64,000 nt of DNA. Origin: Streptomyces sp. 150FB. GTDB taxonomy: Bacteria > Actinomycetota > Actinomycetes > Streptomycetales > Streptomycetaceae. The notes below the pieces were generated by a model that worked only from the letters and a program-made list of their open reading frames with translations, was not told where the DNA came from and ran no database searches. Both the position numbers and the translations under genes were made by a program. The stretch is from NCBI RefSeq assembly GCF_000818195.1, contig NZ_JTHL01000001.1, positions 9,452,381 to 9,516,380 of the forward strand, written 5' to 3'. Numbering within the stretch: position 1 is the stretch's first letter; each line of letters opens with the position of its first letter. Positions 1-64,000 of this stretch are shown in pieces.

Positions 1-39
1 GGCCCACCCTCATCGCTCACTCCACGGAAGGAAGCCCGC

Positions 40-1083
40 GTGGCCACCTCCACACCGGCAGCCCCCACGGGCGGGCAGCCGCAGCACGCCCCGCCAGGTC
101 CCGCCCGTAAGGGCGGCGCCGGCCGCGGGTCCGACGCCGGACAGGCGCGCCGTAACATCCTTCACCGGCTCGACCTCGGGGCGGTGCCTTACACCTTCAT
201 CGCGCCGTTCTTCCTGATCTTCGGCGCCTTCGGTCTCTACCCGCTGCTCTACACCTTCTGGATCTCGCTCCACCACGTCGAGCTCTCCTCGCTGGACACG
301 ATGGACTGGCGCGGATTCGCCAACTTCACCGACCTCTTCCAGGACGACCGGTTCTGGAACGCGCTGAGCAACACGTTCACCATCGGGGTCATCTCCACCG
401 TCCCGCAACTGCTGATGGCGCTCGGACTCGCGCACCTGCTCAACTACACACTGCGCGGCTCGGTGTTCTTCCGGGTCGCGATCCTCACCCCGTACGCCAC
501 CTCCATCGCGGCAGCGGCGCTCGTGTTCACCATGCTCTTCGAGCGTGACTTCGGCATGATCAACTGGGCGCTGAATGCCTTCGGGATCGACAACATCGAC
601 TGGGAGAGCCGCAAATGGCCCGCCCAGTTCGCCATCTCCACCATCGTGATCTGGCGCTGGACCGGCTACAACGCGCTGCTCTACCTGGCCGCGATGCAGG
701 CGATACCCCGCGATCTGTACGAGGCGGCCGCCATCGACGGCGCCTCCCGCTGGCAGCAGTTCCGCAAGGTCACCGTGCCCGGGATCAGTGCCACGATCGT
801 CTTCACGATCGTGCTCTCCACCATCGGCGCCACCCAGCTCTTCGGCGAACCGCTGATCTTCGGCCAGGGGCCCAACGGAATCAGCGGCGGGGCCGACAAC
901 CAGTACCAGACGCTCGGGCTGCTGCTCTACGAAGAGGGCTGGAAGAACTACCAGATGGGACGCGCCTCGGCGATCGCCTGGGCCATGTTCCTCATCCTGA
1001 TCCTGATCTTCGTCCTGCAACGCGTCGTCGTACGCCTCACATCGGGCAGGCCGGCGAAATCCCGCCCGTCCGTCACGTCCTGA
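40..1083 (+). CDS. cebF: sugar ABC transporter permease, CebF-like
   Basis: Inner-membrane permease of a carbohydrate ABC importer, MalF type. The 347-residue protein has a Pro/Gly-rich cytoplasmic N-terminus of about 45 residues, then roughly six membrane segments. The EAA loop (EAAAIDGASRWQQF, starting at residue 228) docks the ATPase. The GTG start follows a GGAAGGA ribosome site. The second permease follows 18 nt downstream, then a GH1 beta-glucosidase, which is the cebEFG-bglC order of streptomycetes, so cello-oligosaccharide is the likely substrate (inference from context). The binding-protein gene must lie just before the window. No ATPase gene is present, as expected where a shared MsiK-type ATPase serves several importers. 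Confidence 0.85.
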   Translation: MATSTPAAPTGGQPQHAPPGPARKGGAGRGSDAGQARRNILHRLDLGAVPYTFIAPFFLIFGAFGLYPLLYTFWISLHHVELSSLDTMDWRGFANFTDLFQDDRFWNALSNTFTIGVISTVPQLLMALGLAHLLNYTLRGSVFFRVAILTPYATSIAAAALVFTMLFERDFGMINWALNAFGIDNIDWESRKWPAQFAISTIVIWRWTGYNALLYLAAMQAIPRDLYEAAAIDGASRWQQFRKVTVPGISATIVFTIVLSTIGATQLFGEPLIFGQGPNGISGGADNQYQTLGLLLYEEGWKNYQMGRASAIAWAMFLILILIFVLQRVVVRLTSGRPAKSRPSVTS

Positions 1084-1101
1084 CCAGGGAGCAGCAGTCC
1101 C

Positions 1102-2028
1102 ATGACCACCGACACCGCACCGCTCCGGGGACATGTGAAGGCCCGGCCCGACCGCACCCCGCCGTCCACCGGAAGCCGGCTCGGCCGCGTGCTGCGGCCC
1201 GGCGCCGGCCGCCAGCACCACGCGGGACCGCTCGCCTACATCCTGCTCTCCCTCGCCGCCCTCGTCTCCCTCTTCCCGCTCTACTGGACGATGGTGGCCG
1301 CCTCGACCGACAACACCCGGGTCTCCCAGACCCCGCCGCCCTTCATCCCGGGACCGAACCTCTTCAAGAACCTCGCGACGGCGTGGCAGGACGCGGCGCT
1401 GGGCAAGGCGATGCTCAACAGCCTGATCGTCGCCGGGGTGATCGCGCTCTCGACGGTCTTCTTCGCCACCCTCGCGGGATTCGCCTTCGCCAAACTCCGC
1501 TTCCGGGGGCGTAATTTGCTGCTGACGCTGGTCATCGGCACGATGCTGGTACCGCCGCAGCTCGGCGTCGTACCGCTGTTCATGCTGATGGCCGACCTCG
1601 GCTGGGGGCAGTCGCTGCCGTCGGTCATCTTCCCGACGCTGGTCAGCGCGGTCGGCGTGTTCTTCATGCGCCAGTACCTCAAGGAGGCGCTGCCCGACGA
1701 ACTCATCGAGGCTGGACGGCTGGACGGAGCGCATTCGCTGCGCATCTTCTGGAGCATCGTCCTGCCGATCGCCAGGCCCCCGATGGCCGTACTGTTCATG
1801 ATCACGTTCGTGCACGCCTGGAACGACTTCTTCTGGCCCTACATCGCGCTGGACATGACCAATCCCACGGTCCCCGTGGCACTCACGCAGCTCAGCGCGG
1901 GGTATGTACGGGACCAGTCGGTGATCATGGCAGGCGCGCTCCTCGGCACCCTGCCGCTGCTGGCGATGTTCCTCGTCTTCGGCCGGCAGATCGTGGGGGG
2001 CATCATGCAGGGAGCGGTCAAGGGCTGA
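1102..2028 (+). CDS. cebG: sugar ABC transporter permease, CebG-like
   Basis: Second permease (MalG type, 308 residues) of the same importer. A basic N-terminus of about 40 residues leads into about six membrane helices. The EAA loop (EAGRLDGAHSLRIFW) starts at residue 203, and the C-terminus (FGRQIVGGIMQGAVKG) is typical of MalG-like permeases. The ATG start has a GGGAG site upstream. It is in one transcription unit with the preceding permease. A 159-nt spacer containing a hairpin and a degenerate repeat separates it from the beta-glucosidase gene, so expression of that gene may be set separately. Confidence 0.85.
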   Translation: MTTDTAPLRGHVKARPDRTPPSTGSRLGRVLRPGAGRQHHAGPLAYILLSLAALVSLFPLYWTMVAASTDNTRVSQTPPPFIPGPNLFKNLATAWQDAALGKAMLNSLIVAGVIALSTVFFATLAGFAFAKLRFRGRNLLLTLVIGTMLVPPQLGVVPLFMLMADLGWGQSLPSVIFPTLVSAVGVFFMRQYLKEALPDELIEAGRLDGAHSLRIFWSIVLPIARPPMAVLFMITFVHAWNDFFWPYIALDMTNPTVPVALTQLSAGYVRDQSVIMAGALLGTLPLLAMFLVFGRQIVGGIMQGAVKG

Positions 2029-2047
2029 GCGAGGGCCCGCGACACAC

Positions 2048-2075
2048 CGCCGGCCGGCGCTCCACCCGGCCGGCG
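2048..2075 (+). terminator. intercistronic hairpin after cebG
   Basis: Perfect 10-bp inverted repeat (CGCCGGCCGG / CCGGCCGGCG) with an 8-nt loop, 20 nt after the cebG stop. There is no T-run. It could attenuate transcription or protect the permease message from 3' decay before bglC. Confidence 0.5.
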
Positions 2076-2080
2076 CACCG

Positions 2081-2165
2081 CAGGACGCGCACGGCAGGAC
2101 GCGCACGGCAGGAACGAACGCAGCAGGACGCACGCAGCAGTACACACACGGCAGTACGCACACAG
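2081..2165 (+). repeat. six degenerate 14-nt tandem repeats
   Basis: Six end-to-end copies of a 14-nt unit (one copy is 15 nt) with consensus CAGKACGCRCACGG. The first two copies are identical and the later ones drift. The array fills the cebG-bglC spacer and ends 9 nt before the bglC ribosome site. No protein reading is supported. Confidence 0.6.
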
Positions 2166-2187
2166 CCCGTCACGTGGAAGGACCCTT

Positions 2188-3615
2188 GTGGCCACCTCAG
2201 CACTCAGCTTCCCGCCCGGTTTCCTCTGGGGAACGGCGACCGCCGCGTACCAGATCGAGGGCGCCGTCCACCAGGACGACCGCACCCCCTCCATCTGGGA
2301 CGTGCACTCCCGGACACCGGGCAGGGTCCGCAACGGCGACACCGGTGACATCGCGACCGACCACTACCACCACTGGCGCGAGGACATCGCGCTCATGTCC
2401 GATCTCGGCATCGGCGCCTACCGGTTCTCGGTCTCCTGGCCCCGGGTCCAGCCCACCGGGAGCGGTCCCGCCTCGGCCAAGGGGCTCGACTTCTACCGGG
2501 GGCTGACCGATGAACTGCTGGACAAGGGCATCCAGCCCGTCGTCACCCTCTACCACTGGGACCTGCCCCAGCACCTGGAGGACGCCGGCGGCTGGCCGGA
2601 GCGCGACACCGCCTACCGCTTCGCGGAGTACGCGGGACTGGTCGCCGACGCCCTCGGCGACCGGGTGACCACCTGGACCACCCTCAACGAGCCCTGGTGC
2701 AGCGCCTTCCTGGGCTACGGCTCGGGGGTGCACGCCCCCGGCCGTACCGACCCCGCGGACGCGCTGCGGGCCGCACACCACCTCAACCTCGCCCACGGCC
2801 TCGCCGTCCGGGCGCTCCGCGAGCGGCTGCCCGCCGAGGCGCAGATCTCCGTCACCCTCAATCTGCACCACGTCAGGCCGCTGACCGAGAGCGCGGGGGA
2901 CACCGACGCCGCGCGCCGTATCGACGGTGTGGCCAACCGCGTCTTCACCGGCCCCATGCTGGACGGCGCGTACCCGGCCGATGTCATCGAGGACACCGCC
3001 TCGGTCACCGACTGGTCGTTCGTCCAGGACGGTGACACCGAACTCATCCACCAGCCGCTCGACTTCCTCGGCGTCAACTACTACTCGCCGACCCTCGTCT
3101 CGCAGCGGACGGGCACCGCCACCCACCGCTCCGACGGACACGGCGCGAGCGACCACAGCCCCTGGCCCGCCGCCGACGATGTCGACTTCCACCAGACGCC
3201 CGGACCCACCACGGCCATGGGCTGGACCGTCGACCCGAGCGGTCTGTACGAGCTGCTGCTGCGGGTGTCCGGCGACCACCCCGGACTGCCCCTGATGATC
3301 ACCGAGAACGGCGCGGCCTTCGACGACTACGCCAACCCGGAGGGCGAGGTGCGCGACCCGGAGCGGATCGCCTACCTGGAAGGCCATCTGACGGCGGTGC
3401 ACCGGGCCATCGAGGCGGGGGTGGACCTGCGCGGTTACTTCCTCTGGTCGCTGCTCGACAACTTCGAGTGGTCCTACGGATACAGCAAGCGCTTCGGCAT
3501 GGTGTACGTGGACTACGCGTCGCAGCGCCGTATCCCCAAGTCCAGCGCCCACTGGTACGCGAAGGTGACACGCGCCAACAGCCTGCCCGCGCCGGCCCCC
3601 GGATCAGGCCATTGA
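2188..3615 (+). CDS. bglC: GH1 beta-glucosidase
   Basis: Intracellular family-1 glycoside hydrolase that cleaves imported cellobiose or cello-oligosaccharides to glucose. At 475 residues it is full length. The acid/base is E168 in TLNEPW, and the nucleophile is E373 in ITENGAA. The N-terminal [19 protein letters not shown] and the aglycone/glycone motif [22 protein letters not shown] are also present. No signal peptide is seen, in keeping with action after uptake. The GTG start is chosen for the GGAAGGA site 5 nt upstream. It lies downstream of the two ceb permease genes on the same strand. I looked for the CebR-type palindrome TGGGAGCGCTCCCA in the spacer and did not find it. Confidence 0.93.
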
Positions 3616-3756
3616 GGGTGACATGGCGCGGGCTTGGTACTCCCTTGGCCAACACATGTCCCCATTATGAACACTTGATCGACAGAGTGGCACATTGCGT
3701 GTGACTTTCAACTACCTCGCCCGTCACGCGCGTTCACTCGCAATGCAGGGGGTTCT

Positions 3757-5703
3757 ATGAGATCCAGCCGATCGCGCCTGCGCGCCGGTGTGACCCTGGC
3801 GGCGGCGCTGCCTCTGGTCGTCGGTGCCCTGGCACTCGGCATTCCGTCCGCGGGGGCCGCGACAGGCCCCGCCGGGCGCGACACGCTCCACGGCACCAAG
3901 CCGCTGTGGGCGACCCAGAAGGCGGACAAGGGCAGCACGGCCGACTCGAGCAAGGTCACCGCCCGCGTCTACCTGGCCGGTCGCGACGCCGCCGGCCTGG
4001 CGCAGTACGCCAAGGAGGTGTCCGACCCGGGCTCCGCCTCGTACGGCACGTATCTGAGCGCGAAGCAGGCCGACGCGCGCTTCGGCGCGACGAAGGAACA
4101 GATATCCCAGGTCACCGCCTGGCTGAAGTCGACCGGCCTGAAGGTGACCGGCTCGAACAAGCACTACCTGACGGTGACCGGTGACACCACTGCCGTGGAG
4201 AAAGCTTTCTCCACGCAGTTGCACAACTACACCAAGGGCAAGAGCACTTACCGGGCGCCCGTCGCGACGCCCTCGGTGCCCGACTCCCTGAACGGTGCCG
4301 TGCTCACGGTGACCGGCCTCGACAACGCGCCGCACACGTCGAAGCACGACGACACGCTGCCGCCGCCGGACGCCGTGTTCCGTAACGCGGGCCCCTTCTC
4401 GACGTACTACGGCTCGAAGACCGACAAGAAGCTCCCGTCGGCCTACGGTTCCAAGGCGCCGTACGCGATCAAGGGCTACACCGGTACGCAGCTCCGCTCC
4501 GCCTACGGGGCCAAGAGCTACACCGGCAAGGGCGTCACCGTCGCCATCACGGACGCGTACGCCTCGCCCAGCATCGCGCAGGACGCCAAGGAGTACGCCA
4601 AGCGCAACGGCGACAAGAACTACCGGGCCGGACAGCTCTCCCAGGTGCTGCCCGCCGACTACAACAGCACGGTGGACTGCCAGGCTTCGGGCTGGTACGG
4701 CGAGGAGACCCTCGACGTCGAAGCCGTGCACGCGGTGGCACCCGATGCCGACATCACCTATGTCGGTTCGGCCTCGTGCCAGGACGACGATCTGCTCGAT
4801 TCCCTGGGCAAGATCGTGGACGGGCACCTCGCCGACATCGTCTCCAACTCGTGGGGCGACATCGAGGCCAACGAGACCCCGGCCTCGGCCGCGGCCTACG
4901 ACCAGGTGTTCCAGATGGGTGCCGTCGAGGGCATCGGCTTCTACTTCTCCACCGGTGACGACGGCGACAACGTCGCCAGCACCGGCACGAAGCAGGTCGA
5001 CGTCCCGGCCAACTCGGCCTGGGTGACGGCGGTGGGCGGTACCTCGCTCAACGTCGGCAAGAACGACAAGTACCAGTGGGAGACCGGCTGGGGCACGCTC
5101 CAGTCGAGTCTGGGCGCCGACAACAACTGGACCGGTTTCCCCGGTGCCTTCACGTCGGGCGCCGGCGGCGGCACGAGCGTGAGCGTGCCGCAGCCGTTCT
5201 ACCAGAAGGGCACCGTCCCGGACTCGCTCGCCAAGGCGAACGGTACGACGGCGATGCGCACCCTGCCGGACATCTCGGCGGTCGCCGACCCGAACACCGG
5301 TTTCCTCGTCGGCCAGACCCAGACGCTCGGAGACGGGACGCTGGGCTACGACGAGTACCGCATCGGGGGCACCTCGCTGGCCTCTCCGGTCATCGCGGGC
5401 GTCCAGGCGCTGGCGCAGCAGGCACAGCACAATGTGCCGATCGGCTTCGCCAACCCGGGGATCTACCAGCGGTACGGCACGCCGTCCTACCACGACGTGA
5501 CCGATCACCCGCTGGGTGCCGGCCACGACGCGGCCGTCGTACGCAGGGACTTCGTCAACGGCGCCGATGACGCCGACGGCATCACCACCTCGCTGCGGAC
5601 CATCGGCAAGGACAGCTCGCTGTCCGCGACGGTGGGCTACGACGACGTGACCGGGGTCGGAAGTCCGGCGGCCGGTTATGTGAGCTCGTACCACACCCGC
5701 TGA
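3757..5703 (+). CDS. secreted S53 (sedolisin/kumamolisin) serine peptidase
   Basis: Exported acid-type serine-carboxyl peptidase, 648 residues. A signal peptide (about residues 1-34, ending near SAGAA) is followed by a pro-kumamolisin activation domain to about residue 190 and the catalytic domain. Catalytic residues visible are E316 and D320 (GEETLDVE), oxyanion D368 (SNSWGD) and S540 in GGTSLASP. The Ca site probably lies in the C-terminal DVTGVGSP stretch. The prodomain implies autocatalytic maturation outside the cell. The ATG follows an AGGGGG site. It is monocistronic, with its own upstream region and a hairpin downstream. Family assignment is firm. Whether it acts as endopeptidase or tripeptidyl peptidase cannot be told from sequence. 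Confidence 0.9.
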   Translation: MRSSRSRLRAGVTLAAALPLVVGALALGIPSAGAATGPAGRDTLHGTKPLWATQKADKGSTADSSKVTARVYLAGRDAAGLAQYAKEVSDPGSASYGTYLSAKQADARFGATKEQISQVTAWLKSTGLKVTGSNKHYLTVTGDTTAVEKAFSTQLHNYTKGKSTYRAPVATPSVPDSLNGAVLTVTGLDNAPHTSKHDDTLPPPDAVFRNAGPFSTYYGSKTDKKLPSAYGSKAPYAIKGYTGTQLRSAYGAKSYTGKGVTVAITDAYASPSIAQDAKEYAKRNGDKNYRAGQLSQVLPADYNSTVDCQASGWYGEETLDVEAVHAVAPDADITYVGSASCQDDDLLDSLGKIVDGHLADIVSNSWGDIEANETPASAAAYDQVFQMGAVEGIGFYFSTGDDGDNVASTGTKQVDVPANSAWVTAVGGTSLNVGKNDKYQWETGWGTLQSSLGADNNWTGFPGAFTSGAGGGTSVSVPQPFYQKGTVPDSLAKANGTTAMRTLPDISAVADPNTGFLVGQTQTLGDGTLGYDEYRIGGTSLASPVIAGVQALAQQAQHNVPIGFANPGIYQRYGTPSYHDVTDHPLGAGHDAAVVRRDFVNGADDADGITTSLRTIGKDSSLSATVGYDDVTGVGSPAAGYVSSYHTR

Positions 5704-5710
5704 GTTCGCG

Positions 5711-5756
5711 ACCGGACGCGACGCGGCGCACCCCCGTGCGTCTCGCCGCGCCCGGT
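5711..5756 (+). terminator. imperfect GC hairpin after S53 gene
   Basis: ACCGG...CCCGGT arms with interrupted pairing (CGCG, GCG blocks) just after the stop codon. It is plausible as a factor-assisted or I-shaped terminator. The rest of the 296-nt spacer up to the M1 gene holds only a short imperfect palindrome (TCATG CC CATGA, 5903-5914) and no supported gene. Confidence 0.5.
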
Positions 5757-5999
5757 CAGGCTCTGCACGGCATGACGCGACTCCCGTGCGGACTCCGGGC
5801 GGTTTCACGGCCGGAGTTCACGCGGGAGCTGTGCCATGCCCCGCGCCGGAGCGCGCCAGGCAACTGCCACCGGCATGGTCGGGACAGTGTGAGAATTCAA
5901 TGTCATGCCCATGATTAAAAGGTGAGGGAACGGAGCAGAGTGAGCGGTGTTGTCCGCTCGCCGTTCTGGCAGCCGCGCGTACGAAAGGCCCCACCACTC

Positions 6000-7403
6000 A
6001 TGGCTCGTACCAGCTCTGTCCGCCGAACCTCCCGCTGGCTCGCCCTGGCGACCGCCGTCGCCTCCGCGTTCGCGATCGCCGCCGGTCCCGGTGCGTCCCC
6101 CGGTGCGCCGGGGATCGGGGATCCCTACTTCCCGGACCTCGGCAACGGCGGTTTCGACGCGCTCCACTACGACCTCGGTGTGTCCTACGAGCCGGGGACC
6201 GGCGTCCTCGACGGCAACGCCACCATCACCGCCCGCGCCACCGAGGACCTCAGCTCCTTCGACCTCGACCTCCAGAAACTCACCGTCGGCAAGGTGAAGG
6301 TCGACGGCGCCCGCGCTCACTTCACCAGAGCGGGCGACGAACTGACCGTCACCCCCGGCCACCGGCTGCGCAAGGGAAAACGCTTCAAGGTCACCGTCGC
6401 GTACAAGGGCGTGCCCGAGGCGCTCAGCGGCCCGATCGTCTTCGGGTCCCGGTACGGCGTGATGAAGACCGACGACGGCGTCTTCATCGCCTGCGAGCCC
6501 AACGCCGCCTCGACCTGGTTCCCCTCCAGCGACCACCCCAGCGACAAGGCCACGTACGACATCAGCATCGACGCCCCCAAGGGCCTCACCGGGGTCTCCA
6601 ACGGAGTCCTCGTCAACTCCCGTACGAAGGGGGACCGCTCGTACTTCCACTGGCGGGAGTCCGAGCCGATGGCGACCTACCTGGCCACCGCCACCGTCGG
6701 CAAGTTCGACGTCCAGCAGGGCAGGACGCCCGGCGGCATCCCGATCTACGTGGCCACCGACCCGGTCCTGCCCAAGGGAACGGTCAACGTCTACGACGTG
6801 ACAGCGGCGGCCACGGACTACTGGTCCACGCTCTTCGGCCCGTACCCCTTCGAGGAGACCGGCGCGATCGTCGACGACATGCCGGACGCCGGGTTCTCGC
6901 TGGAGGTGCAGTCAAAGCCCGCGTACTCGGCCGTCCGGAGCGAGTCGACCATCGTCCACGAACTGGCCCACCAGTGGTTCGGCGACTCGGTGTCCGTGAA
7001 GCAGTGGAAGAACATCTGGATGAACGAGGGCTTCGCCACCTACGCCGAGTGGCTGTGGGCCGAACACAAGGGCACCCGCACCGCGCACGACGCGCTGGCC
7101 GCCGCGTACAACGCCCGCCCCGCCACGTCCGCGTTCTGGACGTCGAAGGTGGACGACCCGCAGCGCGACACCATGTTCGGTGACGCCGTCTACACGCGCG
7201 GCGCCATGACCCTCGAAGTGCTGCGCGAGCGCATCGGGGACAGGGCGTTCTTCAAGCTGCTCCCGGCCTGGACGGCGGCGCACCGCCACGGGAACGGCAC
7301 CACGGAGCAGTTCGAGGCGCTCGCCGAGAAGATATCCGGCCAGGACCTCGGAAGCCTGTTCCAGACCTGGCTGGAGAGCCCGACACGGCCCGCCCTGCCG
7401 TAG
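6000..7403 (+). CDS. secreted M1 family zinc metallopeptidase (aminopeptidase N-like)
   Basis: Gluzincin of 467 residues with a signal peptide (RRTSRWLALATAVASAFAIA). It has an N-terminal M1 beta domain and the zinc site HELAHQWFG (H320, E321, H324) with third ligand E343 in NEGFATYAEW, 18 residues on as in the family. The exopeptidase GxMEN loop is replaced by GFSLEVQSKPAYS, common in bacterial short M1 proteins. It stops after the catalytic domain, so it lacks the long C-terminal HEAT-like domain of PepN. The ATG at 6000 is chosen over upstream in-frame GTG codons because it has a GAAAGG site and starts directly on the signal peptide. Likely extracellular peptide trimming. Confidence 0.88.
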   Translation: MARTSSVRRTSRWLALATAVASAFAIAAGPGASPGAPGIGDPYFPDLGNGGFDALHYDLGVSYEPGTGVLDGNATITARATEDLSSFDLDLQKLTVGKVKVDGARAHFTRAGDELTVTPGHRLRKGKRFKVTVAYKGVPEALSGPIVFGSRYGVMKTDDGVFIACEPNAASTWFPSSDHPSDKATYDISIDAPKGLTGVSNGVLVNSRTKGDRSYFHWRESEPMATYLATATVGKFDVQQGRTPGGIPIYVATDPVLPKGTVNVYDVTAAATDYWSTLFGPYPFEETGAIVDDMPDAGFSLEVQSKPAYSAVRSESTIVHELAHQWFGDSVSVKQWKNIWMNEGFATYAEWLWAEHKGTRTAHDALAAAYNARPATSAFWTSKVDDPQRDTMFGDAVYTRGAMTLEVLRERIGDRAFFKLLPAWTAAHRHGNGTTEQFEALAEKISGQDLGSLFQTWLESPTRPALP

Positions 7404-7422
7404 CCCTGCCGGACTCCGGACT

Positions 7423-7466
7423 CCGGACGCGGCGCCGGCGGCGATACCCGCCGGCGCCGCGTCCGG
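7423..7466. terminator. 19-bp perfect hairpin, bidirectional terminator
   Basis: CCGGACGCGGCGCCGGCGG pairs perfectly with its complement across a 6-nt loop (CGATAC). It sits between the convergent M1 peptidase gene and the small membrane-protein gene and can terminate both. Confidence 0.8.
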
Positions 7467-7468
7467 CG

Positions 7469-7708
7469 TCAGTGGAACTGCGGGACGATCAGATACAGCC
7501 CGTACAGCACGGCGGCCGCGCAGGCGAGGAAGCACAGTCCGGCGACGGCCACGGACAGCGGCGCGCTTCTGCCGTCCTCCTTGCCGCCGCGCGCCTCCTC
7601 GCCGGTCGCCAGGGCGCGTACGCCCAGGGCGAAGACCAGCACGACCCCCACGGTCGCGCCGACGCTCACCAGCGCCACCTCGCCCAGGGCGCTCCAGTGC
7701 AGATTCAT
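7469..7708 (-). CDS. small two-helix membrane protein next to PiT
   Basis: 79-residue protein with two predicted membrane segments (VALVSVGATVGVVLVFALGV and LSVAVAGLCFLACAAAVLYG) joined by a charged loop (EEARGGKEDGR). It starts after a GGAGGG site 5 nt upstream of the ATG. It lies 71 nt downstream of the phosphate transporter gene on the same strand, so the two are probably co-transcribed, and an accessory role in phosphate transport is possible (inference). I do not recognise a named family. Confidence 0.75.
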   Translation of the reverse strand: MNLHWSALGEVALVSVGATVGVVLVFALGVRALATGEEARGGKEDGRSAPLSVAVAGLCFLACAAAVLYGLYLIVPQFH

Positions 7709-7779
7709 GGGTTTCCCTCCTCGTACCTCGTGCGTGCGGATGCGGTGCGATGCGAGCCGATGCCGATCGCAGGCGTACG

Positions 7780-8925
7780 TCAGACCTTCGCGTGGCGGTC
7801 CTTGGCGCGCACAGCCACGTCGTGGCCGTCATTGACGTTGCCCGAGGTGACCGGGTTGCGGCGGGCGGCGAGCACGATGAAGGCGGCGACGGCGAGGGCG
7901 ACCACGGCGATGACCACGACCCCGGCGGTCCCGCCGTGCACCACCACACTCGCGGCGACCGCGCCGACAGCGGCGGCGGCGGGAAGCGTGACGCACCAGG
8001 CGACCGCCATCCGTCCGGCGGTGCCCCAGCGCACCTCGGCCAGCCGGCGGCCGAGCCCGGCGCCGAGAATGCCGCCGGAGCACACCTGCGTGGTGGACAG
8101 GGCGAAGCCGAGGTGGGCCGAGGTCAGGATCACGGTGGTCGCGGCCGACTCGGCCGCGAAGCCCTGGGGCGCCTGGATGTCGGTGAGGCCCTTGCCCATG
8201 GTCCGGATGATCCGCCAGCCGCCCAGATACGTACCGAGGCCGATGGCCAGCCCGGCCGAGCCGATGACCCACAGGGGCGGCCCCGCGTCGGGCCCGAGGG
8301 CGCCGGCCGAGATCAGGGTCAGGGTGATGACGCCCATGGTCTTCTGCGCGTCATTGGTGCCGTGCGCCAGGGAGACCAGTGAGGCGGAGGCGATCTGGCC
8401 GAGCCGGAACCCCCGGTTCACCGAGGACTCCCGGCCCCGCGAGGTCAGCCGGTAGGCGAGATACGTGGCGATCAGCGCGGCGATCCCCGCCACCAGCGGT
8501 GAGGCGAGCGCCGGCAGGAGGATTTTCTCGATCACCTGGCCGAAGTGCACACCGTGCTGTCCGGCGCCCACCCACACCGCCCCGATCAGCCCGCCGAACA
8601 GGGCGTGCGAGGAACTGGAGGGCAGCCCGAGCAGCCAGGTCGCGAGATTCCACAAGATCGCCCCGACCAGTCCCGCGAAGATCATCCCTGGGGTGACCAG
8701 GCTGTCCTCGACGATGCCGCCGGAGATCGTTCTTGCGACCTCGGTGGACAGGAACGCGCCCGCGATGTTGAGAACCCCGCTGATGAGGACGGCGACCTTG
8801 GGGCGCAGCGCGCCCGTGGCGATGGAGGTCGCCATCGCGTTCGCTGTGTCATGGAAACCGTTGGTGAAGTCGAACGCCAGGGCGGTGACGATCACCACTG
8901 CCACGAGAAACGTGATGTGTTCCAT
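7780..8925 (-). CDS. pit: PiT family inorganic phosphate transporter
   Basis: Low-affinity phosphate:cation symporter of about 10 membrane segments, 381 residues. Both PiT signatures are present: FDFTNGFHDTANAMATSIATG-type near the N-terminus and SLAHGTNDAQKTMGVI in the second half, the internal duplication typical of the family. The cytoplasmic loop is short, as in bacterial PitA/PitH proteins. The ATG giving MEHITFLVAVV is preferred over a GTG 18 nt upstream because it places the first helix at the N-terminus. Neither has a strong ribosome site. It is followed by the small membrane protein gene. Confidence 0.9.
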   Translation of the reverse strand: MEHITFLVAVVIVTALAFDFTNGFHDTANAMATSIATGALRPKVAVLISGVLNIAGAFLSTEVARTISGGIVEDSLVTPGMIFAGLVGAILWNLATWLLGLPSSSSHALFGGLIGAVWVGAGQHGVHFGQVIEKILLPALASPLVAGIAALIATYLAYRLTSRGRESSVNRGFRLGQIASASLVSLAHGTNDAQKTMGVITLTLISAGALGPDAGPPLWVIGSAGLAIGLGTYLGGWRIIRTMGKGLTDIQAPQGFAAESAATTVILTSAHLGFALSTTQVCSGGILGAGLGRRLAEVRWGTAGRMAVAWCVTLPAAAAVGAVAASVVVHGGTAGVVVIAVVALAVAAFIVLAARRNPVTSGNVNDGHDVAVRAKDRHAKV

Positions 8926-9064
8926 TGATTCAGGTAAACGCACGCGCGCGTAGCACGGGCAAATCCGATGTTAAGCCAACGGATACAGCACGCCAAAGAA
9001 TCGTCATGCGTGGGTCGTCATCGTGCTGGCCGTCGTCGTGCCGCTCAGCGCCGACCGTACGGTG

Positions 9065-9661
9065 TCAGGCGCTCGCGCGAAGCTGTTCGATCGCGTTGTC
9101 GAGCGCGATCTCAAGTGTCGACACACTGCCGGTGGCGAGCATGACCACCACCCCGCCCTGGAGCCCGGCCAGCAGCGCGGCGGCCGACCGGTCGGCGTCG
9201 ACGTCCGCCCCGACCTCGCCCTGGGCGCGCATATGACGGATGCCGTCGGCGAGCTTGCCCTGCCAGCTCGACAGGAGGCCGACGACGATGTCGCGGGTCT
9301 CCGGTTCGCTGGAGCCGATCTGTGAGATGAGCGTGCTGAGCGGGCAGTTCTGGCCCTGCTCCGTGTAGCGCTGGACGACCGCGTCACGCCAGGACCGCCA
9401 GGCGCGCCACGAGGTCAGCTCGTCGAGATGGGGCTGCTGGTCGGAGAGGACGAGGTCCGCCTCCCAGCGTGCGACGGAGAGCAGCAGTTGCGACTTGCCG
9501 TTCGGGAAGTAGTGGAAGAGCTGGCTCTTGCTGGTGCCGGTCGCGTTGCGGATGTCGTCGAGCGTGGTGGCGGCGACGCCGCGCGTACGCACCTCGGTGA
9601 CGGCGCCCTCGATGATCCGTTTACGGGTGGCGAGACCCTTCTCCGTCAGCGTGCGCTCCAT
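9065..9661 (-). CDS. TetR family transcriptional regulator
   Basis: 198-residue repressor. The N-terminal helix-turn-helix (RTRGVAATTLDDIRNATGTSKSQLFHYFPN) is followed by an all-helical ligand domain with the family's C-terminal GLQGGVVVMLATGS stretch. The ATG giving MERTLTEKG is chosen over longer readings because the HTH then begins at the usual distance from the N-terminus. The palindrome 43 nt upstream (TGGACC GAAT GGTCCA) is a likely autoregulatory operator. No target gene is adjacent on the minus strand. The divergent gene is the sugar dehydrogenase, about 500 bp away. The effector is unknown. Confidence 0.85.
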   Translation of the reverse strand: MERTLTEKGLATRKRIIEGAVTEVRTRGVAATTLDDIRNATGTSKSQLFHYFPNGKSQLLLSVARWEADLVLSDQQPHLDELTSWRAWRSWRDAVVQRYTEQGQNCPLSTLISQIGSSEPETRDIVVGLLSSWQGKLADGIRHMRAQGEVGADVDADRSAAALLAGLQGGVVVMLATGSVSTLEIALDNAIEQLRASA

Positions 9662-9703
9662 ACGGGCAGGATACCGGGCCGGAGGGCGGAGGCGTGACAT
9701 AAT

Positions 9704-9719
9704 TGGACCGAATGGTCCA
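9704..9719. promoter_or_regulatory. palindromic operator of the adjacent TetR
   Basis: TGGACC-GAAT-GGTCCA, 6-bp perfect arms, 43 nt upstream of the tetR start. The position and symmetry fit a TetR homodimer site. Assignment to this regulator is inferred from adjacency. Confidence 0.6.
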
Positions 9720-10156
9720 TATTGTCGGCCGATCTCAGGATCGGCGCCGACGTGTCCTCGCGGGCCGGCGGCCGGGTCGGAGGCGCGCCGCTCCCGCACT
9801 GCTTGGCCGATGCATGTTTTCGTGTCCACCGGAACTAATTCTTTCGGTCCCGGCCGGCATAGCCGCTGGCCCGTCAGCCGTGGGCGCAACACGCGTGCTC
9901 CATACACGAGTTGAGAGGCTGTCCGATGATTTTGACACTCTCTTGACAAATTACGGACACGTTGCCAACATGCAAAACTCTCGCGAGATTCCGCAATTAC
10001 CGGTATGTGCTCCGAAAGTTCGCCTCAGATCGGTACGGCTGTTGCCCGAGTGACGGGACATCACCCGGGCGCAGGCTCCTCCTCCCCGTGACACGGCAGC
10101 GTGTTCCGACGCGCGCCCATGCCTGATCACCCCCGCCAGGTCAGGAAGGAAGCTTC
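9720..10156 (+). promoter_or_regulatory. long leader region before the sugar dehydrogenase gene
   Basis: No supported gene in this stretch. A locally AT-richer part carries TTGACA (9943-9948) with a 17-nt spacer to CAACAT (9966-9971), a plausible housekeeping promoter for the plus-strand gene, leaving a leader of about 180 nt. The ribosome site AGGAAGGAAG lies just before 10157. Confidence 0.45.
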
Positions 10157-13045
10157 ATGTCAGGACTGCCAGGCTTGTCAGCACCGCCGAGATCGCCGGA
10201 GCGCCCGGGACAGAGACAGATGTGGCTGAGATGGCTCGCCGTACTGGTGCTGATCGTGTCGGGAGGCGCCGTCGTGGGCCCCGCGGCAGCGGCCCCCGCC
10301 GCACCGGCCGCCCCCGCCGCCATCCCGCCCTCCGACTACCAGCAGGTCCAACTCGCCCTCGGCCCGGCCGAATTGGGCGAGGCGATGTCTCTCGCGGTCC
10401 TGCCGGACCGCGCCGTGGTACACACCGCCCGTGACGGCACAGTCAGATACACGGACGCCGCCGGAAACACCAAGACGGCCGGCAAGCTGAACGTCTACAC
10501 GCATGACGAGGAAGGCCTCCAGGGCGTCGCTGCCGACCCCAACTTCGCGGCCAACCGCTATCTGTACCTTTACTACTCGCCCACCCTCAACACCCCCGGC
10601 GGCGACGCCCCCGTCACCGGCAGCGCGTCCACCTTCGACGCCTGGAAGGGGCACCTCAACCTCTCCCGGTTCACACTGAAGAGCGACAACACGCTCGACC
10701 TGGCCAGCGAGAAGGTCGTCCTCGAAGTGCCCAACGACCGTGGCCAGTGCTGCCACGTCGGCGGTGACATCGACTTCGACGCGCAGGGAAACCTGTACCT
10801 GACGACCGGTGACGACACCAACCCGTTCGAGTCGAGCGGCTACGCGCCGATCGACGAACGGACCGACCGCAACCCGCAGTTCGACGCCCAGCGCTCCGCG
10901 GGCAACACCAACGACCTGCGCGGCAAGGTCCTGCGGATCCACCCGACCGCGGAGGGCGGCTACACCGTACCGGCCGGAAACCTCTTCGCCCCCGGCACGG
11001 CCAGGACCCGCCCCGAGATCTACGCGATGGGTTTCCGCAACCCCTTCCGGATGTCGGTCGACAAGGCCACCGGAGTCGTCTACCTCGGTGACTACGGGCC
11101 CGACGCCGGTGTGACCGACGCCAACCGGGGCCCCAGCGGCCAGGTCGAGTTCAACCGCATCGCGTCCGCCGGCAACTACGGCTGGCCGTACTGCACAGGG
11201 ACCAACGCGTCCACGGAGACGTACAACGAGTACACCTTCCCGAGCGGCCCCTCGGCCGCCAAGTACAACTGCGGCGCCGGCCCGGCCAACAACTCCTTCC
11301 GCAACACCGGCCTTCCCACCCTGCCCGCCGTCAGGCCCGCCTGGATCAAGTACGCCGGCGACGCCGGATCCCCGCCCGAGTTCGGCAGCGGCTCCGAGTC
11401 CCCGATGGGCGGCCCCGTCTACCGCTACAACGCCGGCCTCAACTCCGCCGTGAAGTTCCCGCAGTCCCTCGACGGACGTTTCTTCGCCGCCGAGTACGGC
11501 CGTAAGTGGATCAAGGCGATCGAGGTCAAGGCGGACGGCAGCCCTGGTGTCATCGAGGCCTTCCCGTGGACCGGGACCCAGGTCATGGACGAGGCCTTCG
11601 GCCCCGACGGCGCGCTGTACGTACTCGACTACGGCACCGGCGCGAGCAACCAGGCGCTCTACCGCATCGAGTACATCGGCGGCAGCAACCGCAACCCGAT
11701 CGCTGCGGCGGCCGTGAACAAGACCTCAGGACCCACCCCGCTCGCGGTCACCTTCTCGTCCGCCGGCAGCTCCGATCCCGAGGGCAAGGCCCTGACGTAC
11801 GCGTGGAACTTCGGCGACGGCGCCACCTCCACCCAGGCCAACCCGTCGCACACGTACACCACCAACGGCACCTACCGGCCGACCCTCACGGTCAAGGACC
11901 CGGAAGGGCTGACAGGCACGGCGAGCCTCGTCGTCACGGCGGGCAACACCGCGCCGACCGTGACACTGCGCTCGCCTACCGACGGACAGCTCTTCTCCTT
12001 CGGTGACACCGTGCCCTTCACGGTCGACGTCAGCGACCCCGAGGACGGCGCGATCGACTGCGCCAAGGTCAAGGTCACCTACCTCCTCGGCCACGACGTC
12101 CACCAGCACCAGATCACCTCGAAGAACGGCTGCACCGGCACCCTGTCCGTACCGGTCGACGGTGAACACGACAGCGCGGCCAACATCTACGGGGTCTTCG
12201 ACGCCGAGTACACCGACGCGGCGGGCCTGACCACCCACAGCCAGCGCATCCTCCAGCCCCGCCACCGGCAGGCCGAGCACTTCTCGGCCCAGTCCGGCAT
12301 CGAGGTCGCTGGGCACGGCACTGCTGAGGGCGGCAGCACCGTCGGCTTCACCGACAACGGCGACTGGATCTCCTTCAAGCCGTACACGCTCGGCAACGCC
12401 AGCAGGATCACGGCCAGGGTCGCCTCCGGCGGCACCGGCGGCACACTGGAGGTACGGGCGGGATCGGCCACCGGCACCCTGCTCGGCACCGTCACCGTGC
12501 CCGTCACGGGCGGCTGGGAGACCTTCACCGACGTCTCGGCCAACCTGACAGGCGCCCCGTCGGGGAGCACCCAGTTGTTCCTCGTCTTCAAGGGACCGAC
12601 GGGCCAGGGCAACCTCTTCGACCTCGACGCCTTCACCTTCACCACCGGCAGCACGCCGGCCGGCCAGACGGTGGAGGGCGAGTCGTTCAGCTCGGGCTCC
12701 GGAGTCCAGGCCGCCGACCACGCCCCGGCCAGCGGCGGCAAGACCCTCGGCTACATCGAGAACGGCGACTGGGCGGGCTACTCCGCCGTCCCGACAGCGG
12801 GGACCAAGACGTTCAGCGCGAAGGTCTCCTCCGCCGGACCCGGTGGCACCATCACCGTCCGCTCGGGGTCGGCGACCGGCGCCGTCCTCGGCACCGTCGC
12901 CGTACAACCCACGGGCAACTGGGAGACGTTCACCAACGTCTCCACCGCCCTGACCAACACGGGCAGCTCCGGAGCGCTGTTCCTCAGCTTCACCGGCGGC
13001 TCCGGCTCCCTGTTCGACGTCGACACCCTCACCCTCACCAAGTGA
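10157..13045 (+). CDS. secreted PQQ-type sugar (glucose/sorbosone) dehydrogenase with PKD and two CBM6 modules
   Basis: 962-residue multidomain exoprotein. It has a signal peptide with an Ala/Pro-rich cleavage region (about 1-55) and a six-bladed glucose/sorbosone dehydrogenase propeller (about 60-510, with GLQGVAADPNF, CCHVGGDIDFD, GFRNPFRMSVD). A PKD domain (about 516-602, YAWNFGDG) and an Ig-like linker precede two carbohydrate-binding family 6 modules (about 704-838 and 839-962). The enzyme should oxidise a sugar or glycan with PQQ as cofactor outside the cell, held on polysaccharide by the CBMs. The strong AGGAAGGAAG site fixes the start. The next gene overlaps or follows within 18 nt and carries a nearly identical last CBM6, so the pair probably acts together. 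Confidence 0.88.
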   Translation: MSGLPGLSAPPRSPERPGQRQMWLRWLAVLVLIVSGGAVVGPAAAAPAAPAAPAAIPPSDYQQVQLALGPAELGEAMSLAVLPDRAVVHTARDGTVRYTDAAGNTKTAGKLNVYTHDEEGLQGVAADPNFAANRYLYLYYSPTLNTPGGDAPVTGSASTFDAWKGHLNLSRFTLKSDNTLDLASEKVVLEVPNDRGQCCHVGGDIDFDAQGNLYLTTGDDTNPFESSGYAPIDERTDRNPQFDAQRSAGNTNDLRGKVLRIHPTAEGGYTVPAGNLFAPGTARTRPEIYAMGFRNPFRMSVDKATGVVYLGDYGPDAGVTDANRGPSGQVEFNRIASAGNYGWPYCTGTNASTETYNEYTFPSGPSAAKYNCGAGPANNSFRNTGLPTLPAVRPAWIKYAGDAGSPPEFGSGSESPMGGPVYRYNAGLNSAVKFPQSLDGRFFAAEYGRKWIKAIEVKADGSPGVIEAFPWTGTQVMDEAFGPDGALYVLDYGTGASNQALYRIEYIGGSNRNPIAAAAVNKTSGPTPLAVTFSSAGSSDPEGKALTYAWNFGDGATSTQANPSHTYTTNGTYRPTLTVKDPEGLTGTASLVVTAGNTAPTVTLRSPTDGQLFSFGDTVPFTVDVSDPEDGAIDCAKVKVTYLLGHDVHQHQITSKNGCTGTLSVPVDGEHDSAANIYGVFDAEYTDAAGLTTHSQRILQPRHRQAEHFSAQSGIEVAGHGTAEGGSTVGFTDNGDWISFKPYTLGNASRITARVASGGTGGTLEVRAGSATGTLLGTVTVPVTGGWETFTDVSANLTGAPSGSTQLFLVFKGPTGQGNLFDLDAFTFTTGSTPAGQTVEGESFSSGSGVQAADHAPASGGKTLGYIENGDWAGYSAVPTAGTKTFSAKVSSAGPGGTITVRSGSATGAVLGTVAVQPTGNWETFTNVSTALTNTGSSGALFLSFTGGSGSLFDVDTLTLTK
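12673..13044 (+). repeat. CBM6 module repeat, copy 1
   Basis: About 370 bp encoding the last CBM6 of the dehydrogenase. At the DNA level it is closely similar to 14428-14796, with long identical runs around the GYIENGDWAGYS codons. This indicates duplication or gene conversion between the two genes. Confidence 0.75.
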
Positions 13046-13062
13046 CGGGCCGGAAAGGGACC

Positions 13063-14796
13063 ATGATGAAAGTGATGCCCCAGCGGCTGCGCCGGCTGTC
13101 GGCGGCCTCGGCCTCCGCGTCGGTCGCCGCACTCGCCCTGGTCGGGGCGCTCGTCACACCGACGGCGACCGCGCAGGCCGCCGACCCCGCCTACAAGGTC
13201 CTGGTCTTCTCCAAGACCGCCGGATTCAGGCACGACGCCATCCCGGCCGGCACCCAGGCCATCAGGGATCTCGGCGCCGCCAACAACTTCACCGTCACCG
13301 CCACCGAGGACAGCGCGGCCTTCACCCCGGCGAACCTCGCCGGCTACAAGGCCGTGGTGTTCCTGAGCACCACGGGCGACGTCCTCAACGACACCCAGCA
13401 GACCGCCCTCCAGTCGTATGTCGACGGCGGCGGCGGGTACTTCGGCGTCCACGCCGCGGCCGACACCGAATACGGCTGGCCGGGATACGAACAGCTCGTC
13501 GGGGCCCGCTTCAAGAGCCACCCCGCGATCCAGCAGGCCACGGTCAAGACCGAGGACCGGGCCAACCCGGCCACCTCGCACCTGGGCCAGAACTGGTCGC
13601 GCACCGACGAGTTGTACAACTACCAGACCAACCCGCGCGCATCAGTGCACGTACTCCAGACACTCGACGAATCCACCTACAGCGGCGGGGAGATGGGCTC
13701 CGACCACCCCATCACCTGGTGCCACCCGCAGGGCGGGGGCCGGTCGTTCTACACCGGACTCGGCCACACCATCGAGTCGTACGCCGACCCGGCCTTCCGT
13801 ACGCTGCTGCTCGGCGGGATCCGCTACGCGGCAGGGTTCGCCAAGGCCGACTGCCGCCCCGAGACCGGCTACACGAGCCTGTACAACGGCTCGACGACCG
13901 GCTGGTCGCAGGCCGGGCCCGGCAGCTTCAGCAACACCGACGCCACACTCAACTCGACCGGCGGCATGGGCCTGTTCTGGTACCGCTCGAAGGAGTACGC
14001 CTCGTACTCCCTCAAGCTTGACTGGAAGCTGGCCGGGGACGACAACTCCGGTGTCTACGTGGGCTTCCCGGCCTCGGACGACCCCAACTCGGCCGTCAAC
14101 CAGGGGTACGAGGTCCAGATCGACGCCACCGACACGGCCGACCGGACCACCGGTTCCGTATACGGCTTCAAGGCCGCCGACATCGCGGCGAGGGACGCCG
14201 CGCTGAACCCGCCGGGACAGTGGAACACCTACGAGCTACGGGTGGAGGGGGAGCGGCTCCAGGTCTTCCTCAACGGCGTCCGGATCAACGACTTCACCAA
14301 CACCGACCCGGCCCGCTCACTGAAGCAGGGGTACGTGGGGATCCAGAACCACGGCACCGGTGACGACGCCGCCTTCCGCAACATCCGGATCAAGGAACTC
14401 GGCTCCACGGTCACCCCGTCGACCTTCGAAGGGGAGTCGTTCACCTCGGGCTCCGGAGTCCAGCCCGCCGACCACGGCCCGGCCAGCGGCGGCAGGACCC
14501 TCGGCTACATCGAGAACGGCGACTGGGCGGGCTACTCCCAGGCATCGCTGACCGGCGCCAAGACCTTCACCGCGAAGGTCTCGTCGGCGGGCGCCGGCGG
14601 CACCGTCCAAATCCGCTCGGGCTCGGCGACCGGACCCGTACTCGGCTCGGTGGCGGTCCCCAACACGGGTGGCTGGGAGACGTTCCAGAACGTCTCCACC
14701 TCTCTGACCGGCGCGGCGACCGGTCCGCTCTACCTCACCTTCACGGGTGGAGCGGGCTCCCTGTTCGACATCGACACCTTCACACTGGGGAAGTAG
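13063..14796 (+). CDS. secreted ThuA domain / DUF1080 (3-keto-glycoside hydrolase-type) / CBM6 protein
   Basis: 577-residue exoprotein. It has a signal peptide (ending near TATAQAA) and a ThuA-like glutamine-amidotransferase-fold domain (about 35-260; VLVFSKTAGFRHDAIPAG, YFGVHAAADTEYGW). A DUF1080 concanavalin-like domain (about 267-450; SLYNGSTTGWSQ) and one CBM6 module (about 455-577) follow. DUF1080 members include 3-keto-disaccharide hydrolases, and ThuA is linked to keto-sugar metabolism. With the upstream dehydrogenase this suggests oxidation then cleavage of a CBM6-bound glycan (inference). A GTG at 13042 overlaps the upstream stop. I prefer the ATG at 13063, directly behind GGAAAGGGA and at the signal peptide. 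Confidence 0.85.
   Translation: MMKVMPQRLRRLSAASASASVAALALVGALVTPTATAQAADPAYKVLVFSKTAGFRHDAIPAGTQAIRDLGAANNFTVTATEDSAAFTPANLAGYKAVVFLSTTGDVLNDTQQTALQSYVDGGGGYFGVHAAADTEYGWPGYEQLVGARFKSHPAIQQATVKTEDRANPATSHLGQNWSRTDELYNYQTNPRASVHVLQTLDESTYSGGEMGSDHPITWCHPQGGGRSFYTGLGHTIESYADPAFRTLLLGGIRYAAGFAKADCRPETGYTSLYNGSTTGWSQAGPGSFSNTDATLNSTGGMGLFWYRSKEYASYSLKLDWKLAGDDNSGVYVGFPASDDPNSAVNQGYEVQIDATDTADRTTGSVYGFKAADIAARDAALNPPGQWNTYELRVEGERLQVFLNGVRINDFTNTDPARSLKQGYVGIQNHGTGDDAAFRNIRIKELGSTVTPSTFEGESFTSGSGVQPADHGPASGGRTLGYIENGDWAGYSQASLTGAKTFTAKVSSAGAGGTVQIRSGSATGPVLGSVAVPNTGGWETFQNVSTSLTGAATGPLYLTFTGGAGSLFDIDTFTLGK
14428..14796 (+). repeat. CBM6 module repeat, copy 2
   Basis: Partner of 12673-13044, encoding the single CBM6 at the C-terminus of the ThuA-DUF1080 protein. 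Both copies end at the stop region of their genes. Confidence 0.75.
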
Positions 14797-14798
14797 CC

Positions 14799-14846
14799 GG
14801 CCGAAGGGGGCGGGTCCCGGGGAAGCCCGGGGGCCGCCCCTCGGCC
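14799..14846. terminator. nested hairpin between convergent genes
   Basis: Outer arms GGCCGAAGGGGGCGG / CCGCCCCTCGGCC enclose an inner CCCGGG-GAAG-CCCGGG type stem. It lies directly after the ThuA gene stop and before the end of the convergent minus-strand gene. Confidence 0.65.
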
Positions 14847-14862
14847 GCCGCACCGCACATCA

Positions 14863-15513
14863 TCAGCTACGGGCCTGGTAGAGGCCGCGGCCCGCCCTGT
14901 CCGCCCTGGACGTCGCGACCAGACGGTCCAGCGTGGAACGTACGGCGTTGATGCTGCCGGGGCTGTCGTCGCGGCCCAGCACCTGCGCCACGTCACGTGC
15001 GCGGACCGAGCCGCCGGCCGCACCGGCCAGCACGTCGAGGACCTGCTCGGTGAGACCGCCGGCCGAGTCGTCGGCGGGCGCCGGCTGAGCCTTCTTCGCG
15101 CCGGCGGCCTTCACCGCTCCGCCCTGTGCGCCGTCCAGCTTGGCGCGCTTCGGATTCGCGGTCTTCTTCGCGGGGGTCCGCTTCTTCGCCGCCGCCTTCT
15201 TCGGCGCCTCCTCGGCCGCGGCGGGCGCCGGAGTCTCCTTCGCCGGTGCGTCCTTCTTCGGCGTCGCGGCGGGCGGCGCGGGCTCGACCGCGGCAACTGG
15301 TGAGGCGTCAGGGGCCGGTGCTTGTGTCACACCGGGCGCGAGGGAGAGCGCCTGGAGGGCGTTCAGCGCGTTCCTGACGGACTCCAGGCGCTCGGTCACC
15401 GCCGCCAGTTCCTTTTCGAGCGACTGCTGATGCTCTTCGAGCCGGGGAAGTTCCGCCTGCAGAAGCGCCGTTGTCGAGCCGAGGCTGTCGGGTGTGCCGG
15501 TTGCGGATGTCAT
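14863..15513 (-). CDS. coiled-coil / Lys-Ala linker / winged-helix-like protein
   Basis: 216 residues in three parts. An N-terminal coiled coil covers about 12-56 (LLQAELPRLEEHQQSLEKEL). A low-complexity Ala-Pro-Lys linker covers about 65-150, with histone-H1-like KKAAAKKRTPAKK runs. The C-terminal domain of about 65 residues resembles a winged helix (LTEQVLDVLAGAAGG...SINAVRSTLDRLVATSRADR). The architecture suggests a DNA-binding, possibly nucleoid-associated or regulatory protein that oligomerises through the coil. The start has an AAAGG site. I do not recognise a named family. There is no operon partner, and it converges on the ThuA gene. Confidence 0.75.
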   Translation of the reverse strand: MTSATGTPDSLGSTTALLQAELPRLEEHQQSLEKELAAVTERLESVRNALNALQALSLAPGVTQAPAPDASPVAAVEPAPPAATPKKDAPAKETPAPAAAEEAPKKAAAKKRTPAKKTANPKRAKLDGAQGGAVKAAGAKKAQPAPADDSAGGLTEQVLDVLAGAAGGSVRARDVAQVLGRDDSPGSINAVRSTLDRLVATSRADRAGRGLYQARS

Positions 15514-16122
15514 TGGGGGTCACCTTTCCGTTCCTGGCCACCGCCGTTGTCCTACCGGTGGCCGCGTTGTGCCACAGCCTAGGCGCTGTCACGGAGAAGT
15601 GGTTCTGCGCCGGTGCCGGACAGGACACCGTACGGAGGGCTCAGCAGGCGTCCGGCCTGGCATAACCCCTGATTCCGGCCGGAGTTGCCCGCCTGCTTTC
15701 ACACTCCTCGAACTGCCGTCGCAGTGTTGACCGTCACCGGGAACAGCCCGGTTCGGGCGGCCGTCGCCGCTCCCAACTGTCGTGGGCTGGCGAGCCGTTC
15801 GGACACGACGACCGTCACGCACACCACGACTGCCCCGAGCATCACCACGAAGGGCCGGTGCCGAGCGGTGAACTCACCGCGCCGGCGCGTACCTTCCGCA
15901 CCTCGTCTCTCGCGGCCCACGTAGCGAGAACAACGCGCCGCGACTCGCATGAGCGTCGCCGCGTGCGGCAGGCACTGTTCGCAGCCGCCGCCGCGCAGCG
16001 CGAACCCCACACCTGGCGGGACACCCCGGCCAGGCCCCGGCGGAGATCCCCCGGTACCCGGACCCAGCGCCTCTGAGCTGGGGATATGCCGGCCGGGGTA
16101 CCTGAGTGGTACCTTCGATGGC
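15514..16122. other. 609-bp intergenic stretch, mostly without supported genes
   Basis: Apart from one weak minus-strand candidate (15699-15950) no coding signal is convincing. The end next to the toxin-antitoxin pair carries two GGTACC palindromes 11 bp apart (16097-16113), just before the antitoxin start, a possible autoregulatory site. Confidence 0.4.
15699..15950 (-). CDS. possible small membrane protein
   Basis: 83 codons from an ATG with no clear ribosome site. The product has an Arg-rich N-terminus and one strong hydrophobic segment (FVVMLGAVVVCVTVVV). The hydrophobic run and GC3 bias argue mildly for coding. No family is recognised. It could equally be chance. Confidence 0.3.
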   Translation of the reverse strand: MRVAARCSRYVGRERRGAEGTRRRGEFTARHRPFVVMLGAVVVCVTVVVSERLASPRQLGAATAARTGLFPVTVNTATAVRGV

Positions 16123-16374
16123 ATGGCAGCACTCAATGTGGACTTCCCCGACACGGAACTCCAGGAAATCCGTGAGATCGCCTCGGAGCGCGGGATGACG
16201 ATGAAGGCGTTCGTACGCGCTTCGACCGCCGACGCCGTCGCTCAGCACCGGGCCCTCAAGGAAGGCACCGACGTCTTCCGCCGGGTCTTCGACGACTCCG
16301 CGCTCGCCGACGCCATCGCCGCGGCCGGGATCGACGACGGTCCTGGCGCCGGTACCGCGGGCCGGGCGGCCTGA
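16123..16374 (+). CDS. antitoxin-like protein of a Fic/Doc-type pair
   Basis: 83-residue acidic protein. The first 40 residues (NVDFPDTELQEIREIASERGMTMKAFV) look like a ribbon-helix-helix or similar short DNA-binding fold, followed by a helical tail (DSALADAIAAAGIDDG) that could embrace a toxin. Its stop lies 3 nt before the start of the Doc-like gene, the standard antitoxin-first arrangement. It probably represses its own promoter, with the two GGTACC elements immediately upstream as candidate sites. No Shine-Dalgarno sequence is evident. The in-frame ATG that starts the conserved region is used. Confidence 0.75.
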   Translation: MAALNVDFPDTELQEIREIASERGMTMKAFVRASTADAVAQHRALKEGTDVFRRVFDDSALADAIAAAGIDDGPGAGTAGRAA

Positions 16375-16377
16375 ACC

Positions 16378-16755
16378 ATGCCGCCCGTGCTCTACGTCGA
16401 CGTGCGATGGCTCCTGCAACAGCAGGAGGGCGCCCTGCCCGACCAGCCGGTGGTCTCCGACTTCTCGGCCCTGGTCGCGGCCGTCGCGCGGCATCGCGTC
16501 GACCCGCCGAGGCTCGGGATCGACTCCGATCCGGCCTGGCGCGCTGCGGCGCTCCTGCACACCCTGGTCGTCCTCAGACCGCTGCCCGCGTACAACGTGC
16601 GGTTCGCCTGCGCCGTGGCGATCGCCTACATGACCATGAGCGGCGAGGGCGTCGACATCCCGTACGGCGAACTGGTCGAGCTGACCAAGCAGCTCACCAC
16701 GGAGAAGACGGATGTCTTCGCCGCCGCCGACCGTTTGCGTTCTTGGCGGATCTGA
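16378..16755 (+). CDS. Doc/Fic-fold toxin-like protein with degenerate active-site motif
   Basis: 125-residue protein with Doc-like layout: a YVDVRWLL start, a helical core (AWRAAALLHTLVVL) and a C-terminal LTTEKTDVFAAADRLRSW. The place of the Fic motif H-P-L-x-D-G-N-x-R is occupied by R67-P-L-P-A-Y-N73-V-R75. The catalytic His and the acidic residue are absent, while Asn and Arg are kept. Canonical AMP- or phosphate-transfer therefore looks unlikely. It follows the antitoxin-like gene by 3 nt. It is either a toxin with a different mechanism or an inactive regulator. Confidence 0.75.
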   Translation: MPPVLYVDVRWLLQQQEGALPDQPVVSDFSALVAAVARHRVDPPRLGIDSDPAWRAAALLHTLVVLRPLPAYNVRFACAVAIAYMTMSGEGVDIPYGELVELTKQLTTEKTDVFAAADRLRSWRI

Positions 16756-16862
16756 ACCGATTCCGCAGGTGATCGTGGCGCGATGCGGGGCAGAACTACC
16801 AGGGACCGCACCGAGGCCTACAAGCGCAGCCCGCAGTGGGGGCCGCCACCAAGGAGTCCGCA

Positions 16863-17174
16863 ATGACCACCTACGTCATCACCATTCCCGGCACGTTCCT
16901 CACGGACGTCACCGACGAGTCCCGGAACGTCGTGGTCGAGCGGCTGCGTTCGGCGGACCCGCAGCAGACCACGCTGGGCGAGGCGGAGGACCTGGACATC
17001 CTCTCCGTCAACGAGAACAACACCTTCAACGTACGGCTGGAGATCGAGGCCGACGACAACCCCTCCGCCGAGGCCTCCGCCAAGGAGAAGGCGGAGGCGG
17101 CCCTGCGCGCCGCCGGTTTCTCCGAGGACGACGCCAGGCTCGGCCGGCCCACGGTCACCGGCATCGACATCTGA
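16863..17174 (+). CDS. conserved-looking acidic hypothetical protein
   Basis: 103 residues beginning MTTYVITIPGTFL after an AAGGAG site 6 nt upstream, so the start is secure. The first 75 residues look alpha/beta (ITIPG, RLEIEADDN). The tail is a charged helix (SAKEKAEAALRAAGF). No membrane segment, signal or known motif. It lies about 100 nt after the Doc-like gene on the same strand and could be read with it. Function unknown. Confidence 0.7.
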   Translation: MTTYVITIPGTFLTDVTDESRNVVVERLRSADPQQTTLGEAEDLDILSVNENNTFNVRLEIEADDNPSAEASAKEKAEAALRAAGFSEDDARLGRPTVTGIDI

Positions 17175-17191
17175 TCGGGCGGTCGTCCTCC

Positions 17192-17221
17192 GGCCGCGCA
17201 CGCCCTTGGACGCGCGCGGCC
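17192..17221. terminator. hairpin between convergent genes
   Basis: GGCCGCGC / GCGCGGCC arms with a 14-nt loop between the hypothetical gene and the convergent methyltransferase gene. Confidence 0.5.
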
Positions 17222-17226
17222 CGGCC

Positions 17227-17955
17227 CTACGCCCGCTGTGCGACGACCACGGCGCAGCGCGGCGAGCCGTCGGGCAGTCGGCCGAGTTCCGGCAGCGGGA
17301 GCAGTTCGGTGGTGAAGCAGGCGCTGTCCAGCTCGGCGAGCACGTCGGCCAGTCGGAAGGTGCGGTAGTACATGACGAACGGCGGGCGCCACACCAGGTT
17401 GCGCAGCCGCATCACCGCGTCGAAACCCCACAGCCCCCAGTAGAGCCGCGAACCGACCCGGGGCGGCGCGGGAATCGGAAAGACGAACCGGCCGCCGGGC
17501 CGCAGCGCCGCGTGCACCCCGGCGAAGAGCGCGGGACGCTCACGGGGCAGGAAGTGCCCGAACGCCCCGAAGCTCATGGCCAGATCGAACTCGCCGGCGA
17601 AGGGGAGGGCCCGGGCATCGGCCCGTACCCACTCCACGGCGGGCCCGCCCGGCACCCCGGGCACGGCGGCCGCGGCCGCTTCCAGCATGCCCGCACTCAC
17701 ATCGACACCGGTGACCCGCTCCTCGCACACCTGCCGCAACACACCGACACCGGCTCCGGTGCCGCAGCACACGTCGAGCCCGGCGCGGAACGGACCGAGC
17801 GGGCGTACGGCGTTCACCACCGCGTCAAGGATCGGCTCCGGCGTACGGAACGGCGTCAGGTCGAACTTCGGGGCGAGCAGGTCGTAACCGTGCTCGACGG
17901 ACGACAGCGCCTGTACGGCGAGCTCGCTGAGGGTCGGACCTGTGGGTGAGAACAT
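17227..17955 (-). CDS. class I SAM-dependent methyltransferase
   Basis: 242-residue Rossmann-fold methyltransferase. Motif I (GLDVCCGTGAGVG), post-I acidic residue (VTGVDVSAGML), and motifs DLAMSFGAFGHF and LRPGGRFVFPIP are in the usual order. The substrate is not predictable. The start giving MFSPTGPTLSELA is chosen. It is 11 nt after the stop of the upstream nucleotidyltransferase gene, so the two form a transcription unit. A TAGGCT sequence overlaps that stop codon and sits about 8 nt before the start, so a second, nearly leaderless transcript is possible. Confidence 0.85.
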   Translation of the reverse strand: MFSPTGPTLSELAVQALSSVEHGYDLLAPKFDLTPFRTPEPILDAVVNAVRPLGPFRAGLDVCCGTGAGVGVLRQVCEERVTGVDVSAGMLEAAAAAVPGVPGGPAVEWVRADARALPFAGEFDLAMSFGAFGHFLPRERPALFAGVHAALRPGGRFVFPIPAPPRVGSRLYWGLWGFDAVMRLRNLVWRPPFVMYYRTFRLADVLAELDSACFTTELLPLPELGRLPDGSPRCAVVVAQRA

Positions 17956-17966
17956 CACGGACCAGC

Positions 17967-19025
17967 CTAACGGCAGACGGGGGCGAGCGGCCCTGTGGAA
18001 TCCGCGCGGCCCGCGATGATCTCTTCGGCGGCCGACCACAGGCGCGGCAGGAACGCGGTCACCCGCCCGGCGCGTCCGGCGAGATCGGCGCCGGAGGAAA
18101 TGCCCAGATCGGCGACGGCGGCACGGAACGCCGGTGCCAACTCCTCATGCAGAGTGGGGGAGTCGGCGGCCAGGATCGTATGACAGCGCGCGAAGGTGGC
18201 GACGATCCAGAACATGGCCTCGCGGTGCAGCCCGTTCTCCACGAGATCCAGGCTCCCGCCGATCGCGACCGGGCGCGCCTCCTGAGTGATGTCACCGCTG
18301 AAGAAGAACGGTGTCCTCGCCACCTCCGCCGTGGCGTCGAACGTCCGCGCCAGTTCCCCGAGATGGCGCAGCACGCGGTCGGCCGTCAGATCGCGGCAGC
18401 CGAGCAGATCCAGCAGCTCCGGATGGAGACCGGGCATGCCGTGCCGGCTGAGGACCTCGCGTACGGCGGCGTAGCGCAGCCGTACGGTGGGATTGCGCAG
18501 CGCCGCCACCAGCAGGACGTGTGTGGTGACACCGGTCGGGAAGAGCCAGCCGGTCACCTGCTCGTGGAACGGCGCCGCGGGATCGAGCGCCGCGAGCCGC
18601 CTCTCGATCCGGCGCACGGCGTCCCGGCACCGCCGCCGTACCCACACCTCGTCGGCGAAGTCCGCCGACACACGCGCGTACAACTCGCCCAGTCGGCCCG
18701 TCGGATCGTCGATGACGGCGTCGGTGCGGAAGCTGCCCGCCAGGTGGTACGAGGAGAGGACCCCGTCCGTCGAGGACAGCTCCCGCCACGGCATGAGGGA
18801 GACCTCCAGCAGGGCGCCGCGGTAGCGGAGTTTGCCGGGCCCGAGCGGTGGGTCGCTCAGTGCGGTCACCACGACCACGTCGACGTCCGAGTGGGGCGAC
18901 AGCTCCACCCCGTCCGGCAGGCCCACCGTAGAGCCGCTGAAGAACGCCCCCCGGTAACCGGCCTCCTCCCGTGCGTACTCGGCCACCCATCGCGCCGCTT
19001 CCGAACGGGCCTGACCCACCCTCAT
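17967..19025 (-). CDS. nucleotidyltransferase-fold protein
   Basis: 352 residues. The N-terminal polymerase-beta-type nucleotidyltransferase signature is visible: a GS pair in AFFSGSTVGLPDG and the metal-binding acidic pair in HSDVDVVVV. A long helical C-terminal region follows, as in aminoglycoside nucleotidyltransferase-like and related small-molecule enzymes. It transfers a nucleotide to an unknown small-molecule or protein acceptor, a family-level statement only. The ATG start gives MRVGQARSEAARWVAEYA. It is the first gene of a two-gene unit with the methyltransferase and is divergent from the mannosyltransferase gene. Inactivation of an antibiotic is conceivable but not shown. Confidence 0.75.
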   Translation of the reverse strand: MRVGQARSEAARWVAEYAREEAGYRGAFFSGSTVGLPDGVELSPHSDVDVVVVTALSDPPLGPGKLRYRGALLEVSLMPWRELSSTDGVLSSYHLAGSFRTDAVIDDPTGRLGELYARVSADFADEVWVRRRCRDAVRRIERRLAALDPAAPFHEQVTGWLFPTGVTTHVLLVAALRNPTVRLRYAAVREVLSRHGMPGLHPELLDLLGCRDLTADRVLRHLGELARTFDATAEVARTPFFFSGDITQEARPVAIGGSLDLVENGLHREAMFWIVATFARCHTILAADSPTLHEELAPAFRAAVADLGISSGADLAGRAGRVTAFLPRLWSAAEEIIAGRADSTGPLAPVCR

Positions 19026-19155
19026 ACGCCGTCCCCCATCCTCGCTGCCGGCGGTCGCTCACCCTATCCGGGTGAGGCGCGGTGGTTGTGTGTCGGCCAC
19101 CCCGTGGTGGCGGCGCCGTTGCCTGACGTCCACCACGCTCTGCGAGGGTCCACTG

Positions 19156-20586
19156 ATGCTCGCCTTGAACGTGGACGTGGACCCGAACCGCTGCCGGATG
19201 CTGGGGCTCGCGGGGTCCCTCGCGCTCACGGCCGGCGGCCTCACTGCGGGCGCGCTTCCGCTGGCCGAGGAGCCGGCCGCCACCTCCGGGCGCGCGGCGC
19301 TCGGGCTGATGTGCGCGTACTTCGGGCTGGTCCTGCTGATAGCCGCCTGGTGGTGGCTGGGCCGCGCCGTGCGCGGCCGGCACCCTCTGCCCGTACGGGA
19401 TCTGCTGCTGACGCTGGCGGTGTGGGCCACGCCCCTGATCGTCGGGCCGCCGCTGTTCAGCCGGGACGTCTACAGCTATCTGGCGCAGGGCGCCATGGTC
19501 GACGCGGGCATCGACGTCTACACACACGGCCCTCATGCCCTCGGCGGCCCGCTCGCCGCCGAGGTGGCGCCGGTGTGGCAGCACACCCCGGCGCCCTACG
19601 GTCCGGTGTTCCTCGCCGTGGCGGCGAAGACCGCCGGGCTCGCCAGGACCGGCATACCGGCCGGAGTGCTCGGCATGCGGCTCGTGGCCCTGCTCGGTGT
19701 CGCGCTGATGGTCGTCTTCCTGCCCCGGCTGGCCCGCCGCTGCGGGGTCGACCCGTCGGCCGCCCTGTGGCTGGGGGTGCTCAATCCGCTGGTGCTGCTG
19801 CATCTGGTCGCCGGCGCGCACAACGACGCGCTGATGCTCGGCCTGCTCGGCGCGGGACTCGCGACGGCGCTGGCGGGCCGGCCCGCCGTCGCAGCCGTAC
19901 TCATCACCCTGGCCGCGCTGGTGAAGGCGCCCTCCGGGCTCGGCCTGCTCGTGGTCGCGGGGGTGTGGTCGGCGCGGTTCACCGGCCGCGCCCGTACGGT
20001 CAGAGCCTGCGCGCTCACCGCGGCGGTCGCCGGGGCGACCACGGTCGCGGTGACGACCCTGAGCGGCACCGGATACGGCTGGATCGGCGCCCTCGGGACC
20101 CCCGTCTCCTCCGACAACTGGTCCCTGACCAGCGGCCTGGGCCGGCTCAGCGGGATCCTGCTGGACGAAGTGGGAAGCGGAGCCGGGCCGTTGGCGCTTC
20201 CCGCGTGGCGCTGGCTCGGCATGGCGGTCACCGCCGTCCTCGTGGTGGCGCTGTGGCGGCGCCGCGAACGCCTCGGACCGGTGTACGCGCTGGCGTTGAG
20301 CATGCTGGCCGTATTCGTGCTCGGTCCGGCGTCCCGCCCCTGGTACGCGCTGTGGGGCCTGTTCCTGATCGCCGCTTCCGCGCCGCGGGGGCGGGTACGG
20401 AACTGGGTGGCGGGCGGCAGCGCCGTACTCGCGCTGGCGCTGCCACCGGACGGATCGGCGCCGGGCGGGCTCCAGTTGTCACTGGCGGTGTGCGGCGGTG
20501 TGTTCGCCCTGCTGGCCCTCTGGTGGATGTTCTCCCTGACCCCCGACCCGGGCCTCGCCGTCTCCCGCCACTGGAGCGCCTCGTGA
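19156..20586 (+). CDS. polyprenol-phosphomannose-dependent alpha-1,6-mannosyltransferase, MptB-like
   Basis: Polytopic GT-C type glycosyltransferase, 476 residues, with 12 or so hydrophobic segments. The extracytoplasmic catalytic loop carries the family's FSRDVYSYLAQGAMVDAG and TPAPYGPVFLAVAA stretches, including the acidic residue after the first segment. It uses a lipid-linked sugar on the outer face of the membrane. The ATG behind GAGGG is preferred over an in-frame GTG 84 nt upstream whose added residues are Arg/Trp-rich and not conserved-looking. It overlaps the next GT87 gene by 4 nt, so both probably serve one glycan-assembly step. Confidence 0.78.
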   Translation: MLALNVDVDPNRCRMLGLAGSLALTAGGLTAGALPLAEEPAATSGRAALGLMCAYFGLVLLIAAWWWLGRAVRGRHPLPVRDLLLTLAVWATPLIVGPPLFSRDVYSYLAQGAMVDAGIDVYTHGPHALGGPLAAEVAPVWQHTPAPYGPVFLAVAAKTAGLARTGIPAGVLGMRLVALLGVALMVVFLPRLARRCGVDPSAALWLGVLNPLVLLHLVAGAHNDALMLGLLGAGLATALAGRPAVAAVLITLAALVKAPSGLGLLVVAGVWSARFTGRARTVRACALTAAVAGATTVAVTTLSGTGYGWIGALGTPVSSDNWSLTSGLGRLSGILLDEVGSGAGPLALPAWRWLGMAVTAVLVVALWRRRERLGPVYALALSMLAVFVLGPASRPWYALWGLFLIAASAPRGRVRNWVAGGSAVLALALPPDGSAPGGLQLSLAVCGGVFALLALWWMFSLTPDPGLAVSRHWSAS

Positions 20587-21863
20587 GACGGTGGCGCGCG
20601 GCCCTGACGGGCCCGGTCGGCCGGCCGGTGACCGCGGGGTGCCTGGTGGTCGCCTCCGCCGTGTTCCTGGTGACCGTTCCGCTGTTCCGGGGCTTCTTCG
20701 ACGTCGGTGTCTACTACGGCACCGTCGGCGACTGGGTCCACCACGGCGGCCGGATCTACGACTACCTCAGCCCCGGCACGACGTACGGCTTCACCTACCC
20801 GCCGTTCGCCGCCGTGGTCATGCTGCCGATGGCCCTCGTGTCCTGGCCCGCGGCGGTCGCCGTCAGCATCGCGCTGAGCGTCGTCGCCTCGGCGCTGCTG
20901 CTGCACTGGCTGGTGGGTCCGGTGATCCGGCGCGAGGGGTGGTGCAGGTGGTTCGCCTTCGTCGTGGCGGGCTGCCTGTTCGCCTTGTTCGAACCGGTCC
21001 GCGACACCTTCAGCTTCGGGCAGGTGAATCTGCTGCTCGTCGCGCTCGTCTTCGCCGACGCGCGGCTGCTGGCCACCGGGCGCGGCCGCTACGCGGGGAT
21101 CGGTATCGGCCTGGCCTCGGCGATCAAGCTCACCCCCGCGCTGTTCATCGGCTATCTGCTGATCACAGGACGCAGACGGCAGGCCGCCACCGCCACGGCG
21201 ACAGCCGCCGCCGTTTCGCTCCTGGCCGCGCTGCTCGACCCCGGGGCCTCCCGTACGTTCTGGACCGAGGCGCTGTGGGACACCGACCGCGTCGGCTCGC
21301 TCAGTTATGTCTCCAACCAGTCGCTCCAGGGAGTCGTGGCCCGGCTCGGACCGGACAGCGGCGGGCACGCCCTGTGGCCGGTGTGCGTGCTCGTGGTCCT
21401 GGCCGTCTGGGCGTACCGCGCCCGTGCGGCCGTACGCGGCGGTGACGACGCCGCAGGATTCGCGCTCACGGCGCTGGCCGCGTGCCTCGTCAGCCCGGTG
21501 ACCTGGGTGCACCACCTGGTCTGGGTGATCCCTGCGTTCGTGATGCTGGGCGACACCGCGCTGCGCCGCCGCCACCGTGGCCTGCTGGCGCTGTGCGCCG
21601 CGGTCTACGTGATCCTGTGCAGCAGCGTGGTCTGGCTGTGGCGGTGGGACTCGACGGGCCTGGGCGCGTTCCTCGGCGCCAACACCTACGTATGGATCAC
21701 CCTCGGACTGCTGCTGGCCCTGCCGCCCCGCACCCGGGACGGCCTCGACGGCCCAGGACCCGCCCCGGGGCCGGGGAGGTCCGTACCTGCCGTGCGCCCG
21801 GATCTGGGAAAGTGGAGCCATGCCGGTCATCGCACTCACCGAACTCGTCGACCAACTCCTTGA
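20583..21863 (+). CDS. GT87 (DUF2029) family membrane glycosyltransferase
   Basis: 426-residue polytopic protein. The GT87 features are a first loop with YYGTVGDWVHHGGRIYDY and FTYPPFAAVVMLP, then GQVNLLLVALVFADARL and AIKLTPALF. Members transfer mannose from polyprenyl-phosphomannose to lipid or polysaccharide acceptors. The GTG start overlaps the stop of the MptB-like gene (GTGA), so the two are translationally coupled. The C-terminal 15 codons overlap the start of the deformylase gene by 44 nt. The same frame is open far upstream, but that part is the shadow of two minus-strand genes. Confidence 0.8.
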   Translation: MRRWRAALTGPVGRPVTAGCLVVASAVFLVTVPLFRGFFDVGVYYGTVGDWVHHGGRIYDYLSPGTTYGFTYPPFAAVVMLPMALVSWPAAVAVSIALSVVASALLLHWLVGPVIRREGWCRWFAFVVAGCLFALFEPVRDTFSFGQVNLLLVALVFADARLLATGRGRYAGIGIGLASAIKLTPALFIGYLLITGRRRQAATATATAAAVSLLAALLDPGASRTFWTEALWDTDRVGSLSYVSNQSLQGVVARLGPDSGGHALWPVCVLVVLAVWAYRARAAVRGGDDAAGFALTALAACLVSPVTWVHHLVWVIPAFVMLGDTALRRRHRGLLALCAAVYVILCSSVVWLWRWDSTGLGAFLGANTYVWITLGLLLALPPRTRDGLDGPGPAPGPGRSVPAVRPDLGKWSHAGHRTHRTRRPTP

Positions 21864-22452
21864 CGGTCCCAGCCCGCTGTCCATCATCGCCGCCGGTGAC
21901 CCGGTGCTGCGCCGCCCGGCGGCCGCGTACGAGGGCCAGTTGGGCGACGACCGTCTGAACCGCCTCATCGAGGCCATGCGGGAGTCCCTGCACGCCGCAC
22001 CCGGAGTGGGCCTCGCGGCGCCGCAGGTCGGGATCCCCCTCCGCCTCGCCGTCATCGAGGACCCCGCCGACGTGCCGGAAGAGGTACGGGAGGCACGCGG
22101 GCGGGTTCCGCAGCCCTTCCGCGTCCTGGTCAACCCGGTCTACGAACCGGCGGGCGACGCGCGGGCCGTCTTCTTCGAGGGCTGCCTCAGCGTTCCCGGC
22201 TGGGCGGCCGTCGTCGCCCGGCACGAACGCGTCAGGCTGCGCGGCCAGGACGAGACGGGCAAGGAGTTCGACGACGAGTTCGCGGGGTGGCCGGCCCGTA
22301 TCGTCCAGCACGAGACCGACCACCTGGGCGGCGTTCTGTACCTCGACATCGCCGAGACCCGGTCGCTGTCCACCACCCAGGACGTGCTGGAACGCTGGTC
22401 GGAGCCCACACCGGCGCTGGCCGCCCGCGAACTCGGCTTCTCGCTCGAATAG
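21820..22452 (+). CDS. def: peptide deformylase
   Basis: Removes the formyl group from nascent N-terminal Met in the cytoplasm. The 210-residue protein has all three motifs: GVGLAAPQVG (motif I), EGCLSV with metal ligand C122 (motif II) and HETDH with H164, E165 and H168 (motif III). Motif III has QHETDHLGG where QHExDHLxG is canonical. A GGAAAG ribosome site precedes the ATG inside the end of the GT87 gene. It is possibly one of several def paralogues, as streptomycetes usually carry. Confidence 0.92.
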   Translation: MPVIALTELVDQLLDGPSPLSIIAAGDPVLRRPAAAYEGQLGDDRLNRLIEAMRESLHAAPGVGLAAPQVGIPLRLAVIEDPADVPEEVREARGRVPQPFRVLVNPVYEPAGDARAVFFEGCLSVPGWAAVVARHERVRLRGQDETGKEFDDEFAGWPARIVQHETDHLGGVLYLDIAETRSLSTTQDVLERWSEPTPALAARELGFSLE

Positions 22453-22497
22453 CTCGAACAGCTCGAACGGCGCGGACAGTTGAAAATGGTCCCGTCC

Positions 22498-23913
22498 TCA
22501 CGCGGCGGGCTGCGGATCGGTGCGGGAACCCTCCCGCCCGGCCGGCCCGTCGAGCCCGCCGGCGAGTGGCGCGGCTCCGTCGCCGCCCTTCTCCCGTACG
22601 AGTATCAGCGTCGCCATCGCGCCCGCCAGCGTGATCGCGGCGGCCAGCACGAAAGCGGCGGTGAAGCTGCCGGAGACATCGACGATCCAGCCGGTCACGA
22701 TCGGCGCGAGGATCCCCGCGATCGTCGAGCACATCTGGATCACACCGGCCATCCGGCCGGTGTAGCGGGCGGGTACGAGGGCGACGATCAGCGCCTGGTA
22801 CTGGTAGCTGGCGAGCAGGAAGAACGTCGCCACACAGACGAGGACGAGCGCGACCGTCGGCGACTTCACGAACGGTGAGGGCCCGAAGCACACCGCCACG
22901 GCCACCAGACAGCCGATGATCATCCATTTGCGCGGGGTGACAAAGCTCTTGTAGCGCTTGATCAGCCGGTCGGCGACCAGACCGCCGACGATCAGCCCGG
23001 CGGTGGCGGCGACCCAGGGATAGGTGGCTATCGCGCCCAGATCACCCTTCTTCACCCCGCGCCCGTCCACCAGATAGGTGGGATACCAGGTGAGGAACAT
23101 GAACAGCACCCACGAGTAGGCGAAGAACGCGATCGCGAGCGCCGCGATCCGCCGGTCCCGTACCAGCGTCCAGAACCGGCCCAGCCGGCCCGCCCCGGCC
23201 CCGGTCCCGTCCTCCTCGGTGAACTCGGCCTCCTGGCTCGGGTGGTCGGCGACGACGTAGTCGTTCTCGGCGGTGTTCACAGCCGGGTGGTCGGCCGGCT
23301 TGTCCCGCCCGACGAACCACCACACCGCGCACCACACGATGCCCAGCGCCCCGAGCGCGATGAAGGCCGGCCGCCAGCCCAGCGTCGTACAGATCCAGAC
23401 GACGACGGGGGTCGCGATGATCGGCCCGACCGTCGTCCCCGCCTGCGCGAAGTTGAGCATCGTGGACGTCTGCCGGGACGGGAACCAGTTCGCCGTCAGC
23501 TTGGTGCTGATGGGAGCCTGCGGGCCTTCGCCCATGCCGAACAGCAGCCGGGCGACGATGAACGATCCGACGTTCCACGCCCCGGCGGTGAGCGGGATCG
23601 TCAGCGACCACACGAGCATGCAGATCGTGTAGGCCCTGCGCACCCCGACCCGGTCCACCATGAACCCGCCGACCAGCGCGAACGGCGAGTACGTCCAGAA
23701 GAACGAGCTGAGGATGACGCCCCAGATCGCCGGTGAGAAGTGGAACTCGTCCAGGATGAAGGGCGCGGCCACCGACAGCGCCACCCGGTCCCCGTAGTTG
23801 ATCAGGCACGCGAAGAAGTTCAGGGCCCAGACCCGGTAGCGGACCCTCGTCATGGGGGAGCCGGGCGGTGCTGCCCTGGTCGCCGTCGCTGCTTCGGTCA
23901 TCATTGACTCCAT
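22498..23913 (-). CDS. MFS transporter, anion:cation symporter type
   Basis: 471-residue, 12-helix major facilitator with the organisation of ACS-family sugar-acid carriers: NYGDRVALSVAAPFI in helix 1, LVGGFMVDRVGVRRAY (loop 2-3 signature), GEGPQAPISTKLTANWFP, and a cytoplasmic central loop with a charged EDG stretch. Hexuronate, galactonate or related sugar acids are typical substrates (family knowledge). The start is one of three clustered ATGs (first at 23913, also 23904 and 23901). Two CAATCGATTG palindromes lie 45 and 144 bp upstream. No catabolic partner is adjacent. Confidence 0.85.
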   Translation of the reverse strand: MESMMTEAATATRAAPPGSPMTRVRYRVWALNFFACLINYGDRVALSVAAPFILDEFHFSPAIWGVILSSFFWTYSPFALVGGFMVDRVGVRRAYTICMLVWSLTIPLTAGAWNVGSFIVARLLFGMGEGPQAPISTKLTANWFPSRQTSTMLNFAQAGTTVGPIIATPVVVWICTTLGWRPAFIALGALGIVWCAVWWFVGRDKPADHPAVNTAENDYVVADHPSQEAEFTEEDGTGAGAGRLGRFWTLVRDRRIAALAIAFFAYSWVLFMFLTWYPTYLVDGRGVKKGDLGAIATYPWVAATAGLIVGGLVADRLIKRYKSFVTPRKWMIIGCLVAVAVCFGPSPFVKSPTVALVLVCVATFFLLASYQYQALIVALVPARYTGRMAGVIQMCSTIAGILAPIVTGWIVDVSGSFTAAFVLAAAITLAGAMATLILVREKGGDGAAPLAGGLDGPAGREGSRTDPQPAA

Positions 23914-23957
23914 CAGGTGGATACGCGGAGCTCGGCGCCGCGCCGGGTTCCATTAGG

Positions 23958-23967
23958 CAATCGATTG
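23958..23967. promoter_or_regulatory. CAATCGATTG palindrome, copy 1
   Basis: Perfect 10-bp palindrome 45 bp upstream of the MFS gene start. Together with the identical copy at 24057-24066 it suggests a pair of operators for a dimeric regulator of LacI, GntR or IclR type, not encoded next door. Confidence 0.5.
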
Positions 23968-24056
23968 ACCACACGATAGGCACCTGTTTTGCTGCTGGCA
24001 ACCCTCTATGGGCGCTGCGTGTGGAGCTCGCGGCAGGGGTAGCGCCGCCAGGGAGA

Positions 24057-24066
24057 CAATCGATTG
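24057..24066. promoter_or_regulatory. CAATCGATTG palindrome, copy 2
   Basis: Second identical 10-bp palindrome, 99 bp from the first, followed directly by an overlapping ATCGAT. It lies between the MFS gene promoter and the end of the tetR gene. Confidence 0.5.
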
Positions 24067-24100
24067 ATCGATGAAGTGACTGTCAACGGCGGCCTGCCGC

Positions 24101-24904
24101 TCAGCGCGGTTCGGTCCCGTTCCGCTCGTCGCGGCCGGCGATGAGAACGGCGAGCCCGTCGAGGACGCGGCTCAGGCCGAACGCGTAGGCGTGTCCGGGG
24201 CTGTAGGCGGCGCCATGGGCCGTGCCCGCCGATGTGCCCACCCGGGCGGCCGTGGGGTAGCGCTCCGGATCAAGCACCCGTTCGAGCAGCGGGGCGTTGG
24301 CGGCCCACCACTGCTCCTCATCCATCGCGCTCGCCTGCCGGGCGGCCCGAGCCTCCGCCGCGGAGCGGGCGTTGGCCTGAACGAAGGTGAGCAGGTAGGT
24401 GAGGGCGGCGTCCATCTCGACGTCGTCGAGGCCGAGCCCCTCCAGCGCAGACAGCTCGTGCTCGTACTTCGCCATCATCCCCGGCCCCAGGGGCGGACGG
24501 CTGGTGGAGATCGTCGCCACCCACGAGTGCCGCTCGAACAGTGACCTGTTCTCCTCGGCCACGGCGGTCAGCCGGGCGCGCCACGGCTGACCGGAGGTGT
24601 CCGCCCGCCGCATCCCCGCATAGGCGGCGTCCAGCATCAGGTCCAGCAGCTCGGCCTTGCCCGGCACATAGGTGTACGGCGTCATGGGCGCCACGCCCAG
24701 TCGTTCCGCCACCCGCCGCATGGTCACCGCGTCCAGCCCCTCGGCGTCCGCCAGGCCGGTCGCGACGGCGACGATCGCGTCGACACTCAGCCGCTGCCGG
24801 GGGCCGCGCCGTGGGGCGTCGGCGGGCACGCGCCAGAGCAGTTCGAGGGTCCGGGCCGGATCTCCGGCACTACTTCGTTCGATGGGCACGGGAACCATCC
24901 TCAC
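24101..24904 (-). CDS. TetR/AcrR family regulator, TetR_C type
   Basis: 267-residue regulator. The HTH is preceded by a longer than usual N-terminus of about 40 residues (RLSVDAIVAVATGLADAEGLDAVTMRRVAERLGVAPMTPYTYV), then a C-terminal ligand domain with WVATISTSRPPLGPGMMAKYE, as in TetR_C-type (tetracycline-repressor-like) regulators. The start is either GTG at 24904 or ATG at 24898. Neither has a clear ribosome site. It is divergent from a VOC protein gene. The 29-bp palindrome between them should be its operator and would control both genes. Confidence 0.83.
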   Translation of the reverse strand: MRMVPVPIERSSAGDPARTLELLWRVPADAPRRGPRQRLSVDAIVAVATGLADAEGLDAVTMRRVAERLGVAPMTPYTYVPGKAELLDLMLDAAYAGMRRADTSGQPWRARLTAVAEENRSLFERHSWVATISTSRPPLGPGMMAKYEHELSALEGLGLDDVEMDAALTYLLTFVQANARSAAEARAARQASAMDEEQWWAANAPLLERVLDPERYPTAARVGTSAGTAHGAAYSPGHAYAFGLSRVLDGLAVLIAGRDERNGTEPR

Positions 24905-24917
24905 CCATGAAACATCT

Positions 24918-24946
24918 CCGTACGCGGTACAATGTACAGCGTACGG
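24918..24946. promoter_or_regulatory. 29-bp near-perfect palindromic operator
   Basis: Left arm CCGTACGCGGTACA and right arm TGTACAGCGTACGG around a central A, with one mismatch in 14 positions. It lies in the 73-bp divergent tetR-VOC interval. The inner GTACAATGTAC core is itself palindromic, which may allow two TetR dimers. Confidence 0.75.
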
Positions 24947-24977
24947 AAATAAAATCGAGCCCGGTCAAGGAGTATGT

Positions 24978-25367
24978 GTGTCGATCACCGGTTCTGCCGT
25001 GTCGCTGAACGTCGACGATGTCGCGGCGTCCGCCGCCTTCCTCACCGGCCATTTCGGGTTCAGCGAGGAGATGGCCGCCGCCGGCTTCGTCTCGCTGAGC
25101 CGCGCGGACGCCGGTATGAACGTCATCTACCTGCGGCGCGGCCTGGCCTCGCTCCCCGACGATCAGCGCGACGACCACGCCGACGGCGTGATCCTCGCCT
25201 TCGTCGTCGACAACCTCGACTCCGAACTGGCCCGCCTGGAGGCCGAAGGGGTCACCATCACGATGCCGCTGCGCGAGGAGCCCTGGGGTGAGCGCGCGTT
25301 CCAGGTCACCGACCCCAACGGCGTCATAGTCCAGCTCGTCGACTGGAACGGTGCCACGGGCGACTGA
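24978..25367 (+). CDS. VOC (glyoxalase/bleomycin-resistance fold) protein
   Basis: 129-residue vicinal-oxygen-chelate protein beginning SITGSAVSLNVDDVAASAAFL, with a second beta-alpha-beta module ending ERAFQVTDPNGVIVQLVDW. Some members bind and sequester antibiotics, others are metal-dependent lyases or dioxygenases. Only the E/Q metal-type positions near the C-terminus can be seen, so the activity is open. The GTG start is chosen for the AAGGAG site 5 nt upstream. Divergent from and probably repressed by the TetR through the shared palindrome, suggesting an inducible detoxification or binding role (inference). Confidence 0.82.
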   Translation: MSITGSAVSLNVDDVAASAAFLTGHFGFSEEMAAAGFVSLSRADAGMNVIYLRRGLASLPDDQRDDHADGVILAFVVDNLDSELARLEAEGVTITMPLREEPWGERAFQVTDPNGVIVQLVDWNGATGD

Positions 25368-25401
25368 GCCCCTGGCGGGCCTGGTGCCGGTCGACGGCAC
25401 G

Positions 25402-25439
25402 GCCGTACGGGCCGGGGCGCGCGCCCCGGCCCGTACGGC
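25402..25439. terminator. 38-bp perfect palindrome, bidirectional terminator
   Basis: Self-complementary over its whole length (arms of 19 bp, GCCGTACGGGCCGGGGCGC and its complement). It lies between the convergent VOC and FG-GAP genes, 5 nt before the FG-GAP stop codon. Confidence 0.8.
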
Positions 25440-25444
25440 ACGGC

Positions 25445-27259
25445 TCAGAGCAGGTCGGGGTACTGGTTCCAGCCCCCGCTGCCGATCTGCACACGCTCCT
25501 TGAAGGGCGTCGCCGCCTTGCCGGTTCCCGCGTAGTAGTACAGCTCGCCGGCCGAGTTCGAAGCGAGCAGGTCGGCCACGCCGTCGCCGTTCATGTCACC
25601 GGGAGCGGCGAGGGTCGCGTACTGGCTCCAGCCCGCACCACCGACCTGCGCCTTCGCGCCGAACGGGGTCGCCGCCTTGCCCGTGCCCGCGTACAGGAAC
25701 AGGCCGTCGGGGGTGCGCGCGACGATGTCGGCGCGGCCGTCACCGGTCAGGTCACCGGCGCCGACGATCTTGTTGAACTGCGACCAGCCGCTGCCACCGA
25801 CCGAGACGCGGCCCTTCACCGAAAGACCGTCGCCGTTCCCCGCGTAGAAGAACAGATCCGTGGAGCTGCGGGCCAGCAGGTCGCTCTTGCCGTCGCCGTC
25901 GAGGTCCCCGGGGCCGACAACGAGGTTGTACAGCTTCGAGCCGCCCGCGAGGTCCTGGTCAGCCGCGGCGTAGCCGGCGGTGTTGTAGAGGTGACCGTCG
26001 TAGGTGCTGTGCTGGATCAGGTCGGACACGCCGCTCCCACGCAGCGAGACCGCGTGCGTCAGCGACGAGTCGGCACGGTCCCAGCCCGTGCCGATCAGGT
26101 ACTTCTCCTGGAGACGGCCGGTGCCGGTGGTCTCGTAGTAGTAGAGCGTGCCGTCGGCGGTACGGGCGAAGACGCCCGACTTGCCGAAGTTCGGCTGGTT
26201 GCCCGCGCCCGCGAACTGCGTCACGGTGCCCCAGTTGGTACCCACCGCCTCCGCCGGGAGGAAGGTGCCGTCCCCGACGCCCCGGTAAAGGGTCAGGGCG
26301 CCCTCCGCCGTGCGGCCCATCAGGTCCGCCGCGCCGTCACCGTCGTAGTCCGACCCGCCGATGATCTGGTTGTACTTCTGCCAGTCGCTGCCGCCCGGGA
26401 CCTCGAAGCGCTCCTGGAACGGGTAGCCGGTGCTGCTCCCGTTGCCCGGATACACGTACAGGCCCGTGGAGTTGCGCGCGACGATGTCGGCCAGGCCGTC
26501 ACCGTTGACGTCGTCCACACCGACGAGCTGGTCGAACTGGCTCCAGCCCGCGCCGCCCACACTGATCCCGGTGGCGGCGAATCCGGTGCCGGTCCCCGGG
26601 AAGAGGAACAGCCCGGCGGTGCTGCGGGCCAGCAGGTCGGGCGCGCCGTCGCCGGTCAGATCGCCGGGGACGAACAGCTTGTTGTACGCCTGCCACCCGG
26701 TGCTGAGCCTGGTGTACGGGCCCAGCGCGCCGGTGACGGTGGCCTGCGCCCCGTCGTGCAGCCGCAGTTCACCGGTGGCCGTCAGGGTGAGCAGGTCGGC
26801 CTTGCCGTCCCCGGTGAGGTCGCCGGGCAGCAGCAGATCCTTGACCTGGGCGTCGTCCGGGGAGATCGCCTCGGACGCGCCGTAGCCCCAGTCGGCCCAC
26901 ACGGCGCCGTAGTTGGCGCGGTACGCGAGGTCCCCGAAGCCGTCACCGTCGAAGTCGGTGCGCTGCGCGGCGCTCAGCGCGAGAGACTTGAGGCCCTTCG
27001 CGCCCTTGGCGGCCGACGGACGCCGGACCTTGGGCGCTGCAGTGGCGGAGCGGCCGGGAACGCTGAAGGTGGGCCGGGCGGCGGCCGGCGGGACCGGGCG
27101 TGTGACGGTGCCCTGCGGCCCGCCGTCCCGCGTGTCGGCTGAGGCCGAGGCGGCAGGTGAAACGCTCACCAGCAGCGCGGCGCAGCCGAGCACGGAGGAG
27201 AGGGCTATCCGCCGGGGCCGCCTGGCCCCGGGTCTCGCGTCGAACAGATGGAACGGCAT
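25445..27259 (-). CDS. secreted FG-GAP/VCBS repeat protein
   Basis: 604-residue exported protein with a signal peptide (RIALSSVLGCAALLVSVSPAASA) and a Pro/Lys-rich linker. An extended beta-propeller-type region follows, with at least eight Ca-binding D-x-[TDN]-G-D-G-x-x-D loops (DFDGDGFGD, DLTGDGKAD, DVNGDGLAD, DYDGDGAAD, DLDGDGKSD, DMNGDGVAD and others). YYYAGTGKAATPF and LFLYAGTG motifs recur. There is no catalytic domain, so it is likely an adhesion or scaffolding exoprotein. The ATG giving MPFHLFDARPG is favoured by a GGAGGC site 4 nt upstream over an ATG 15 nt earlier. Confidence 0.85.
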   Translation of the reverse strand: MPFHLFDARPGARRPRRIALSSVLGCAALLVSVSPAASASADTRDGGPQGTVTRPVPPAAARPTFSVPGRSATAAPKVRRPSAAKGAKGLKSLALSAAQRTDFDGDGFGDLAYRANYGAVWADWGYGASEAISPDDAQVKDLLLPGDLTGDGKADLLTLTATGELRLHDGAQATVTGALGPYTRLSTGWQAYNKLFVPGDLTGDGAPDLLARSTAGLFLFPGTGTGFAATGISVGGAGWSQFDQLVGVDDVNGDGLADIVARNSTGLYVYPGNGSSTGYPFQERFEVPGGSDWQKYNQIIGGSDYDGDGAADLMGRTAEGALTLYRGVGDGTFLPAEAVGTNWGTVTQFAGAGNQPNFGKSGVFARTADGTLYYYETTGTGRLQEKYLIGTGWDRADSSLTHAVSLRGSGVSDLIQHSTYDGHLYNTAGYAAADQDLAGGSKLYNLVVGPGDLDGDGKSDLLARSSTDLFFYAGNGDGLSVKGRVSVGGSGWSQFNKIVGAGDLTGDGRADIVARTPDGLFLYAGTGKAATPFGAKAQVGGAGWSQYATLAAPGDMNGDGVADLLASNSAGELYYYAGTGKAATPFKERVQIGSGGWNQYPDLL

Positions 27260-27590
27260 GCTGCCTCCGGTCATGTCGGGGAACGACCCGGGGGGTCAGG
27301 AACCGCTCATGCGGAGTACGGCGACGCGCGACGGCGCGCGTCGGCGCGCCGCTGACGTACCGCCGGCCGATGGCACGGCGGGAGTCGGCCCCCACAGCGA
27401 TGGTGTCCCTCCCCAGGTCCAGGGGCAGGTCTATCCGGCGGCGGGTTCTGAAGGCAAATCAATTGTGAAGCAGGGGTGGATGATATGTGAACGCAAGAGG
27501 GGAAAATGCTGGCAGATACGGTCGCGACACCAGCGGACAGGGCCGCCCCGAGCCCGCCTCGCACACACGGCGGCGGCGCGCTCTCGCCGT
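27260..27590. other. 331-bp intergenic region upstream of the FG-GAP gene
   Basis: No gene is supported here. The middle part around 27450-27520 (GGCAAATCAATTGTGAAGCA and a purine-rich GAGGGGAAAATG) is AT-richer than its surroundings and probably holds the minus-strand promoter of the FG-GAP gene. The part next to that gene (27310-27360) is dense in short GCGCGC inverted repeats. Confidence 0.4.
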
Positions 27591-28841
27591 CTACCTTCCG
27601 AGGTCGCGCAGCACTTCCCGCGCCGCCCGCGCGCCGGAGGCCAGCGCCCCCTGCACCGACCCCGTCGCCCGGTGGTCGCCGCACACATAGCGCCTGACGC
27701 CGAGCCGCGCGGGGCTGCTCAGCCGCTGCGGAGGCGGCATCGCGGGCAGCGCGTCGTACACGGTCCGGACGGTGATGAGGTCCCACCGCGAGGTGTCCGC
27801 CCCGTACACCTCGGCCAGCGCCGTACGCAGTTCCCGCTCGCGGCCGGGGGCGTCGGCGCCGAGCACGGAGGTGCCGATCAGCGAGATCCCCCTCGGGGCA
27901 TGCCCCGGTACGACCTCAGTCAGCACACACGTGTTGAGGAAGCGTCTGAGGTGGTCCGTGAGCAGTGTGGGTTCGGCCAGCGGCGAGGTCGTCGCCGCGT
28001 GGTAGTAGGTGGTGGTCAAGCGGTACGGCGGGATGTCCAGCCCGGGCAGCAGCACCCGGGCAGGCCCCGGTCCTGTCGCCACCACCACGGTGGGGGCGGC
28101 CAGTTCACGCCCGTCCGACAGCAGCACACCGTCGTCGGTGACCTGCTCGACCGGACTGCCGAGCCGCAGTGTGCCGGGCGGCAGCCCGTCGGCGAGCTGC
28201 TCGGGCACCGCGCCGATTCCCCGCGTCGGCAGGCACAGTGTGCCGCGCAGCATGGAGCGCCAGACGAGGTGGAAGAAACGGCTCGACGTCTCCAGCTCGT
28301 CCTCCAGGAAGACCCCGGAGAGGAACGGCCGGAAGAACAGCTCGACAAACTCCTCGGACAGCCCGGCCGAAGCGAGCGCCGACCGTGTGGTCAGTTCCTG
28401 ACCGCTCTTCAGCCACCCGACGGGCGCCAGCATGTCGCGGGCGGACAGCACCCCGAGCGCGAGCAGGTCCCGGGCACCCGCCAGTCGGCCGGGCCGTAGA
28501 TCGCCCGCCTCGCGGGGCCTCCGGGTGGGATCGGTGAAGCGCAGTGTCCCGCGCCCGGTGTGCACCAGCACACCCGGTGTGAAGGGCCGCAGCCGCAGTG
28601 CTCCGAGGTCCGAGCGCGCCCGTACCTGCGGATACGCCGTGTTGAACACCTGGAACCCGCGGTCGATCACAAAACCCTCGTACAGGTCGGAGCGCATCCG
28701 GCCTCCGACGGCGTCGGACGCCTCGACGATCCGGACACGGCGGCCGGCCTTCGCGAGGTCGCGGGCGCACGCGAGCCCCGCCAGGCCCGCACCCACCACC
28801 AGTACATCGAGTGCTTCACGCATCGCGGGCACGACGGCCAC
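27591..28841 (-). CDS. FAD-dependent amine-oxidase/phytoene-desaturase-like oxidoreductase
   Basis: 416-residue flavoprotein. The Rossmann dinucleotide site is VLVVGAGLAGLACARDLAKAG with the following VRIVEASDAVGGRM, and the C-terminal FAD contact is YVCGDHRATGSVQGALASG. This arrangement is seen in amine oxidases, protoporphyrinogen oxidases and phytoene desaturases. The substrate is not identified. The GTG start has an AGGAG site. An ATG 18 nt inside is the alternative. It lies 55 nt downstream of the PGRP amidase gene on the same strand, possibly co-transcribed, with no obvious functional link. Confidence 0.8.
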   Translation of the reverse strand: MAVVPAMREALDVLVVGAGLAGLACARDLAKAGRRVRIVEASDAVGGRMRSDLYEGFVIDRGFQVFNTAYPQVRARSDLGALRLRPFTPGVLVHTGRGTLRFTDPTRRPREAGDLRPGRLAGARDLLALGVLSARDMLAPVGWLKSGQELTTRSALASAGLSEEFVELFFRPFLSGVFLEDELETSSRFFHLVWRSMLRGTLCLPTRGIGAVPEQLADGLPPGTLRLGSPVEQVTDDGVLLSDGRELAAPTVVVATGPGPARVLLPGLDIPPYRLTTTYYHAATTSPLAEPTLLTDHLRRFLNTCVLTEVVPGHAPRGISLIGTSVLGADAPGRERELRTALAEVYGADTSRWDLITVRTVYDALPAMPPPQRLSSPARLGVRRYVCGDHRATGSVQGALASGARAAREVLRDLGR

Positions 28842-28896
28842 CCTTCTCCTGCTCGTCCCCGTGTCCGTGTGTACGGGCGGTACCCGCCGGTGCTGG

Positions 28897-29625
28897 TCAG
28901 CGCTCCCGCAGCCGCGCCACCTCGTCCCTCAGCCCCGGCAGGGCGTCGTACATCGCGTCGCCCGGACACTCGGTCTCGTACCCGTCCCGGTGACCCGCGA
29001 TCACATCGAGCGTCGCCGCTGTCCCTTTCCGGAACCGGCTCTTGTCGCTGGCCGACACCATGCGCACCCGCCCCTTCGGATTCACTCCGGGCGGCAGCTT
29101 CCACGCTATGACGGCGGCCATCGCATCCAGCATGGGACGCGGCGGTTTCCCCCCTGCCCCGAAGTTGCCGAGCGCCGCGATCCCCACGCTCGTGGCGTTG
29201 AAGCCCTTGGTGTGCGCACCTCGCACCGACCGGTTCAGGTCGCCCGCGCGCCCCTCGTAGATGTTGCCGCAGCGGTCGATGACGAAGTTGTAGCCGATGT
29301 CGTTCCACCCCATGTCGTTGATGTGGTGCTCCTCCATCGACTGCAGCATCCGGGGCACGTCGCGCTGGCAGTCGTAGGTGTTGGAGTGGCTCGTGTGGTG
29401 CACGAACACGACCTGTACGGCTTTCGCGTACACCGGCCTCTCCCGCACGGCCTTCTCGTCGGCGTGCCATGTCCTGCGCAGCACGATGTCGGGCTGCGGC
29501 GCGGCGAGGCGGGGCAGGGCCTCATGGTGCCGAGGTTCCGGCGTCCGGCGTTTCGGAGCGGCGCACGTCACCAGGAAGACCAGCGGCACAAGCGCCACCC
29601 CCTGCTTGAGTCTTCGGGGCCACAT
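28897..29625 (-). CDS. lipoprotein peptidoglycan-recognition-type N-acetylmuramoyl-L-alanine amidase
   Basis: 242 residues. A short lipoprotein signal ends in the lipobox LVTC. The PGRP/amidase_2 domain follows: VVFVHHTSHSNTYDC (first Zn His, paired Cys), MGWNDIGYNFVIDRCGNIYEGR, GALGNFG-type core and GHRDGYETECPGDAMYDALP with the second His and Cys ligands. It should cleave the MurNAc-L-Ala amide bond of peptidoglycan at the outer face of the membrane. Zinc-binding residues appear intact, so it is probably catalytic and not just a receptor. Confidence 0.87.
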   Translation of the reverse strand: MWPRRLKQGVALVPLVFLVTCAAPKRRTPEPRHHEALPRLAAPQPDIVLRRTWHADEKAVRERPVYAKAVQVVFVHHTSHSNTYDCQRDVPRMLQSMEEHHINDMGWNDIGYNFVIDRCGNIYEGRAGDLNRSVRGAHTKGFNATSVGIAALGNFGAGGKPPRPMLDAMAAVIAWKLPPGVNPKGRVRMVSASDKSRFRKGTAATLDVIAGHRDGYETECPGDAMYDALPGLRDEVARLRER

Positions 29626-29745
29626 GAGCTCACCCTGCCGTTCTCCGGGGCAGGGCCCAAATCGAACGCGTCCGGTCGGGTGACCCCCGGGCAGGCCCGG
29701 CGTCCGTTGCCTGTCGACACGTAACGCCTGGCCCCACCGCTCCCG

Positions 29746-30564
29746 CTACAGGAACCGCTTGAGGAAAGCCTGTGTCCGGGGATTCGCCGGATTGTCCAGG
29801 ACCTCCCGGGCCGGACCGCTCTCCAGCACACGACCGTTGTCCATGAAGATCACCCGGTCGGCCACCTCCTTCGCGAAACTGATCTCGTGCGTGACGACCA
29901 CCATGGTCAGACCGTCGTCCGCCAGGTCCCGCATGGTGCCGAGCACTTCGCCCACCAGCTCCGGGTCGAGGGCGCTGGTCGGTTCGTCGAACAGCATGAG
30001 CTTCGGCTCCATCGCCAGGGCGCGGGCGATGGCCACCCGCTGCTGCTGGCCGCCCGAGAGCTGCCGGGGGTACGTGTCGGCCTTGTCCGACAGCCCTACG
30101 CGGCGCAGCAGCCGTTCCGCGCTCTCCCGCGCCTCGCTCCGGGACCGTCCCAGTACGCCGACGGGGGCCTCGACGATGTTCTGCAGGACGGTCTGGTGGG
30201 GAAAGAGGTTGAAGTGCTGGAACACCATGCCGATGTCACGGCGCTGCCGGGTCACCTCGCGCGGACGCAAGTGACGTACGCGCCCGCCGTCGTCACGGAA
30301 GCCGATCAGTGTGCCGCCGACATGGATGGAGCCGGCGTCGATGGTCTCCAGATGGTTCACGCAGCGCAGGAACGTGGACTTCCCTGAGCCCGAAGGGCCG
30401 AGCAGTACGACGACCTCGCCAGGGGCCACCTCCAGATCGATGCCGCGCAGCACCTCCAGCGGTCCGAAGCTCTTGTGGACGCCACGCGCGGAGATCATCG
30501 GCGGCCCGGCCTGCGCCGCGCCCGAGGACCGCGACGCGGTGGCTGTCCGGATGTCGTGGGTCAT
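29746..30564 (-). CDS. polar amino acid ABC transporter ATP-binding protein
   Basis: 272-residue ATPase with Walker [10 protein letters not shown], signature [16 protein letters not shown], Walker [15 protein letters not shown] and switch VVTHE. The N-terminal 22 residues before [12 protein letters not shown] are an Ala/Ser-rich extension, so translation may instead start at that Met. The first ATG overlaps the permease stop (ATGA), which supports it. It closes the operon formed by the amidase, binding protein and permease genes. The subfamily (GlnQ/HisP) imports amino acids or related amines. Confidence 0.9.
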
Positions 30565-31541
30565 GCCGTCTCCTCGTCGGCCGGCTTCCGGGGCGTACGG
30601 CGCCGGAAGAGTGCGAAGGCCCAGAAGTCCTGAGGCGCGTTCCGGGACGCTCCCCGGGCGTAGTGCCGTTCGATGAAGGACTGCCCGACGTACAGCACCG
30701 AGGTCATGACCAGGTACCAGAGGCAGGCCACGATGAGCAGCGGGATGGTCTCGAAGGTGCGGTTGTAGATGGACTGCACGGTGTAGAGCAGATCCGCCAG
30801 GGCGATCACACTCACCAGTGAGGTGGCCTTGAGCATGTTGATGACCTGGCTCCCGGTGGGCGGCACGATGACACGCATCGCCTGCGGCAGGATCACCCGC
30901 CGCAGGATGCGGGCGCGGCCCATCCCCAGCGCCTCGGCGGCCTCGCTCTGGCCGGGGTCGACCCCCAGCAGTCCGCCGCGGACGATCTCCGCCATGTACG
31001 CGGCCTCGTTGAGGCCGAGCCCGAGAATCGCCGCGAGCAACGGGCTGATCAGGTCGTTCGTACGGCCGCTCGCGACCTCGGGGCCGAAGGGGATGCCGAA
31101 CGAGATCTGCGGGAGCAGGGCGGAGAGGTTGTACCAGAAGACGAGCTGGACCAGGACGGGCACGCCCCGGAACAGCCACACGTAACCACCGCACACCGCG
31201 CTGATCACCGGGTTGTCCGACATGCGGCCGACCGCGATCAGCACACCGCCGACGATGCCGATGAGCATGGCGACAACGGTCAGTTCGATCGTCGTGGCGA
31301 TGCCGCTGCCGATGATCCGGGCGTTGAGATAGCTGGCGACCGTGCCCCACTCGAAGTTGCTGTTGGTCACCAGGAAGTGAATGAGCTGTGCCGCGAGAAC
31401 GGCGATGACCAGGACGGACAGCCAGCGCAGCGGATGGCGGACGGGTGCGGCTCCTGCCACGTCCACCTCGGGGACGGCCGGAGCCGGGGCCCCGGTCTCC
31501 GCGGGGTGTTCGCGGGCGGCCGGTGTGTGCGCGGTGGCCAT
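30561..31541 (-). CDS. polar amino acid ABC transporter permease
   Basis: 326 residues with a long N-terminal cytoplasmic part, about six membrane segments and the HisM/GlnP-type pattern: [37 protein letters not shown], and the EAA loop ([22 protein letters not shown]). A single permease suggests a homodimeric channel. The gene overlaps the ATPase gene by 4 nt and follows the binding-protein gene by 83 nt. Confidence 0.9.
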
Positions 31542-31624
31542 GGCGGCTCACCTCCTGTCGGTACGTCGATACGTCGGTGTGCGTTGTGTCGGTGTGCCTC
31601 ATGCGGCGGAGGAGTTGTCAGATG

Positions 31625-32587
31625 TCAGGCGGCGCCCCCCAGGTTGACCCCGGGCTTGTCGAGGCTGTTGTCCGACAGCCCCCACTTCTTCATCACCGAC
31701 GTGTAGACGCCGTCGGCGATGAGCTTGTCGAACGCCTTGAGCAGCACGTCCCGCAGCGGGGAGCCCTTGGCCACCACCGCGCCCTGGTACAGGTCGGAGA
31801 AGCCGTTCGGCTTCCCGGTGCCCGCGAGTTCGAGCTGTCCCTTGGCCTGGGTGACGAAGTAGGTCAGCGGGGACTGGGAGGAGAAGAAGGCGTCGGCGCG
31901 CCCGGAGCGTACGGCCAGCACGGACGACGGCTGGTCCTTGTACGACTGCACCTGTACGGCGGGCTTGCCGGCACCGACGCAGGTGGCGGACTGCTTCTTG
32001 ATGACACCCTCCGCCGAGCCGCCGCCCATGACGGCGATCCGCAGACCGCAGGTGTCGGCGACGGACCCGATCTTCTTCGGGTTGCCCTTCGGCACGGCGA
32101 AGACCACGAACTCGCGTACCCAGTCGACGAAGTCGTTCGCGCCCTGCCGGTCCTTGAAGTCGCCGACCGGTCCGAGGGCGAAGTCGTAGCGCTGGGCCTT
32201 GATCCCGGTGAGCTGGCTCGGCAGGCCGTCGACGGTGACGTTCTCGACTTTGACGCCGAGCACTTGGCCCAGCGCCGTCCCCAGGTCGGCGGAGGCTCCG
32301 GTCAGGCTGCGCCCGTCGGAACCGGCGATCTCGTACGGCGGGAAGGAGCCGCTGTTGACCGACACGAGCGTGCCCGAGGAGCGGTTCTTCGCCGGGAGCA
32401 GCGCGTGCAGCGCGGCGTCCTCGGTGACCGTGGGCTGCTTGGCCGCGTTGGCGGCGCCGCCACCGGTGATCCCTTCCGCCTGCGGAGGGTTGGCGCCGCA
32501 GGAGGCCAGGGCGGGGCAGGCGAGTGCGACGGCGGTGACGGCGGCGAGCAGCGCCCTGCGCGTACGGCGCGAGGGGGCCGCGTTCAC
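31625..32587 (-). CDS. amino acid ABC transporter substrate-binding lipoprotein
   Basis: 320-residue periplasmic-type binding protein (SBP family 3) with a lipoprotein signal (lipobox LASC). It has the two-lobe signature GSFPPYEIAGSDGRSLTGASADLGTALGQ, FALGPVGDFKDRQ and FGLSDNSLDKPGVNLGG. The Arg that usually binds the ligand alpha-carboxylate is in the GLRIAVMGG region. The GTG start overlaps the stop of the amidase gene (GTGA), so import and amide hydrolysis are translationally coupled. Ligand unknown. Confidence 0.88.
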   Translation of the reverse strand: MNAAPSRRTRRALLAAVTAVALACPALASCGANPPQAEGITGGGAANAAKQPTVTEDAALHALLPAKNRSSGTLVSVNSGSFPPYEIAGSDGRSLTGASADLGTALGQVLGVKVENVTVDGLPSQLTGIKAQRYDFALGPVGDFKDRQGANDFVDWVREFVVFAVPKGNPKKIGSVADTCGLRIAVMGGGSAEGVIKKQSATCVGAGKPAVQVQSYKDQPSSVLAVRSGRADAFFSSQSPLTYFVTQAKGQLELAGTGKPNGFSDLYQGAVVAKGSPLRDVLLKAFDKLIADGVYTSVMKKWGLSDNSLDKPGVNLGGAA

Positions 32588-33393
32588 CGGAGCGCCCCGA
32601 GGCCGAGGAGCCGCGAGTCGACGGCGAAGCGGCGGTTGGCGAGCACCGGGAGGGTACGCCGGGCGGCGGCCGTGGCCTCGGGGTCCGCCTCCGCCCACGC
32701 GAGACCGGGGGAGGAGTCGAGGCGCGCGCGGACCGTACCGAGAGGGTCGACGATCATGCTGTTGCCGATGTTGCGCGGCCCGCATTCGCCACTGGCGAGA
32801 ACCCAGCAGGTGTTCTCCAGCGCCCTGGCGGTGATCATCACCTCCCAGTGCCGCTCCTTCGCCGGACCCCGGACCCAGGCGGCGGGCAGCACGAGCACCT
32901 CGGCGCCCGCGTCGGCCAGCAGCCGCGCCAGCTCGGGGAAGCGCACGTCGTAACACGTCATCAGGCCGACTTTGGTACCGGCGACATCGAGGACGACGGG
33001 GCGCTCGTCGGCCGGGCGTACGTTGGCCGACTCCTGGTCGCCGAACGCGTCGTAGAGATGGATCTTGCGGTAGTGCCCGACCAGCTCACCGTCGCGCAGC
33101 GCGACCAGGGTGTTGAACACCCGACCGTCGTCGGACGGTTCATGGATCCCGACGATCACGGTGGTGGCTGATCCGGCGGTCGCCTCGCGCAGGGCGGAGA
33201 CGAACGGGCCGTCCAGCGGCTGGGCCAGCTCCCGGATGCGATGCCGGTCCTCGGTGAAGCGGGCGAGCACGCCCTCGGGCAGGACGAGCAGGTCGGCGCC
33301 GCCCCGCGTGGCCTGATCGGTGAGTTCCCGGCAGCGCGCCAGGTTCTCCTTCCAATCGGGTCCTGCGGCGAATTGTCCAACTGCGGTGCGCAT
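32584..33393 (-). CDS. nitrilase-superfamily C-N hydrolase
   Basis: 269-residue cytoplasmic amidase-fold enzyme with the complete Glu-Lys-Cys triad: LPEGVLARF, HYRKIHLYDAF and GLMTCYDVRFPE. Closest in pattern to omega-amidase and deaminated-glutathione-amidase types, which hydrolyse small amides (family knowledge). The ATG giving MRTAVGQFAAG is chosen for a GGAG site 8 nt upstream. It overlaps the binding-protein gene and follows the dihydroxyphthalate-decarboxylase-like gene by 32 nt, so the imported compound or a derivative is probably its substrate. Confidence 0.87.
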   Translation of the reverse strand: MRTAVGQFAAGPDWKENLARCRELTDQATRGGADLLVLPEGVLARFTEDRHRIRELAQPLDGPFVSALREATAGSATTVIVGIHEPSDDGRVFNTLVALRDGELVGHYRKIHLYDAFGDQESANVRPADERPVVLDVAGTKVGLMTCYDVRFPELARLLADAGAEVLVLPAAWVRGPAKERHWEVMITARALENTCWVLASGECGPRNIGNSMIVDPLGTVRARLDSSPGLAWAEADPEATAAARRTLPVLANRRFAVDSRLLGLGALR

Positions 33394-33425
33394 GGCGTGG
33401 TCTCCGTACATGAGGGGAAGGCGGA

Positions 33426-34439
33426 TCAGCGGCTCAGGAGGTCCGGCCGCGGGGCGCCCGAAGCACCGGGTGCCGCGGGGGCGCCGAGGGCCGGATCCGG
33501 GAAGAGGACGCCGGGGTCGACGGGCTCGCCGAGGATGCCCTGCGCGTACAGCTCCGCGCAGAACGCGCGGATCATCGCGGTGTTGCCGTCCGTGCCGTAC
33601 GGCATCCAGTCGTCCCCGAACAGCTCGGCGCTGCGGGTGAGTTCGTGCAGCAGCCAGGGGGCGGTGTCGGCGAGGAACCTGCGCCGGCGCAGCCAGTGGC
33701 GCTTGGACGCCTCCAGCGCGGCGAGCAGTGTGGCGGGAAGCTCCGGATGCGCCTCGACGACCTCGCGGCGCAGTGTGACGAGGTGGATGCCGGGGACAAA
33801 GCCGTGCGCGTGGGCGTACGCGCGTTCCGCTGCCGGGTAGTCGGCGATCAGATGCCGGAAGCGGCTGCCGGGGGCGAACATCTCCACCGGCATGAACGGG
33901 GTGAACGCCGCGTCCAGCCGTCCGGCGGCCAGCTCCTCCACCAGCGACTCGCCCTCCGCCATGGCGGAGACGTTCGGCGGCAGCGGGCGGTCTCCCAGCC
34001 GGTCCTTCCCCGTCTCGCCGGCCGTCAGGGGACCGACGCGCCAGGCGATCCCGGTCAGGTCGACACCCGCCTCACGCAGCAGCGCCCGTGTCCAGGTGTT
34101 GCCGGAGTCGGGCCAGCCGGTGAGCCCGACACGGGCACCGGCGAGCGAGGCGAGAGTGGTGCGCGCGCTGTCGGACCGCACCAGGACACAACGGTGCCTG
34201 AAACCCCGCATGATGAAGGCGGGCAGCCCGACCAGTCTGTCGTCCCCGGCGGCCCGGGCCAGTACGTAGCGGCTGAACGACGTCTCCCCGCCGTCGAGTC
34301 CCGGCTCGCTCAGCACATCGGGCGTCACCTCCCGGGAGTCGACCAGCAGGGAGAACCCCGGTGCCTTCACCGCGCCGGCCGCCAGGGGAACCAGGTGATC
34401 CCAGTCGCGCAGTCCGAGGCGTATGACGGGGGAGGACAC
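33426..34439 (-). CDS. 4,5-dihydroxyphthalate-decarboxylase-like (NMT1/SBP-fold) protein
   Basis: 337 residues without a signal peptide, of the periplasmic-binding-protein-like fold used by cytoplasmic 4,5-dihydroxyphthalate decarboxylase homologues. Visible family marks are TSFSRYVLARAAGDDRLVGLPAF, the basic GFRHRCVLVRSD and LAGARVGLTGWPDSGNTW. The GTG start follows an AAGGAG site. It is the promoter-proximal gene of the amidase/amino-acid ABC operon and divergent from the MocR regulator. It may be an enzyme of the pathway, or a soluble ligand-binding protein. A signal-less start argues against a transporter role. Confidence 0.72.
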   Translation of the reverse strand: MSSPVIRLGLRDWDHLVPLAAGAVKAPGFSLLVDSREVTPDVLSEPGLDGGETSFSRYVLARAAGDDRLVGLPAFIMRGFRHRCVLVRSDSARTTLASLAGARVGLTGWPDSGNTWTRALLREAGVDLTGIAWRVGPLTAGETGKDRLGDRPLPPNVSAMAEGESLVEELAAGRLDAAFTPFMPVEMFAPGSRFRHLIADYPAAERAYAHAHGFVPGIHLVTLRREVVEAHPELPATLLAALEASKRHWLRRRRFLADTAPWLLHELTRSAELFGDDWMPYGTDGNTAMIRAFCAELYAQGILGEPVDPGVLFPDPALGAPAAPGASGAPRPDLLSR

Positions 34440-34641
34440 GAGGCACGCTCCTTGCGGTAGGGGTTCCGCCCACTCCGGGCGGTTGATCCGCATAGGCGCT
34501 TATTCGTCCGAGCGGTACATGGAGGTTATTGTTCAGAAAGTCGAGCAGACAAGACTCTTTTTGTTACCGAACATAGTTTCTTCTGACTGTTACTCCGGCG
34601 ACTACGCTGCGGGGACCACACATCTACCCAGGGGTTGCGCG
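34440..34641. promoter_or_regulatory. AT-rich divergent control region of the mocR/decarboxylase-like operons
   Basis: Distinctly AT-rich (34510-34600 includes GGTTATTGTTCAGAAAG, CTCTTTTTGTTACCG and AGTTTCTTCTGACTGTTAC). TTCAGAA and TTCTGA elements recur in inverted order about 50 bp apart. Expected site for MocR binding and for both promoters. Exact promoters not resolved. Confidence 0.5.
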
Positions 34642-36021
34642 ATGAGCGAGACGGCCACGCCGGCGAAGCGGACCGGCCTCTCGGCCGCCCAACTCGCCGA
34701 CCGCATAACCGACCGCAGCGCGCGCGGAATCTCCACCGCCATGACCGACCTCATCCGCGCGGGCCTCCTCGTCCCCGGCGCCACACTCCCCACCGTCCGC
34801 GCGCTGGCCGGCCAACTCGGCGTCAGCGCGGGCACGGTCGCCGACGCCTGGGCCGTACTGCGACAGCACCGGATGATCAGCACACTGGGCCGGCGCGGCA
34901 GTGTGGTCAGCGGTCCGCCGACCGTCGCCCACCCCGTGCGCTTCGAGCGTGTCGGGGACTTCGGCGACCACCTGGCCCAGGACCTGGCGGTCGCCGCCCC
35001 CGACCCGGCGCTCCTGCCACCGCTGGAGGAGGCGCTGCTCGCCGGAGCCAGGACCCCCCGGCTGCACGACTACTCACGTACCGCCGTCACCGGCGCGCTG
35101 CTGGACGCCGTCAAGGACACCTGGCCGTTCCCTCCCGAGGCGTGGCTCGCGGTCGGCGGCGGCTTCGAGGGCGTCCATCTGCTGTGCCAGGCGCTGTTGG
35201 TGCCCGGCGACCGCGTGGCCGTGGAGGAACCCACGGCGGCGCGGCTGCTCGACATCCTGGACGCGCTGGGCGTACGCACACTGCCGGTGGCCTGCGACGA
35301 ACAGGGCCCCCTGCCCGCGTCGCTGGACGAGGCCCTGGCCGCGCGGCCCGCGCTGTTCCTGCACCAGCCGCGCGCCCAGACGCCGTGCGGATGGACGCTG
35401 ACCGGGCAGCGGGCGCTGGAGCTGGCCGCGGTCCTCGAAACCGCCCCCAACGTCGTGGTCCTGGAGGACGACGGCATCGGCCCGCTCGCCGTCACCCCCG
35501 CCGGCAGTATCGGCACCCACCTGCCCGGCCGTACGGTCGTGGTCCGCTCGTACTCCAAGGCGTACGGTCCCGATCTGCGCCTCGCCGTCATCGGCGGCCC
35601 GCGTGACGTGGTCGAGGGGGTCAGGGTGCTGCGCACGTACGGTACGGGCTGGACCAGCCGCATCCTCCAGGACACCCTGGCCCACCTGCTGACGTCCCCC
35701 GCCACCACGGCCCGGGTGCGCGAGGCCTCCCACCACTACGCGCTGCGCCGCGAGGGCCTCGCCCGCCGGCTCGCGGCGCGCGGGGTGGCGACCGGAAACC
35801 AGGACGGGCTGATGCTGTGGGTGCCGGTCGCGGACGAGAGCTCGGCGCTGGTCACCCTCGCGGCCCGGGGGGTGGCGGTCTCACCGGGGAGCCGTTTCTG
35901 CGTCACCTCGCTGCCTCCGCACGTGCGGGTGGCGACGGCCCGGCTGTCGGAGGACAAGACCGCTCTCGACGAGGTCGCCTCCCTCATCGCGCTGGCGGCC
36001 GGCACGGTCCGCGACTCCTGA
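34642..36021 (+). CDS. MocR-type GntR/aminotransferase-fold transcriptional regulator
   Basis: 459 residues. The winged HTH covers about 12-85 (SARGISTAMTDLIRAGLLVPGATLPTVRALAGQLGVSAGTVADAW). It is fused to a fold-type-I aminotransferase domain with the PLP lysine in SYSKAYGPDLRLAV and the phosphate-binding/aspartate segment VVLEDDGIGPLA. MocR proteins use PLP or its adducts to sense amino compounds and usually control divergent genes, here the decarboxylase-like/amidase/amino-acid importer operon. The internal ATG giving MSETATPAKRTGLS starts just before the HTH. Longer readings are AT-rich leader sequence. Confidence 0.87.
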   Translation: MSETATPAKRTGLSAAQLADRITDRSARGISTAMTDLIRAGLLVPGATLPTVRALAGQLGVSAGTVADAWAVLRQHRMISTLGRRGSVVSGPPTVAHPVRFERVGDFGDHLAQDLAVAAPDPALLPPLEEALLAGARTPRLHDYSRTAVTGALLDAVKDTWPFPPEAWLAVGGGFEGVHLLCQALLVPGDRVAVEEPTAARLLDILDALGVRTLPVACDEQGPLPASLDEALAARPALFLHQPRAQTPCGWTLTGQRALELAAVLETAPNVVVLEDDGIGPLAVTPAGSIGTHLPGRTVVVRSYSKAYGPDLRLAVIGGPRDVVEGVRVLRTYGTGWTSRILQDTLAHLLTSPATTARVREASHHYALRREGLARRLAARGVATGNQDGLMLWVPVADESSALVTLAARGVAVSPGSRFCVTSLPPHVRVATARLSEDKTALDEVASLIALAAGTVRDS

Positions 36022-36112
36022 CAGGAGCGGGAAAACCGATGGGGCAACGGGTTTGGGCCTCGGTACGATCACGCGACCGTACCCCGACCGCCGTGGTGAG
36101 GAACCCATCACT

Positions 36113-36754
36113 ATGCCCGTGCCCGCCGACCCGACCGTGCTCCACCCGATGCCGGAGCAGCCACGGGTGGTGCTGCTCAAACCCCTGGTGAAGTCCCCGC
36201 TGATCGAGGTGGGGGAGTACTCCTACTACGACGATCCCGACGACCCGACCGCGTTCGAGACGCGCAATGTGCTGCACCACTACGGGCCGGAGAAACTCGT
36301 CATCGGGAAGTTCTGCGCCCTGGGGACGGGGGTGCGGTTCATCATGAACGGCGCCAACCACCGTATGGACGGCCCCTCGACGTTCCCCTTCCCCATCATG
36401 GGCGGCTCCTGGTCCGACCACGGGGACCTGCTCGCGGGTCTGCCGACGCGGGGCGACACCGTCGTCGGCAACGACGTCTGGTTCGGCCACGACACGATGG
36501 TGATGCCCGGCGCACGGATCGGACACGGCGCGATCATCGGCTCCGGCGCTGTGGTCACCGGCGAGGTCCCCGACTACGGCATCGTCGGCGGCAACCCGGC
36601 CGGCCTCATCCGTATCCGCCACTGCGAGCGGGACGTGGCCCGGCTGCTCGCACTGGCGTGGTGGGACTGGCCGCCGGAGCACATCACCGCGCACGTACGG
36701 ACGATCATGTCGGGCAGCATCACCGACCTCGAAGCGGCGGCTCCGAACGCCTGA
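36113..36754 (+). CDS. Vat-family (streptogramin A) O-acetyltransferase
   Basis: 213-residue left-handed beta-helix (hexapeptide repeat) acetyltransferase. It has FETRNVLHHYGPEKLVIGKFCALG and the catalytic-His loop FIMNGANHRMDG. Repeats follow (VVGNDVWFGHDTMVMPGARIGHGAIIGSGAVV), ending IVGGNPAGLIR. Length and motifs match Vat xenobiotic acetyltransferases, which acetylate group A streptogramins with acetyl-CoA. Closely related CatB-type enzymes act on chloramphenicol. The ATG has a GAGG site about 12 nt upstream. It stands alone between the MocR gene and a hydrolase. Actual resistance spectrum unknown. Confidence 0.85.
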   Translation: MPVPADPTVLHPMPEQPRVVLLKPLVKSPLIEVGEYSYYDDPDDPTAFETRNVLHHYGPEKLVIGKFCALGTGVRFIMNGANHRMDGPSTFPFPIMGGSWSDHGDLLAGLPTRGDTVVGNDVWFGHDTMVMPGARIGHGAIIGSGAVVTGEVPDYGIVGGNPAGLIRIRHCERDVARLLALAWWDWPPEHITAHVRTIMSGSITDLEAAAPNA

Positions 36755-36816
36755 CCGTCCCCGGACGTACGGGCCACCCGAGACGACCCCTGCGCATCCC
36801 GACCGCGCGGCGGGGA

Positions 36817-37752
36817 TCAGGCGGCGGCCGACCGGGTCCTGTCGCCGAGACCGGCACGGAAGAAATCGGTCAGCTTCACCAGGGCAGGAGACACGTACTC
36901 GTCCTTGTCGTAGAGGTCGACATGGCTCGCGCCCTCGATCCAGTGCGATTCCTTCGGCTGCCGCGCGCTCTCGATCGCCTCCTCCGTCATCCACGACGTC
37001 ACGGCCTCCCGTCCGGCGATCATGAGCAGCGGGCGGGGCGCGATGAGACCGATGAAGCGGAACGCGTCGAAGGAGACGAGCCGGTCCACACTGTTCCAGG
37101 TGAGGGACGTCGCCGAGCGCGGGTGCTGTGCCCGGTCGGTGCGGTAGTACTCCCACCCCTCGAAGAGGTGCCGGCCGCCCGCACGGGCCTCCTCCTCCGT
37201 GGCGGGGAAGATCGGGAACGCCCCGACGCCCTCACCACCAGCCTCGGCGGTACGGGCGGCGGCGGCCGCGTCGAGCATGCCCCGGACGACCGCCGGGTCC
37301 TGCGTACCGTCGGCCCCCTTGCCGAACTGGCGGCCCATGTCGACGGCACTGACGGTCGCGACGGACCGGACGCGAGGATCGGTGGCCGCGGCGGAGACCA
37401 CATAGCCGCCGGAGGCACAGATGCCCAGCAGGCCGATACGGCCGGGGTCGACCTCGGGCCGGTTGCTGAGGAAGGACACGGCGGCCCTGAAATCCTCGAC
37501 GCGCTGTGCGGGGTCCTCGAGGTCGCGCGGCTCTCCCTCGCTCTCGCCCTGGTGGGCGGCGTCGAAGGCGAGGGCGACAAAGCCCGCGCGGGACAGCCGC
37601 TGCGCGTAGAGGCCGGCGGCCTGCTCCTTCACACCGCTGCCCGGATGCCCGACGACGACGGTCGCGCGCGGACCGGTCACGCCGTCGTCGGGGGTGTAGA
37701 GGTGGCCGGCGAGCATCAGGCCGGCGCTGCGGAACGTGACGTTCGATTTCAT
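36817..37752 (-). CDS. alpha/beta hydrolase (dienelactone-hydrolase/acetyl-esterase type)
   Basis: 311 residues. Oxyanion region VVVGHPGSGVKEQAAG, FDAAHQGESEG, nucleophile elbow GICASGGYV (G-x-C-x-S-G-G form), acid region IAPRPLLMIAGREAVTSWM and His in GASHVDLYDKDEY. No signal peptide, so cytoplasmic. The ATG giving MKSNVTFRSAG has a GGAG site 8 nt upstream. It is divergent from an XRE/MmyB-type regulator 203 bp away, a common pairing in streptomycetes in which the regulator controls the enzyme gene. Substrate unknown. Confidence 0.83.
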   Translation of the reverse strand: MKSNVTFRSAGLMLAGHLYTPDDGVTGPRATVVVGHPGSGVKEQAAGLYAQRLSRAGFVALAFDAAHQGESEGEPRDLEDPAQRVEDFRAAVSFLSNRPEVDPGRIGLLGICASGGYVVSAAATDPRVRSVATVSAVDMGRQFGKGADGTQDPAVVRGMLDAAAAARTAEAGGEGVGAFPIFPATEEEARAGGRHLFEGWEYYRTDRAQHPRSATSLTWNSVDRLVSFDAFRFIGLIAPRPLLMIAGREAVTSWMTEEAIESARQPKESHWIEGASHVDLYDKDEYVSPALVKLTDFFRAGLGDRTRSAAA

Positions 37753-37942
37753 GGAGTGATCTCCGGTTCTACGGTGGATACGGAGCCCGGCGCGATGGCC
37801 GGCCCCTGTCTCGGCCCTGCCGAGTGCGGGGCCCACCCGCAGACTCACACCCGCCACTCGCCCGGAAAAGAGACGGGTAATTGCCCGGGAACACGGCTTC
37901 GGGGGAAGAAACCTGCCCCCTCACACCGACCGGTCCTGTGCC

Positions 37943-37955
37943 TACCATGAGACAC
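37943..37955 (+). promoter_or_regulatory. candidate leaderless promoter of the XRE regulator gene
   Basis: TACCAT as a -10 element is followed by 7 nt and then the ATG of the regulator, a spacing typical of actinobacterial leaderless mRNAs. No ribosome site and no clear -35 are visible. Confidence 0.4.
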
Positions 37956-38840
37956 ATGAGCTCTTCACCGGGCCACCCGAACGAACTGGGCGACTTCCTC
38001 AAAGCACGCCGGGCCGACCTCACCCCCCGGGAGGTCGGGCTGCCCGACAACGGGACATCGCGCCGGGTACGCGGCCTGCGCCGGGAGGAGGTCGCCCAGA
38101 CGGCCGCCATCAGCGTCGACTACCTGACACGGCTCGAACAGGGCAGGGTGCGGGCCTCCGCCTCCGTACTCGTGACGCTCGCCCGGGCACTGCGCCTCGA
38201 CGACGACCAGCGGACCTACCTGTACGAACTGGCCGGCAAGGTCCCGGCGGGCCCGACGCGCAAGAGGGCCCAGCGAGTCCGTCCCGCGATGCGTAGGCTG
38301 CTGGACCAGCTCACGGAGACACCGGCGCTGGTGCTCGGCCGCCGTATGGACATCCTGGCGTGGAACGCCGGTGCGGCCGCGCTGTACACCGACTTCGCGA
38401 AGATCCCGGCGGACCGCCGGAACTACCTACGCCTCCTGTTCACGGATCCGGTGATGCGCGCCCTGCACCCCGAGTGGGCCGACGCGGCACGCACGGCGGT
38501 CGCCTCCCTCCGTATGGAGGCCGCCCGCGACCCGGAGGATCCCGAACTCGCCCTCCTCGTGGGTGAACTGTCCGTGCAGGACCCCGACTTCCGCACCTGG
38601 TGGGCCTCCCATCGGGTCACCAGCAGCAGCTACGGCACGAAGCACTACCACCACCCGCTCGTCGGCCCCCTCGTCCTCGACTGCGACACATGGGCGAGCC
38701 CCGACGGAAGCGAACAGCGCCTCATGGTACTGACGGCGGAACCGGGCACCCCGTCGTACGAAGCGCTGCGCATCCTCGCGTCCTGGACGGCCGAGGCGTC
38801 GCCGGACGACTCCAGGTACGAACGGAAGCATGGCCTCTGA
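37956..38840 (+). CDS. XRE-family regulator with MmyB-like ligand domain
   Basis: 294 residues. N-terminal XRE helix-turn-helix (GDFLKARRADLTPREVGL...VRGLRREEVAQTAAISVDYLTRLEQG) followed by the MmyB-type C-terminal domain (MDILAWNAGAAALY, NYLRLLFTDPVMRALHPEWADAARTAVASLR, FRTWWASHRV, LVLDCDTW). Such proteins often bind fatty-acid-like ligands and control a divergent oxidoreductase or hydrolase. An ATG 9 nt upstream is an alternative start. The chosen one fits a leaderless transcript. Confidence 0.87.
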   Translation: MSSSPGHPNELGDFLKARRADLTPREVGLPDNGTSRRVRGLRREEVAQTAAISVDYLTRLEQGRVRASASVLVTLARALRLDDDQRTYLYELAGKVPAGPTRKRAQRVRPAMRRLLDQLTETPALVLGRRMDILAWNAGAAALYTDFAKIPADRRNYLRLLFTDPVMRALHPEWADAARTAVASLRMEAARDPEDPELALLVGELSVQDPDFRTWWASHRVTSSSYGTKHYHHPLVGPLVLDCDTWASPDGSEQRLMVLTAEPGTPSYEALRILASWTAEASPDDSRYERKHGL

Positions 38841-39063
38841 GCTGCGAGATGCCGACCGTGCAGCTCCAGGGGTGGGAGTGCTGGGTTAATTGAGACGCAA
38901 TTCTTCTAAAGGGGCGGCGAGTTGGCGCTTCGGCCATGTGTTCCCGGAAGTTGGCTGCGGGCCGTGTGCAGTGTCGTTTCGGCGATGAATTCGCTGGACC
39001 ATGCGGGTGAGTTCGCGGCTGTAGGTCTGTCCCGGACGTACGGGGGTTGCCTAACTTCGCGTT

Positions 39064-39537
39064 GTGACCAAGAAATTCGTGTGGCGCGGTCTTCCCGCGT
39101 TCGCCCTCGCAGTCCTGCCCATCCTGGCCGCCGCTCCTGCCGCTGATGCCGTGGCGAGCCCCCCTACCGTCCAGAGCACTCAGTCCCAGAAGGCGCTGCG
39201 GAGCGACTCCCGCTTCTTCGCGCCCGCGACTCTCGGCAAGAACCAGGCGTGGACCTCCGGCAACGGCCGGGCGATCCTGCGTGTTCAGAGCGACGGCAAC
39301 GTCGTCCTCTACAAGAACAACCGTGCCGCCTGGCAGGCTCCGAACGTCTACCCCAACGCCGACCGCCTGGTCATGCAGGAGGACGGCAACCTCGTGGTCT
39401 ACAACAAGGCGGGCAAGGCGCTCTGGGCCGCCGGAACCTGGCAGAAGGGCCGCTACCTCGCCGTCCAGGACGACGGCAACGTCGTCGTCTACAACAAGTC
39501 CAACCAGCCGGTCTGGGCCACCAACACCGGCGACTGA
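39064..39537 (+). CDS. secreted bulb-type (mannose-binding) lectin-like protein
   Basis: 157-residue exported protein: signal peptide (about 1-32, ending PAADAVA) and one B-lectin beta-prism domain with three Q-x-D-x-N-x-V-x-Y sugar-binding motifs (QSDGNVVLY, QEDGNLVVY, QDDGNVVVY). All three sites look intact, so mannose or mannan binding is likely. Starts at GTG with no ribosome site. TAACTT 7 nt upstream could be a -10 for a leaderless message. Followed by a very strong terminator, so monocistronic. Confidence 0.85.
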   Translation: MTKKFVWRGLPAFALAVLPILAAAPAADAVASPPTVQSTQSQKALRSDSRFFAPATLGKNQAWTSGNGRAILRVQSDGNVVLYKNNRAAWQAPNVYPNADRLVMQEDGNLVVYNKAGKALWAAGTWQKGRYLAVQDDGNVVVYNKSNQPVWATNTGD

Positions 39538-39555
39538 CGGACATTCGCGGCGTAC

Positions 39556-39590
39556 GAACAGGGCCCGGACGGGTTGTCCGGGCCCTGTTC
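39556..39590 (+). terminator. 15-bp perfect hairpin after lectin gene
   Basis: GAACAGGGCCCGGAC and its exact complement around a 5-nt loop (GGGTT), 18 nt after the lectin stop codon. I-type terminator with TGCCTT after it. Confidence 0.8.
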
Positions 39591-39603
39591 TGCCTTCCGC
39601 GCC

Positions 39604-39801
39604 GAAAACGCGGCCACGGGAGATGCCTCTCCTGCCAGGACGGGCCATCAGGACGGGCAGATGCCCGCTGTACGGATGGACGCCGTCCGGGCGCTCGTTG
39701 AGCAGGGCCTCGCCGAAATCGACGAACGGCAACTCGGGCAGACCGAGCACGGGACCGATCCACCTGTTGGCCTCACTCATCCAGGTCGTGGCCCAACGCA
39801 T
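39604..39801 (-). pseudogene. remnant of a HAD-like/secretion-unrelated hypothetical gene
   Basis: From ATG 39801 the minus strand reads MRWATTWMSEANRWIGPVLG, then LPELPFVDFGEAL, resembling the middle of a streptomycete HAD-type hypothetical protein whose usual WAAGRPFVWVDDE continuation is missing. Sense then degrades (LPVLMARPGRRG) into the lectin terminator side. Probably a truncated fragment. The rest of the 360-bp interval to the MFS gene shows nothing else. Confidence 0.35.
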
Positions 39802-39898
39802 ATCGGTGGGGCCGCCGAAGGGGCCGGGGCCCGCCGCGGAGGGCGGGTCCCGGCGCGGCCTTCCCGCCTGATCTCGGGTCCCGGGCGGGCGTGAACCG

Positions 39899-41395
39899 CT
39901 ACGGCGTGGGCGCGGACTTGCGGATCGCGCTCCCCAGGGGCGGTGAGTGGTAACCGGTCGAGGTGCCGGCGAGCCAGCCTGCGAGGTCCGGCGGCTCCGG
40001 GCGGGCGCCGCCCAGCAGGAAGACACCGGGCAGGACGATCGCGGAGGCCCCGGTGAAGGCCAGCATGATCTCCACGGCGAGCTGGAAGCCGCCCGTGAAG
40101 CTGCCCTGGATAACGGCGAGATGCACCAGGACCGGACCGATCAGGAACGCGGCCTCGGAGCGCACCAGCTCGACGAGGGCGAATGTCGGGCCGAGCTGGG
40201 TCGAGTAGACGGAGAAACCGGCCAGGAACAGGCCCGGCACCACACCGGCGCCGGCTCCGTACCCCAGGAGGATCGCCACGATGGGGACGATGGTGGTCAC
40301 GTTCGACGGGGTCAGGGCCAGCAGCACCCCGGCGGCCGCCACGATGCTGAGGAGTCCGGACAGCGCCAGATAGGGGGTCAAGCGCGTGGACATGACCTTG
40401 CTGAACAGGATGGCGGACACCACGATGCCGCCGATCTCCGGTGCGATGAGCAGGCCGGTCTTCACCGGGGAGTAGCCGGAAACCTGGAGCATGTAGACCT
40501 CGACCAGCTCCAGCAGGGTGGTGAAGGCCGCGCCGACGACCATGGCGTTGAGTGTGCCGGTGACCGGCAGGGTGTTGCTGATGATCCGTACCGGCATCAG
40601 GGGTGTGGTCTTGACGTACTGACTCACCAGAAGGAGCATGCCGGCCAGGATGCCGACCACCACCGGTGCGATGAACTCCCAGTCGCTGAAGTTTCCGCGC
40701 GTCAGCCAGGAGACACCGAAGAACGGCAGAGCGGTGGCCGCGACGGCGAGTGGGATGGCGGTCCAGTCGAAGCGCGCGCCCTTGGCCGGTGGTTCGTTGG
40801 GTGCGAAGGCCATGGTTCCGACGGCCAGTCCGATCGCGGCCAGTACGGCGATGGAGGTGTACAGCAGGCGCCATCCGCTGTAGGTCCCGATCAGTCCGCC
40901 GATCACGGGCCCGGCGGTGACCATGCCGAAGAGTCCGATGCTGATGACGGCGGAGGTGGTCGGCAGTTGGTGGATGCCCTGGGTCAGGATCAGCGGCGGC
41001 AGCGCGAGGACGAGCAGCATGCCCGTGAACAGCCCCTGGAGGATCACGCCGGCCATGAACAGGCCGATCTCCCGGGCGCTCAGCGCCAGTACGGAACTCA
41101 CCACGAAACCGGATTCGCAGAAGATGTAGAGATGCCGCGCCGGGATTCGTTGGAAGAGGTCGGCCGCCGCCACCGCGCCGAACGCGTATCCGGCATTGGA
41201 GAGTCCGCTCGTGAGCTGGAGCTGGAAACGGCTGGCGCTCAGTTCTTCCATCAGTACGGGCTGGAACAGGGACAGCGCCGTCGTGAGGACCAGGAACGGG
41301 CTCAGCGCCAGCAGCGCGAGGGTGATCGCCGCCGCGTAGTTGCCGGCCAGCGGAAGACTGGTGAAGACGCGAGGCGTGAGAAAACGGGAATTGAT
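39899..41395 (-). CDS. MFS transporter (14-helix DHA2-like) with apparent ATC start
   Basis: Multidrug-type major facilitator. The first conventional start (ATG 41251) would give 450 residues but would delete helix 1. The open frame continues upstream and encodes a typical first helix (NYAAAITLALLALSPFLVLT and FQPVLMEELSASRF). No ATG, GTG or TTG occurs between the in-frame TGA at 41438-41440 and 41251. A GGAGG site lies 5 nt before an ATC codon at 41393-41395, giving a 498-residue protein. Motifs include AGYAFGAVAAADLFQRIPAR (loop 2-3), GPVIGGLIGTYSGWRLLYT (motif C) and 14-helix spacing. Probable drug or metabolite efflux. Divergent from the GH92 gene. Confidence 0.75.
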   Translation of the reverse strand: MNSRFLTPRVFTSLPLAGNYAAAITLALLALSPFLVLTTALSLFQPVLMEELSASRFQLQLTSGLSNAGYAFGAVAAADLFQRIPARHLYIFCESGFVVSSVLALSAREIGLFMAGVILQGLFTGMLLVLALPPLILTQGIHQLPTTSAVISIGLFGMVTAGPVIGGLIGTYSGWRLLYTSIAVLAAIGLAVGTMAFAPNEPPAKGARFDWTAIPLAVAATALPFFGVSWLTRGNFSDWEFIAPVVVGILAGMLLLVSQYVKTTPLMPVRIISNTLPVTGTLNAMVVGAAFTTLLELVEVYMLQVSGYSPVKTGLLIAPEIGGIVVSAILFSKVMSTRLTPYLALSGLLSIVAAAGVLLALTPSNVTTIVPIVAILLGYGAGAGVVPGLFLAGFSVYSTQLGPTFALVELVRSEAAFLIGPVLVHLAVIQGSFTGGFQLAVEIMLAFTGASAIVLPGVFLLGGARPEPPDLAGWLAGTSTGYHSPPLGSAIRKSAPTP

Positions 41396-41860
41396 GTTCG
41401 CCTCCGGGATGGTGGTGAGGGGAGGCGCACAGGCAGGTCACGCGCTCAGCGCAGAGATCTGCGGCGTCCTCGTGGTGCGACGCCCGAGGGCTGCCCAGGC
41501 CGCCGGCTCAGCGTACGATCCGCACCGCACGCGATCCCGAACTGACACGCCGTCAGGAGAAACCATCCGGCAGGTGCCGTCGCCGCCGTCCTTGGAGCCG
41601 GCCCCGCCGCAGGTGGTTGACAGAGCCGCGCGTGCGTAGCAACCTCGGTGCGCGTGGTGTCGGCGGCCCGAGGGACGCGATCCGACGGGTTCGCGAACTC
41701 ACGTATCCGCTGCTCCACGAGCGAGTCGCTGTTCCACAAGTCCGGTTTCCACAAGGTTCGGTCGCTTGAGGCAGCAGTCTGTCAGTAGCTTTTGACAACG
41801 TTGTCTTCTGTGAGGCTCGGCTGCTGGTACCGGGCGCGCCACGAAGGATGATGACTGCAC
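41396..41860. promoter_or_regulatory. intergenic region with LacI-type operator before GH92 gene
   Basis: No gene is supported. A perfect 12-bp palindrome GACAACGTTGTC (41794-41805) overlaps TTGACA (41792-41797), which could be the -35 of the GH92 promoter, an arrangement expected for a LacI-family repressor. No such regulator is encoded nearby. Confidence 0.55.
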
Positions 41861-44239
41861 ATGACCACAGAGGAAACCGGACAGGCCGGCGCTGTGCCGC
41901 CCAGCCGTCGCAGCGTTCTGGCGGCCGGAGGAGCCGGACTCGGCGCGCTCGCCCTGGGACTGGCGTTGCCGCAGGGTGTGGCCTCCGCCGCGCCGCGCCG
42001 GGGCCGGGGGCCATCGCCTTCCGGCTTCGTCGATCCGACCATCGGCACCCAGGTGGATCACGGCAAGACGTCCCCCTTCGCCGGTGTGCCGTTCGGCATG
42101 ACGCAGTGGTCACCCTCCACGTCGGCTCCGGCCACGAAGGGGGTCGCACCGTATCTGTACGGAGACAGCACCCTCGTGGGATTCCGCGGATCGCACTGGC
42201 CGAGCGGCAGCGCGATGCAGGACTACGGCAGCGTCACACTGATGCCCCTGCTGGACACGCTGCGCCCCACACCGGAAGAACGGGCCGTGGCCTTCCGGCA
42301 CCAGGACGAGTCGGCGTCGCCCTCGTACTACCGGGTACGGACGGCGGACGGGATCACCAGCGAACTGACCGGCACGGCCCGCGCCGGATTCCTGCGTTTC
42401 ACCTTTCCCTCCGCCGATCAGCGGTATCTGGTGGTCGACTCCGACGCCGCCTACGAGCCCAGCGGGCAGCCGCCCCAGGGCGAGGGATGGATTCAGGTCC
42501 TTCCCGAGCGGCGGGAGATCGTCGGGTGCAATCCGGTCCACCGGCTCTACCAGGGGGCGGGTGAGACAGCCAGGCTGAGCGGGTACTTCGTCGTACGGTT
42601 CGAGGAGACTCCCACCGAGTACGGCACATGGAATCTCGGGGAACAGCCGCAGCCCGGTGCGAAAACCGCGTCCGACCGGCCCGGTGCCTATGCCCGCTTC
42701 GCCGGGGGCGGCACCAGCAGCCTGCTCGTCACCGTCGGCACCTCGTTCGTCAGCGTCGAGGGCGCCCGCGCGAACCTCGACGCCGAGATCCACGGCTGGG
42801 ACTTCGACGGCGTGCGTACGACCGCCAGGCGCGCCTGGGACGAGGCGCTGGGCCGCATCGAGGTCACCGGGGGCAGCAGCGATCAGCGGACGGTCTTCAC
42901 GACCGCGCTCTATCACAGCATGTTGCTGCCACGCCTGTTCAGCGATGTCGACGGTTCCTGCCCCGCGTTCGACACAGGTGAGATCGTGCGCGCCACCCGT
43001 CCCCGGTACATGGACTTCTCCATGTGGGACACCTTCCGCGCCGTGCATCCGCTGCTCGCCCTCGTACAGCCCGAACGGGTCGACGACATGGCGCAGTCGC
43101 TGACCGACATGGGCACCGAGGGAGGTTTCCTGCCCATCTTCCCGATGTGGAACAACTACACGGCGGAGATGATCGGCGATCATGTGACCGCGACCCTGGT
43201 GGACACGTACCTCAAGGGCTTCAGGGGCTTCGACATCAAAACCGCGTACCGCCTCATGCGGCAGAACGCCTACGTCGTGCCCGAACAGGACCAGTACCTG
43301 CTCGGCAAGGGGCGCAGGGGGCTCGCCAGCTACCTCGAATACGGTTACATCCCGCTGGAGGACCCGGTCGCCGACTCCTTCCACAAGGGCGAGCAGGTCT
43401 CCCGCACACTGGAGTACGCGTACGACGACTTCACCCTCAGCCGGCTCGCGCGGAAGCTCGGACACCAGGACGACGCCAAGGATCTGACGCGGCGTGCGGG
43501 CTGGTACCGCAACGCCATCGATCCCACTACCAAGGCGGCGCGCGGCCGCCACGAGGACGGCTCCTGGGTGACACCGGCCGACCCGCTCGCCACCCAGACG
43601 TGGATCACGGAATCGACCCCGTGGATCTACACCTCCTTCGTTCCGCACGACCCGGCCGGCCTGGCGAAACTGCTCGGGGGCCGCGACGCCGTGCGGGACC
43701 GGCTCAGCACGACGTTCGAGAACAGCGCGAAGACCGGGTTCACCGGCGCCTATTACGATCACGGGAACGAACCAAGTCACCACGTGAGCTACCTCTTCGA
43801 CCATGTCGGCGCGCCCCACCTCACCCAGAAGTGGGTTCGCCGCCTCATGGATACCGCGTACAGCCCGACACCTGACGGCCTGCTCGGTGACGACGACGCG
43901 GGTCAGACATCGGCCTGGTTCGTGTTCAGCGCCGTCGGCCTGTATCCGGTGTGTCCGGGAGTGCCGTACTACGCGATCGGCAGCCCGCTGTTCGACACGG
44001 CCACCATGCGGGTCAGTTCCGGCGGCCGTGAGCGTTCGTTCACGGTCGTGGCCGCCGACAACTCGCCCGAGAACGTCTACATCCAGGACGCGCGGCTCAA
44101 CGGCAGGCCGCTCGGCCGCCCCTGGCTCAGCCACGCGGAAGTCGTCGCCGGCGGCGTTCTCACCCTTCGTATGGGCGCCCGGCCCAACACCCGCTGGGGC
44201 AGCGACGCACGTGACGCGCCTCCGTCGATGAGTCTCTGA
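41861..44239 (+). CDS. Tat-exported GH92 alpha-mannosidase
   Basis: 792-residue family-92 exo-alpha-mannosidase. Twin-arginine signal (PSRRSVLAAGGAGLGALAL) then the beta-sandwich and (alpha/alpha)6 domains. Signature segments: FVDPTIGTQVDHGKTSPFAG, VPFGMTQWSP, FSMWDTFRAVHPLL, GGFLPIFPMWNNYTAEMIGD, LEYAYDDFTLSRLA, NEPSHHVSYLFD, GDDDAGQTSAWFVFSAVGLYPVCPGVPYYAIGSP. The Ca-dependent inverting mechanism of the family is expected, with Asp residues in GDDDAG and Glu in NEPSHH. Substrate is likely mannan or N-glycan mannose outside the cell. The upstream LacI-type operator suggests sugar induction. No other mannan genes are adjacent. Confidence 0.92.
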   Translation: MTTEETGQAGAVPPSRRSVLAAGGAGLGALALGLALPQGVASAAPRRGRGPSPSGFVDPTIGTQVDHGKTSPFAGVPFGMTQWSPSTSAPATKGVAPYLYGDSTLVGFRGSHWPSGSAMQDYGSVTLMPLLDTLRPTPEERAVAFRHQDESASPSYYRVRTADGITSELTGTARAGFLRFTFPSADQRYLVVDSDAAYEPSGQPPQGEGWIQVLPERREIVGCNPVHRLYQGAGETARLSGYFVVRFEETPTEYGTWNLGEQPQPGAKTASDRPGAYARFAGGGTSSLLVTVGTSFVSVEGARANLDAEIHGWDFDGVRTTARRAWDEALGRIEVTGGSSDQRTVFTTALYHSMLLPRLFSDVDGSCPAFDTGEIVRATRPRYMDFSMWDTFRAVHPLLALVQPERVDDMAQSLTDMGTEGGFLPIFPMWNNYTAEMIGDHVTATLVDTYLKGFRGFDIKTAYRLMRQNAYVVPEQDQYLLGKGRRGLASYLEYGYIPLEDPVADSFHKGEQVSRTLEYAYDDFTLSRLARKLGHQDDAKDLTRRAGWYRNAIDPTTKAARGRHEDGSWVTPADPLATQTWITESTPWIYTSFVPHDPAGLAKLLGGRDAVRDRLSTTFENSAKTGFTGAYYDHGNEPSHHVSYLFDHVGAPHLTQKWVRRLMDTAYSPTPDGLLGDDDAGQTSAWFVFSAVGLYPVCPGVPYYAIGSPLFDTATMRVSSGGRERSFTVVAADNSPENVYIQDARLNGRPLGRPWLSHAEVVAGGVLTLRMGARPNTRWGSDARDAPPSMSL

Positions 44240-44256
44240 CACCAGGCCACGGTGTT

Positions 44257-44300
44257 CGGCGGCCGGCGGCCCGGCTACATACCGCGGGCCGCTGCCGCCG
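44257..44300 (+). terminator. hairpin after GH92 gene
   Basis: CGGCGGCCGGCGGCCCG pairs with CGGGCCGCTGCCGCCG (one bulge) around a 10-nt loop, 17 nt after the stop codon. Confidence 0.6.
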
Positions 44301-44385
44301 AGCCGCGCCAGTTCTCTGTGCGGCGGAAGTCGACGGGACGGGACCCGCCGCCCGTCTCCGGCCTGAGCAGATGATCGAAAACAGT

Positions 44386-44414
44386 TTGCGGACAGAGCCG
44401 CCGTTGGGTAGACG
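44386..44414 (+). promoter_or_regulatory. candidate promoter of leader ORF/GNAT gene
   Basis: TTGCGG, 17-nt spacer, TAGACG. The leader that would follow contains an imperfect hairpin (GGACCTCTCACC / GGGTGGAGGGGCC) before a strong GAGAGGAGGG ribosome site. Confidence 0.4.
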
Positions 44415-44477
44415 TTGTGCCTGGACCTCTCACCGCGAGGGTGGAGGGGCCACGACAGCGAGAGGAGGGATAAGCCC

Positions 44478-44531
44478 ATGATCGCCATGATCACCGCGCT
44501 TGTCTCCTCCCGGGGCGCGGACCGCGTCTGA
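44478..44531 (+). CDS. 17-residue leader ORF upstream of GNAT gene
   Basis: ATG behind a near-perfect ribosome site (GAGAGGAGGG, 8 nt) encodes MIAMITALVSSRGADRV and stops 43 nt before the probable GTG start of the acetyltransferase gene. The strong site with so short an ORF suggests a translated leader controlling the downstream gene. Alternatively it could mark a frameshifted original N-terminus of that gene. Confidence 0.45.
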   Translation: MIAMITALVSSRGADRV

Positions 44532-44574
44532 CCCCGGAGCGGACACAGGCGCCTTCACCGGAAGTGCCTTGACC

Positions 44575-45519
44575 GTGGAACAGAACGACCTGACCATGCG
44601 TCCGATCACCGGACGCGAAGAACTCGACCTCTTCTGCCAACTGCCGTACGTCCTCAACGAGGAACTGGCGGACGACCTTGCCGCCGGCCGTCGACGCCCC
44701 GAATGGATGTGGGTCGCCCTGCGCGGTGACCGACTGCTGGCCAGGGCCGCCTGGTGGGGCCGGCAAGGCGGCGACGTACCGCTCATCCTGGATGTCCTCG
44801 ACGTCGAGGACAGCGCCCCGGGTCCCGATCGCGTGGACATCGGGGTGCGACTTCTGCGCGCCGCGACGGCAACCGCACTCCCGAACGGTTCGCCTCCTCC
44901 TGACTACAGCCGTTTCGTCCCGCCGGACTGGCGCGAGAACGCGGGAACCAGACAGCCGGTCGAGGACCGCATGACAGCGTTGGAACGGGTCGGTGCCCGG
45001 CTCTTCGTCGAACGGCTGCGTCTGGAATGGCGTCCGGAATCGCCGGTTCCCGAGCCCGGCGGACGCCTCGCGTTCCGGGGAGTCCACGACGCCGAGGAGC
45101 TCGTGGCGCTGATGGCGTTGGTGCTGGACGGGACACTGGACGCCCATGGCCGTGACGACCTGACCCGGATGTCCGTCCACGAAGCGGCGGTCAAGCAGTA
45201 CGACGAGGAACTCGCGCGTTACACGAGCCCCCGGGACTGGTGGCGGATCGCGACACTGCCCGATGGGGAGCCGGTGGGGTTCGTCATACCGGCCCGCAAC
45301 GACTACAACCCGATCATCGCCTACATCGCGGTCCTGCCCGCGCACCGTGGCAACGGCTACATCGACGACATCCTCGGCGAGGGCACCCGCGTCCTCGCCG
45401 AACAGGGCGTTCCCCGCATCCGAGCGGCCACGGACCTCGGCAACGTCCCCATGGCGAACGCCTTCCGGCGCGCCGGATACAGCAATTTCGAGCGGGAGAT
45501 CAATATGACCTGGAGATGA
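44575..45519 (+). CDS. GNAT-family N-acetyltransferase, two-domain
   Basis: 314 residues from GTG (GGAAG site 10 nt upstream). A TTG at 44500 and an ATG at 44596 are alternatives. The N-terminal part (about 1-165) resembles a degenerate GNAT half (WMWVALRGDRLLARAAWWG). The C-terminal part (about 185-314) carries the acetyl-CoA motif AVLPAHRGNGYIDDILGEG and the ATDLGNVPMANAFRRAGY tail. Tandem GNAT proteins usually have one active half. The acceptor is unknown. Preceded by the leader ORF and followed by paired hairpins. Confidence 0.83.
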   Translation: MEQNDLTMRPITGREELDLFCQLPYVLNEELADDLAAGRRRPEWMWVALRGDRLLARAAWWGRQGGDVPLILDVLDVEDSAPGPDRVDIGVRLLRAATATALPNGSPPPDYSRFVPPDWRENAGTRQPVEDRMTALERVGARLFVERLRLEWRPESPVPEPGGRLAFRGVHDAEELVALMALVLDGTLDAHGRDDLTRMSVHEAAVKQYDEELARYTSPRDWWRIATLPDGEPVGFVIPARNDYNPIIAYIAVLPAHRGNGYIDDILGEGTRVLAEQGVPRIRAATDLGNVPMANAFRRAGYSNFEREINMTWR

Positions 45520-45520
45520 G

Positions 45521-45568
45521 GGACGACAGGGCGGGGGCTCCGCGGCCGGCGCCCCCGCTCTGTCGTCC
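45521..45568. terminator. 18-bp hairpin after GNAT gene
   Basis: GGACGACAGGGCGGGGGC against GCCCCCGCTCTGTCGTCC, fully paired when one G-T wobble is allowed, 12-nt loop. Starts 2 nt after the stop codon. Confidence 0.75.
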
Positions 45569-45571
45569 GGC

Positions 45572-45617
45572 GCGCGCCGGTCGTACGGAGGGTCAGGTCT
45601 CCGTACGACCGGCGCGC
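45572..45617. terminator. 19-bp perfect hairpin overlapping the end of the debranching-type gene
   Basis: GCGCGCCGGTCGTACGGAG and its exact complement around an 8-nt loop that contains the TGA of the convergent gene. Lies 3 nt from the previous hairpin, so each convergent operon meets its own terminator. Confidence 0.75.
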
Positions 45618-47605
45618 ACCGCTGTGAGCATTGCCAGCGGTGTCGAGGCAGCCCACGCCTGGGGGGAGTTGGCGTGGGGATACGGAATCGGGCCCTGGCC
45701 CCTCTCGCGCGGGTAGCCCGCGATGACCTCCGGAAGCCGATGACCGTAATGCGACGCGGCGGCGAGCAGCCCGGCAGCCAGAGTCTCGGTCTGTTCACGC
45801 ATCCCGTAGCGGGCCAGGCCCAGTGCGATGATCGCGTTGTCGTGCGGCCAGATGCTGCCCCGGTGGTAGGACAGCGGGTGATACGGGGGTTGCCCCGACG
45901 CGAGCGTGCGGATACCCCAGCCGGAGAAGAAGTCCGGTTCCAGCAGTCGCCGGCCGACAGCCCGGGCGCGGTCCTCGTCGAGTATGCCCGACCAGAGCAG
46001 ATGCCCCGCGTCGGAAGCGAGGGTGCCGGCGGGCCGGCCGGCCCCGTCCAGGGCGAGCGCGGGGAATCCCTGGTCGTCGGGGCCCCCGGCAGGCAGCCAG
46101 AAGTCCCGCTGGAATCGCTTCCGCAGGCGCGCTGCCGCGTCCTCCAGTCGCTCCGCCCAGCCGGGGTCCCGCCACACGGTACGGGCGAGGTTCGCGGTGC
46201 GCCGGAGTGCGTCGTAGGCGTAGCCCTGAGCTTCGGCCACGGCGATGGCGCCGGTGAGCTGGGTACCGTCGCGGAAGCAGACGGCGCCTGCGGAGTCCTT
46301 CCAGTTCTGGTTGGCCAGACCCTGTTCGTGAGCCTCATAGACGAGATAGCCGCGGCTTCCAAGTCCGCCGTCGTGGAACATCCAGTCGACCGCGGCACGA
46401 GCGTGGCCCTCCAGCCGCCGGGCGACCGCGGGGTCTCCGGTCTGTGCGGCGTGGGCGTGGAGCAGAACCAGGAACAACGGGGTGCTGTCCACCGAGCCGT
46501 AGTAACGCCCGTACGGCACCTGCCCGAAGTGGGCCAGTTCGCCGTGCCGGACCTCGTGGACGATCTTGCCGGGCTGGGCGACCCGGTCCGGGAGGTACCC
46601 GGTGGCCTGGGTCGCGGCGAGGGCGAGCAGCGTGGCCCTGGCTGTTTCGGGACGGTAGGGCAGTGCGAAGAAAGAGGTCAGAGCCGAGTCCCGGCCGAAC
46701 AGGGTGAGGAACCAGGGCACGCCCGCCCCAGGGACCTGGAGTGCCTCACCGTCGGGGCCGGTGGCGGGGACCCGTAGCCGGGCCAGGTCGGCGATGCCCT
46801 GGGCGCAGGCCGAGGCGAGTTCGACGGCGAGGTCGGTCTGGACCGTACGGTCGGCCGGGTCCGGCAGCGGAAGCGGCGCACCCCGGGTGTACGGCTCGTT
46901 TGCCAGACGTGTCCGGCGACGCACCTGGCCGGGGGTGCTCGGCAGATCAGCCAGGGGCGGGGCTCCGTGCGCCTCCGCCGTGACGTTCAGGGTGAGTTCG
47001 GCGCGGGCGTGGGCGGGCAGTTCGAGCTGCCAGACGAGGCTGCGAGCGGTGTTTCCGGGTGACGCGCTGCCGGTCGTGCCGACCAGGGTAGGCGGCGGAT
47101 GTGCGGTGACAGTGGTACCCGAGTGCCAGTCGTCGCGGCGGTAGCCGAACTCCAGGCCGTCGGGGCGCTCCAGAACAGCGCGCGTGGCACCGGGTTTGGA
47201 GTAGGTACGTCGGTCGGAGCGCAGCTCGAACTGGTCGGTGAAATCGGCATCAGCCTCGACGGCGATGGTGACACAGGTGGCTCGGGAGACGTTACTGACC
47301 ACGGTGATCGTCTCGGTGAGTCGGCCCTCGTAGAGGGCCTGCCGACGGAACAACGTACAGGAGGGCGGTTCGTCGCGGGTGCCCGGCGGGGTGAGGACCG
47401 TGGCGGCGTCGCTCTCGCCGTCACCGGCCGGTACCAGTACGGCCGGTGCGACGCCGTCCACGGTGAGCTGCCAGCGGCTGAGGTGCCGGGCGTCGCGTAC
47501 GAACATGCCGTCGGGTGCGGTGCCCCGGCTCCCTTCGATGTCACCCTGGGCGTCGAGTACCGCGAACGTCCCGGCATGCACCAGGAGTTGACGCTTCTCC
47601 CTCAT
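45593..47605 (-). CDS. glycogen-debranching-type (amylo-alpha-1,6-glucosidase-like) glycoside hydrolase
   Basis: 670 residues. N-terminal beta-rich glycogen-debranching N-domain (FAVLDAQGDIEGSRGTAPDGMFVRDARHLSRW) followed by an (alpha/alpha)6 catalytic barrel (VPWFLTLFGRDSALTSFFAL, FGQVPYGRYYGSVDSTPLF, NQNWKDSAGAVCFRDG, YHRGSIWPHDNAIIALGLARYG). The acidic residues in GRDS and KDS positions and SVDSTP are the usual catalytic candidates. No signal peptide, so it acts on imported or internal glycoside. The ATG overlaps the upstream stop (ATGA). Last gene of a four-gene minus-strand operon. Confidence 0.83.
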   Translation of the reverse strand: MREKRQLLVHAGTFAVLDAQGDIEGSRGTAPDGMFVRDARHLSRWQLTVDGVAPAVLVPAGDGESDAATVLTPPGTRDEPPSCTLFRRQALYEGRLTETITVVSNVSRATCVTIAVEADADFTDQFELRSDRRTYSKPGATRAVLERPDGLEFGYRRDDWHSGTTVTAHPPPTLVGTTGSASPGNTARSLVWQLELPAHARAELTLNVTAEAHGAPPLADLPSTPGQVRRRTRLANEPYTRGAPLPLPDPADRTVQTDLAVELASACAQGIADLARLRVPATGPDGEALQVPGAGVPWFLTLFGRDSALTSFFALPYRPETARATLLALAATQATGYLPDRVAQPGKIVHEVRHGELAHFGQVPYGRYYGSVDSTPLFLVLLHAHAAQTGDPAVARRLEGHARAAVDWMFHDGGLGSRGYLVYEAHEQGLANQNWKDSAGAVCFRDGTQLTGAIAVAEAQGYAYDALRRTANLARTVWRDPGWAERLEDAAARLRKRFQRDFWLPAGGPDDQGFPALALDGAGRPAGTLASDAGHLLWSGILDEDRARAVGRRLLEPDFFSGWGIRTLASGQPPYHPLSYHRGSIWPHDNAIIALGLARYGMREQTETLAAGLLAAASHYGHRLPEVIAGYPRERGQGPIPYPHANSPQAWAASTPLAMLTAVRAGRTET

Positions 47606-48984
47606 GACGGGCACCGTCCGGTGCCGGCCGCGGCGAGCAGGTCGAGGGCGACAGCGGCGGTCCAGCTGAAGCTGGTGGTGCCGCGCGCGGCCCCGGTGTA
47701 CGGGTCGACGTACTCCGCGAATCCGGAGGCGCCGGCCGAGGCGAGGACCGAGGTGGCGAGGTCGTCGGCTCGGTCGGTGGCGCCGTACTGCCGCAGCCCG
47801 CGTTCCAGCGCCCAGTTGATGTTGAACCAGGCCGGGCCACGCCAGTAGCGCGACGAGTCGTACGCGGTGCCCAGCAAGTCGTAACTGGGGACGAGGGCGG
47901 TGGTGGAGCCGAGTCCGAAGTGTTCCCCGGAGACGGTACGCAGCAGCGCCCCGACGATGTCCGAGGGCAGCCCCGGGACCAGCAGCGGCAGCAGCCCGGC
48001 GACGCTCCTGTCATGGATCAGGCGGTCCGTGCGCACGTCGCGGCTGAGGAACAGCCCAGCTTTCGGGGCCCAGAGCCGTTCCACCAGTTGCCCGGTCAGT
48101 TCCTTCGCACGGGTGAGGTGCGGTTCCGGATCCCGTCCGAGGGCTTCGGCGATGGCCCCGAGGGCGTGCTCGGAGGCGATGTACAGCGAGTTGAAAGCGG
48201 GATCCTCGACGACGAACGCGTGGTCCGCGGCCCGATCCAGATAGCCGGCTTCGCGGTAGTCGGCGGCGAGCCGGACGTAGCGCCGGTAGTCCATGTCGGT
48301 GGGCCGGTCGGCGGCCTCTCCGTGGGTGAGGTCGGCGCGGCGGAACGACGATGCAGGGGCGGGTGTGATCCGGGAGAGCGGACCGTCCCAGCAAGGGCTG
48401 TTGTCCATACCCGGTTCCCAGGGGTGGACCACCGAGGCGAGTCCGTGCCCACCGAGATCCCGGTGCTCGGCCAGATACCCGTGCCAGGCGGTCAGCCTGA
48501 GGTAGATCCTGGTCAGAAAACCCCGGGCATGCGAAGCCCCTGGGTCTGCCTGGTGCACCAGCCAAGCGGCCAGTGCGTGAACCGGCGGCTGGACGATGCC
48601 GGAGGTCTCCAGTGAGCGGGGCGCTCCCGCCGCGGCGCCGGCCGTGGTCGAGCGCCAGAAGTCCGGGCTGGGGAAGTAGGCGTCGAGCGGGACGGCCGGG
48701 TTGAAGACGATGTGAGGGACCCGTCCATCGGCCCACTGTGCGCCGAAGAGCGACTCGAGCTCGCGCTGGGCGCGGCGGGGCGACAGATGGCGGAGCCCGA
48801 TCGCGATGAATGCGGAGTCCCAACTCCACTGGTGTGGATAGAGGGTGTGCGAGGGGACGGTGGAGGCGCCGGTCCAGTTGCTGAACAAAACACGCGCGGC
48901 GGCGTCGCGCAGGGTCCCGTTGGGGTCGGATGCGGCCGGGTTTGCTGAGAGGGGAGTCATCGGCATTCTGAGAACGGAGGTCAC
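47602..48984 (-). CDS. GH63/MGH1-like glycoside hydrolase
   Basis: 460 residues of (alpha/alpha)6 type: PHQWSWDSAFIAIGLRHLSP with the catalytic-Asp region, DGRVPHIVFNP, VHPWEPGMDNSPCWDGPLSR, and RGPAWFNINWALERGL. These are the marks of the GH63-related group that includes mannosylglycerate/glucosylglycerate hydrolases and glucosidases. The GTG start overlaps the isomerase stop (GTGA). An ATG 18 nt inside lacks a ribosome site. No signal peptide. Substrate is probably a small alpha-glycoside delivered by the divergent ABC importer (inference). Confidence 0.82.
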   Translation of the reverse strand: MTSVLRMPMTPLSANPAASDPNGTLRDAAARVLFSNWTGASTVPSHTLYPHQWSWDSAFIAIGLRHLSPRRAQRELESLFGAQWADGRVPHIVFNPAVPLDAYFPSPDFWRSTTAGAAAGAPRSLETSGIVQPPVHALAAWLVHQADPGASHARGFLTRIYLRLTAWHGYLAEHRDLGGHGLASVVHPWEPGMDNSPCWDGPLSRITPAPASSFRRADLTHGEAADRPTDMDYRRYVRLAADYREAGYLDRAADHAFVVEDPAFNSLYIASEHALGAIAEALGRDPEPHLTRAKELTGQLVERLWAPKAGLFLSRDVRTDRLIHDRSVAGLLPLLVPGLPSDIVGALLRTVSGEHFGLGSTTALVPSYDLLGTAYDSSRYWRGPAWFNINWALERGLRQYGATDRADDLATSVLASAGASGFAEYVDPYTGAARGTTSFSWTAAVALDLLAAAGTGRCPS

Positions 48985-49781
48985 GCGCCGGACCTGTGAA
49001 GAAAGGCGGGGATGGAACGGACAGCCTGGACCGGCTCGCCGGTGAGCCTGCATTCGGCGGCGAGATAGCCGCTGAAGCCGATGGTGTGCAAGGCGCCGAG
49101 CCAGGCCGGCCAGTCGAGGTGGCCGGCGCCGGGCTGGAAGCGGTTGGAGTCGCTGACCTGGGCGTGCCCGATGTAGGGAGCGGCGGCCAGGATGGCTGCC
49201 GCCGGGTCGGCCTCCTCGATGTTCATGTGGTAGCTGTCGATGCCGATCTTCACCGATTCGAGCCCGACCGCGCAGATCAGGTCGGCGGCCTGTTCGAGGC
49301 GGTTGACCATGTGGTCCTCGTACCTGTTGAGCGGTTCGAGGAACAGGCGCACGCCTTCGCTGCGGGCGTGCTGGCCGAGCTCGGTGAGCCCTTCGAGCAG
49401 AACCGTGCGCTCCTCCTCCTCGCCGCGGGGCGGTTCGAAGGGCGGGAGCCTCCGCGAGAACATTCCGTACGAGGCGGGGGTCTGGGCGCCGAGTCCGCCG
49501 AGCTCGGCGATCACCGAGAGCTGCGACTTCATCTGGACGATGGCGTCGCGCCGCAGGTCCTCGTCGAAGGCGCCGAAGAAGTGGAGCATGTCGACGCAGA
49601 CGGTGGGCATCACCACACCTCCGGCGTGCGCCCGGCGCAGTTCGGGCAGCCGGCTTTGGAAATGCAGATCCCCCTTGGCGCGCAACTCGATACCGTCAAA
49701 TCCGGCATTCTGGGCGAATTCCCATTTGTCCCGCAGGGTTTCCCCGGGCAGCAACTGCTCCTGGCAAGCGGTCTTGAGCAT
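48981..49781 (-). CDS. sugar isomerase/epimerase, xylose-isomerase-like TIM barrel
   Basis: 266 residues with the metal-site pattern of tagatose/psicose-3-epimerase and inosose/hydroxypyruvate isomerase relatives: FLEPLNRYEDH (Glu), GIDSYHMNIEE (Asp, His), IGHAQVSDSNRFQPGAGHLDW (His) and AAECRL (Glu). The AP_endonuclease_2 fold is clear. It should interconvert a keto-sugar or its C3 epimer. Start behind AAAGG, 12 nt after the dehydrogenase gene, and overlapping the GH63-like gene at its end. Confidence 0.87.
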   Translation of the reverse strand: MLKTACQEQLLPGETLRDKWEFAQNAGFDGIELRAKGDLHFQSRLPELRRAHAGGVVMPTVCVDMLHFFGAFDEDLRRDAIVQMKSQLSVIAELGGLGAQTPASYGMFSRRLPPFEPPRGEEEERTVLLEGLTELGQHARSEGVRLFLEPLNRYEDHMVNRLEQAADLICAVGLESVKIGIDSYHMNIEEADPAAAILAAAPYIGHAQVSDSNRFQPGAGHLDWPAWLGALHTIGFSGYLAAECRLTGEPVQAVRSIPAFLHRSGA

Positions 49782-49793
49782 CAGGAGGACCTT

Positions 49794-50840
49794 TCAGAAT
49801 TCCAGGACGACCTGGAGGGCGTCGGCGGGACGCTCGTCCAGCAGTGTGTAGGCGTCGGCGGCGTCGGTGATCGGAACGAGGTGGCTGACCAGTGAGGTCA
49901 CGTCCACGCGGTCCTGGGCGACGAGTGAGAGGAACGTCTGCTGAAGGCGTTCCACGGTCCAGCGGTTCGACAACTGCGCCGGCACACCGCCGATCTGCGA
50001 GCAGACAATCTGGACCCGGTTGTGGTGGAACTCGTCGCCGAGCCGCAGTCCGATGCCGTCCCCCTGGTAGAAGCCGGAGGCCACCACCCGTCCACCCACG
50101 CTGACGGAGCGGATCGCCTCGTGGAGCGCCGGGTAGACGCCGCTGATCTCGATGGCGCCGTCGGCACCCCGGCCGCCGGTGGCCGCACGGATGTCCTCGG
50201 CGACTGTGCTCGAGCGGGCGTCGAGGGTGGCGGTCGCCCCGTACGTCCGTGCGGTTTCGAGTCGTCCTTCGAGTGCGTCCACGGCGGTGACCCGGGCGCC
50301 GTTGAGCTGCGCGAGACGGGTGGCGAGCAGGCCGATGACGCCCTGCCCGAACACCGCGAGGTCCTCGCCGACATGGATGTCGGCGGCGAGCACGGCGTTG
50401 TACGCGATGGCGCCGACCCTTGCGAAGGTACCGGCGAGCGGTTCGAGTCCCTCGGGCAGTGTGTGTCCGATCAGGCGCTCGGCGGGGACGATGCCCTCGC
50501 TGCGGTGGCCCCAGATGCCCCAGACCAGATCGCCCACGGACGGCAGTCCGGCGGTGCCGAGGAGTTCGGGAGAGACTTCGGTCACCTCGCCGGTCTCGGA
50601 GTAACCCCAGCCGACGACCGGGTATTCGATGCCGGCCGCACCGTCGCGGAAGATCCTCGCCTCGGCGTCCCAGGTGCGCGTCAGATATGGGTTGGTGCCC
50701 CGGTACGCGGTGAGTTCCGTACCCGCCGAGACGCCTGAGAAGCGGGTTCGCACCCGAAGATGACCGGCAGGCAGGGGGGCACTCGCGTGCTCGGCGACTT
50801 CGACCTGTCGTGGGCCGGTGAACTGGACGACGCGTTCCAC
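49794..50840 (-). CDS. medium-chain dehydrogenase/reductase, non-canonical zinc type
   Basis: 348 residues, MDR fold: N-terminal GroES-like part (LRVRTRFSGVSAGTELTAYRG), VVGWGYSETGEV, and Rossmann site AVFGQGVIGLLATRLAQLNGARV followed by VTAVDALEGRL. The catalytic-zinc Cys of alcohol dehydrogenases (CGxD) is replaced by SAGTE, and the four-Cys structural zinc loop is missing, as in the bacteriochlorophyllide-dehydrogenase-like MDR group. First gene of the minus-strand operon. GTG start with GGAG 8 nt upstream. Probably oxidises a sugar hydroxyl feeding the isomerase. Confidence 0.85.
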   Translation of the reverse strand: MERVVQFTGPRQVEVAEHASAPLPAGHLRVRTRFSGVSAGTELTAYRGTNPYLTRTWDAEARIFRDGAAGIEYPVVGWGYSETGEVTEVSPELLGTAGLPSVGDLVWGIWGHRSEGIVPAERLIGHTLPEGLEPLAGTFARVGAIAYNAVLAADIHVGEDLAVFGQGVIGLLATRLAQLNGARVTAVDALEGRLETARTYGATATLDARSSTVAEDIRAATGGRGADGAIEISGVYPALHEAIRSVSVGGRVVASGFYQGDGIGLRLGDEFHHNRVQIVCSQIGGVPAQLSNRWTVERLQQTFLSLVAQDRVDVTSLVSHLVPITDAADAYTLLDERPADALQVVLEF

Positions 50841-50903
50841 GTGGAGCTCCGAGAAGTTGGCACAGAGGGCTCGACCGAGCAGGTCTTCCCCTTACTTAGG
50901 ATG

Positions 50904-50953
50904 AAGATATCTCAGAGTTATGTCTTGTCAATACGCAAAAGTAGTGTTGTGAT
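50904..50953. promoter_or_regulatory. overlapping divergent promoters of the glycoside operons
   Basis: Minus strand: TTGACA (50932-50927), 17 nt, TATCTT (50909-50904), a near-consensus promoter for the dehydrogenase operon. Plus strand: TTGTCA (50925-50930), 17 nt, TGTGAT (50948-50953). The -35 boxes share the same bases, so RNA polymerase should occupy only one at a time. AGATATCT (50905-50912) and a direct repeat AAGTAGTGT (50939-50947, 50971-50979) are candidate ROK repressor sites. Confidence 0.6.
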
Positions 50954-50991
50954 GCCGTGACACCCAGCGTAAGTAGTGTGAGGAACAAGCC

Positions 50992-52398
50992 ATGCTCAAG
51001 TGGAACCGCCGGTCGAGGACGACCGCGGCGGGCGGCCTGGCGGCGGTGATGGCGGCGGGCCTGCTGGCCGGCTGTGCCGCCGGCAACAACGCTTCCCATC
51101 CGGACCGGCTGACCATCTGGTCGGAGCTGAACTCCGATCCGCAGATCGCCGACACGAACAAGATTGTTGACGGGTTCGAGAAGGCGACCGGTGTCAAGGT
51201 GAAGCTGGTCGGCATCAATGAGAACCAGCTGCCGCAGCTGATCATGTCGGCGGCCGCGGCGGGCACCCTGCCCGATGTCATCGGCGGCGTACCGATCGGC
51301 CAGGTCTGGCAGATGTACACCAACGGATTGCTGAACACGAAGGTCGCCGCACAGGTGGTGGACTCCCTCGGCCGAGGCACCTTCGACGCCAACGCCCTGG
51401 CGCTGACGAGCGACAAGTCGAAGCCGCTGGCCGTGCCCTCCGACGCCTGGCTCCAGCTTCTGGTCTACCGCAAGGACCTGTTCGCCAAGGCGGGCCTGTC
51501 AGCACCCGATACGTACACAAAACTCGTAGACGCGGCAAAAGCCATAAAAAAGACCGGCTTGCAAGAAGGGGCGTCGGTCTCCACCGACCCCTCCGACGTC
51601 TTCACACAGCAGAGCTTCGAATCGATCGCCCTGGCCAACAACTGCCAGTTGGTGAACAGTGCCGCGAAGATCACCCTGAACTCCCCGGCCTGCCGGGCCG
51701 CCTACAACCTGTATGACAAGCTGGGAAAGACCTACGGCGTCACCGGCACCCAGACCGTCGACTCGACCCGCGCCACTTACTTCGCCGGCCAGTCCGGCAT
51801 GGTCCTCTGGTCGACCTCCCTGCTCGACGAACTCGCCGGGCTGCGCGACGACGCCTTGCCGAGTTGCCCCCAGTGCGTGCACGACAAGAAGTTTCTGTCG
51901 GCCAACAGCGGTGTGGTCACCGCGCTGTCCGGTCCTGACAACGCAAAACCCGCCCCTTTCGGCGAAGTCGCCTCGTGGGCCGTCACCAAGACCGCCAACA
52001 CCAGTGGTGCCAAAGAGTGGATCCAGTATGTGATGGCAGGCGGATACGAGAAGTGGTTCGGCATGTCCGCCGAAGGGCAACTCCCGGTCCGGCACGGCAC
52101 AGCGACCGATCCGCAGAAATATGTGAACGCCTGGCGCAGGAGCGACATCGGCGTCGACACCCGCGAGCCGCTGGACAAGGCGTATCCCGCAGGACTCCTC
52201 GACCAACTTGTCGCCGGCGTCAACACCATGCAGCGCTGGGGGTTCAAGGAGGGCCAGGGAGCTCTCGTCGGCGCCACCCAGGGCCAACTGCCCATCCCCA
52301 AGGCGATCAGCGCGATGACCAACGGCCAGACCAACCCGGACCAGGCCGCAGAGCAGTCGGACCAAGACGTAACCGCCCTGCAGAAATCCCTCCAGTAG
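50992..52398 (+). CDS. sugar ABC transporter substrate-binding lipoprotein
   Basis: 468-residue family-1 extracellular sugar-binding protein. Lipoprotein signal with lipobox LLAGC (about residue 28), then LTIWSELNSDPQIADTNKIVDGFEKATGVKVKLV, LPDVIGGVPIGQVWQM, and FGEVASWAVTKTANTSGAKEW. Captures the unknown substrate outside the membrane for the two permeases that follow. GAGG ribosome site 6 nt upstream of ATG. First gene of the plus-strand operon. Confidence 0.9.
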   Translation: MLKWNRRSRTTAAGGLAAVMAAGLLAGCAAGNNASHPDRLTIWSELNSDPQIADTNKIVDGFEKATGVKVKLVGINENQLPQLIMSAAAAGTLPDVIGGVPIGQVWQMYTNGLLNTKVAAQVVDSLGRGTFDANALALTSDKSKPLAVPSDAWLQLLVYRKDLFAKAGLSAPDTYTKLVDAAKAIKKTGLQEGASVSTDPSDVFTQQSFESIALANNCQLVNSAAKITLNSPACRAAYNLYDKLGKTYGVTGTQTVDSTRATYFAGQSGMVLWSTSLLDELAGLRDDALPSCPQCVHDKKFLSANSGVVTALSGPDNAKPAPFGEVASWAVTKTANTSGAKEWIQYVMAGGYEKWFGMSAEGQLPVRHGTATDPQKYVNAWRRSDIGVDTREPLDKAYPAGLLDQLVAGVNTMQRWGFKEGQGALVGATQGQLPIPKAISAMTNGQTNPDQAAEQSDQDVTALQKSLQ

Positions 52399-52431
52399 CA
52401 GGCCATCGGCCGCCCCCGTCGAGGAACCCAC

Positions 52432-53403
52432 ATGAGCACAGCACCGAGCGTCGCGAAGAAGCGGCGTGAACTCACCACCAGTCAGCGGGAGAACCGCGCA
52501 GGGCTGGGCTTTGTGACCCCCACCTTTGTGGTGGTACTGGTCGTCGTCATCGTCCCGATCCTGTGGACCGTGCTACTGGCCTTTCAGAACGCGAAGCTGG
52601 TGGACATCCACGGGATGGGGATATTCGGGAACTGGTCGCTGCACAACTTCAGCCAGGTCTTCGGCTCTCCCGGTTTCTGGTCCAGTCTGGTCACCACCCT
52701 CGCCTACACCGTCGGCGGCACCGCCGGCTCGGTGATACTCGGCCTGATCGCCGCACTCGCCCTGCGCAAGCCGTTCCGCGGCAGAGGTCTGCTGCGCAGC
52801 ACGATGCTGCTGCCGTACGTCGCGCCGGTCGTCGCGATGTCCTTCGTCTGGCAGACCGCGCTCAGCCCGCAGTACGGCATCGTCAACCACTGGGGCGAGA
52901 AGCTCTTCGGCTGGAAGAACCCGATCGCGTTCCTGTCCACCCGCTCCTACGAAGTCGACCTGTTCGGCTGGCACTTCGGTATCCCGCTGGCGCTGCTGAC
53001 CGTCATCGCCTTCGAGACCTGGCGGTACTTCCCGTTCGCCTTCCTCTTCCTGCTGGCCCGGCTCCAGGCCGTCCCGGACGGGCTGGAGGAAGCGGCACGG
53101 GTCGACGGCGCCGCGCCCACCCAGCAGTTCCGATACATCCTGCTGCCCCAGCTGATGCCGGTCATCGCCCTGCTGTCGGTACTGCGTTTCATCATGACGT
53201 TCAACAAGTTCGACGACGTCTTTCTGCTCACCGGCGGCGGCTCGGGGACCAACGTGGTAGCGGTGCGGGTGTACGACTTCCTCACCGCCAACTTCGACGT
53301 CGGAGCCGCGGCGGCGCAGGCGGTCGTCCTCGCCGTCATCCTGATGGCACTGCTCGGCATCTACTTCAAGTTCTTCGCCAAGAAGGTTCAGGAGGAGGCG
53401 TGA
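52432..53403 (+). CDS. sugar ABC transporter permease (MalF type)
   Basis: 323 residues with six membrane helices and the EAA loop EEAARVDGAAPTQQFRYILLPQL. N-terminal cytoplasmic basic stretch (KKRRELTTSQRENRAG). Follows the binding-protein gene by 33 nt and ends in TGATG, sharing one base with the start of the next permease. Confidence 0.9.
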   Translation: MSTAPSVAKKRRELTTSQRENRAGLGFVTPTFVVVLVVVIVPILWTVLLAFQNAKLVDIHGMGIFGNWSLHNFSQVFGSPGFWSSLVTTLAYTVGGTAGSVILGLIAALALRKPFRGRGLLRSTMLLPYVAPVVAMSFVWQTALSPQYGIVNHWGEKLFGWKNPIAFLSTRSYEVDLFGWHFGIPLALLTVIAFETWRYFPFAFLFLLARLQAVPDGLEEAARVDGAAPTQQFRYILLPQLMPVIALLSVLRFIMTFNKFDDVFLLTGGGSGTNVVAVRVYDFLTANFDVGAAAAQAVVLAVILMALLGIYFKFFAKKVQEEA

Positions 53404-54275
53404 TGTCGATGTCCCGCACCCAGTTCGAGGAACGCCTCTTCGGCGGCCTGCGCAGACTGACCATCGTCGGTCTCGTCCTCATCACGGTCGTGCCGTTCTA
53501 CTACATGGTGCTGTTGTCGGTGAAACCGATCGACGCGCTTCTGCTGAACCCCGGGTCGCTCTGGGTCTCGGCCAAGGATTTCACGCTCAGCACGTACCAG
53601 AACGTCCTGCGGCCGACGTCCGGGGGCGGTCAGGGATTCCTGCGGTTCCTGGGCAACTCGGCGCTGGTGTCACTGGGTACGGTGGCCCTCACTCTGCTGG
53701 CCGCGGTGCCGGGCGCGTACGCCATCAGCAGGCTGAAATTCTTCGGCAGCCGCCAGGTCGGCGCCATGTTCCTGGCCGTCTACCTTTTCCCCTCGACACT
53801 GCTCGCGGTACCGCTGTTCGTGATGTTCGCGAAACTCGGCCTCTCCGGGAGCCTGGTGGGCCTGGCGATCGTCTACATCGCGCAGACCGTACCGGTGTCC
53901 ATCTATATGATGCGGAACTACTTCACCACGATCCCGATCAGCGTGGAGGAGGCGGCCGCGCTCGACGGAGCCACCCGGATGCAGACGGTACGCAAGATCG
54001 TACTGCCGCTCGCACTGCCGTCACTGATAGCAACTGGCCTCTACGTCTTCATGATCGCCTGGAATGAGTTCCTGTTCGCTCTGCTCTTCCTGGCGGCGAG
54101 CCCCAGCAAGTGGACCGTCTCCCTGGGGCTCCAGCAGTTGGACAATGGCGTGGAGATCCCGACCACCGTTCTGATGGCCGGATCAGTGGTGCTGACCATC
54201 CCCGTGGTCGTGCTGTTCTACGCTGCGGAGAGGTTGCTGACGGAGGGTCTCACCAGCGGGGCCGACAAGGGATAG
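53403..54275 (+). CDS. sugar ABC transporter permease (MalG type)
   Basis: 290 residues beginning MSMSRTQFEERLFGG, six helices, EAA loop EEAAALDGATRMQTVRKIVLPLA. Start overlaps the previous stop by 1 nt behind AGGAGGAGG. No ATPase gene in the operon, so a shared MsiK-like ATPase probably energises it. Confidence 0.9.
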   Translation: MSMSRTQFEERLFGGLRRLTIVGLVLITVVPFYYMVLLSVKPIDALLLNPGSLWVSAKDFTLSTYQNVLRPTSGGGQGFLRFLGNSALVSLGTVALTLLAAVPGAYAISRLKFFGSRQVGAMFLAVYLFPSTLLAVPLFVMFAKLGLSGSLVGLAIVYIAQTVPVSIYMMRNYFTTIPISVEEAAALDGATRMQTVRKIVLPLALPSLIATGLYVFMIAWNEFLFALLFLAASPSKWTVSLGLQQLDNGVEIPTTVLMAGSVVLTIPVVVLFYAAERLLTEGLTSGADKG

Positions 54276-54364
54276 ATCCTCGGCCGCCGAGCGATACAGC
54301 GGGTGCGGGACCTCAGCGATGCGGTCCCGCCCCGACGGAACATGAATCAGGAGCACATACGACC

Positions 54365-55567
54365 ATGCCGGCCAGTCAGGCGACCGCGGGACATCTGCTG
54401 CGGTTGATCCGCAGTGGGCAGGCCACCACCCGCGGCGAACTTCAGTCCGCCACCGGCCTGTCCCGATCGACCATCGGCAGCCGTCTCGACCAGCTCTTCG
54501 GAGCCGGCTGGCTGCGCGAGGCGACCACCGGGGCCTCCACCGGCGGACGCCCCTCGGTGCGCCTGGAATTCGACCCTTCACACGCCGTGGTGATCGCAGT
54601 CGACCTGGAGACCCGGCACAGTCGGGCCGCGGTACTCGGCCTGGACGGCCGGATCCTCGCCGAGCGCACCGAACCGCTGCTCATCGCGGACGGCCCCGAC
54701 CTGGTGCTCGACGCCCTGGCGAGCTGGTTCCCGGGACTGCTGGAGAAGGCCGGGGTCGAACCGTCCCGGGTGTGCGGGATCGGGCTCTCCGTCCCGGGAC
54801 CGGTCGACTGGCCGCACGGCCTGGTGGTGCAGCCGCCGATCATGCCTGGCTGGGACGAGTACCCCGTTCCGGCCCGGATGCAGGAGGCTTACGCCCGTCA
54901 TGTGCCCGCCGCGAGCACTCAGGTGCCGGTGCTCGTCGACAACGACGCCAATCTGATGGCATACGCCGAACAGCGCCGCTTCTACCCGAGTTGCTCGGCG
55001 TTCGTCCTGGTCAAGGTGTCGACCGGGATCGGTGCCGGTGTGGTCGTCGAGGGCGTGCCTTACCGCGGCATCGACGGTGGCGCGGGCGACATCGGCCATA
55101 TCCGGCTGCACGACAGGACCGACGCACTGTGCATGTGCGGCTCCTACGGCTGCCTGGCGGCGGTGGCGAGCGGCGGCGCGATCGCCGGCCAACTCGCGGC
55201 CGCCGGCATAGAGACCACATCCGGATCGGATGTACGACGGCATCTGGCGGCCGGTCAGCCGGACGCCGTACGGCTGGCCCGCGAGGCGGGACGCCGGGTC
55301 GGCGAGGTCCTGGTGACTGTGGTGACCCTGCTCAACCCGGGCGTGCTCGTCCTCGCGGGCGACCTGGCCGGCAATCCGTTCCTCACCGGGGTACGTGAGT
55401 TGCTCTACCAGCGCGCGATGCCCCGGACCACGGCCCACCTCAATGTGGTCACCTCCCGGCTCGGCGACGCGGCCGCGCTCAACGGCGCCGCGGCCATGGT
55501 GGTCGAGCATCTGTACTCGCCCGACACCGCCGACGACCGGCTGCTCGCCCTGAGCGGCGGCGTCTGA
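54365..55567 (+). CDS. ROK family transcriptional regulator
   Basis: 400 residues: N-terminal winged HTH (LLRLIRSGQATTRGELQSATGLSRSTIGSRLDQLFGAGWL) fused to a ROK actin-like sugar-kinase fold. Sugar-site and zinc motifs visible: VDNDANLMAYAEQR, GIGAGVVVEGVPYRGIDGGAGDIGHI and CMCGSYGCLAAVAS. In the zinc motif the Glu of CxCGxxGCxE is Ala, which fits a sensor more than a kinase. Lies within the ABC operon, so it is the probable local repressor responding to the imported sugar or its product. ATG gives MPASQATAGHLLR; ribosome site weak. Confidence 0.88.
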   Translation: MPASQATAGHLLRLIRSGQATTRGELQSATGLSRSTIGSRLDQLFGAGWLREATTGASTGGRPSVRLEFDPSHAVVIAVDLETRHSRAAVLGLDGRILAERTEPLLIADGPDLVLDALASWFPGLLEKAGVEPSRVCGIGLSVPGPVDWPHGLVVQPPIMPGWDEYPVPARMQEAYARHVPAASTQVPVLVDNDANLMAYAEQRRFYPSCSAFVLVKVSTGIGAGVVVEGVPYRGIDGGAGDIGHIRLHDRTDALCMCGSYGCLAAVASGGAIAGQLAAAGIETTSGSDVRRHLAAGQPDAVRLAREAGRRVGEVLVTVVTLLNPGVLVLAGDLAGNPFLTGVRELLYQRAMPRTTAHLNVVTSRLGDAAALNGAAAMVVEHLYSPDTADDRLLALSGGV

Positions 55568-55639
55568 CACCCGGCCCGCCCCGCACCGCTGCCCGAACCA
55601 CGACGTCGGCCCCAGCCAGGGCCCCAACCGGAGACTGAC

Positions 55640-56566
55640 GTGTCGTACACCCACCGTTCCGACTCACCTTCCGACTCACCGCTCCGTTCCGCCGACGCGG
55701 CTCCCGCCGCCCTGCGCGTCGGACTGGTCGGCGCCGGGCCATGGGCCCGGACGATGCATGCGCGCATGCTCGCCGCCGGTCCGGAAACAGCGCTGGCCGC
55801 CGTGTGGGCCCGCCGTCCGGAGGCGGCTCGGCAGGTCGCCGCGGAGTACGGGGGAGTGGTGGCCGGCTCGTTCGAGGAACTACTCGACCTCAGTGAGGCG
55901 GTGGCCTTCGCGGTGCCGCCCGCAGTCCAGGCCGAACTCGCGGTGCGCGCGGTGCGGGCCGGAAAACCGGTCCTGCTGGAGAAACCCCTGGGCCCGGACC
56001 TCGCCTCGGCCCGCCGGGTCGCCGACGCCGTCGCCGAACACGGTGTCGTCTCACAACTCGTACTGACCAAGCGCTACCACCCGGTCACCCGCGAGTTCCT
56101 GGTCCGAGCCAGGGGTGCGGAAGTCACCGGGGCACGCTCCTGCTACCTGCACGGCGCCTTCCTGGGCGGGGACTTCGCCACGCCCTGGCGTCTCGAACAG
56201 GGAGCGCTGCTGGATCTCGGCCCGCATCTGCTGGATCTGCTGGACACCGCCGTGGGACCGATCGCAACCGTCCGGAGCACCGGTGACCCTCGCCGCTGGA
56301 TCGAACTGACCTGTGAACACACCAACGGCGCCGTCAGCCAGGCATCGCTGTCCGGCACGGTACGGCTCGCGGCTGCCAGAACCAGGATCGAGCTGTACGG
56401 ACCGGATGAGGAACTCGTCTACGACACGGCGGAGCTGGACCACGAGGAGTGCTGGCCCGTCCTGCGCCACGAGTTCGCCGCCGCGGTCCGCTCCGGCATC
56501 CCCGGCCCACTCGACGCGGCACGCGGACTACGCCTGCAAGAACTGATGACGATGGCGGCGGCCTGA
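55640..56566 (+). CDS. Gfo/Idh/MocA family NAD(P)-dependent sugar dehydrogenase
   Basis: 308 residues. N-terminal Rossmann site VGLVGAGPWARTMHARML, the EKPLGPDLASARRVADA motif with catalytic-type Lys, and a C-terminal alpha/beta domain ending WPVLRHEFAAAVRSG. Oxidises or reduces a cyclic sugar, inositol or glycoside hydroxyl. GTG start with GGAG upstream, last gene of the plus-strand operon. With the MDR dehydrogenase and isomerase of the divergent operon it suggests a route through a keto-glycoside. Confidence 0.87.
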   Translation: MSYTHRSDSPSDSPLRSADAAPAALRVGLVGAGPWARTMHARMLAAGPETALAAVWARRPEAARQVAAEYGGVVAGSFEELLDLSEAVAFAVPPAVQAELAVRAVRAGKPVLLEKPLGPDLASARRVADAVAEHGVVSQLVLTKRYHPVTREFLVRARGAEVTGARSCYLHGAFLGGDFATPWRLEQGALLDLGPHLLDLLDTAVGPIATVRSTGDPRRWIELTCEHTNGAVSQASLSGTVRLAAARTRIELYGPDEELVYDTAELDHEECWPVLRHEFAAAVRSGIPGPLDAARGLRLQELMTMAAA

Positions 56567-56677
56567 GCGTCCTCGGCCGATTCCACCGGGGAGACACCGC
56601 TCTCCGCCCTGTTCTGTGGGCGCCGGTGGCGTGCCACCAGGTCGAACATGTCGAACAGCGCCGCGTCCATGGCGGAT

Positions 56678-57436
56678 TCACACCTTCCGTACGGTCACAC
56701 CGGCCGCGGTCAGCGCTTCGGTCTCGGCGTCGGAGGCCGATTCCTCCGTCACCACGGTGTCCAGCGCGGACAGCGGGGCGACATGGGCCAAGGCGGTACG
56801 GGAGAGCTTGGCCGCTTCGGTGACCGCGATGACGCGCCGGGAGGAGGCGATCGCGGCCTGTTTGATGGCGGCGTCCCCCAAGTCGTAGGCGGTCAGGCCG
56901 TCCTGGCCGCTCAGGCCGCAGCAACTGATCACCGCGGTGTCGAAGCGCAGGGCGGAGAGGGACGCCAGTGCCAACGGGCCGGTCAGCGCCAACTCTCCTG
57001 GGCGCGGCTGTCCGCCGGGCAGCAGCAGGGTGAGCCGCGCACCGCCGGTCAGGGCGTTGGCGGCGTGCAGGGACAGTGGCATGACGGTGAGCCGGCGACC
57101 GGTGAGGGCGCGTGCCACCTCCAGGCAGGTCGTACCGCTGTCGATGACGACCGACTCGCCGTCGGCGAGCAGACCGGCGACCTCGGCGGCCAGCCGGCGC
57201 TTGGCCTCCAGGCCCTCCTGGGCCCGCAGTGCGAACGGGGGCTCCTCGCCGCGCAGCAGCAGGCTCCGGGCGCCACCGCGGAACCGCTCCAGGACGCCCT
57301 GTTCGGCCAGGGTCTCCAGATCGCGTCGGATGGTCATTTCCGAGCAGCCGGTCAGGGCCGCGAGTTCCGCCACGCTCAGCTCATCGGCCGCTCGTACGGC
57401 GTCGGTGATCTGCCTCAGTCTGTCGATGCTCGCCAT
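56678..57436 (-). CDS. DeoR/GlpR family transcriptional regulator
   Basis: 252 residues: DeoR winged HTH (RLRQITDAVRAADELSVAELAALTGCSEMTIRRDLETLAEQG) and the DeoRC sugar-phosphate sensor domain (VVIDSGTTCLEVARALTGR, DTAVISCCGLSGQDGLTAYDLGDAAIKQAAI, TEAAKLSRTALAHVAP). Divergent from a YbjJ-like MFS gene, with a perfect inverted repeat 9 nt upstream of its own start, so it should autoregulate and control the transporter. Ligand unknown, probably a phosphorylated sugar. Confidence 0.88.
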   Translation of the reverse strand: MASIDRLRQITDAVRAADELSVAELAALTGCSEMTIRRDLETLAEQGVLERFRGGARSLLLRGEEPPFALRAQEGLEAKRRLAAEVAGLLADGESVVIDSGTTCLEVARALTGRRLTVMPLSLHAANALTGGARLTLLLPGGQPRPGELALTGPLALASLSALRFDTAVISCCGLSGQDGLTAYDLGDAAIKQAAIASSRRVIAVTEAAKLSRTALAHVAPLSALDTVVTEESASDAETEALTAAGVTVRKV

Positions 57437-57444
57437 AGCCTTTA

Positions 57445-57465
57445 TCGAACATGAAGGATGTTCGA
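57445..57465. promoter_or_regulatory. DeoR operator: perfect 8-bp inverted repeat
   Basis: TCGAACAT-GAAGG-ATGTTCGA lies between the divergent deoR and MFS genes, 9 nt from the regulator start and 33 nt from the transporter start. Binding would block both. Confidence 0.7.
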
Positions 57466-57497
57466 AACGCAACTTACGCACATAAATATTGTTTGTT

Positions 57498-58706
57498 ATG
57501 GTCACTTTCATGCCTCGACCCCCGTCGGCCGCACGCCTGGCCACCTTCGCCTTTTTCGCCCTGAACGGCTTTGTCCTGGGCATGTGGATCGTCCACATCC
57601 CCGCCGTCGAACATCGCGCCGGTATCACCCACGCGACCCTGGGCTGGCTGCTCCTGCTCCTGGGTGCGGGCGCCTTCGTGGGCATGCAGGTGTGCGGGCC
57701 GCTGACCGACCGGCTCGGCGCGCGCCGCGTAGTCCCGGCCGGTGCCGCCCTGTGCAGCGCGGCCGTCGTCCTGCCCGCCCTCGCCATGAACGCCTGGTCG
57801 CTCGGAGGCGCCCTGTTCGTGCTCGGTCTGGGCAACGGCTGCCTGGACGTCGCCATGAACACGCACGCCGTGCAGGTCGAGCGGGCCTACGGGCGGCCGG
57901 TGATGTCGGCCTTCCACGCCGTCTTCTCCGTGGGCGGGGTGCTCGCCGCACTGGTCGGCGCCACCACGATCGGCTGGGGGTGGAACGTCACACCGGCGCT
58001 GGCGGGAGTGGCAGTGGTCGGGCTCCTGGTGACCGCACTCGCCACGGGTGCGCTCCTGCCGCGCGAGAGCGTCCCGGGTGCGGAACAGCCCTCCACGTCC
58101 GGCGCCGCGAAGCGCCGTACTCCCCGGCGCGTGTGGGCGCTTGCCGCACTCGCCCTGATGCTGATGCTCTGCGAGGGAGTGGCCAACGACTGGAGTGTGC
58201 TGCACCTCAAGGACGTACTCGACGCGCCCGCGGCGACCGCCGCGCTGGCGTACGGCGCCTTCGCCGCCGCGATGACCGTCGGACGCCTGGTCACCGACCG
58301 CGTCTCCGCACGCCGCGGCCCGGTTTTCGTCGTTCGCTACGGTGCCGGCCTTGCCGCACTCGGGCTGAGCGCCGCGGCCCTCGCCCCCTGGATCCCGCTG
58401 GCACTGGCCGGCTGGACCATGTTCGGCATCGGCCTGTCCGGCTGTGTACCGCAGTTCTTCAGCGCCGCGGGCCACATCGACCCGGAAGCCTCCGGCGTGA
58501 ACGTCTCCCGCGTCGCGGGCCTGGGATACCTCGGCATGCTGGCAGGGCCCGCCATCATCGGACCGCTCACCCACCTGATGCCGCTGAACCTCACCTTCTT
58601 CTTGCCGGTCGCCCTGTGCGTGGTCGCGGTTGCCGCCACCGGAATACTCCGGCCCGCACCGGACGACACACGTCAACAACCGGCACAGCAGCCCGCGTCC
58701 GCGTGA
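57498..58706 (+). CDS. MFS transporter, YbjJ-like
   Basis: 402 residues, 12 helices, beginning FAFFALNGFVLGMWIVHIPAVE, with GPLTDRLGARRVV (loop 2-3), GLGNGCLDVAMNTHAVQVE, and the paired second half (RLVTDRVSARRGPVFVVR, GLSGCVPQFFSAAG). YbjJ-type carriers have no assigned substrate. No ribosome site before either candidate ATG (57498, 57510). TATTGT 5 nt upstream of the first suggests a leaderless mRNA. Probably controlled by the divergent DeoR regulator. Confidence 0.83.
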   Translation: MVTFMPRPPSAARLATFAFFALNGFVLGMWIVHIPAVEHRAGITHATLGWLLLLLGAGAFVGMQVCGPLTDRLGARRVVPAGAALCSAAVVLPALAMNAWSLGGALFVLGLGNGCLDVAMNTHAVQVERAYGRPVMSAFHAVFSVGGVLAALVGATTIGWGWNVTPALAGVAVVGLLVTALATGALLPRESVPGAEQPSTSGAAKRRTPRRVWALAALALMLMLCEGVANDWSVLHLKDVLDAPAATAALAYGAFAAAMTVGRLVTDRVSARRGPVFVVRYGAGLAALGLSAAALAPWIPLALAGWTMFGIGLSGCVPQFFSAAGHIDPEASGVNVSRVAGLGYLGMLAGPAIIGPLTHLMPLNLTFFLPVALCVVAVAATGILRPAPDDTRQQPAQQPASA

Positions 58707-58736
58707 TTCCCCGCCGGGCTCAAGCCCTCAGGGCCC

Positions 58737-59387
58737 TCAGTCCGTACGACGCGCCGGGCCCTGTCCGGGGCCGGCGAGCGACCTCCACAGCAGCGCCGCC
58801 GCGTACGTCCGGTACGGCGACCACGGCAGCGCCCTCGTACGCGCCTCCTCCACCGTCGGCAGCGACTCCAGACCCCACGCACGCTCCACCGCCCGGCGGA
58901 TGCCGACATCACCCGCCGGCAGGACGTCAGTGCGCTTCAGTTGGTGGACCAGGAACATCTGTGCCGACCAAAGCCCCACCCCCTTCACGGCGGTGAGCGC
59001 CGCCAGCGCCTCAGCGTCGTCCACGGACGACAAGCCGTCGAGATCGAGCAGTCCGTCGAGCTCGCGTGCGGCCAGGGCGTGGAGGTAGCTCGCCTTCGCG
59101 CGCGAGAGCCCCGCGGCCCGCAGGGCGTCCACGCTGACGGACTGCGCACTCGCCGCCGTCAGCTCGCCGCCGACTGCCGCTACGACCCGGCCGTAGATGG
59201 TGAAGGCCGCCGCCGTGGAGATCTGCTGGCCGACGATGTGCAGCGCCATCGCCTGAAAATTGCCCTTGGTCAGTTGGTGGGACTCCGACCAGGTGAAGGG
59301 ATCGGGCCGCCCCACAGCCTCGATGAGCCGAGCCAGGACGGGATCTGCCTTCGCGAGGCTCCGGTAGGCGGTGTCGAGGTCGCTCAT
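58737..59387 (-). CDS. DNA-3-methyladenine glycosylase II, AlkA-type HhH-GPD
   Basis: 216 residues, helix-hairpin-helix DNA glycosylase without the extra N-terminal AlkA domain. FQAMALHIVGQQIS, the HhH motif LTAVKGVGLWSAQMFL and the catalytic Asp in LPAGDVGIRRAVE are present. Excises alkylated purines in base-excision repair. Monocistronic. Confidence 0.88.
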   Translation of the reverse strand: MSDLDTAYRSLAKADPVLARLIEAVGRPDPFTWSESHQLTKGNFQAMALHIVGQQISTAAAFTIYGRVVAAVGGELTAASAQSVSVDALRAAGLSRAKASYLHALAARELDGLLDLDGLSSVDDAEALAALTAVKGVGLWSAQMFLVHQLKRTDVLPAGDVGIRRAVERAWGLESLPTVEEARTRALPWSPYRTYAAALLWRSLAGPGQGPARRTD

Positions 59388-59550
59388 GTTCCCGTGCTTT
59401 CACTCGTTGTTCTCGTCGGCGGCCGCATGGTCCGCGTCGCGAGGCCGTCCAACGTCTCACGCCCGCCAGGACCCGGGGGAGGACCTGCCTGGCATCCGCC
59501 CAGCGGCCCCGCACGTCCCGCAGTTTACGCTTCTGCCCCTCATCACTCTT

Positions 59551-59576
59551 GATGCTTCCTCTCATCACGAAGCATC
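59551..59576. promoter_or_regulatory. 8-bp inverted repeat upstream of OYE-like gene
   Basis: GATGCTTC, 10-nt spacer, GAAGCATC, 75 nt before the start. Possible regulator site or leader hairpin. The remainder of the 263-nt interval has no supported gene. Confidence 0.45.
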
Positions 59577-59650
59577 GTTGGACGTGATTGCTCTCTCGCG
59601 TGACAGTGGACATGCCGGCTTGATCAACCTGCCACGACGAGGAGGCGGGC

Positions 59651-60616
59651 ATGTCTCTTTCGCTGACCGAAAAGCAGCCGATGCTCGGTCCCTACGATCT
59701 CGGCGCAGGCCTGAAACTACGCAACCGCGTGGTCATGGCCCGGATGACACGGGCCCGCGCGGACAACCCGTCCCTGACTTCGGCGACTTCGACGGAATCG
59801 CACAGCGCGAACCACCGGCAGCGCGCCGGCGCCGGTCTGATCGTGTCGGAAGGCACCTGGATCAGCACCGAGGCGGTCGGAGCGGTGAACGTGCCGGGCA
59901 TGTACGGCCTGAAACAGGCTCGGGCCTGGCGCCCGGTGACCTCGGCCGTGCACGCCGAGGGCGGAGCCATCTTCGCCCAACTCGCGCACACGGGGGCTGC
60001 CTCGCATCCGGTCACGCGCGAGGCGTTGGGCACTGCGCGGATCGCGGGCGTCGTGGAGCAGTACCGCTCAGCGGCTTCCAACGCGCGGCTGGCGGGATTC
60101 GACGGGGTGGAGTTGGACGCGCAACGGGGCTGTCTGATCGCTCAGTTCCTGGACCCGGCCCCCAACCCGCGTACCGATGCCTACGGCGGCACCGCGGAGG
60201 GCCGCGCACGGTTGCTGTTCGCGGTGCTTGACGCGGTGGTCGGTGTCTGGGGGCCGCATCGGGTAGGCGTCAAGCTCGCCCCGCACCAGGTGCGGGGCGA
60301 GTCGAACGAGGCCTCGCCCGAGGCCTTGGCCGTCCACGAGCAGGTGGCCGTCCGTCTCAACGACTACCCGCTGGCGTATCTGCACGTGATGACGGCCCGG
60401 CGGCCCGACGCAAGGGTGACCGAAGCGCGGCGGCGTGAATCCCTCGGGCTGTTCCGCCCCTTGTACCGGGGGACGCTCATCGCGAACGCGAGCCTCGACC
60501 AGGAATCCGGCAACGCCGTCGTCAGTGAAGGCCTCGCCGACCTGGTGTCCTTCGCCGCGCTGTCCATCAGCAACCCCGACCTGCCGCAACGCTTCGAACA
60601 ACTCATTTCCACGTAA
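59651..60616 (+). CDS. Old Yellow Enzyme-like flavin oxidoreductase, aberrant active site
   Basis: 321 residues, about 40 shorter than typical ene-reductases. FMN-barrel start is normal (LRNRVVMARMTRARAD, IVSEGTWIS). In the substrate loop the usual H-G-A-N-G-Y becomes D156-A-Q-R159-G-C161, so the carbonyl-binding His/Asn and the proton-donor Tyr are all absent. The segment between FAQLAHTGAASHP and VVEQYRSAASNARL is also shortened, where the HVGR...ALT region normally lies. FMN-contact residues near the C-terminus (GTLIANASLD) are partly kept. GAGGAGG site. Followed by an SDR gene after 23 nt. Either a new reaction or a decaying gene. Confidence 0.78.
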   Translation: MSLSLTEKQPMLGPYDLGAGLKLRNRVVMARMTRARADNPSLTSATSTESHSANHRQRAGAGLIVSEGTWISTEAVGAVNVPGMYGLKQARAWRPVTSAVHAEGGAIFAQLAHTGAASHPVTREALGTARIAGVVEQYRSAASNARLAGFDGVELDAQRGCLIAQFLDPAPNPRTDAYGGTAEGRARLLFAVLDAVVGVWGPHRVGVKLAPHQVRGESNEASPEALAVHEQVAVRLNDYPLAYLHVMTARRPDARVTEARRRESLGLFRPLYRGTLIANASLDQESGNAVVSEGLADLVSFAALSISNPDLPQRFEQLIST

Positions 60617-60639
60617 GCAAGACACCACGGAGATCCACC

Positions 60640-61392
60640 ATGAACGTATCGCTCGACGGCAAGATCGCCGTTGTCACCGGGGGCTCCTCCGGTATCGGCC
60701 GCGCGATCGCGGCCGAGTTCGCCGCGGAAGGCGCCCGCGTGTACATCACCGGTCGCAGGCAGGCGGAACTGGACGCCGCTGTCGCGGAGATCGGTGCGCG
60801 CGCGTCAGGTGTGCGCACCGACACGGCCGACCTGTCCGCGATCGACGAGCTCTATCGAACCGTCAGGGAACGCGAGGGCAGAGTGGACATCCTGGTCGCC
60901 AACGCGGGAGCCGGCACCGACGCCCCGCTGGGGACGATCACAGAAGCCCACTACGACGCCACGTTCGACACCAACGTCAAGGGCCTCGTCTTCACGGTGC
61001 AGCAGGCTCTCCCGCTGATGGACCACAACGCGTCGGTGATCCTTGTCGGATCCACCACCGCGGTGAAGGTCGACGGCCCAGGCATGAGCGTCTACGCCGC
61101 GAGCAAGGCCGCCGTACGGAGCCTGGCCCGCAGTTGGGCGGTCGACCTGCGTGGACGTGGCATACGTGTCAACGTCCTCACCCCGGGGCCCACGAAGACC
61201 CCGGGCCTCCTCGGCCTGGCCAAGGCGGGTCAGGAACAGGACTTCCTGGACTCCTTCGCTGCGAGGATCCCGCTGGGCCGGGTCGGTGACCCCGCGGAGA
61301 TCGCCGCGGGCGCGGTGTTCCTGGCGTCGGACGCGTCGAGCTTCGTCAACGGAGCCGAGTTGTTCGTCGACGGCGGCCACGCACAGATCTGA
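60640..61392 (+). CDS. short-chain dehydrogenase/reductase
   Basis: 250-residue classical SDR: TGGSSGIGRA cofactor site, NAGAG, catalytic Ser region LVGSTTAVKV, YAASKAA with Tyr and Lys, and C-terminal FVNGAELFVDGGHAQI. The Arg after the second strand (ITGRRQAEL) favours NADP. GGAGA site. Pairs with the OYE-like gene in a small operon, which suggests successive redox steps on one metabolite. Ends before a hairpin. Confidence 0.9.
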   Translation: MNVSLDGKIAVVTGGSSGIGRAIAAEFAAEGARVYITGRRQAELDAAVAEIGARASGVRTDTADLSAIDELYRTVREREGRVDILVANAGAGTDAPLGTITEAHYDATFDTNVKGLVFTVQQALPLMDHNASVILVGSTTAVKVDGPGMSVYAASKAAVRSLARSWAVDLRGRGIRVNVLTPGPTKTPGLLGLAKAGQEQDFLDSFAARIPLGRVGDPAEIAAGAVFLASDASSFVNGAELFVDGGHAQI

Positions 61393-61459
61393 CCCCCACC
61401 GGACACACCCCTGGCCGGGAAGCCCGGCCGATTGGTGGCCTGCGTGCGGACCGTCCCCG

Positions 61460-61493
61460 GTGGGGGCCTCGTCGCGAGACGGCGGGCCCCCAC
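61460..61493 (+). terminator. hairpin after SDR gene
   Basis: GTGGGGGCC / GGCCCCCAC outer stem with an inner CGTC-GCGA-GACG stem. A smaller GGCCGGG-AAG-CCCGGCC hairpin (61413-61429) precedes it. Confidence 0.6.
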
Positions 61494-61589
61494 TGTGATC
61501 GCCGAGCGGGACCTCGGGCAGCCTCTCCGGCTCCACGCGCCGCGCCGCCTGCCCCACACGAGAGGAACGCGGACCATGGAAGGATCGCG

Positions 61590-63059
61590 ATGAACACCGT
61601 TGCGACTCCACTGCGCAAGAACCTGCTGCTGGCCCTGTGCTGTGTCAGCGTCCTGCTCGTCGGGATCGACATGACCGGTGTGAACGTGGCGCTGCCCGCG
61701 ATAGGTGCCCGCTTCGACGCCGACACCACTGGTCTGTCCTGGGTCGTCGACGCCTATACCGTCACTCTGGCCGCCTTCCTGCTCTTCACCTCATCGTCGG
61801 CGGACCGGCTCGGGCGCCGGCGGACCTTCATCCTCGGACTCACGGTGTTCGTGGTCGGCTCCGGCCTGTGCGCCATGGCACCGACCCTGGGCTGGCTGAT
61901 CGTTTTCCGCCTCCTACAGGCACTTGGCGCCTCGGCGCTGAACCCCGTCGCCATGGCGATCATCGGCACCGTCTACACCAAACCCGCCGAGCGGGCTCGC
62001 GCGCTGGGCGTCTGGGGCGGCGTGATCGGCCTCTCGCTGGCCCTGGGGCCGATAGTCGGCGGCGCGCTCGTGGACTCCCCGCTCGGCTGGCGCTGGATCT
62101 TCCTCATCAACGTGCCCATCGGAATCGCCGCCATCCTCCTGACGCTGCGCGTCATCCCCGAGTCCCGGTCCCCGTTCCCCCGACGCTTCGACCCGCTCGG
62201 CCAGATCTTCGTCACCGTGGGCCTCGCCGCACTCACCATCGGCATCATCGACGGCCCCACACTCGGCTGGCTCTCCGCACCGATCACTGCCGCGTTCGCC
62301 GTCACGGCCTGCTGCCTGATCGGAATCCTCCTCTACGAACCGCGCCGCACCGAGCCCCTCATCGAACTCGGCTTCTTCCGCAGCATTCCGTTCGCCGCCT
62401 CGAACCTGATGGCCGTGCTCTCCTTCGCGGCGCTCGGCTCCTTCCTGTTCCTCAACAGCCTGTACCTCCAGCAGGAGCGCGGATACTCCGCTTTCACCGC
62501 CGGACTCCTCGTCCTCCCGCTGGCGGCGGTCAGCGTCGTCTTCGGCCCGGTCAGCGGACGCATCCTCGCCGTACGCGGGCCCCGCACACCACTCGTCATC
62601 GCCGGAACCGGCATCGCCGCCACCGGCGTCATGCTCTCCGTCGTCGACACCACCACCCCCGACTGGTGGCTGCTGCTCGCCTACACCGTGATGGGAATCG
62701 GCAACGCGGCCGTCGGCGCCCCCATCTCGCAAACCGCCGTGGCCGGCATGCCACGAGCACGGATCGGCGTCGCCACCGGCATCAGCTCCACCAGTCGCCA
62801 AGTCGGAGCCACCCTCGGCGTCGCCATCGCCGGAGCCGTCCTCGCCGGCAGCGGCGGAGCCAGCACCCACGGCACCCGTACCGGATGGTGGCTCAACGCC
62901 GGCTACGGGGCCGGGGTCCTCTTCCTCGGCGTCCTCTCGACCACGGCATGGGCACGCCTGTCGGCGCACGCCGTGGCCGATACGGCGCCCACTCCACCGC
63001 CCACCCCACCGCCGGTGGACACCGCCGTCCCGGCACCTCCGCTCGACACGAGGCGCTAG
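61590..63059 (+). CDS. MFS drug efflux pump, DHA2 (EmrB/QacA) type
   Basis: 489 residues, 14 helices. First-helix motif VLLVGIDMTGVNVALPAIGARF (D and MTGVNVALP are DHA2 hallmarks), SSADRLGRRRTFILGL (loop 2-3), GLSLALGPIVGGALVDSPLGWRWIFLINVPIG (motif C), IGNAAVGAPISQTAVAGMPR. Proline-rich C-terminal tail. GGAAGG site before the ATG. Stands 2 nt before the AfsR-like regulator start, so efflux and regulator may be co-expressed. Confidence 0.9.
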   Translation: MNTVATPLRKNLLLALCCVSVLLVGIDMTGVNVALPAIGARFDADTTGLSWVVDAYTVTLAAFLLFTSSSADRLGRRRTFILGLTVFVVGSGLCAMAPTLGWLIVFRLLQALGASALNPVAMAIIGTVYTKPAERARALGVWGGVIGLSLALGPIVGGALVDSPLGWRWIFLINVPIGIAAILLTLRVIPESRSPFPRRFDPLGQIFVTVGLAALTIGIIDGPTLGWLSAPITAAFAVTACCLIGILLYEPRRTEPLIELGFFRSIPFAASNLMAVLSFAALGSFLFLNSLYLQQERGYSAFTAGLLVLPLAAVSVVFGPVSGRILAVRGPRTPLVIAGTGIAATGVMLSVVDTTTPDWWLLLAYTVMGIGNAAVGAPISQTAVAGMPRARIGVATGISSTSRQVGATLGVAIAGAVLAGSGGASTHGTRTGWWLNAGYGAGVLFLGVLSTTAWARLSAHAVADTAPTPPPTPPPVDTAVPAPPLDTRR

Positions 63060-63061
63060 AC

Positions 63062-64000
63062 ATGCCGGCGCCCGGCCCGCACCGGCCTCCACCGGCAGCC
63101 GACCGGCCCACCCGGCAGGACCGGGCTCCCGAGGACAGGTCGATCGAGCCGGCCAGGGGCGCGGATACCGACCTGGTGATGCGTTTCGAGCTACTCGGTC
63201 CCGTCCGGGCCTGGCGGGAGGACCAGGAGATCGGCCTGGGCACCCCCCAGCAGCGAGCACTGCTGGCGCTGCTCCTCCTGCATGAGGGGCGCCTGGTCGA
63301 GACAGACACGGCGCTCGAGGTGCTGTGGGGAGAGCGGGCGCCGCGCGGAGGCCGAGGGACCGTCCGCACCTACGTCTCCCGGCTGCGCCCGCTCCTGGGC
63401 GGCGCCGCGGTGATCGAGTCGACGAGCAACGGCTATGTCCTGACACTGCGTGAAGCAACTCTCGACGTGGCCGGATTCCTGCGGTTGACGGAGCAGGCCT
63501 ACGAGGCGGGCCGCCAGGGCGATCCGGGTGGCGCGGCCCGCGGTCTGCGGCAGGCGCTCGGAGCGTGGCGTGGGCAGGCGCTGGCCGGGGTACGGGGGAT
63601 TTTCTTCGAGCTGGAACGCGACCGGCTGGAGGAACTGCGACTGGCCGCGCTGGAAGAGCTGTTCGCCGCCGAACTCGAAGGCGGCGCGCGGCCCGGCCTG
63701 ACGGCCGAGCTCCGGGCCGCGGTCGCCGCACATCCGCTGCGCGAGCGCCTGCACGAGCATCTGATGCTGTCGCTGTACCGTTCCGGCCGCCGCGCCGAGG
63801 CGCTGGCCGCGTACGGCGGGGCCCGGCGGATCCTGCGTGAGGAGCTGGGCGTCGATCCCGGCTCCGAGCTGGACCGTCTGCACGCCCGTATTCTGCGGAC
63901 CGATCCGGTGCTGGACGTACGGCGGGCCGCCCTCCGCTCCCCACCCCCTCCGGTCCCGGCTCAACTGCCCGCGGACCTCGCCGCGTTCACCGGCCGCGCC
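63062..64000 (+). CDS. AfsR/SARP-family regulator, 3' end outside window
   Basis: At least 313 residues. After a Pro/Arg-rich N-terminus of about 40 residues comes the OmpR-like winged helix (FELLGPVRAWREDQEI, TPQQRALLALLLLHEGRLV, GTVRTYVSRLRPLL) and the bacterial transcriptional activation domain (LRQALGAWRGQAL, HPLRERLHEHLMLSLYRSGRRAEALAAY, LGVDPGSELDRLHARIL). The reading is open to the last base and ends PADLAAFTGRA, where an NB-ARC P-loop would begin in AfsR-like proteins. Start 2 nt after the efflux gene stop behind GAGGCG. GTG 63176 or ATG 63179 are alternatives. Pathway-specific activator of specialised metabolism is the usual role. Confidence 0.85.
   Translation, partial: MPAPGPHRPPPAADRPTRQDRAPEDRSIEPARGADTDLVMRFELLGPVRAWREDQEIGLGTPQQRALLALLLLHEGRLVETDTALEVLWGERAPRGGRGTVRTYVSRLRPLLGGAAVIESTSNGYVLTLREATLDVAGFLRLTEQAYEAGRQGDPGGAARGLRQALGAWRGQALAGVRGIFFELERDRLEELRLAALEELFAAELEGGARPGLTAELRAAVAAHPLRERLHEHLMLSLYRSGRRAEALAAYGGARRILREELGVDPGSELDRLHARILRTDPVLDVRRAALRSPPPPVPAQLPADLAAFTGRA

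Follow-up and report, generated by a model that had tools for sequence, protein, structure and literature searches.

Nine genes at positions 45593-56566 of the window, meaning the whole 64,000-nucleotide stretch of Streptomyces sp. 150FB DNA that was analysed, probably constitute an actinobacterial, hydrolytic version of the guloside-to-glucoside pathway of E. coli ycjNOPQRS, in which the predicted cleavage of glucosylglycerate, a salt-stress protectant, would come last. At the level of sequence, this proposal is supported by homology, by conserved active-site residues, by synteny and by a conserved promoter element.

Organization and conservation of the gene cluster

All nine open reading frames are complete, are arranged as two divergent operons and match their expected families, in agreement with the nine-gene divergent system described in the earlier note on this DNA. 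The control region between the operons spans 50841-50991. The reverse strand encodes a YcjQ-like MDR dehydrogenase that is probably a glycoside 3-dehydrogenase (49794-50840; Pfam ADH_zinc_N), a putative YcjR-like 3-keto-glycoside 4-epimerase with a xylose-isomerase-like TIM barrel (48981-49781; hereafter the isomerase), a GH63-like hydrolase of predicted glucosylglycerate type (47602-48984; Pfam MGH1-like, 394 bits) and a debranching-type (alpha/alpha)6 hydrolase (45593-47605; Pfam GDE_N_bis and an MGH1-like catalytic domain). The forward strand encodes a YcjN-like binding lipoprotein (50992-52398; Pfam SBP_bac_8, LAGC lipobox), two ABC permeases (BPD) resembling YcjO (52432-53403) and YcjP (53403-54275), a ROK-family transcriptional regulator (54365-55567; Pfam ROK, 152 bits) and a Gfo/Idh/MocA dehydrogenase recognized by Pfam (55640-56566), which is proposed to serve as a 3-keto-glucoside reductase in the role of YcjS. 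No ABC ATPase is encoded among the nine genes.

The tight packing with overlaps of 1-4 bp that had been described was seen after start sites were refined. The GH63-like reading frame opens at 49053 and its refined start, GTG 48984 (460 amino acids), creates a 4-bp GTGA overlap with the isomerase gene, while the debranching-type frame opens at 47614 and its refined start, ATG 47605, creates a 4-bp ATGA overlap. The second permease gene was moved to a start at 53403 (1-bp overlap) and the ROK gene to a start at 54365.

All nine genes occur in the same divergent order at 16 of 80 loci found via the GH63-like protein and at 28 of 32 loci in the genus found via the isomerase, the two sets having some strains in common. 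The order is thus conserved well beyond this strain, and its recurrence in both sets argues that the arrangement is not due to chance. Among the 32 isomerase-chosen loci, the MDR gene is present in 31 and the Gfo/Idh gene in 32. Outside the genus, four of six genomes of the class that carry the isomerase have MDR, isomerase and GH63-like genes diverging from importer genes, and these three proteins are 49-71% identical to those of the cluster. A GH63-like gene was not found at two of the six loci (L152 and L153), nor at 12 loci of more distant members of the phylum, several of which are short contigs. At three of four other-family loci that keep the MDR, isomerase and GH63-like genes, no Gfo/Idh relative was found, and at three of the four the debranching-type gene is missing. 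The absence of GH63-like and Gfo/Idh genes from these loci weighs against the pathway proposed here.

Predicted enzymes for glycoside epimerization

The best PDB match of the isomerase is the 3-keto-D-glucoside 4-epimerase 6wn6 (1.9e-43), with the next family at 6e-26. The earlier note had called this protein a C3-epimerase-type, DTE-like isomerase; its nearest relative is instead the 4-epimerase, and C3-epimerases come next in the PDB ranking, where the matches include tagatose, psicose and ribulose epimerases. Residues E149, D182 and H206 are invariant in 70 aligned rows and identical in E. coli YcjR, to which the isomerase is 36% identical overall. By these sequence comparisons, the protein would be classed as a YcjR-type 3-keto-glucoside 4-epimerase.

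The MDR protein aligns over its full length with YcjQ, the D-guloside 3-dehydrogenase (27.5% identity over 349 columns, 8e-35 in an 11-protein database), and its gene adjoins that of the isomerase, as would be expected of a YcjQ-type 3-dehydrogenase. At the usual zinc-ligand position of MDR enzymes, neither this protein nor YcjQ has a cysteine, and the entire sequence of the cluster enzyme, earlier described as a non-zinc MDR, has a single one. Assignment of the Gfo/Idh protein is weaker. It matches YcjS poorly (27% over 183 columns, 1e-9), and 11 other places in the same genome, the cluster gene not among them, match YcjS at E <= 1e-10 (28-34% identity over parts of the protein); these better matches outside the cluster weaken its assignment as the reductase. 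The sugar 3-ketoreductase 3rbv is third among its profile matches.

These modest identities leave room for the same chemistry to act on another epimer, such that a hexosylglycerate other than a guloside (for example galactosyl-, allosyl- or mannosyl-glycerate) is converted to glucosylglycerate. The isomerase superfamily spans many substrates, and given only 36% identity the carbon that is epimerized could differ from that of YcjR. However, the isomerase closely follows YcjR in the stretch PASYGMF..RLPPFEPPR and at the presumed metal ligands, and the MDR and isomerase genes co-occur as they do in ycj. We therefore consider another epimer unlikely.

The pairing of Gfo/Idh and TIM-barrel genes also recalls oxidative deglycosylation, in which the former enzyme makes a 3-keto glycoside that the latter cleaves by beta-elimination, as in the breakdown of levoglucosan and C-glycosides. 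Levoglucosan dehydrogenase and DgpA are indeed weak matches of the Gfo/Idh protein, but the levoglucosan model scores only 43.7 of 650 bits, none of the 30 PDB matches of the isomerase is named as a deglycosidase where YcjR is matched at 1.9e-43, and the operon includes two glycosidase-family enzymes, all of which make this route very improbable. Only the faintest credence is given to cyclitol catabolism of the kind carried out by Thermotoga IolG-IolM-IolO, in which inositol is degraded via diketo-inositol with a keto-gluconate epimerase. Although the top NCBIfam models for the MDR, isomerase and Gfo/Idh proteins are IolM, IolO and IolG, respectively, their scores (66.5 of 450, 116.6 of 300 and 55.6 of 355 bits) fall far under the cut-offs, the IolO structure 2zvr matches the isomerase at 1.2e-18 against 1.9e-43 for YcjR, and the cluster encodes a GH63-like enzyme with a predicted glucosylglycerate-type pocket. 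A cyclitol glycoside, one of the substrates suggested earlier, is accordingly not favoured. The proposed guloside-to-glucoside conversion is in keeping with the prior suggestion that a sugar ring position is oxidized ahead of cleavage, which the homology to ycj supports.

Hydrolases of the cluster

The GH63-like protein is 36% identical overall to the mycobacterial glucosylglycerate hydrolase MhGgH. When the substrate-contact residues named for that enzyme (PMC6608630) were mapped, 18 of 19 were found to be retained. The exception is position 434, which is Gln in MhGgH and Phe both in the cluster protein and in Thermus 2z07. The 18 contacts are kept in all 45 rows that carry the isomerase, in all 64 rows whose loci lack it and at four other-family loci, and the catalytic Asp182 and Glu419 are kept in all 113 rows. 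The first 109 of these were taken from 111 GH63 rows, two being too short, and included same-strain duplicates, which were removed in a further pass. The NCBIfam glucosylglycerate hydrolase model NF047898 gives 358.1 bits, below its cut-off of 550, which counts against the assignment. The retained residues support the prediction of a glucosylglycerate-type pocket, and the guess of a glucosylglycerate-type substrate is supported for the cleavage step.

The debranching-type hydrolase matches PDB 7vma, an amylo-alpha-1,6-glucosidase, in profile searches (3.5e-102), and 7vma is also its top Foldseek match; an AlphaFold model of the enzyme (mean pLDDT 78) confirms the fold and not the substrate. 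We propose that it may be an exo-alpha-glucosidase acting ahead of the GH63-like enzyme. Its resemblance to 7vma, together with a MalG model as the top NCBIfam match of the second permease (under cut-off), could instead indicate ordinary use of alpha-glucan or malto-oligosaccharides with the dehydrogenases as bystanders. This seems improbable, given the near-constant presence of the MDR (31/32) and Gfo/Idh (32/32) genes at isomerase-chosen loci, the loss of the debranching-type gene at three of the four other-family loci described above, and a GH63-like protein that keeps the contacts of an enzyme known to enclose a small substrate in its pocket.

Importer, regulator and promoter element

The binding lipoprotein has YcjN (8vqk) as its best PDB match (9.9e-27; 27% identity), and the permeases resemble YcjO (37% over 246 columns, 1e-44) and YcjP (37% over 268 columns, 1e-53). 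The ROK protein has no significant similarity to YcjW in the 11-protein ycj comparison.

A 23-bp element at 50918-50940 (forward strand), conserved in the divergent promoters, is a candidate operator for the ROK protein. With up to 3 mismatches allowed, it has a single match in the 9.8-Mb genome. A first scan, with identical spacers removed (48 reduced to 42), located the element in 40/42 isomerase-bearing spacers and in 55/60 spacers of reduced loci, which keep only the regulator and hydrolases. Its degenerate pattern had been derived from loci of either type, and it was hence circular for comparing them. The scan was repeated with a matrix built from isomerase-bearing loci only, with one of 60 reduced-locus regions dropped for runs of N. 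The element is conserved at loci of these two types and almost absent elsewhere, and its occurrence both with and without the epimerization genes supports the pathway proposed here. In one relative, L163, an extra copy adjoins an aldo-keto reductase gene.

Proposed pathway and substrate

We hypothesize that the ABC importer takes up a D-guloside with a glycerate-type aglycone, that the YcjQ-like MDR enzyme would oxidize C3, that the YcjR-like enzyme would epimerize C4 of the resulting 3-keto glycoside, and that the Gfo/Idh reductase would reduce C3 to yield the corresponding D-glucoside. The debranching-type enzyme would strip an outer glucosyl unit, if present, and the GH63-like enzyme would convert glucosyl-(1->2)-glycerate to glucose and glycerate, using hydrolysis where E. 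coli has phosphorylases. The ROK protein probably regulates the two operons through a single site, and the shared glucoside intermediate is its probable signal. We infer the order and direction of the reactions, the incoming guloside and its glycerate aglycone, the function of the Gfo/Idh protein as reductase, the action of the debranching-type enzyme and the binding of the ROK protein; the imported substrate would accordingly be gulosylglycerate or gulosyl-glucosylglycerate. A match to glucosyl-3-phosphoglycerate synthase in the same genome (434 bits; cut-off 262) is counted in favour of this pathway.

A more specific idea, possible though doubtful, is that the cluster and by extension the orphan E. 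coli ycj genes act on D-gulosyl-(1->2)-D-glycerate or gulosyl-glucosyl-glycerate. Such a compound, resembling a compatible solute and as yet undescribed, would be salvaged by bacteria that flip its gulose to glucose on the intact glycoside for ordinary glucosylglycerate hydrolases or phosphorylases. On this view, the debranching-type enzyme would also take the place of kojibiose phosphorylase at the outer sugar. The word 'gulosylglycerate' was not found in the literature searched, nor was a description of the cluster found among the literature matches listed, with most subscription journals outside the coverage of both.

A thermal-shift screen of YcjN identified no ligand, but glucosides were not among the compounds tested, and the authors did not exclude binding (PMC11543891). 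One Streptomyces species is reported to release glucosylglycerate, as cited in PMC11009771. The cluster suggests a possible route by which Streptomyces may recycle such solutes, and it suggests what the related ycj pathway may consume. That the epimerization module lies next to a glucosylglycerate-type hydrolase with no relation to the E. coli phosphorylase is a separate clue to the aglycone. It narrows the compounds worth testing to a few that can be synthesized, and the promoter element could provide an inducer readout.

Comparison with known systems

The Thermotoga IolG/IolM/IolO system has three enzyme superfamilies in common with the cluster, whose proteins score far under those family cut-offs. 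The debranching-type enzyme resembles the Thermococcus gammatolerans amylo-alpha-1,6-glucosidase (7vma) in its catalytic domain, whereas its N-terminal region is a poor match. The GH63-like enzyme shares its sequence family, catalytic residues and 18 of 19 contacts with MhGgH and the Thermus mannosylglycerate hydrolase (2z07), yet differs from MhGgH in overall sequence (36% identity), in carrying Phe434 and in being encoded within an import and epimerization operon.

The closest known system is E. coli ycjMNOPQRSTUV-ycjW, of which ycjQRS and YcjR are reportedly the subject of papers by Raushel. We know of no natural guloside assigned to that pathway. Six of the nine cluster genes have ycj counterparts (YcjN, YcjO, YcjP, YcjQ, YcjR and, weakly, YcjS), so the earlier view that this is no standard catabolic operon is not supported, although the hydrolases and regulator do differ. 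YcjM, YcjT and YcjU have no significant match in the cluster (best E 0.37), and for this reason we do not assign the cluster to the ycj operon type but propose that it functions in a similar way; a search of the same genome with YcjM turned up a single partial match (32%, residues 62-343), at a site distant from the window. The glucosylglycerate phosphorylase annotated in E. coli ycj shows no sequence similarity to the GH63-like enzyme, so that the same product is indicated by two enzymes without common origin. Both systems thus have a binding protein, two permeases, an MDR enzyme, an epimerase, a Gfo/Idh dehydrogenase (only weakly YcjS-like in Streptomyces) and a glucosylglycerate-cleaving enzyme, annotated in E. 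coli and predicted in the cluster. In contrast to the phosphorylases YcjM (glucosylglycerate) and YcjT (kojibiose), the phosphoglucomutase YcjU and the repressor YcjW of E. coli, the Streptomyces cluster has two hydrolases and a ROK regulator, encoded in two diverging operons.

Organization and conservation of the nine-gene cluster

All nine genes described in the earlier note were found at 45593-56566, arranged as claimed there. The minus-strand operon carries, in gene order, the MDR dehydrogenase, the isomerase, the GH63-like hydrolase (47602-48984) and the debranching-type hydrolase, and the plus-strand operon carries the binding protein, two permeases, the ROK regulator and the Gfo/Idh dehydrogenase. 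Start refinement yields overlaps of 4 bp, 4 bp and 1 bp, and the control region between both operons spans 151 bp (50841-50991). Just outside the cluster lies a GH92 glycoside hydrolase gene (41861-44239, plus strand, 557 bits) adjoined by an ORF with a GNAT domain (44500-45519). A plus-strand ORF of 1305 amino acids (17946-21863) has a GT87 glycosyltransferase domain near its end.

Of 295 genus genomes, 32 (this one included) encode the isomerase at a threshold of E <= 1e-60, and 32 isomerase loci from the 31 others were examined. Nine-gene synteny, sought across actinobacteria, proved to extend well past this strain: 28 of these 32 loci hold all nine genes, as does one locus outside the genus, L148. 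Among the incomplete loci, two (from one genome) stop at a contig edge and one is without the debranching-type gene. The GH63-like gene occurs in 32 of 32 genomes with the isomerase versus 16 of 32 chosen without it (Fisher p = 2.5e-6, relatedness ignored).

The remaining incomplete locus, L136 (G240 contig 11), is missing the MDR, binding protein and first permease genes between the isomerase and second permease genes, an apparent deletion. In genome G200, six to seven of the cluster genes are present in two diverged copies (L138 and L139, on contigs 20 and 27), and each contig stops inside the isomerase gene.

A search with the GH63-like protein yielded at least 587 relatives. The 80 best loci were taken further, all but one of them from Streptomyces and the exception from Streptomycetaceae. 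Among these 80, where some contigs are short, 16 share the complete nine-gene arrangement, and 58 are reduced to a ROK gene directly diverging from the GH63-like and debranching-type genes, with the other six absent. Smaller groups comprise ROK, importer and GH63-like genes (two loci), ROK and GH63-like genes (two), GH63-like and debranching-type genes (one) and the GH63-like gene alone (one). The first two of these, L017 and L024, are intermediate loci with no match to the MDR, isomerase, Gfo/Idh or debranching-type genes.

With a threshold of E <= 1e-40, 13 genomes had the isomerase in a set of 396 from the phylum, and 9 in a set of 394 from the class; these counts include this genome and genus members (two and three, respectively). 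MDR, isomerase and GH63-like genes diverging from importer genes occur in four of six non-genus class genomes, representing two families (49-71% identity). One of these loci is the complete L148; in the other three, no debranching-type gene and no relative of the Gfo/Idh protein was found, and two of the three also gave no ROK match. The MDR match of L151 is split into two pieces. The GH63-like gene was not found in 12 loci of 11 more distant phylum genomes, several on short contigs, and 10 of these 12 stretches include an MDR gene of this kind.

A candidate operator shared with reduced loci

A 23-bp element in the divergent promoter, TTATGTCTTGTCAATACGCAAAA at 50918-50940 (plus strand), is the sole match with up to three mismatches in the window and in the whole 9.8-Mb genome. 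It recurs with up to three mismatches in 40 of 42 distinct divergent regions of isomerase-bearing loci, and in reduced loci 55 of the 60 spacers between ROK and GH63-like genes carry it with at most one. For an independent test, a matrix was built from the isomerase-bearing regions alone, with 2950 single-base shuffles as control. All 59 reduced-locus spacers, most of them from related strains, exceed the 99th percentile of the shuffles, and 57 exceed their maximum. The matches in reduced loci share a single orientation, which points towards the ROK gene just as it does in the window. Among 44 chosen genomes, the element is present in 23 of 23 isomerase-bearing and 10 of 10 reduced ones and missing in 10 of 11 without GH63; judged by coordinates, these clusters account for 41 of the 44 matches, with three located elsewhere.

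The presence of the element in both locus types suggests that nine-gene and reduced loci are probably controlled by one kind of regulator, with the element as its candidate operator. This regulator would probably respond to an inducer that both locus types have in common, for example glucosylglycerate.

An extra copy with one mismatch (L163:9783, G020 contig 36) lies upstream of an aldo-keto reductase gene, with a glycine-betaine-type ABC operon nearby, and may be another site of ROK control. An identical weaker copy with three mismatches occurs in two genus genomes (L164:7257 and L165:7188); no cluster gene was found at these sites, and the copies are probably unrelated to the cluster.

The GH63-like enzyme and the history of the locus

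The GH63-like protein matches Thermus mannosylglycerate hydrolase and the M. hassiacum glucosylglycerate hydrolase MhGgH (36% overall identity to the latter). Nineteen contact positions of MhGgH, drawn from the glucose- and glycerate-holding residues named in PMC6608630, were mapped onto the GH63-like alignment. All 19 columns are uniform across 45 isomerase-locus rows, 64 rows from loci without the isomerase (strains that recur between the underlying searches are counted twice) and four other-family loci. The sole departure from MhGgH is position 434, where 5ohc and PMC6608630 give Gln; every row has Phe there, as do 6g3n and the Thermus chain. The retained glycerate contacts are informative because MhGgH, according to the same paper, cleaves neither glucosylglycerol nor glucosylglycolate. 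The comparison with such hydrolases suggested in the earlier note thus shows 18 of 19 contacts kept, but the match to the NCBIfam glucosylglycerate hydrolase equivalog model (358 bits) falls under the 550 cut-off, which counts against the assignment. From these residues, it is well supported that the pathway would end with glucosylglycerate-type cleavage.

A quick-method tree (109 GH63-like rows, support by SH-aLRT only, long-branch warnings) places other-family loci without the debranching enzyme nearest the reference enzymes. In this tree, one clade (support 100) holds 51 of 62 reduced-locus rows, and isomerase-bearing rows are scattered over several branches. The simplest reading, which is not proven, is that reduced loci lost the genes for import and epimerisation. 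The large gene beyond ROK encodes a pyruvate phosphate dikinase in all four loci scanned, namely the reduced L005 (5260-8139), L023 (5673-8396) and L042 (5349-8096), plus L017 (1806-4625). This arrangement possibly reflects a metabolic link, or merely shared ancestry.

The genome's match to glucosyl-3-phosphoglycerate synthase scores 434 bits (cut-off 262), a cut-off passed by one of 14 control genomes. Glucosylglycerate has been reported as an osmotic solute and extracellular metabolite of a Streptomyces (cited in PMC11009771). Together these observations indicate that the substrate class is present in the niche.

Comparison with the E. coli ycj pathway

Among 30 PDB matches of the isomerase, the best is 6wn6, a 3-keto-D-glucoside 4-epimerase (1.9e-43; next family 6e-26), and the top match of the binding protein is E. 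coli YcjN (9.9e-27). In pairwise comparisons with 11 proteins of the MG1655 ycj region, the isomerase resembles YcjR (36%, 7e-52), the MDR enzyme YcjQ (27.5% across 349 columns, 8e-35), the two permeases YcjO and YcjP (37% each) and the binding protein YcjN (27%, 9e-30). Both hydrolases and the ROK protein gave nothing below E 0.3 in this set. Isomerase residues E149, D182 and H206 (YcjR 146, 179 and 203) are invariant in 70 of 70 aligned rows including YcjR, and at E243 (YcjR 240) Glu is shared by 67 of the 70 rows, while two have a gap and one has Asp. We take these four to be the superfamily metal and catalytic residues.

RefSeq names YcjQ, YcjR and YcjS as D-guloside 3-dehydrogenase, 3-dehydro-D-guloside 4-epimerase and D-glucoside 3-dehydrogenase, and YcjM and YcjT as glucosylglycerate and kojibiose phosphorylases. 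A 19-row profile of the debranching-type enzyme finds a single PDB entry at E <= 1e-4, the amylo-alpha-1,6-glucosidase 7vma (3.5e-102), which also ranks first in a fold search with the predicted structure of the enzyme. We propose that the debranching-type enzyme trims off an outer glucosyl unit, a role that YcjT may have in E. coli. That the imported compound is a gulosylglycerate is a bold but testable proposal, and one we consider rather doubtful.

The weakest link in a ycj-like reading is the Gfo/Idh step, where the likeness to YcjS is 27% over 183 columns (1e-9); at L150, beyond the genus, a more YcjS-like gene lies nearby (25% across 315 columns). At L101, which belongs to the 12 loci from more distant phylum genomes, a single ORF (5503-8733) adjoins a YcjR-like isomerase gene. 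Its product joins a HAD domain of beta-phosphoglucomutase type with a GH65 phosphorylase-like domain, resembling YcjU and YcjT in that order, and so forms a bridge to E. coli. On balance, the nine-gene cluster likely works like ycj.
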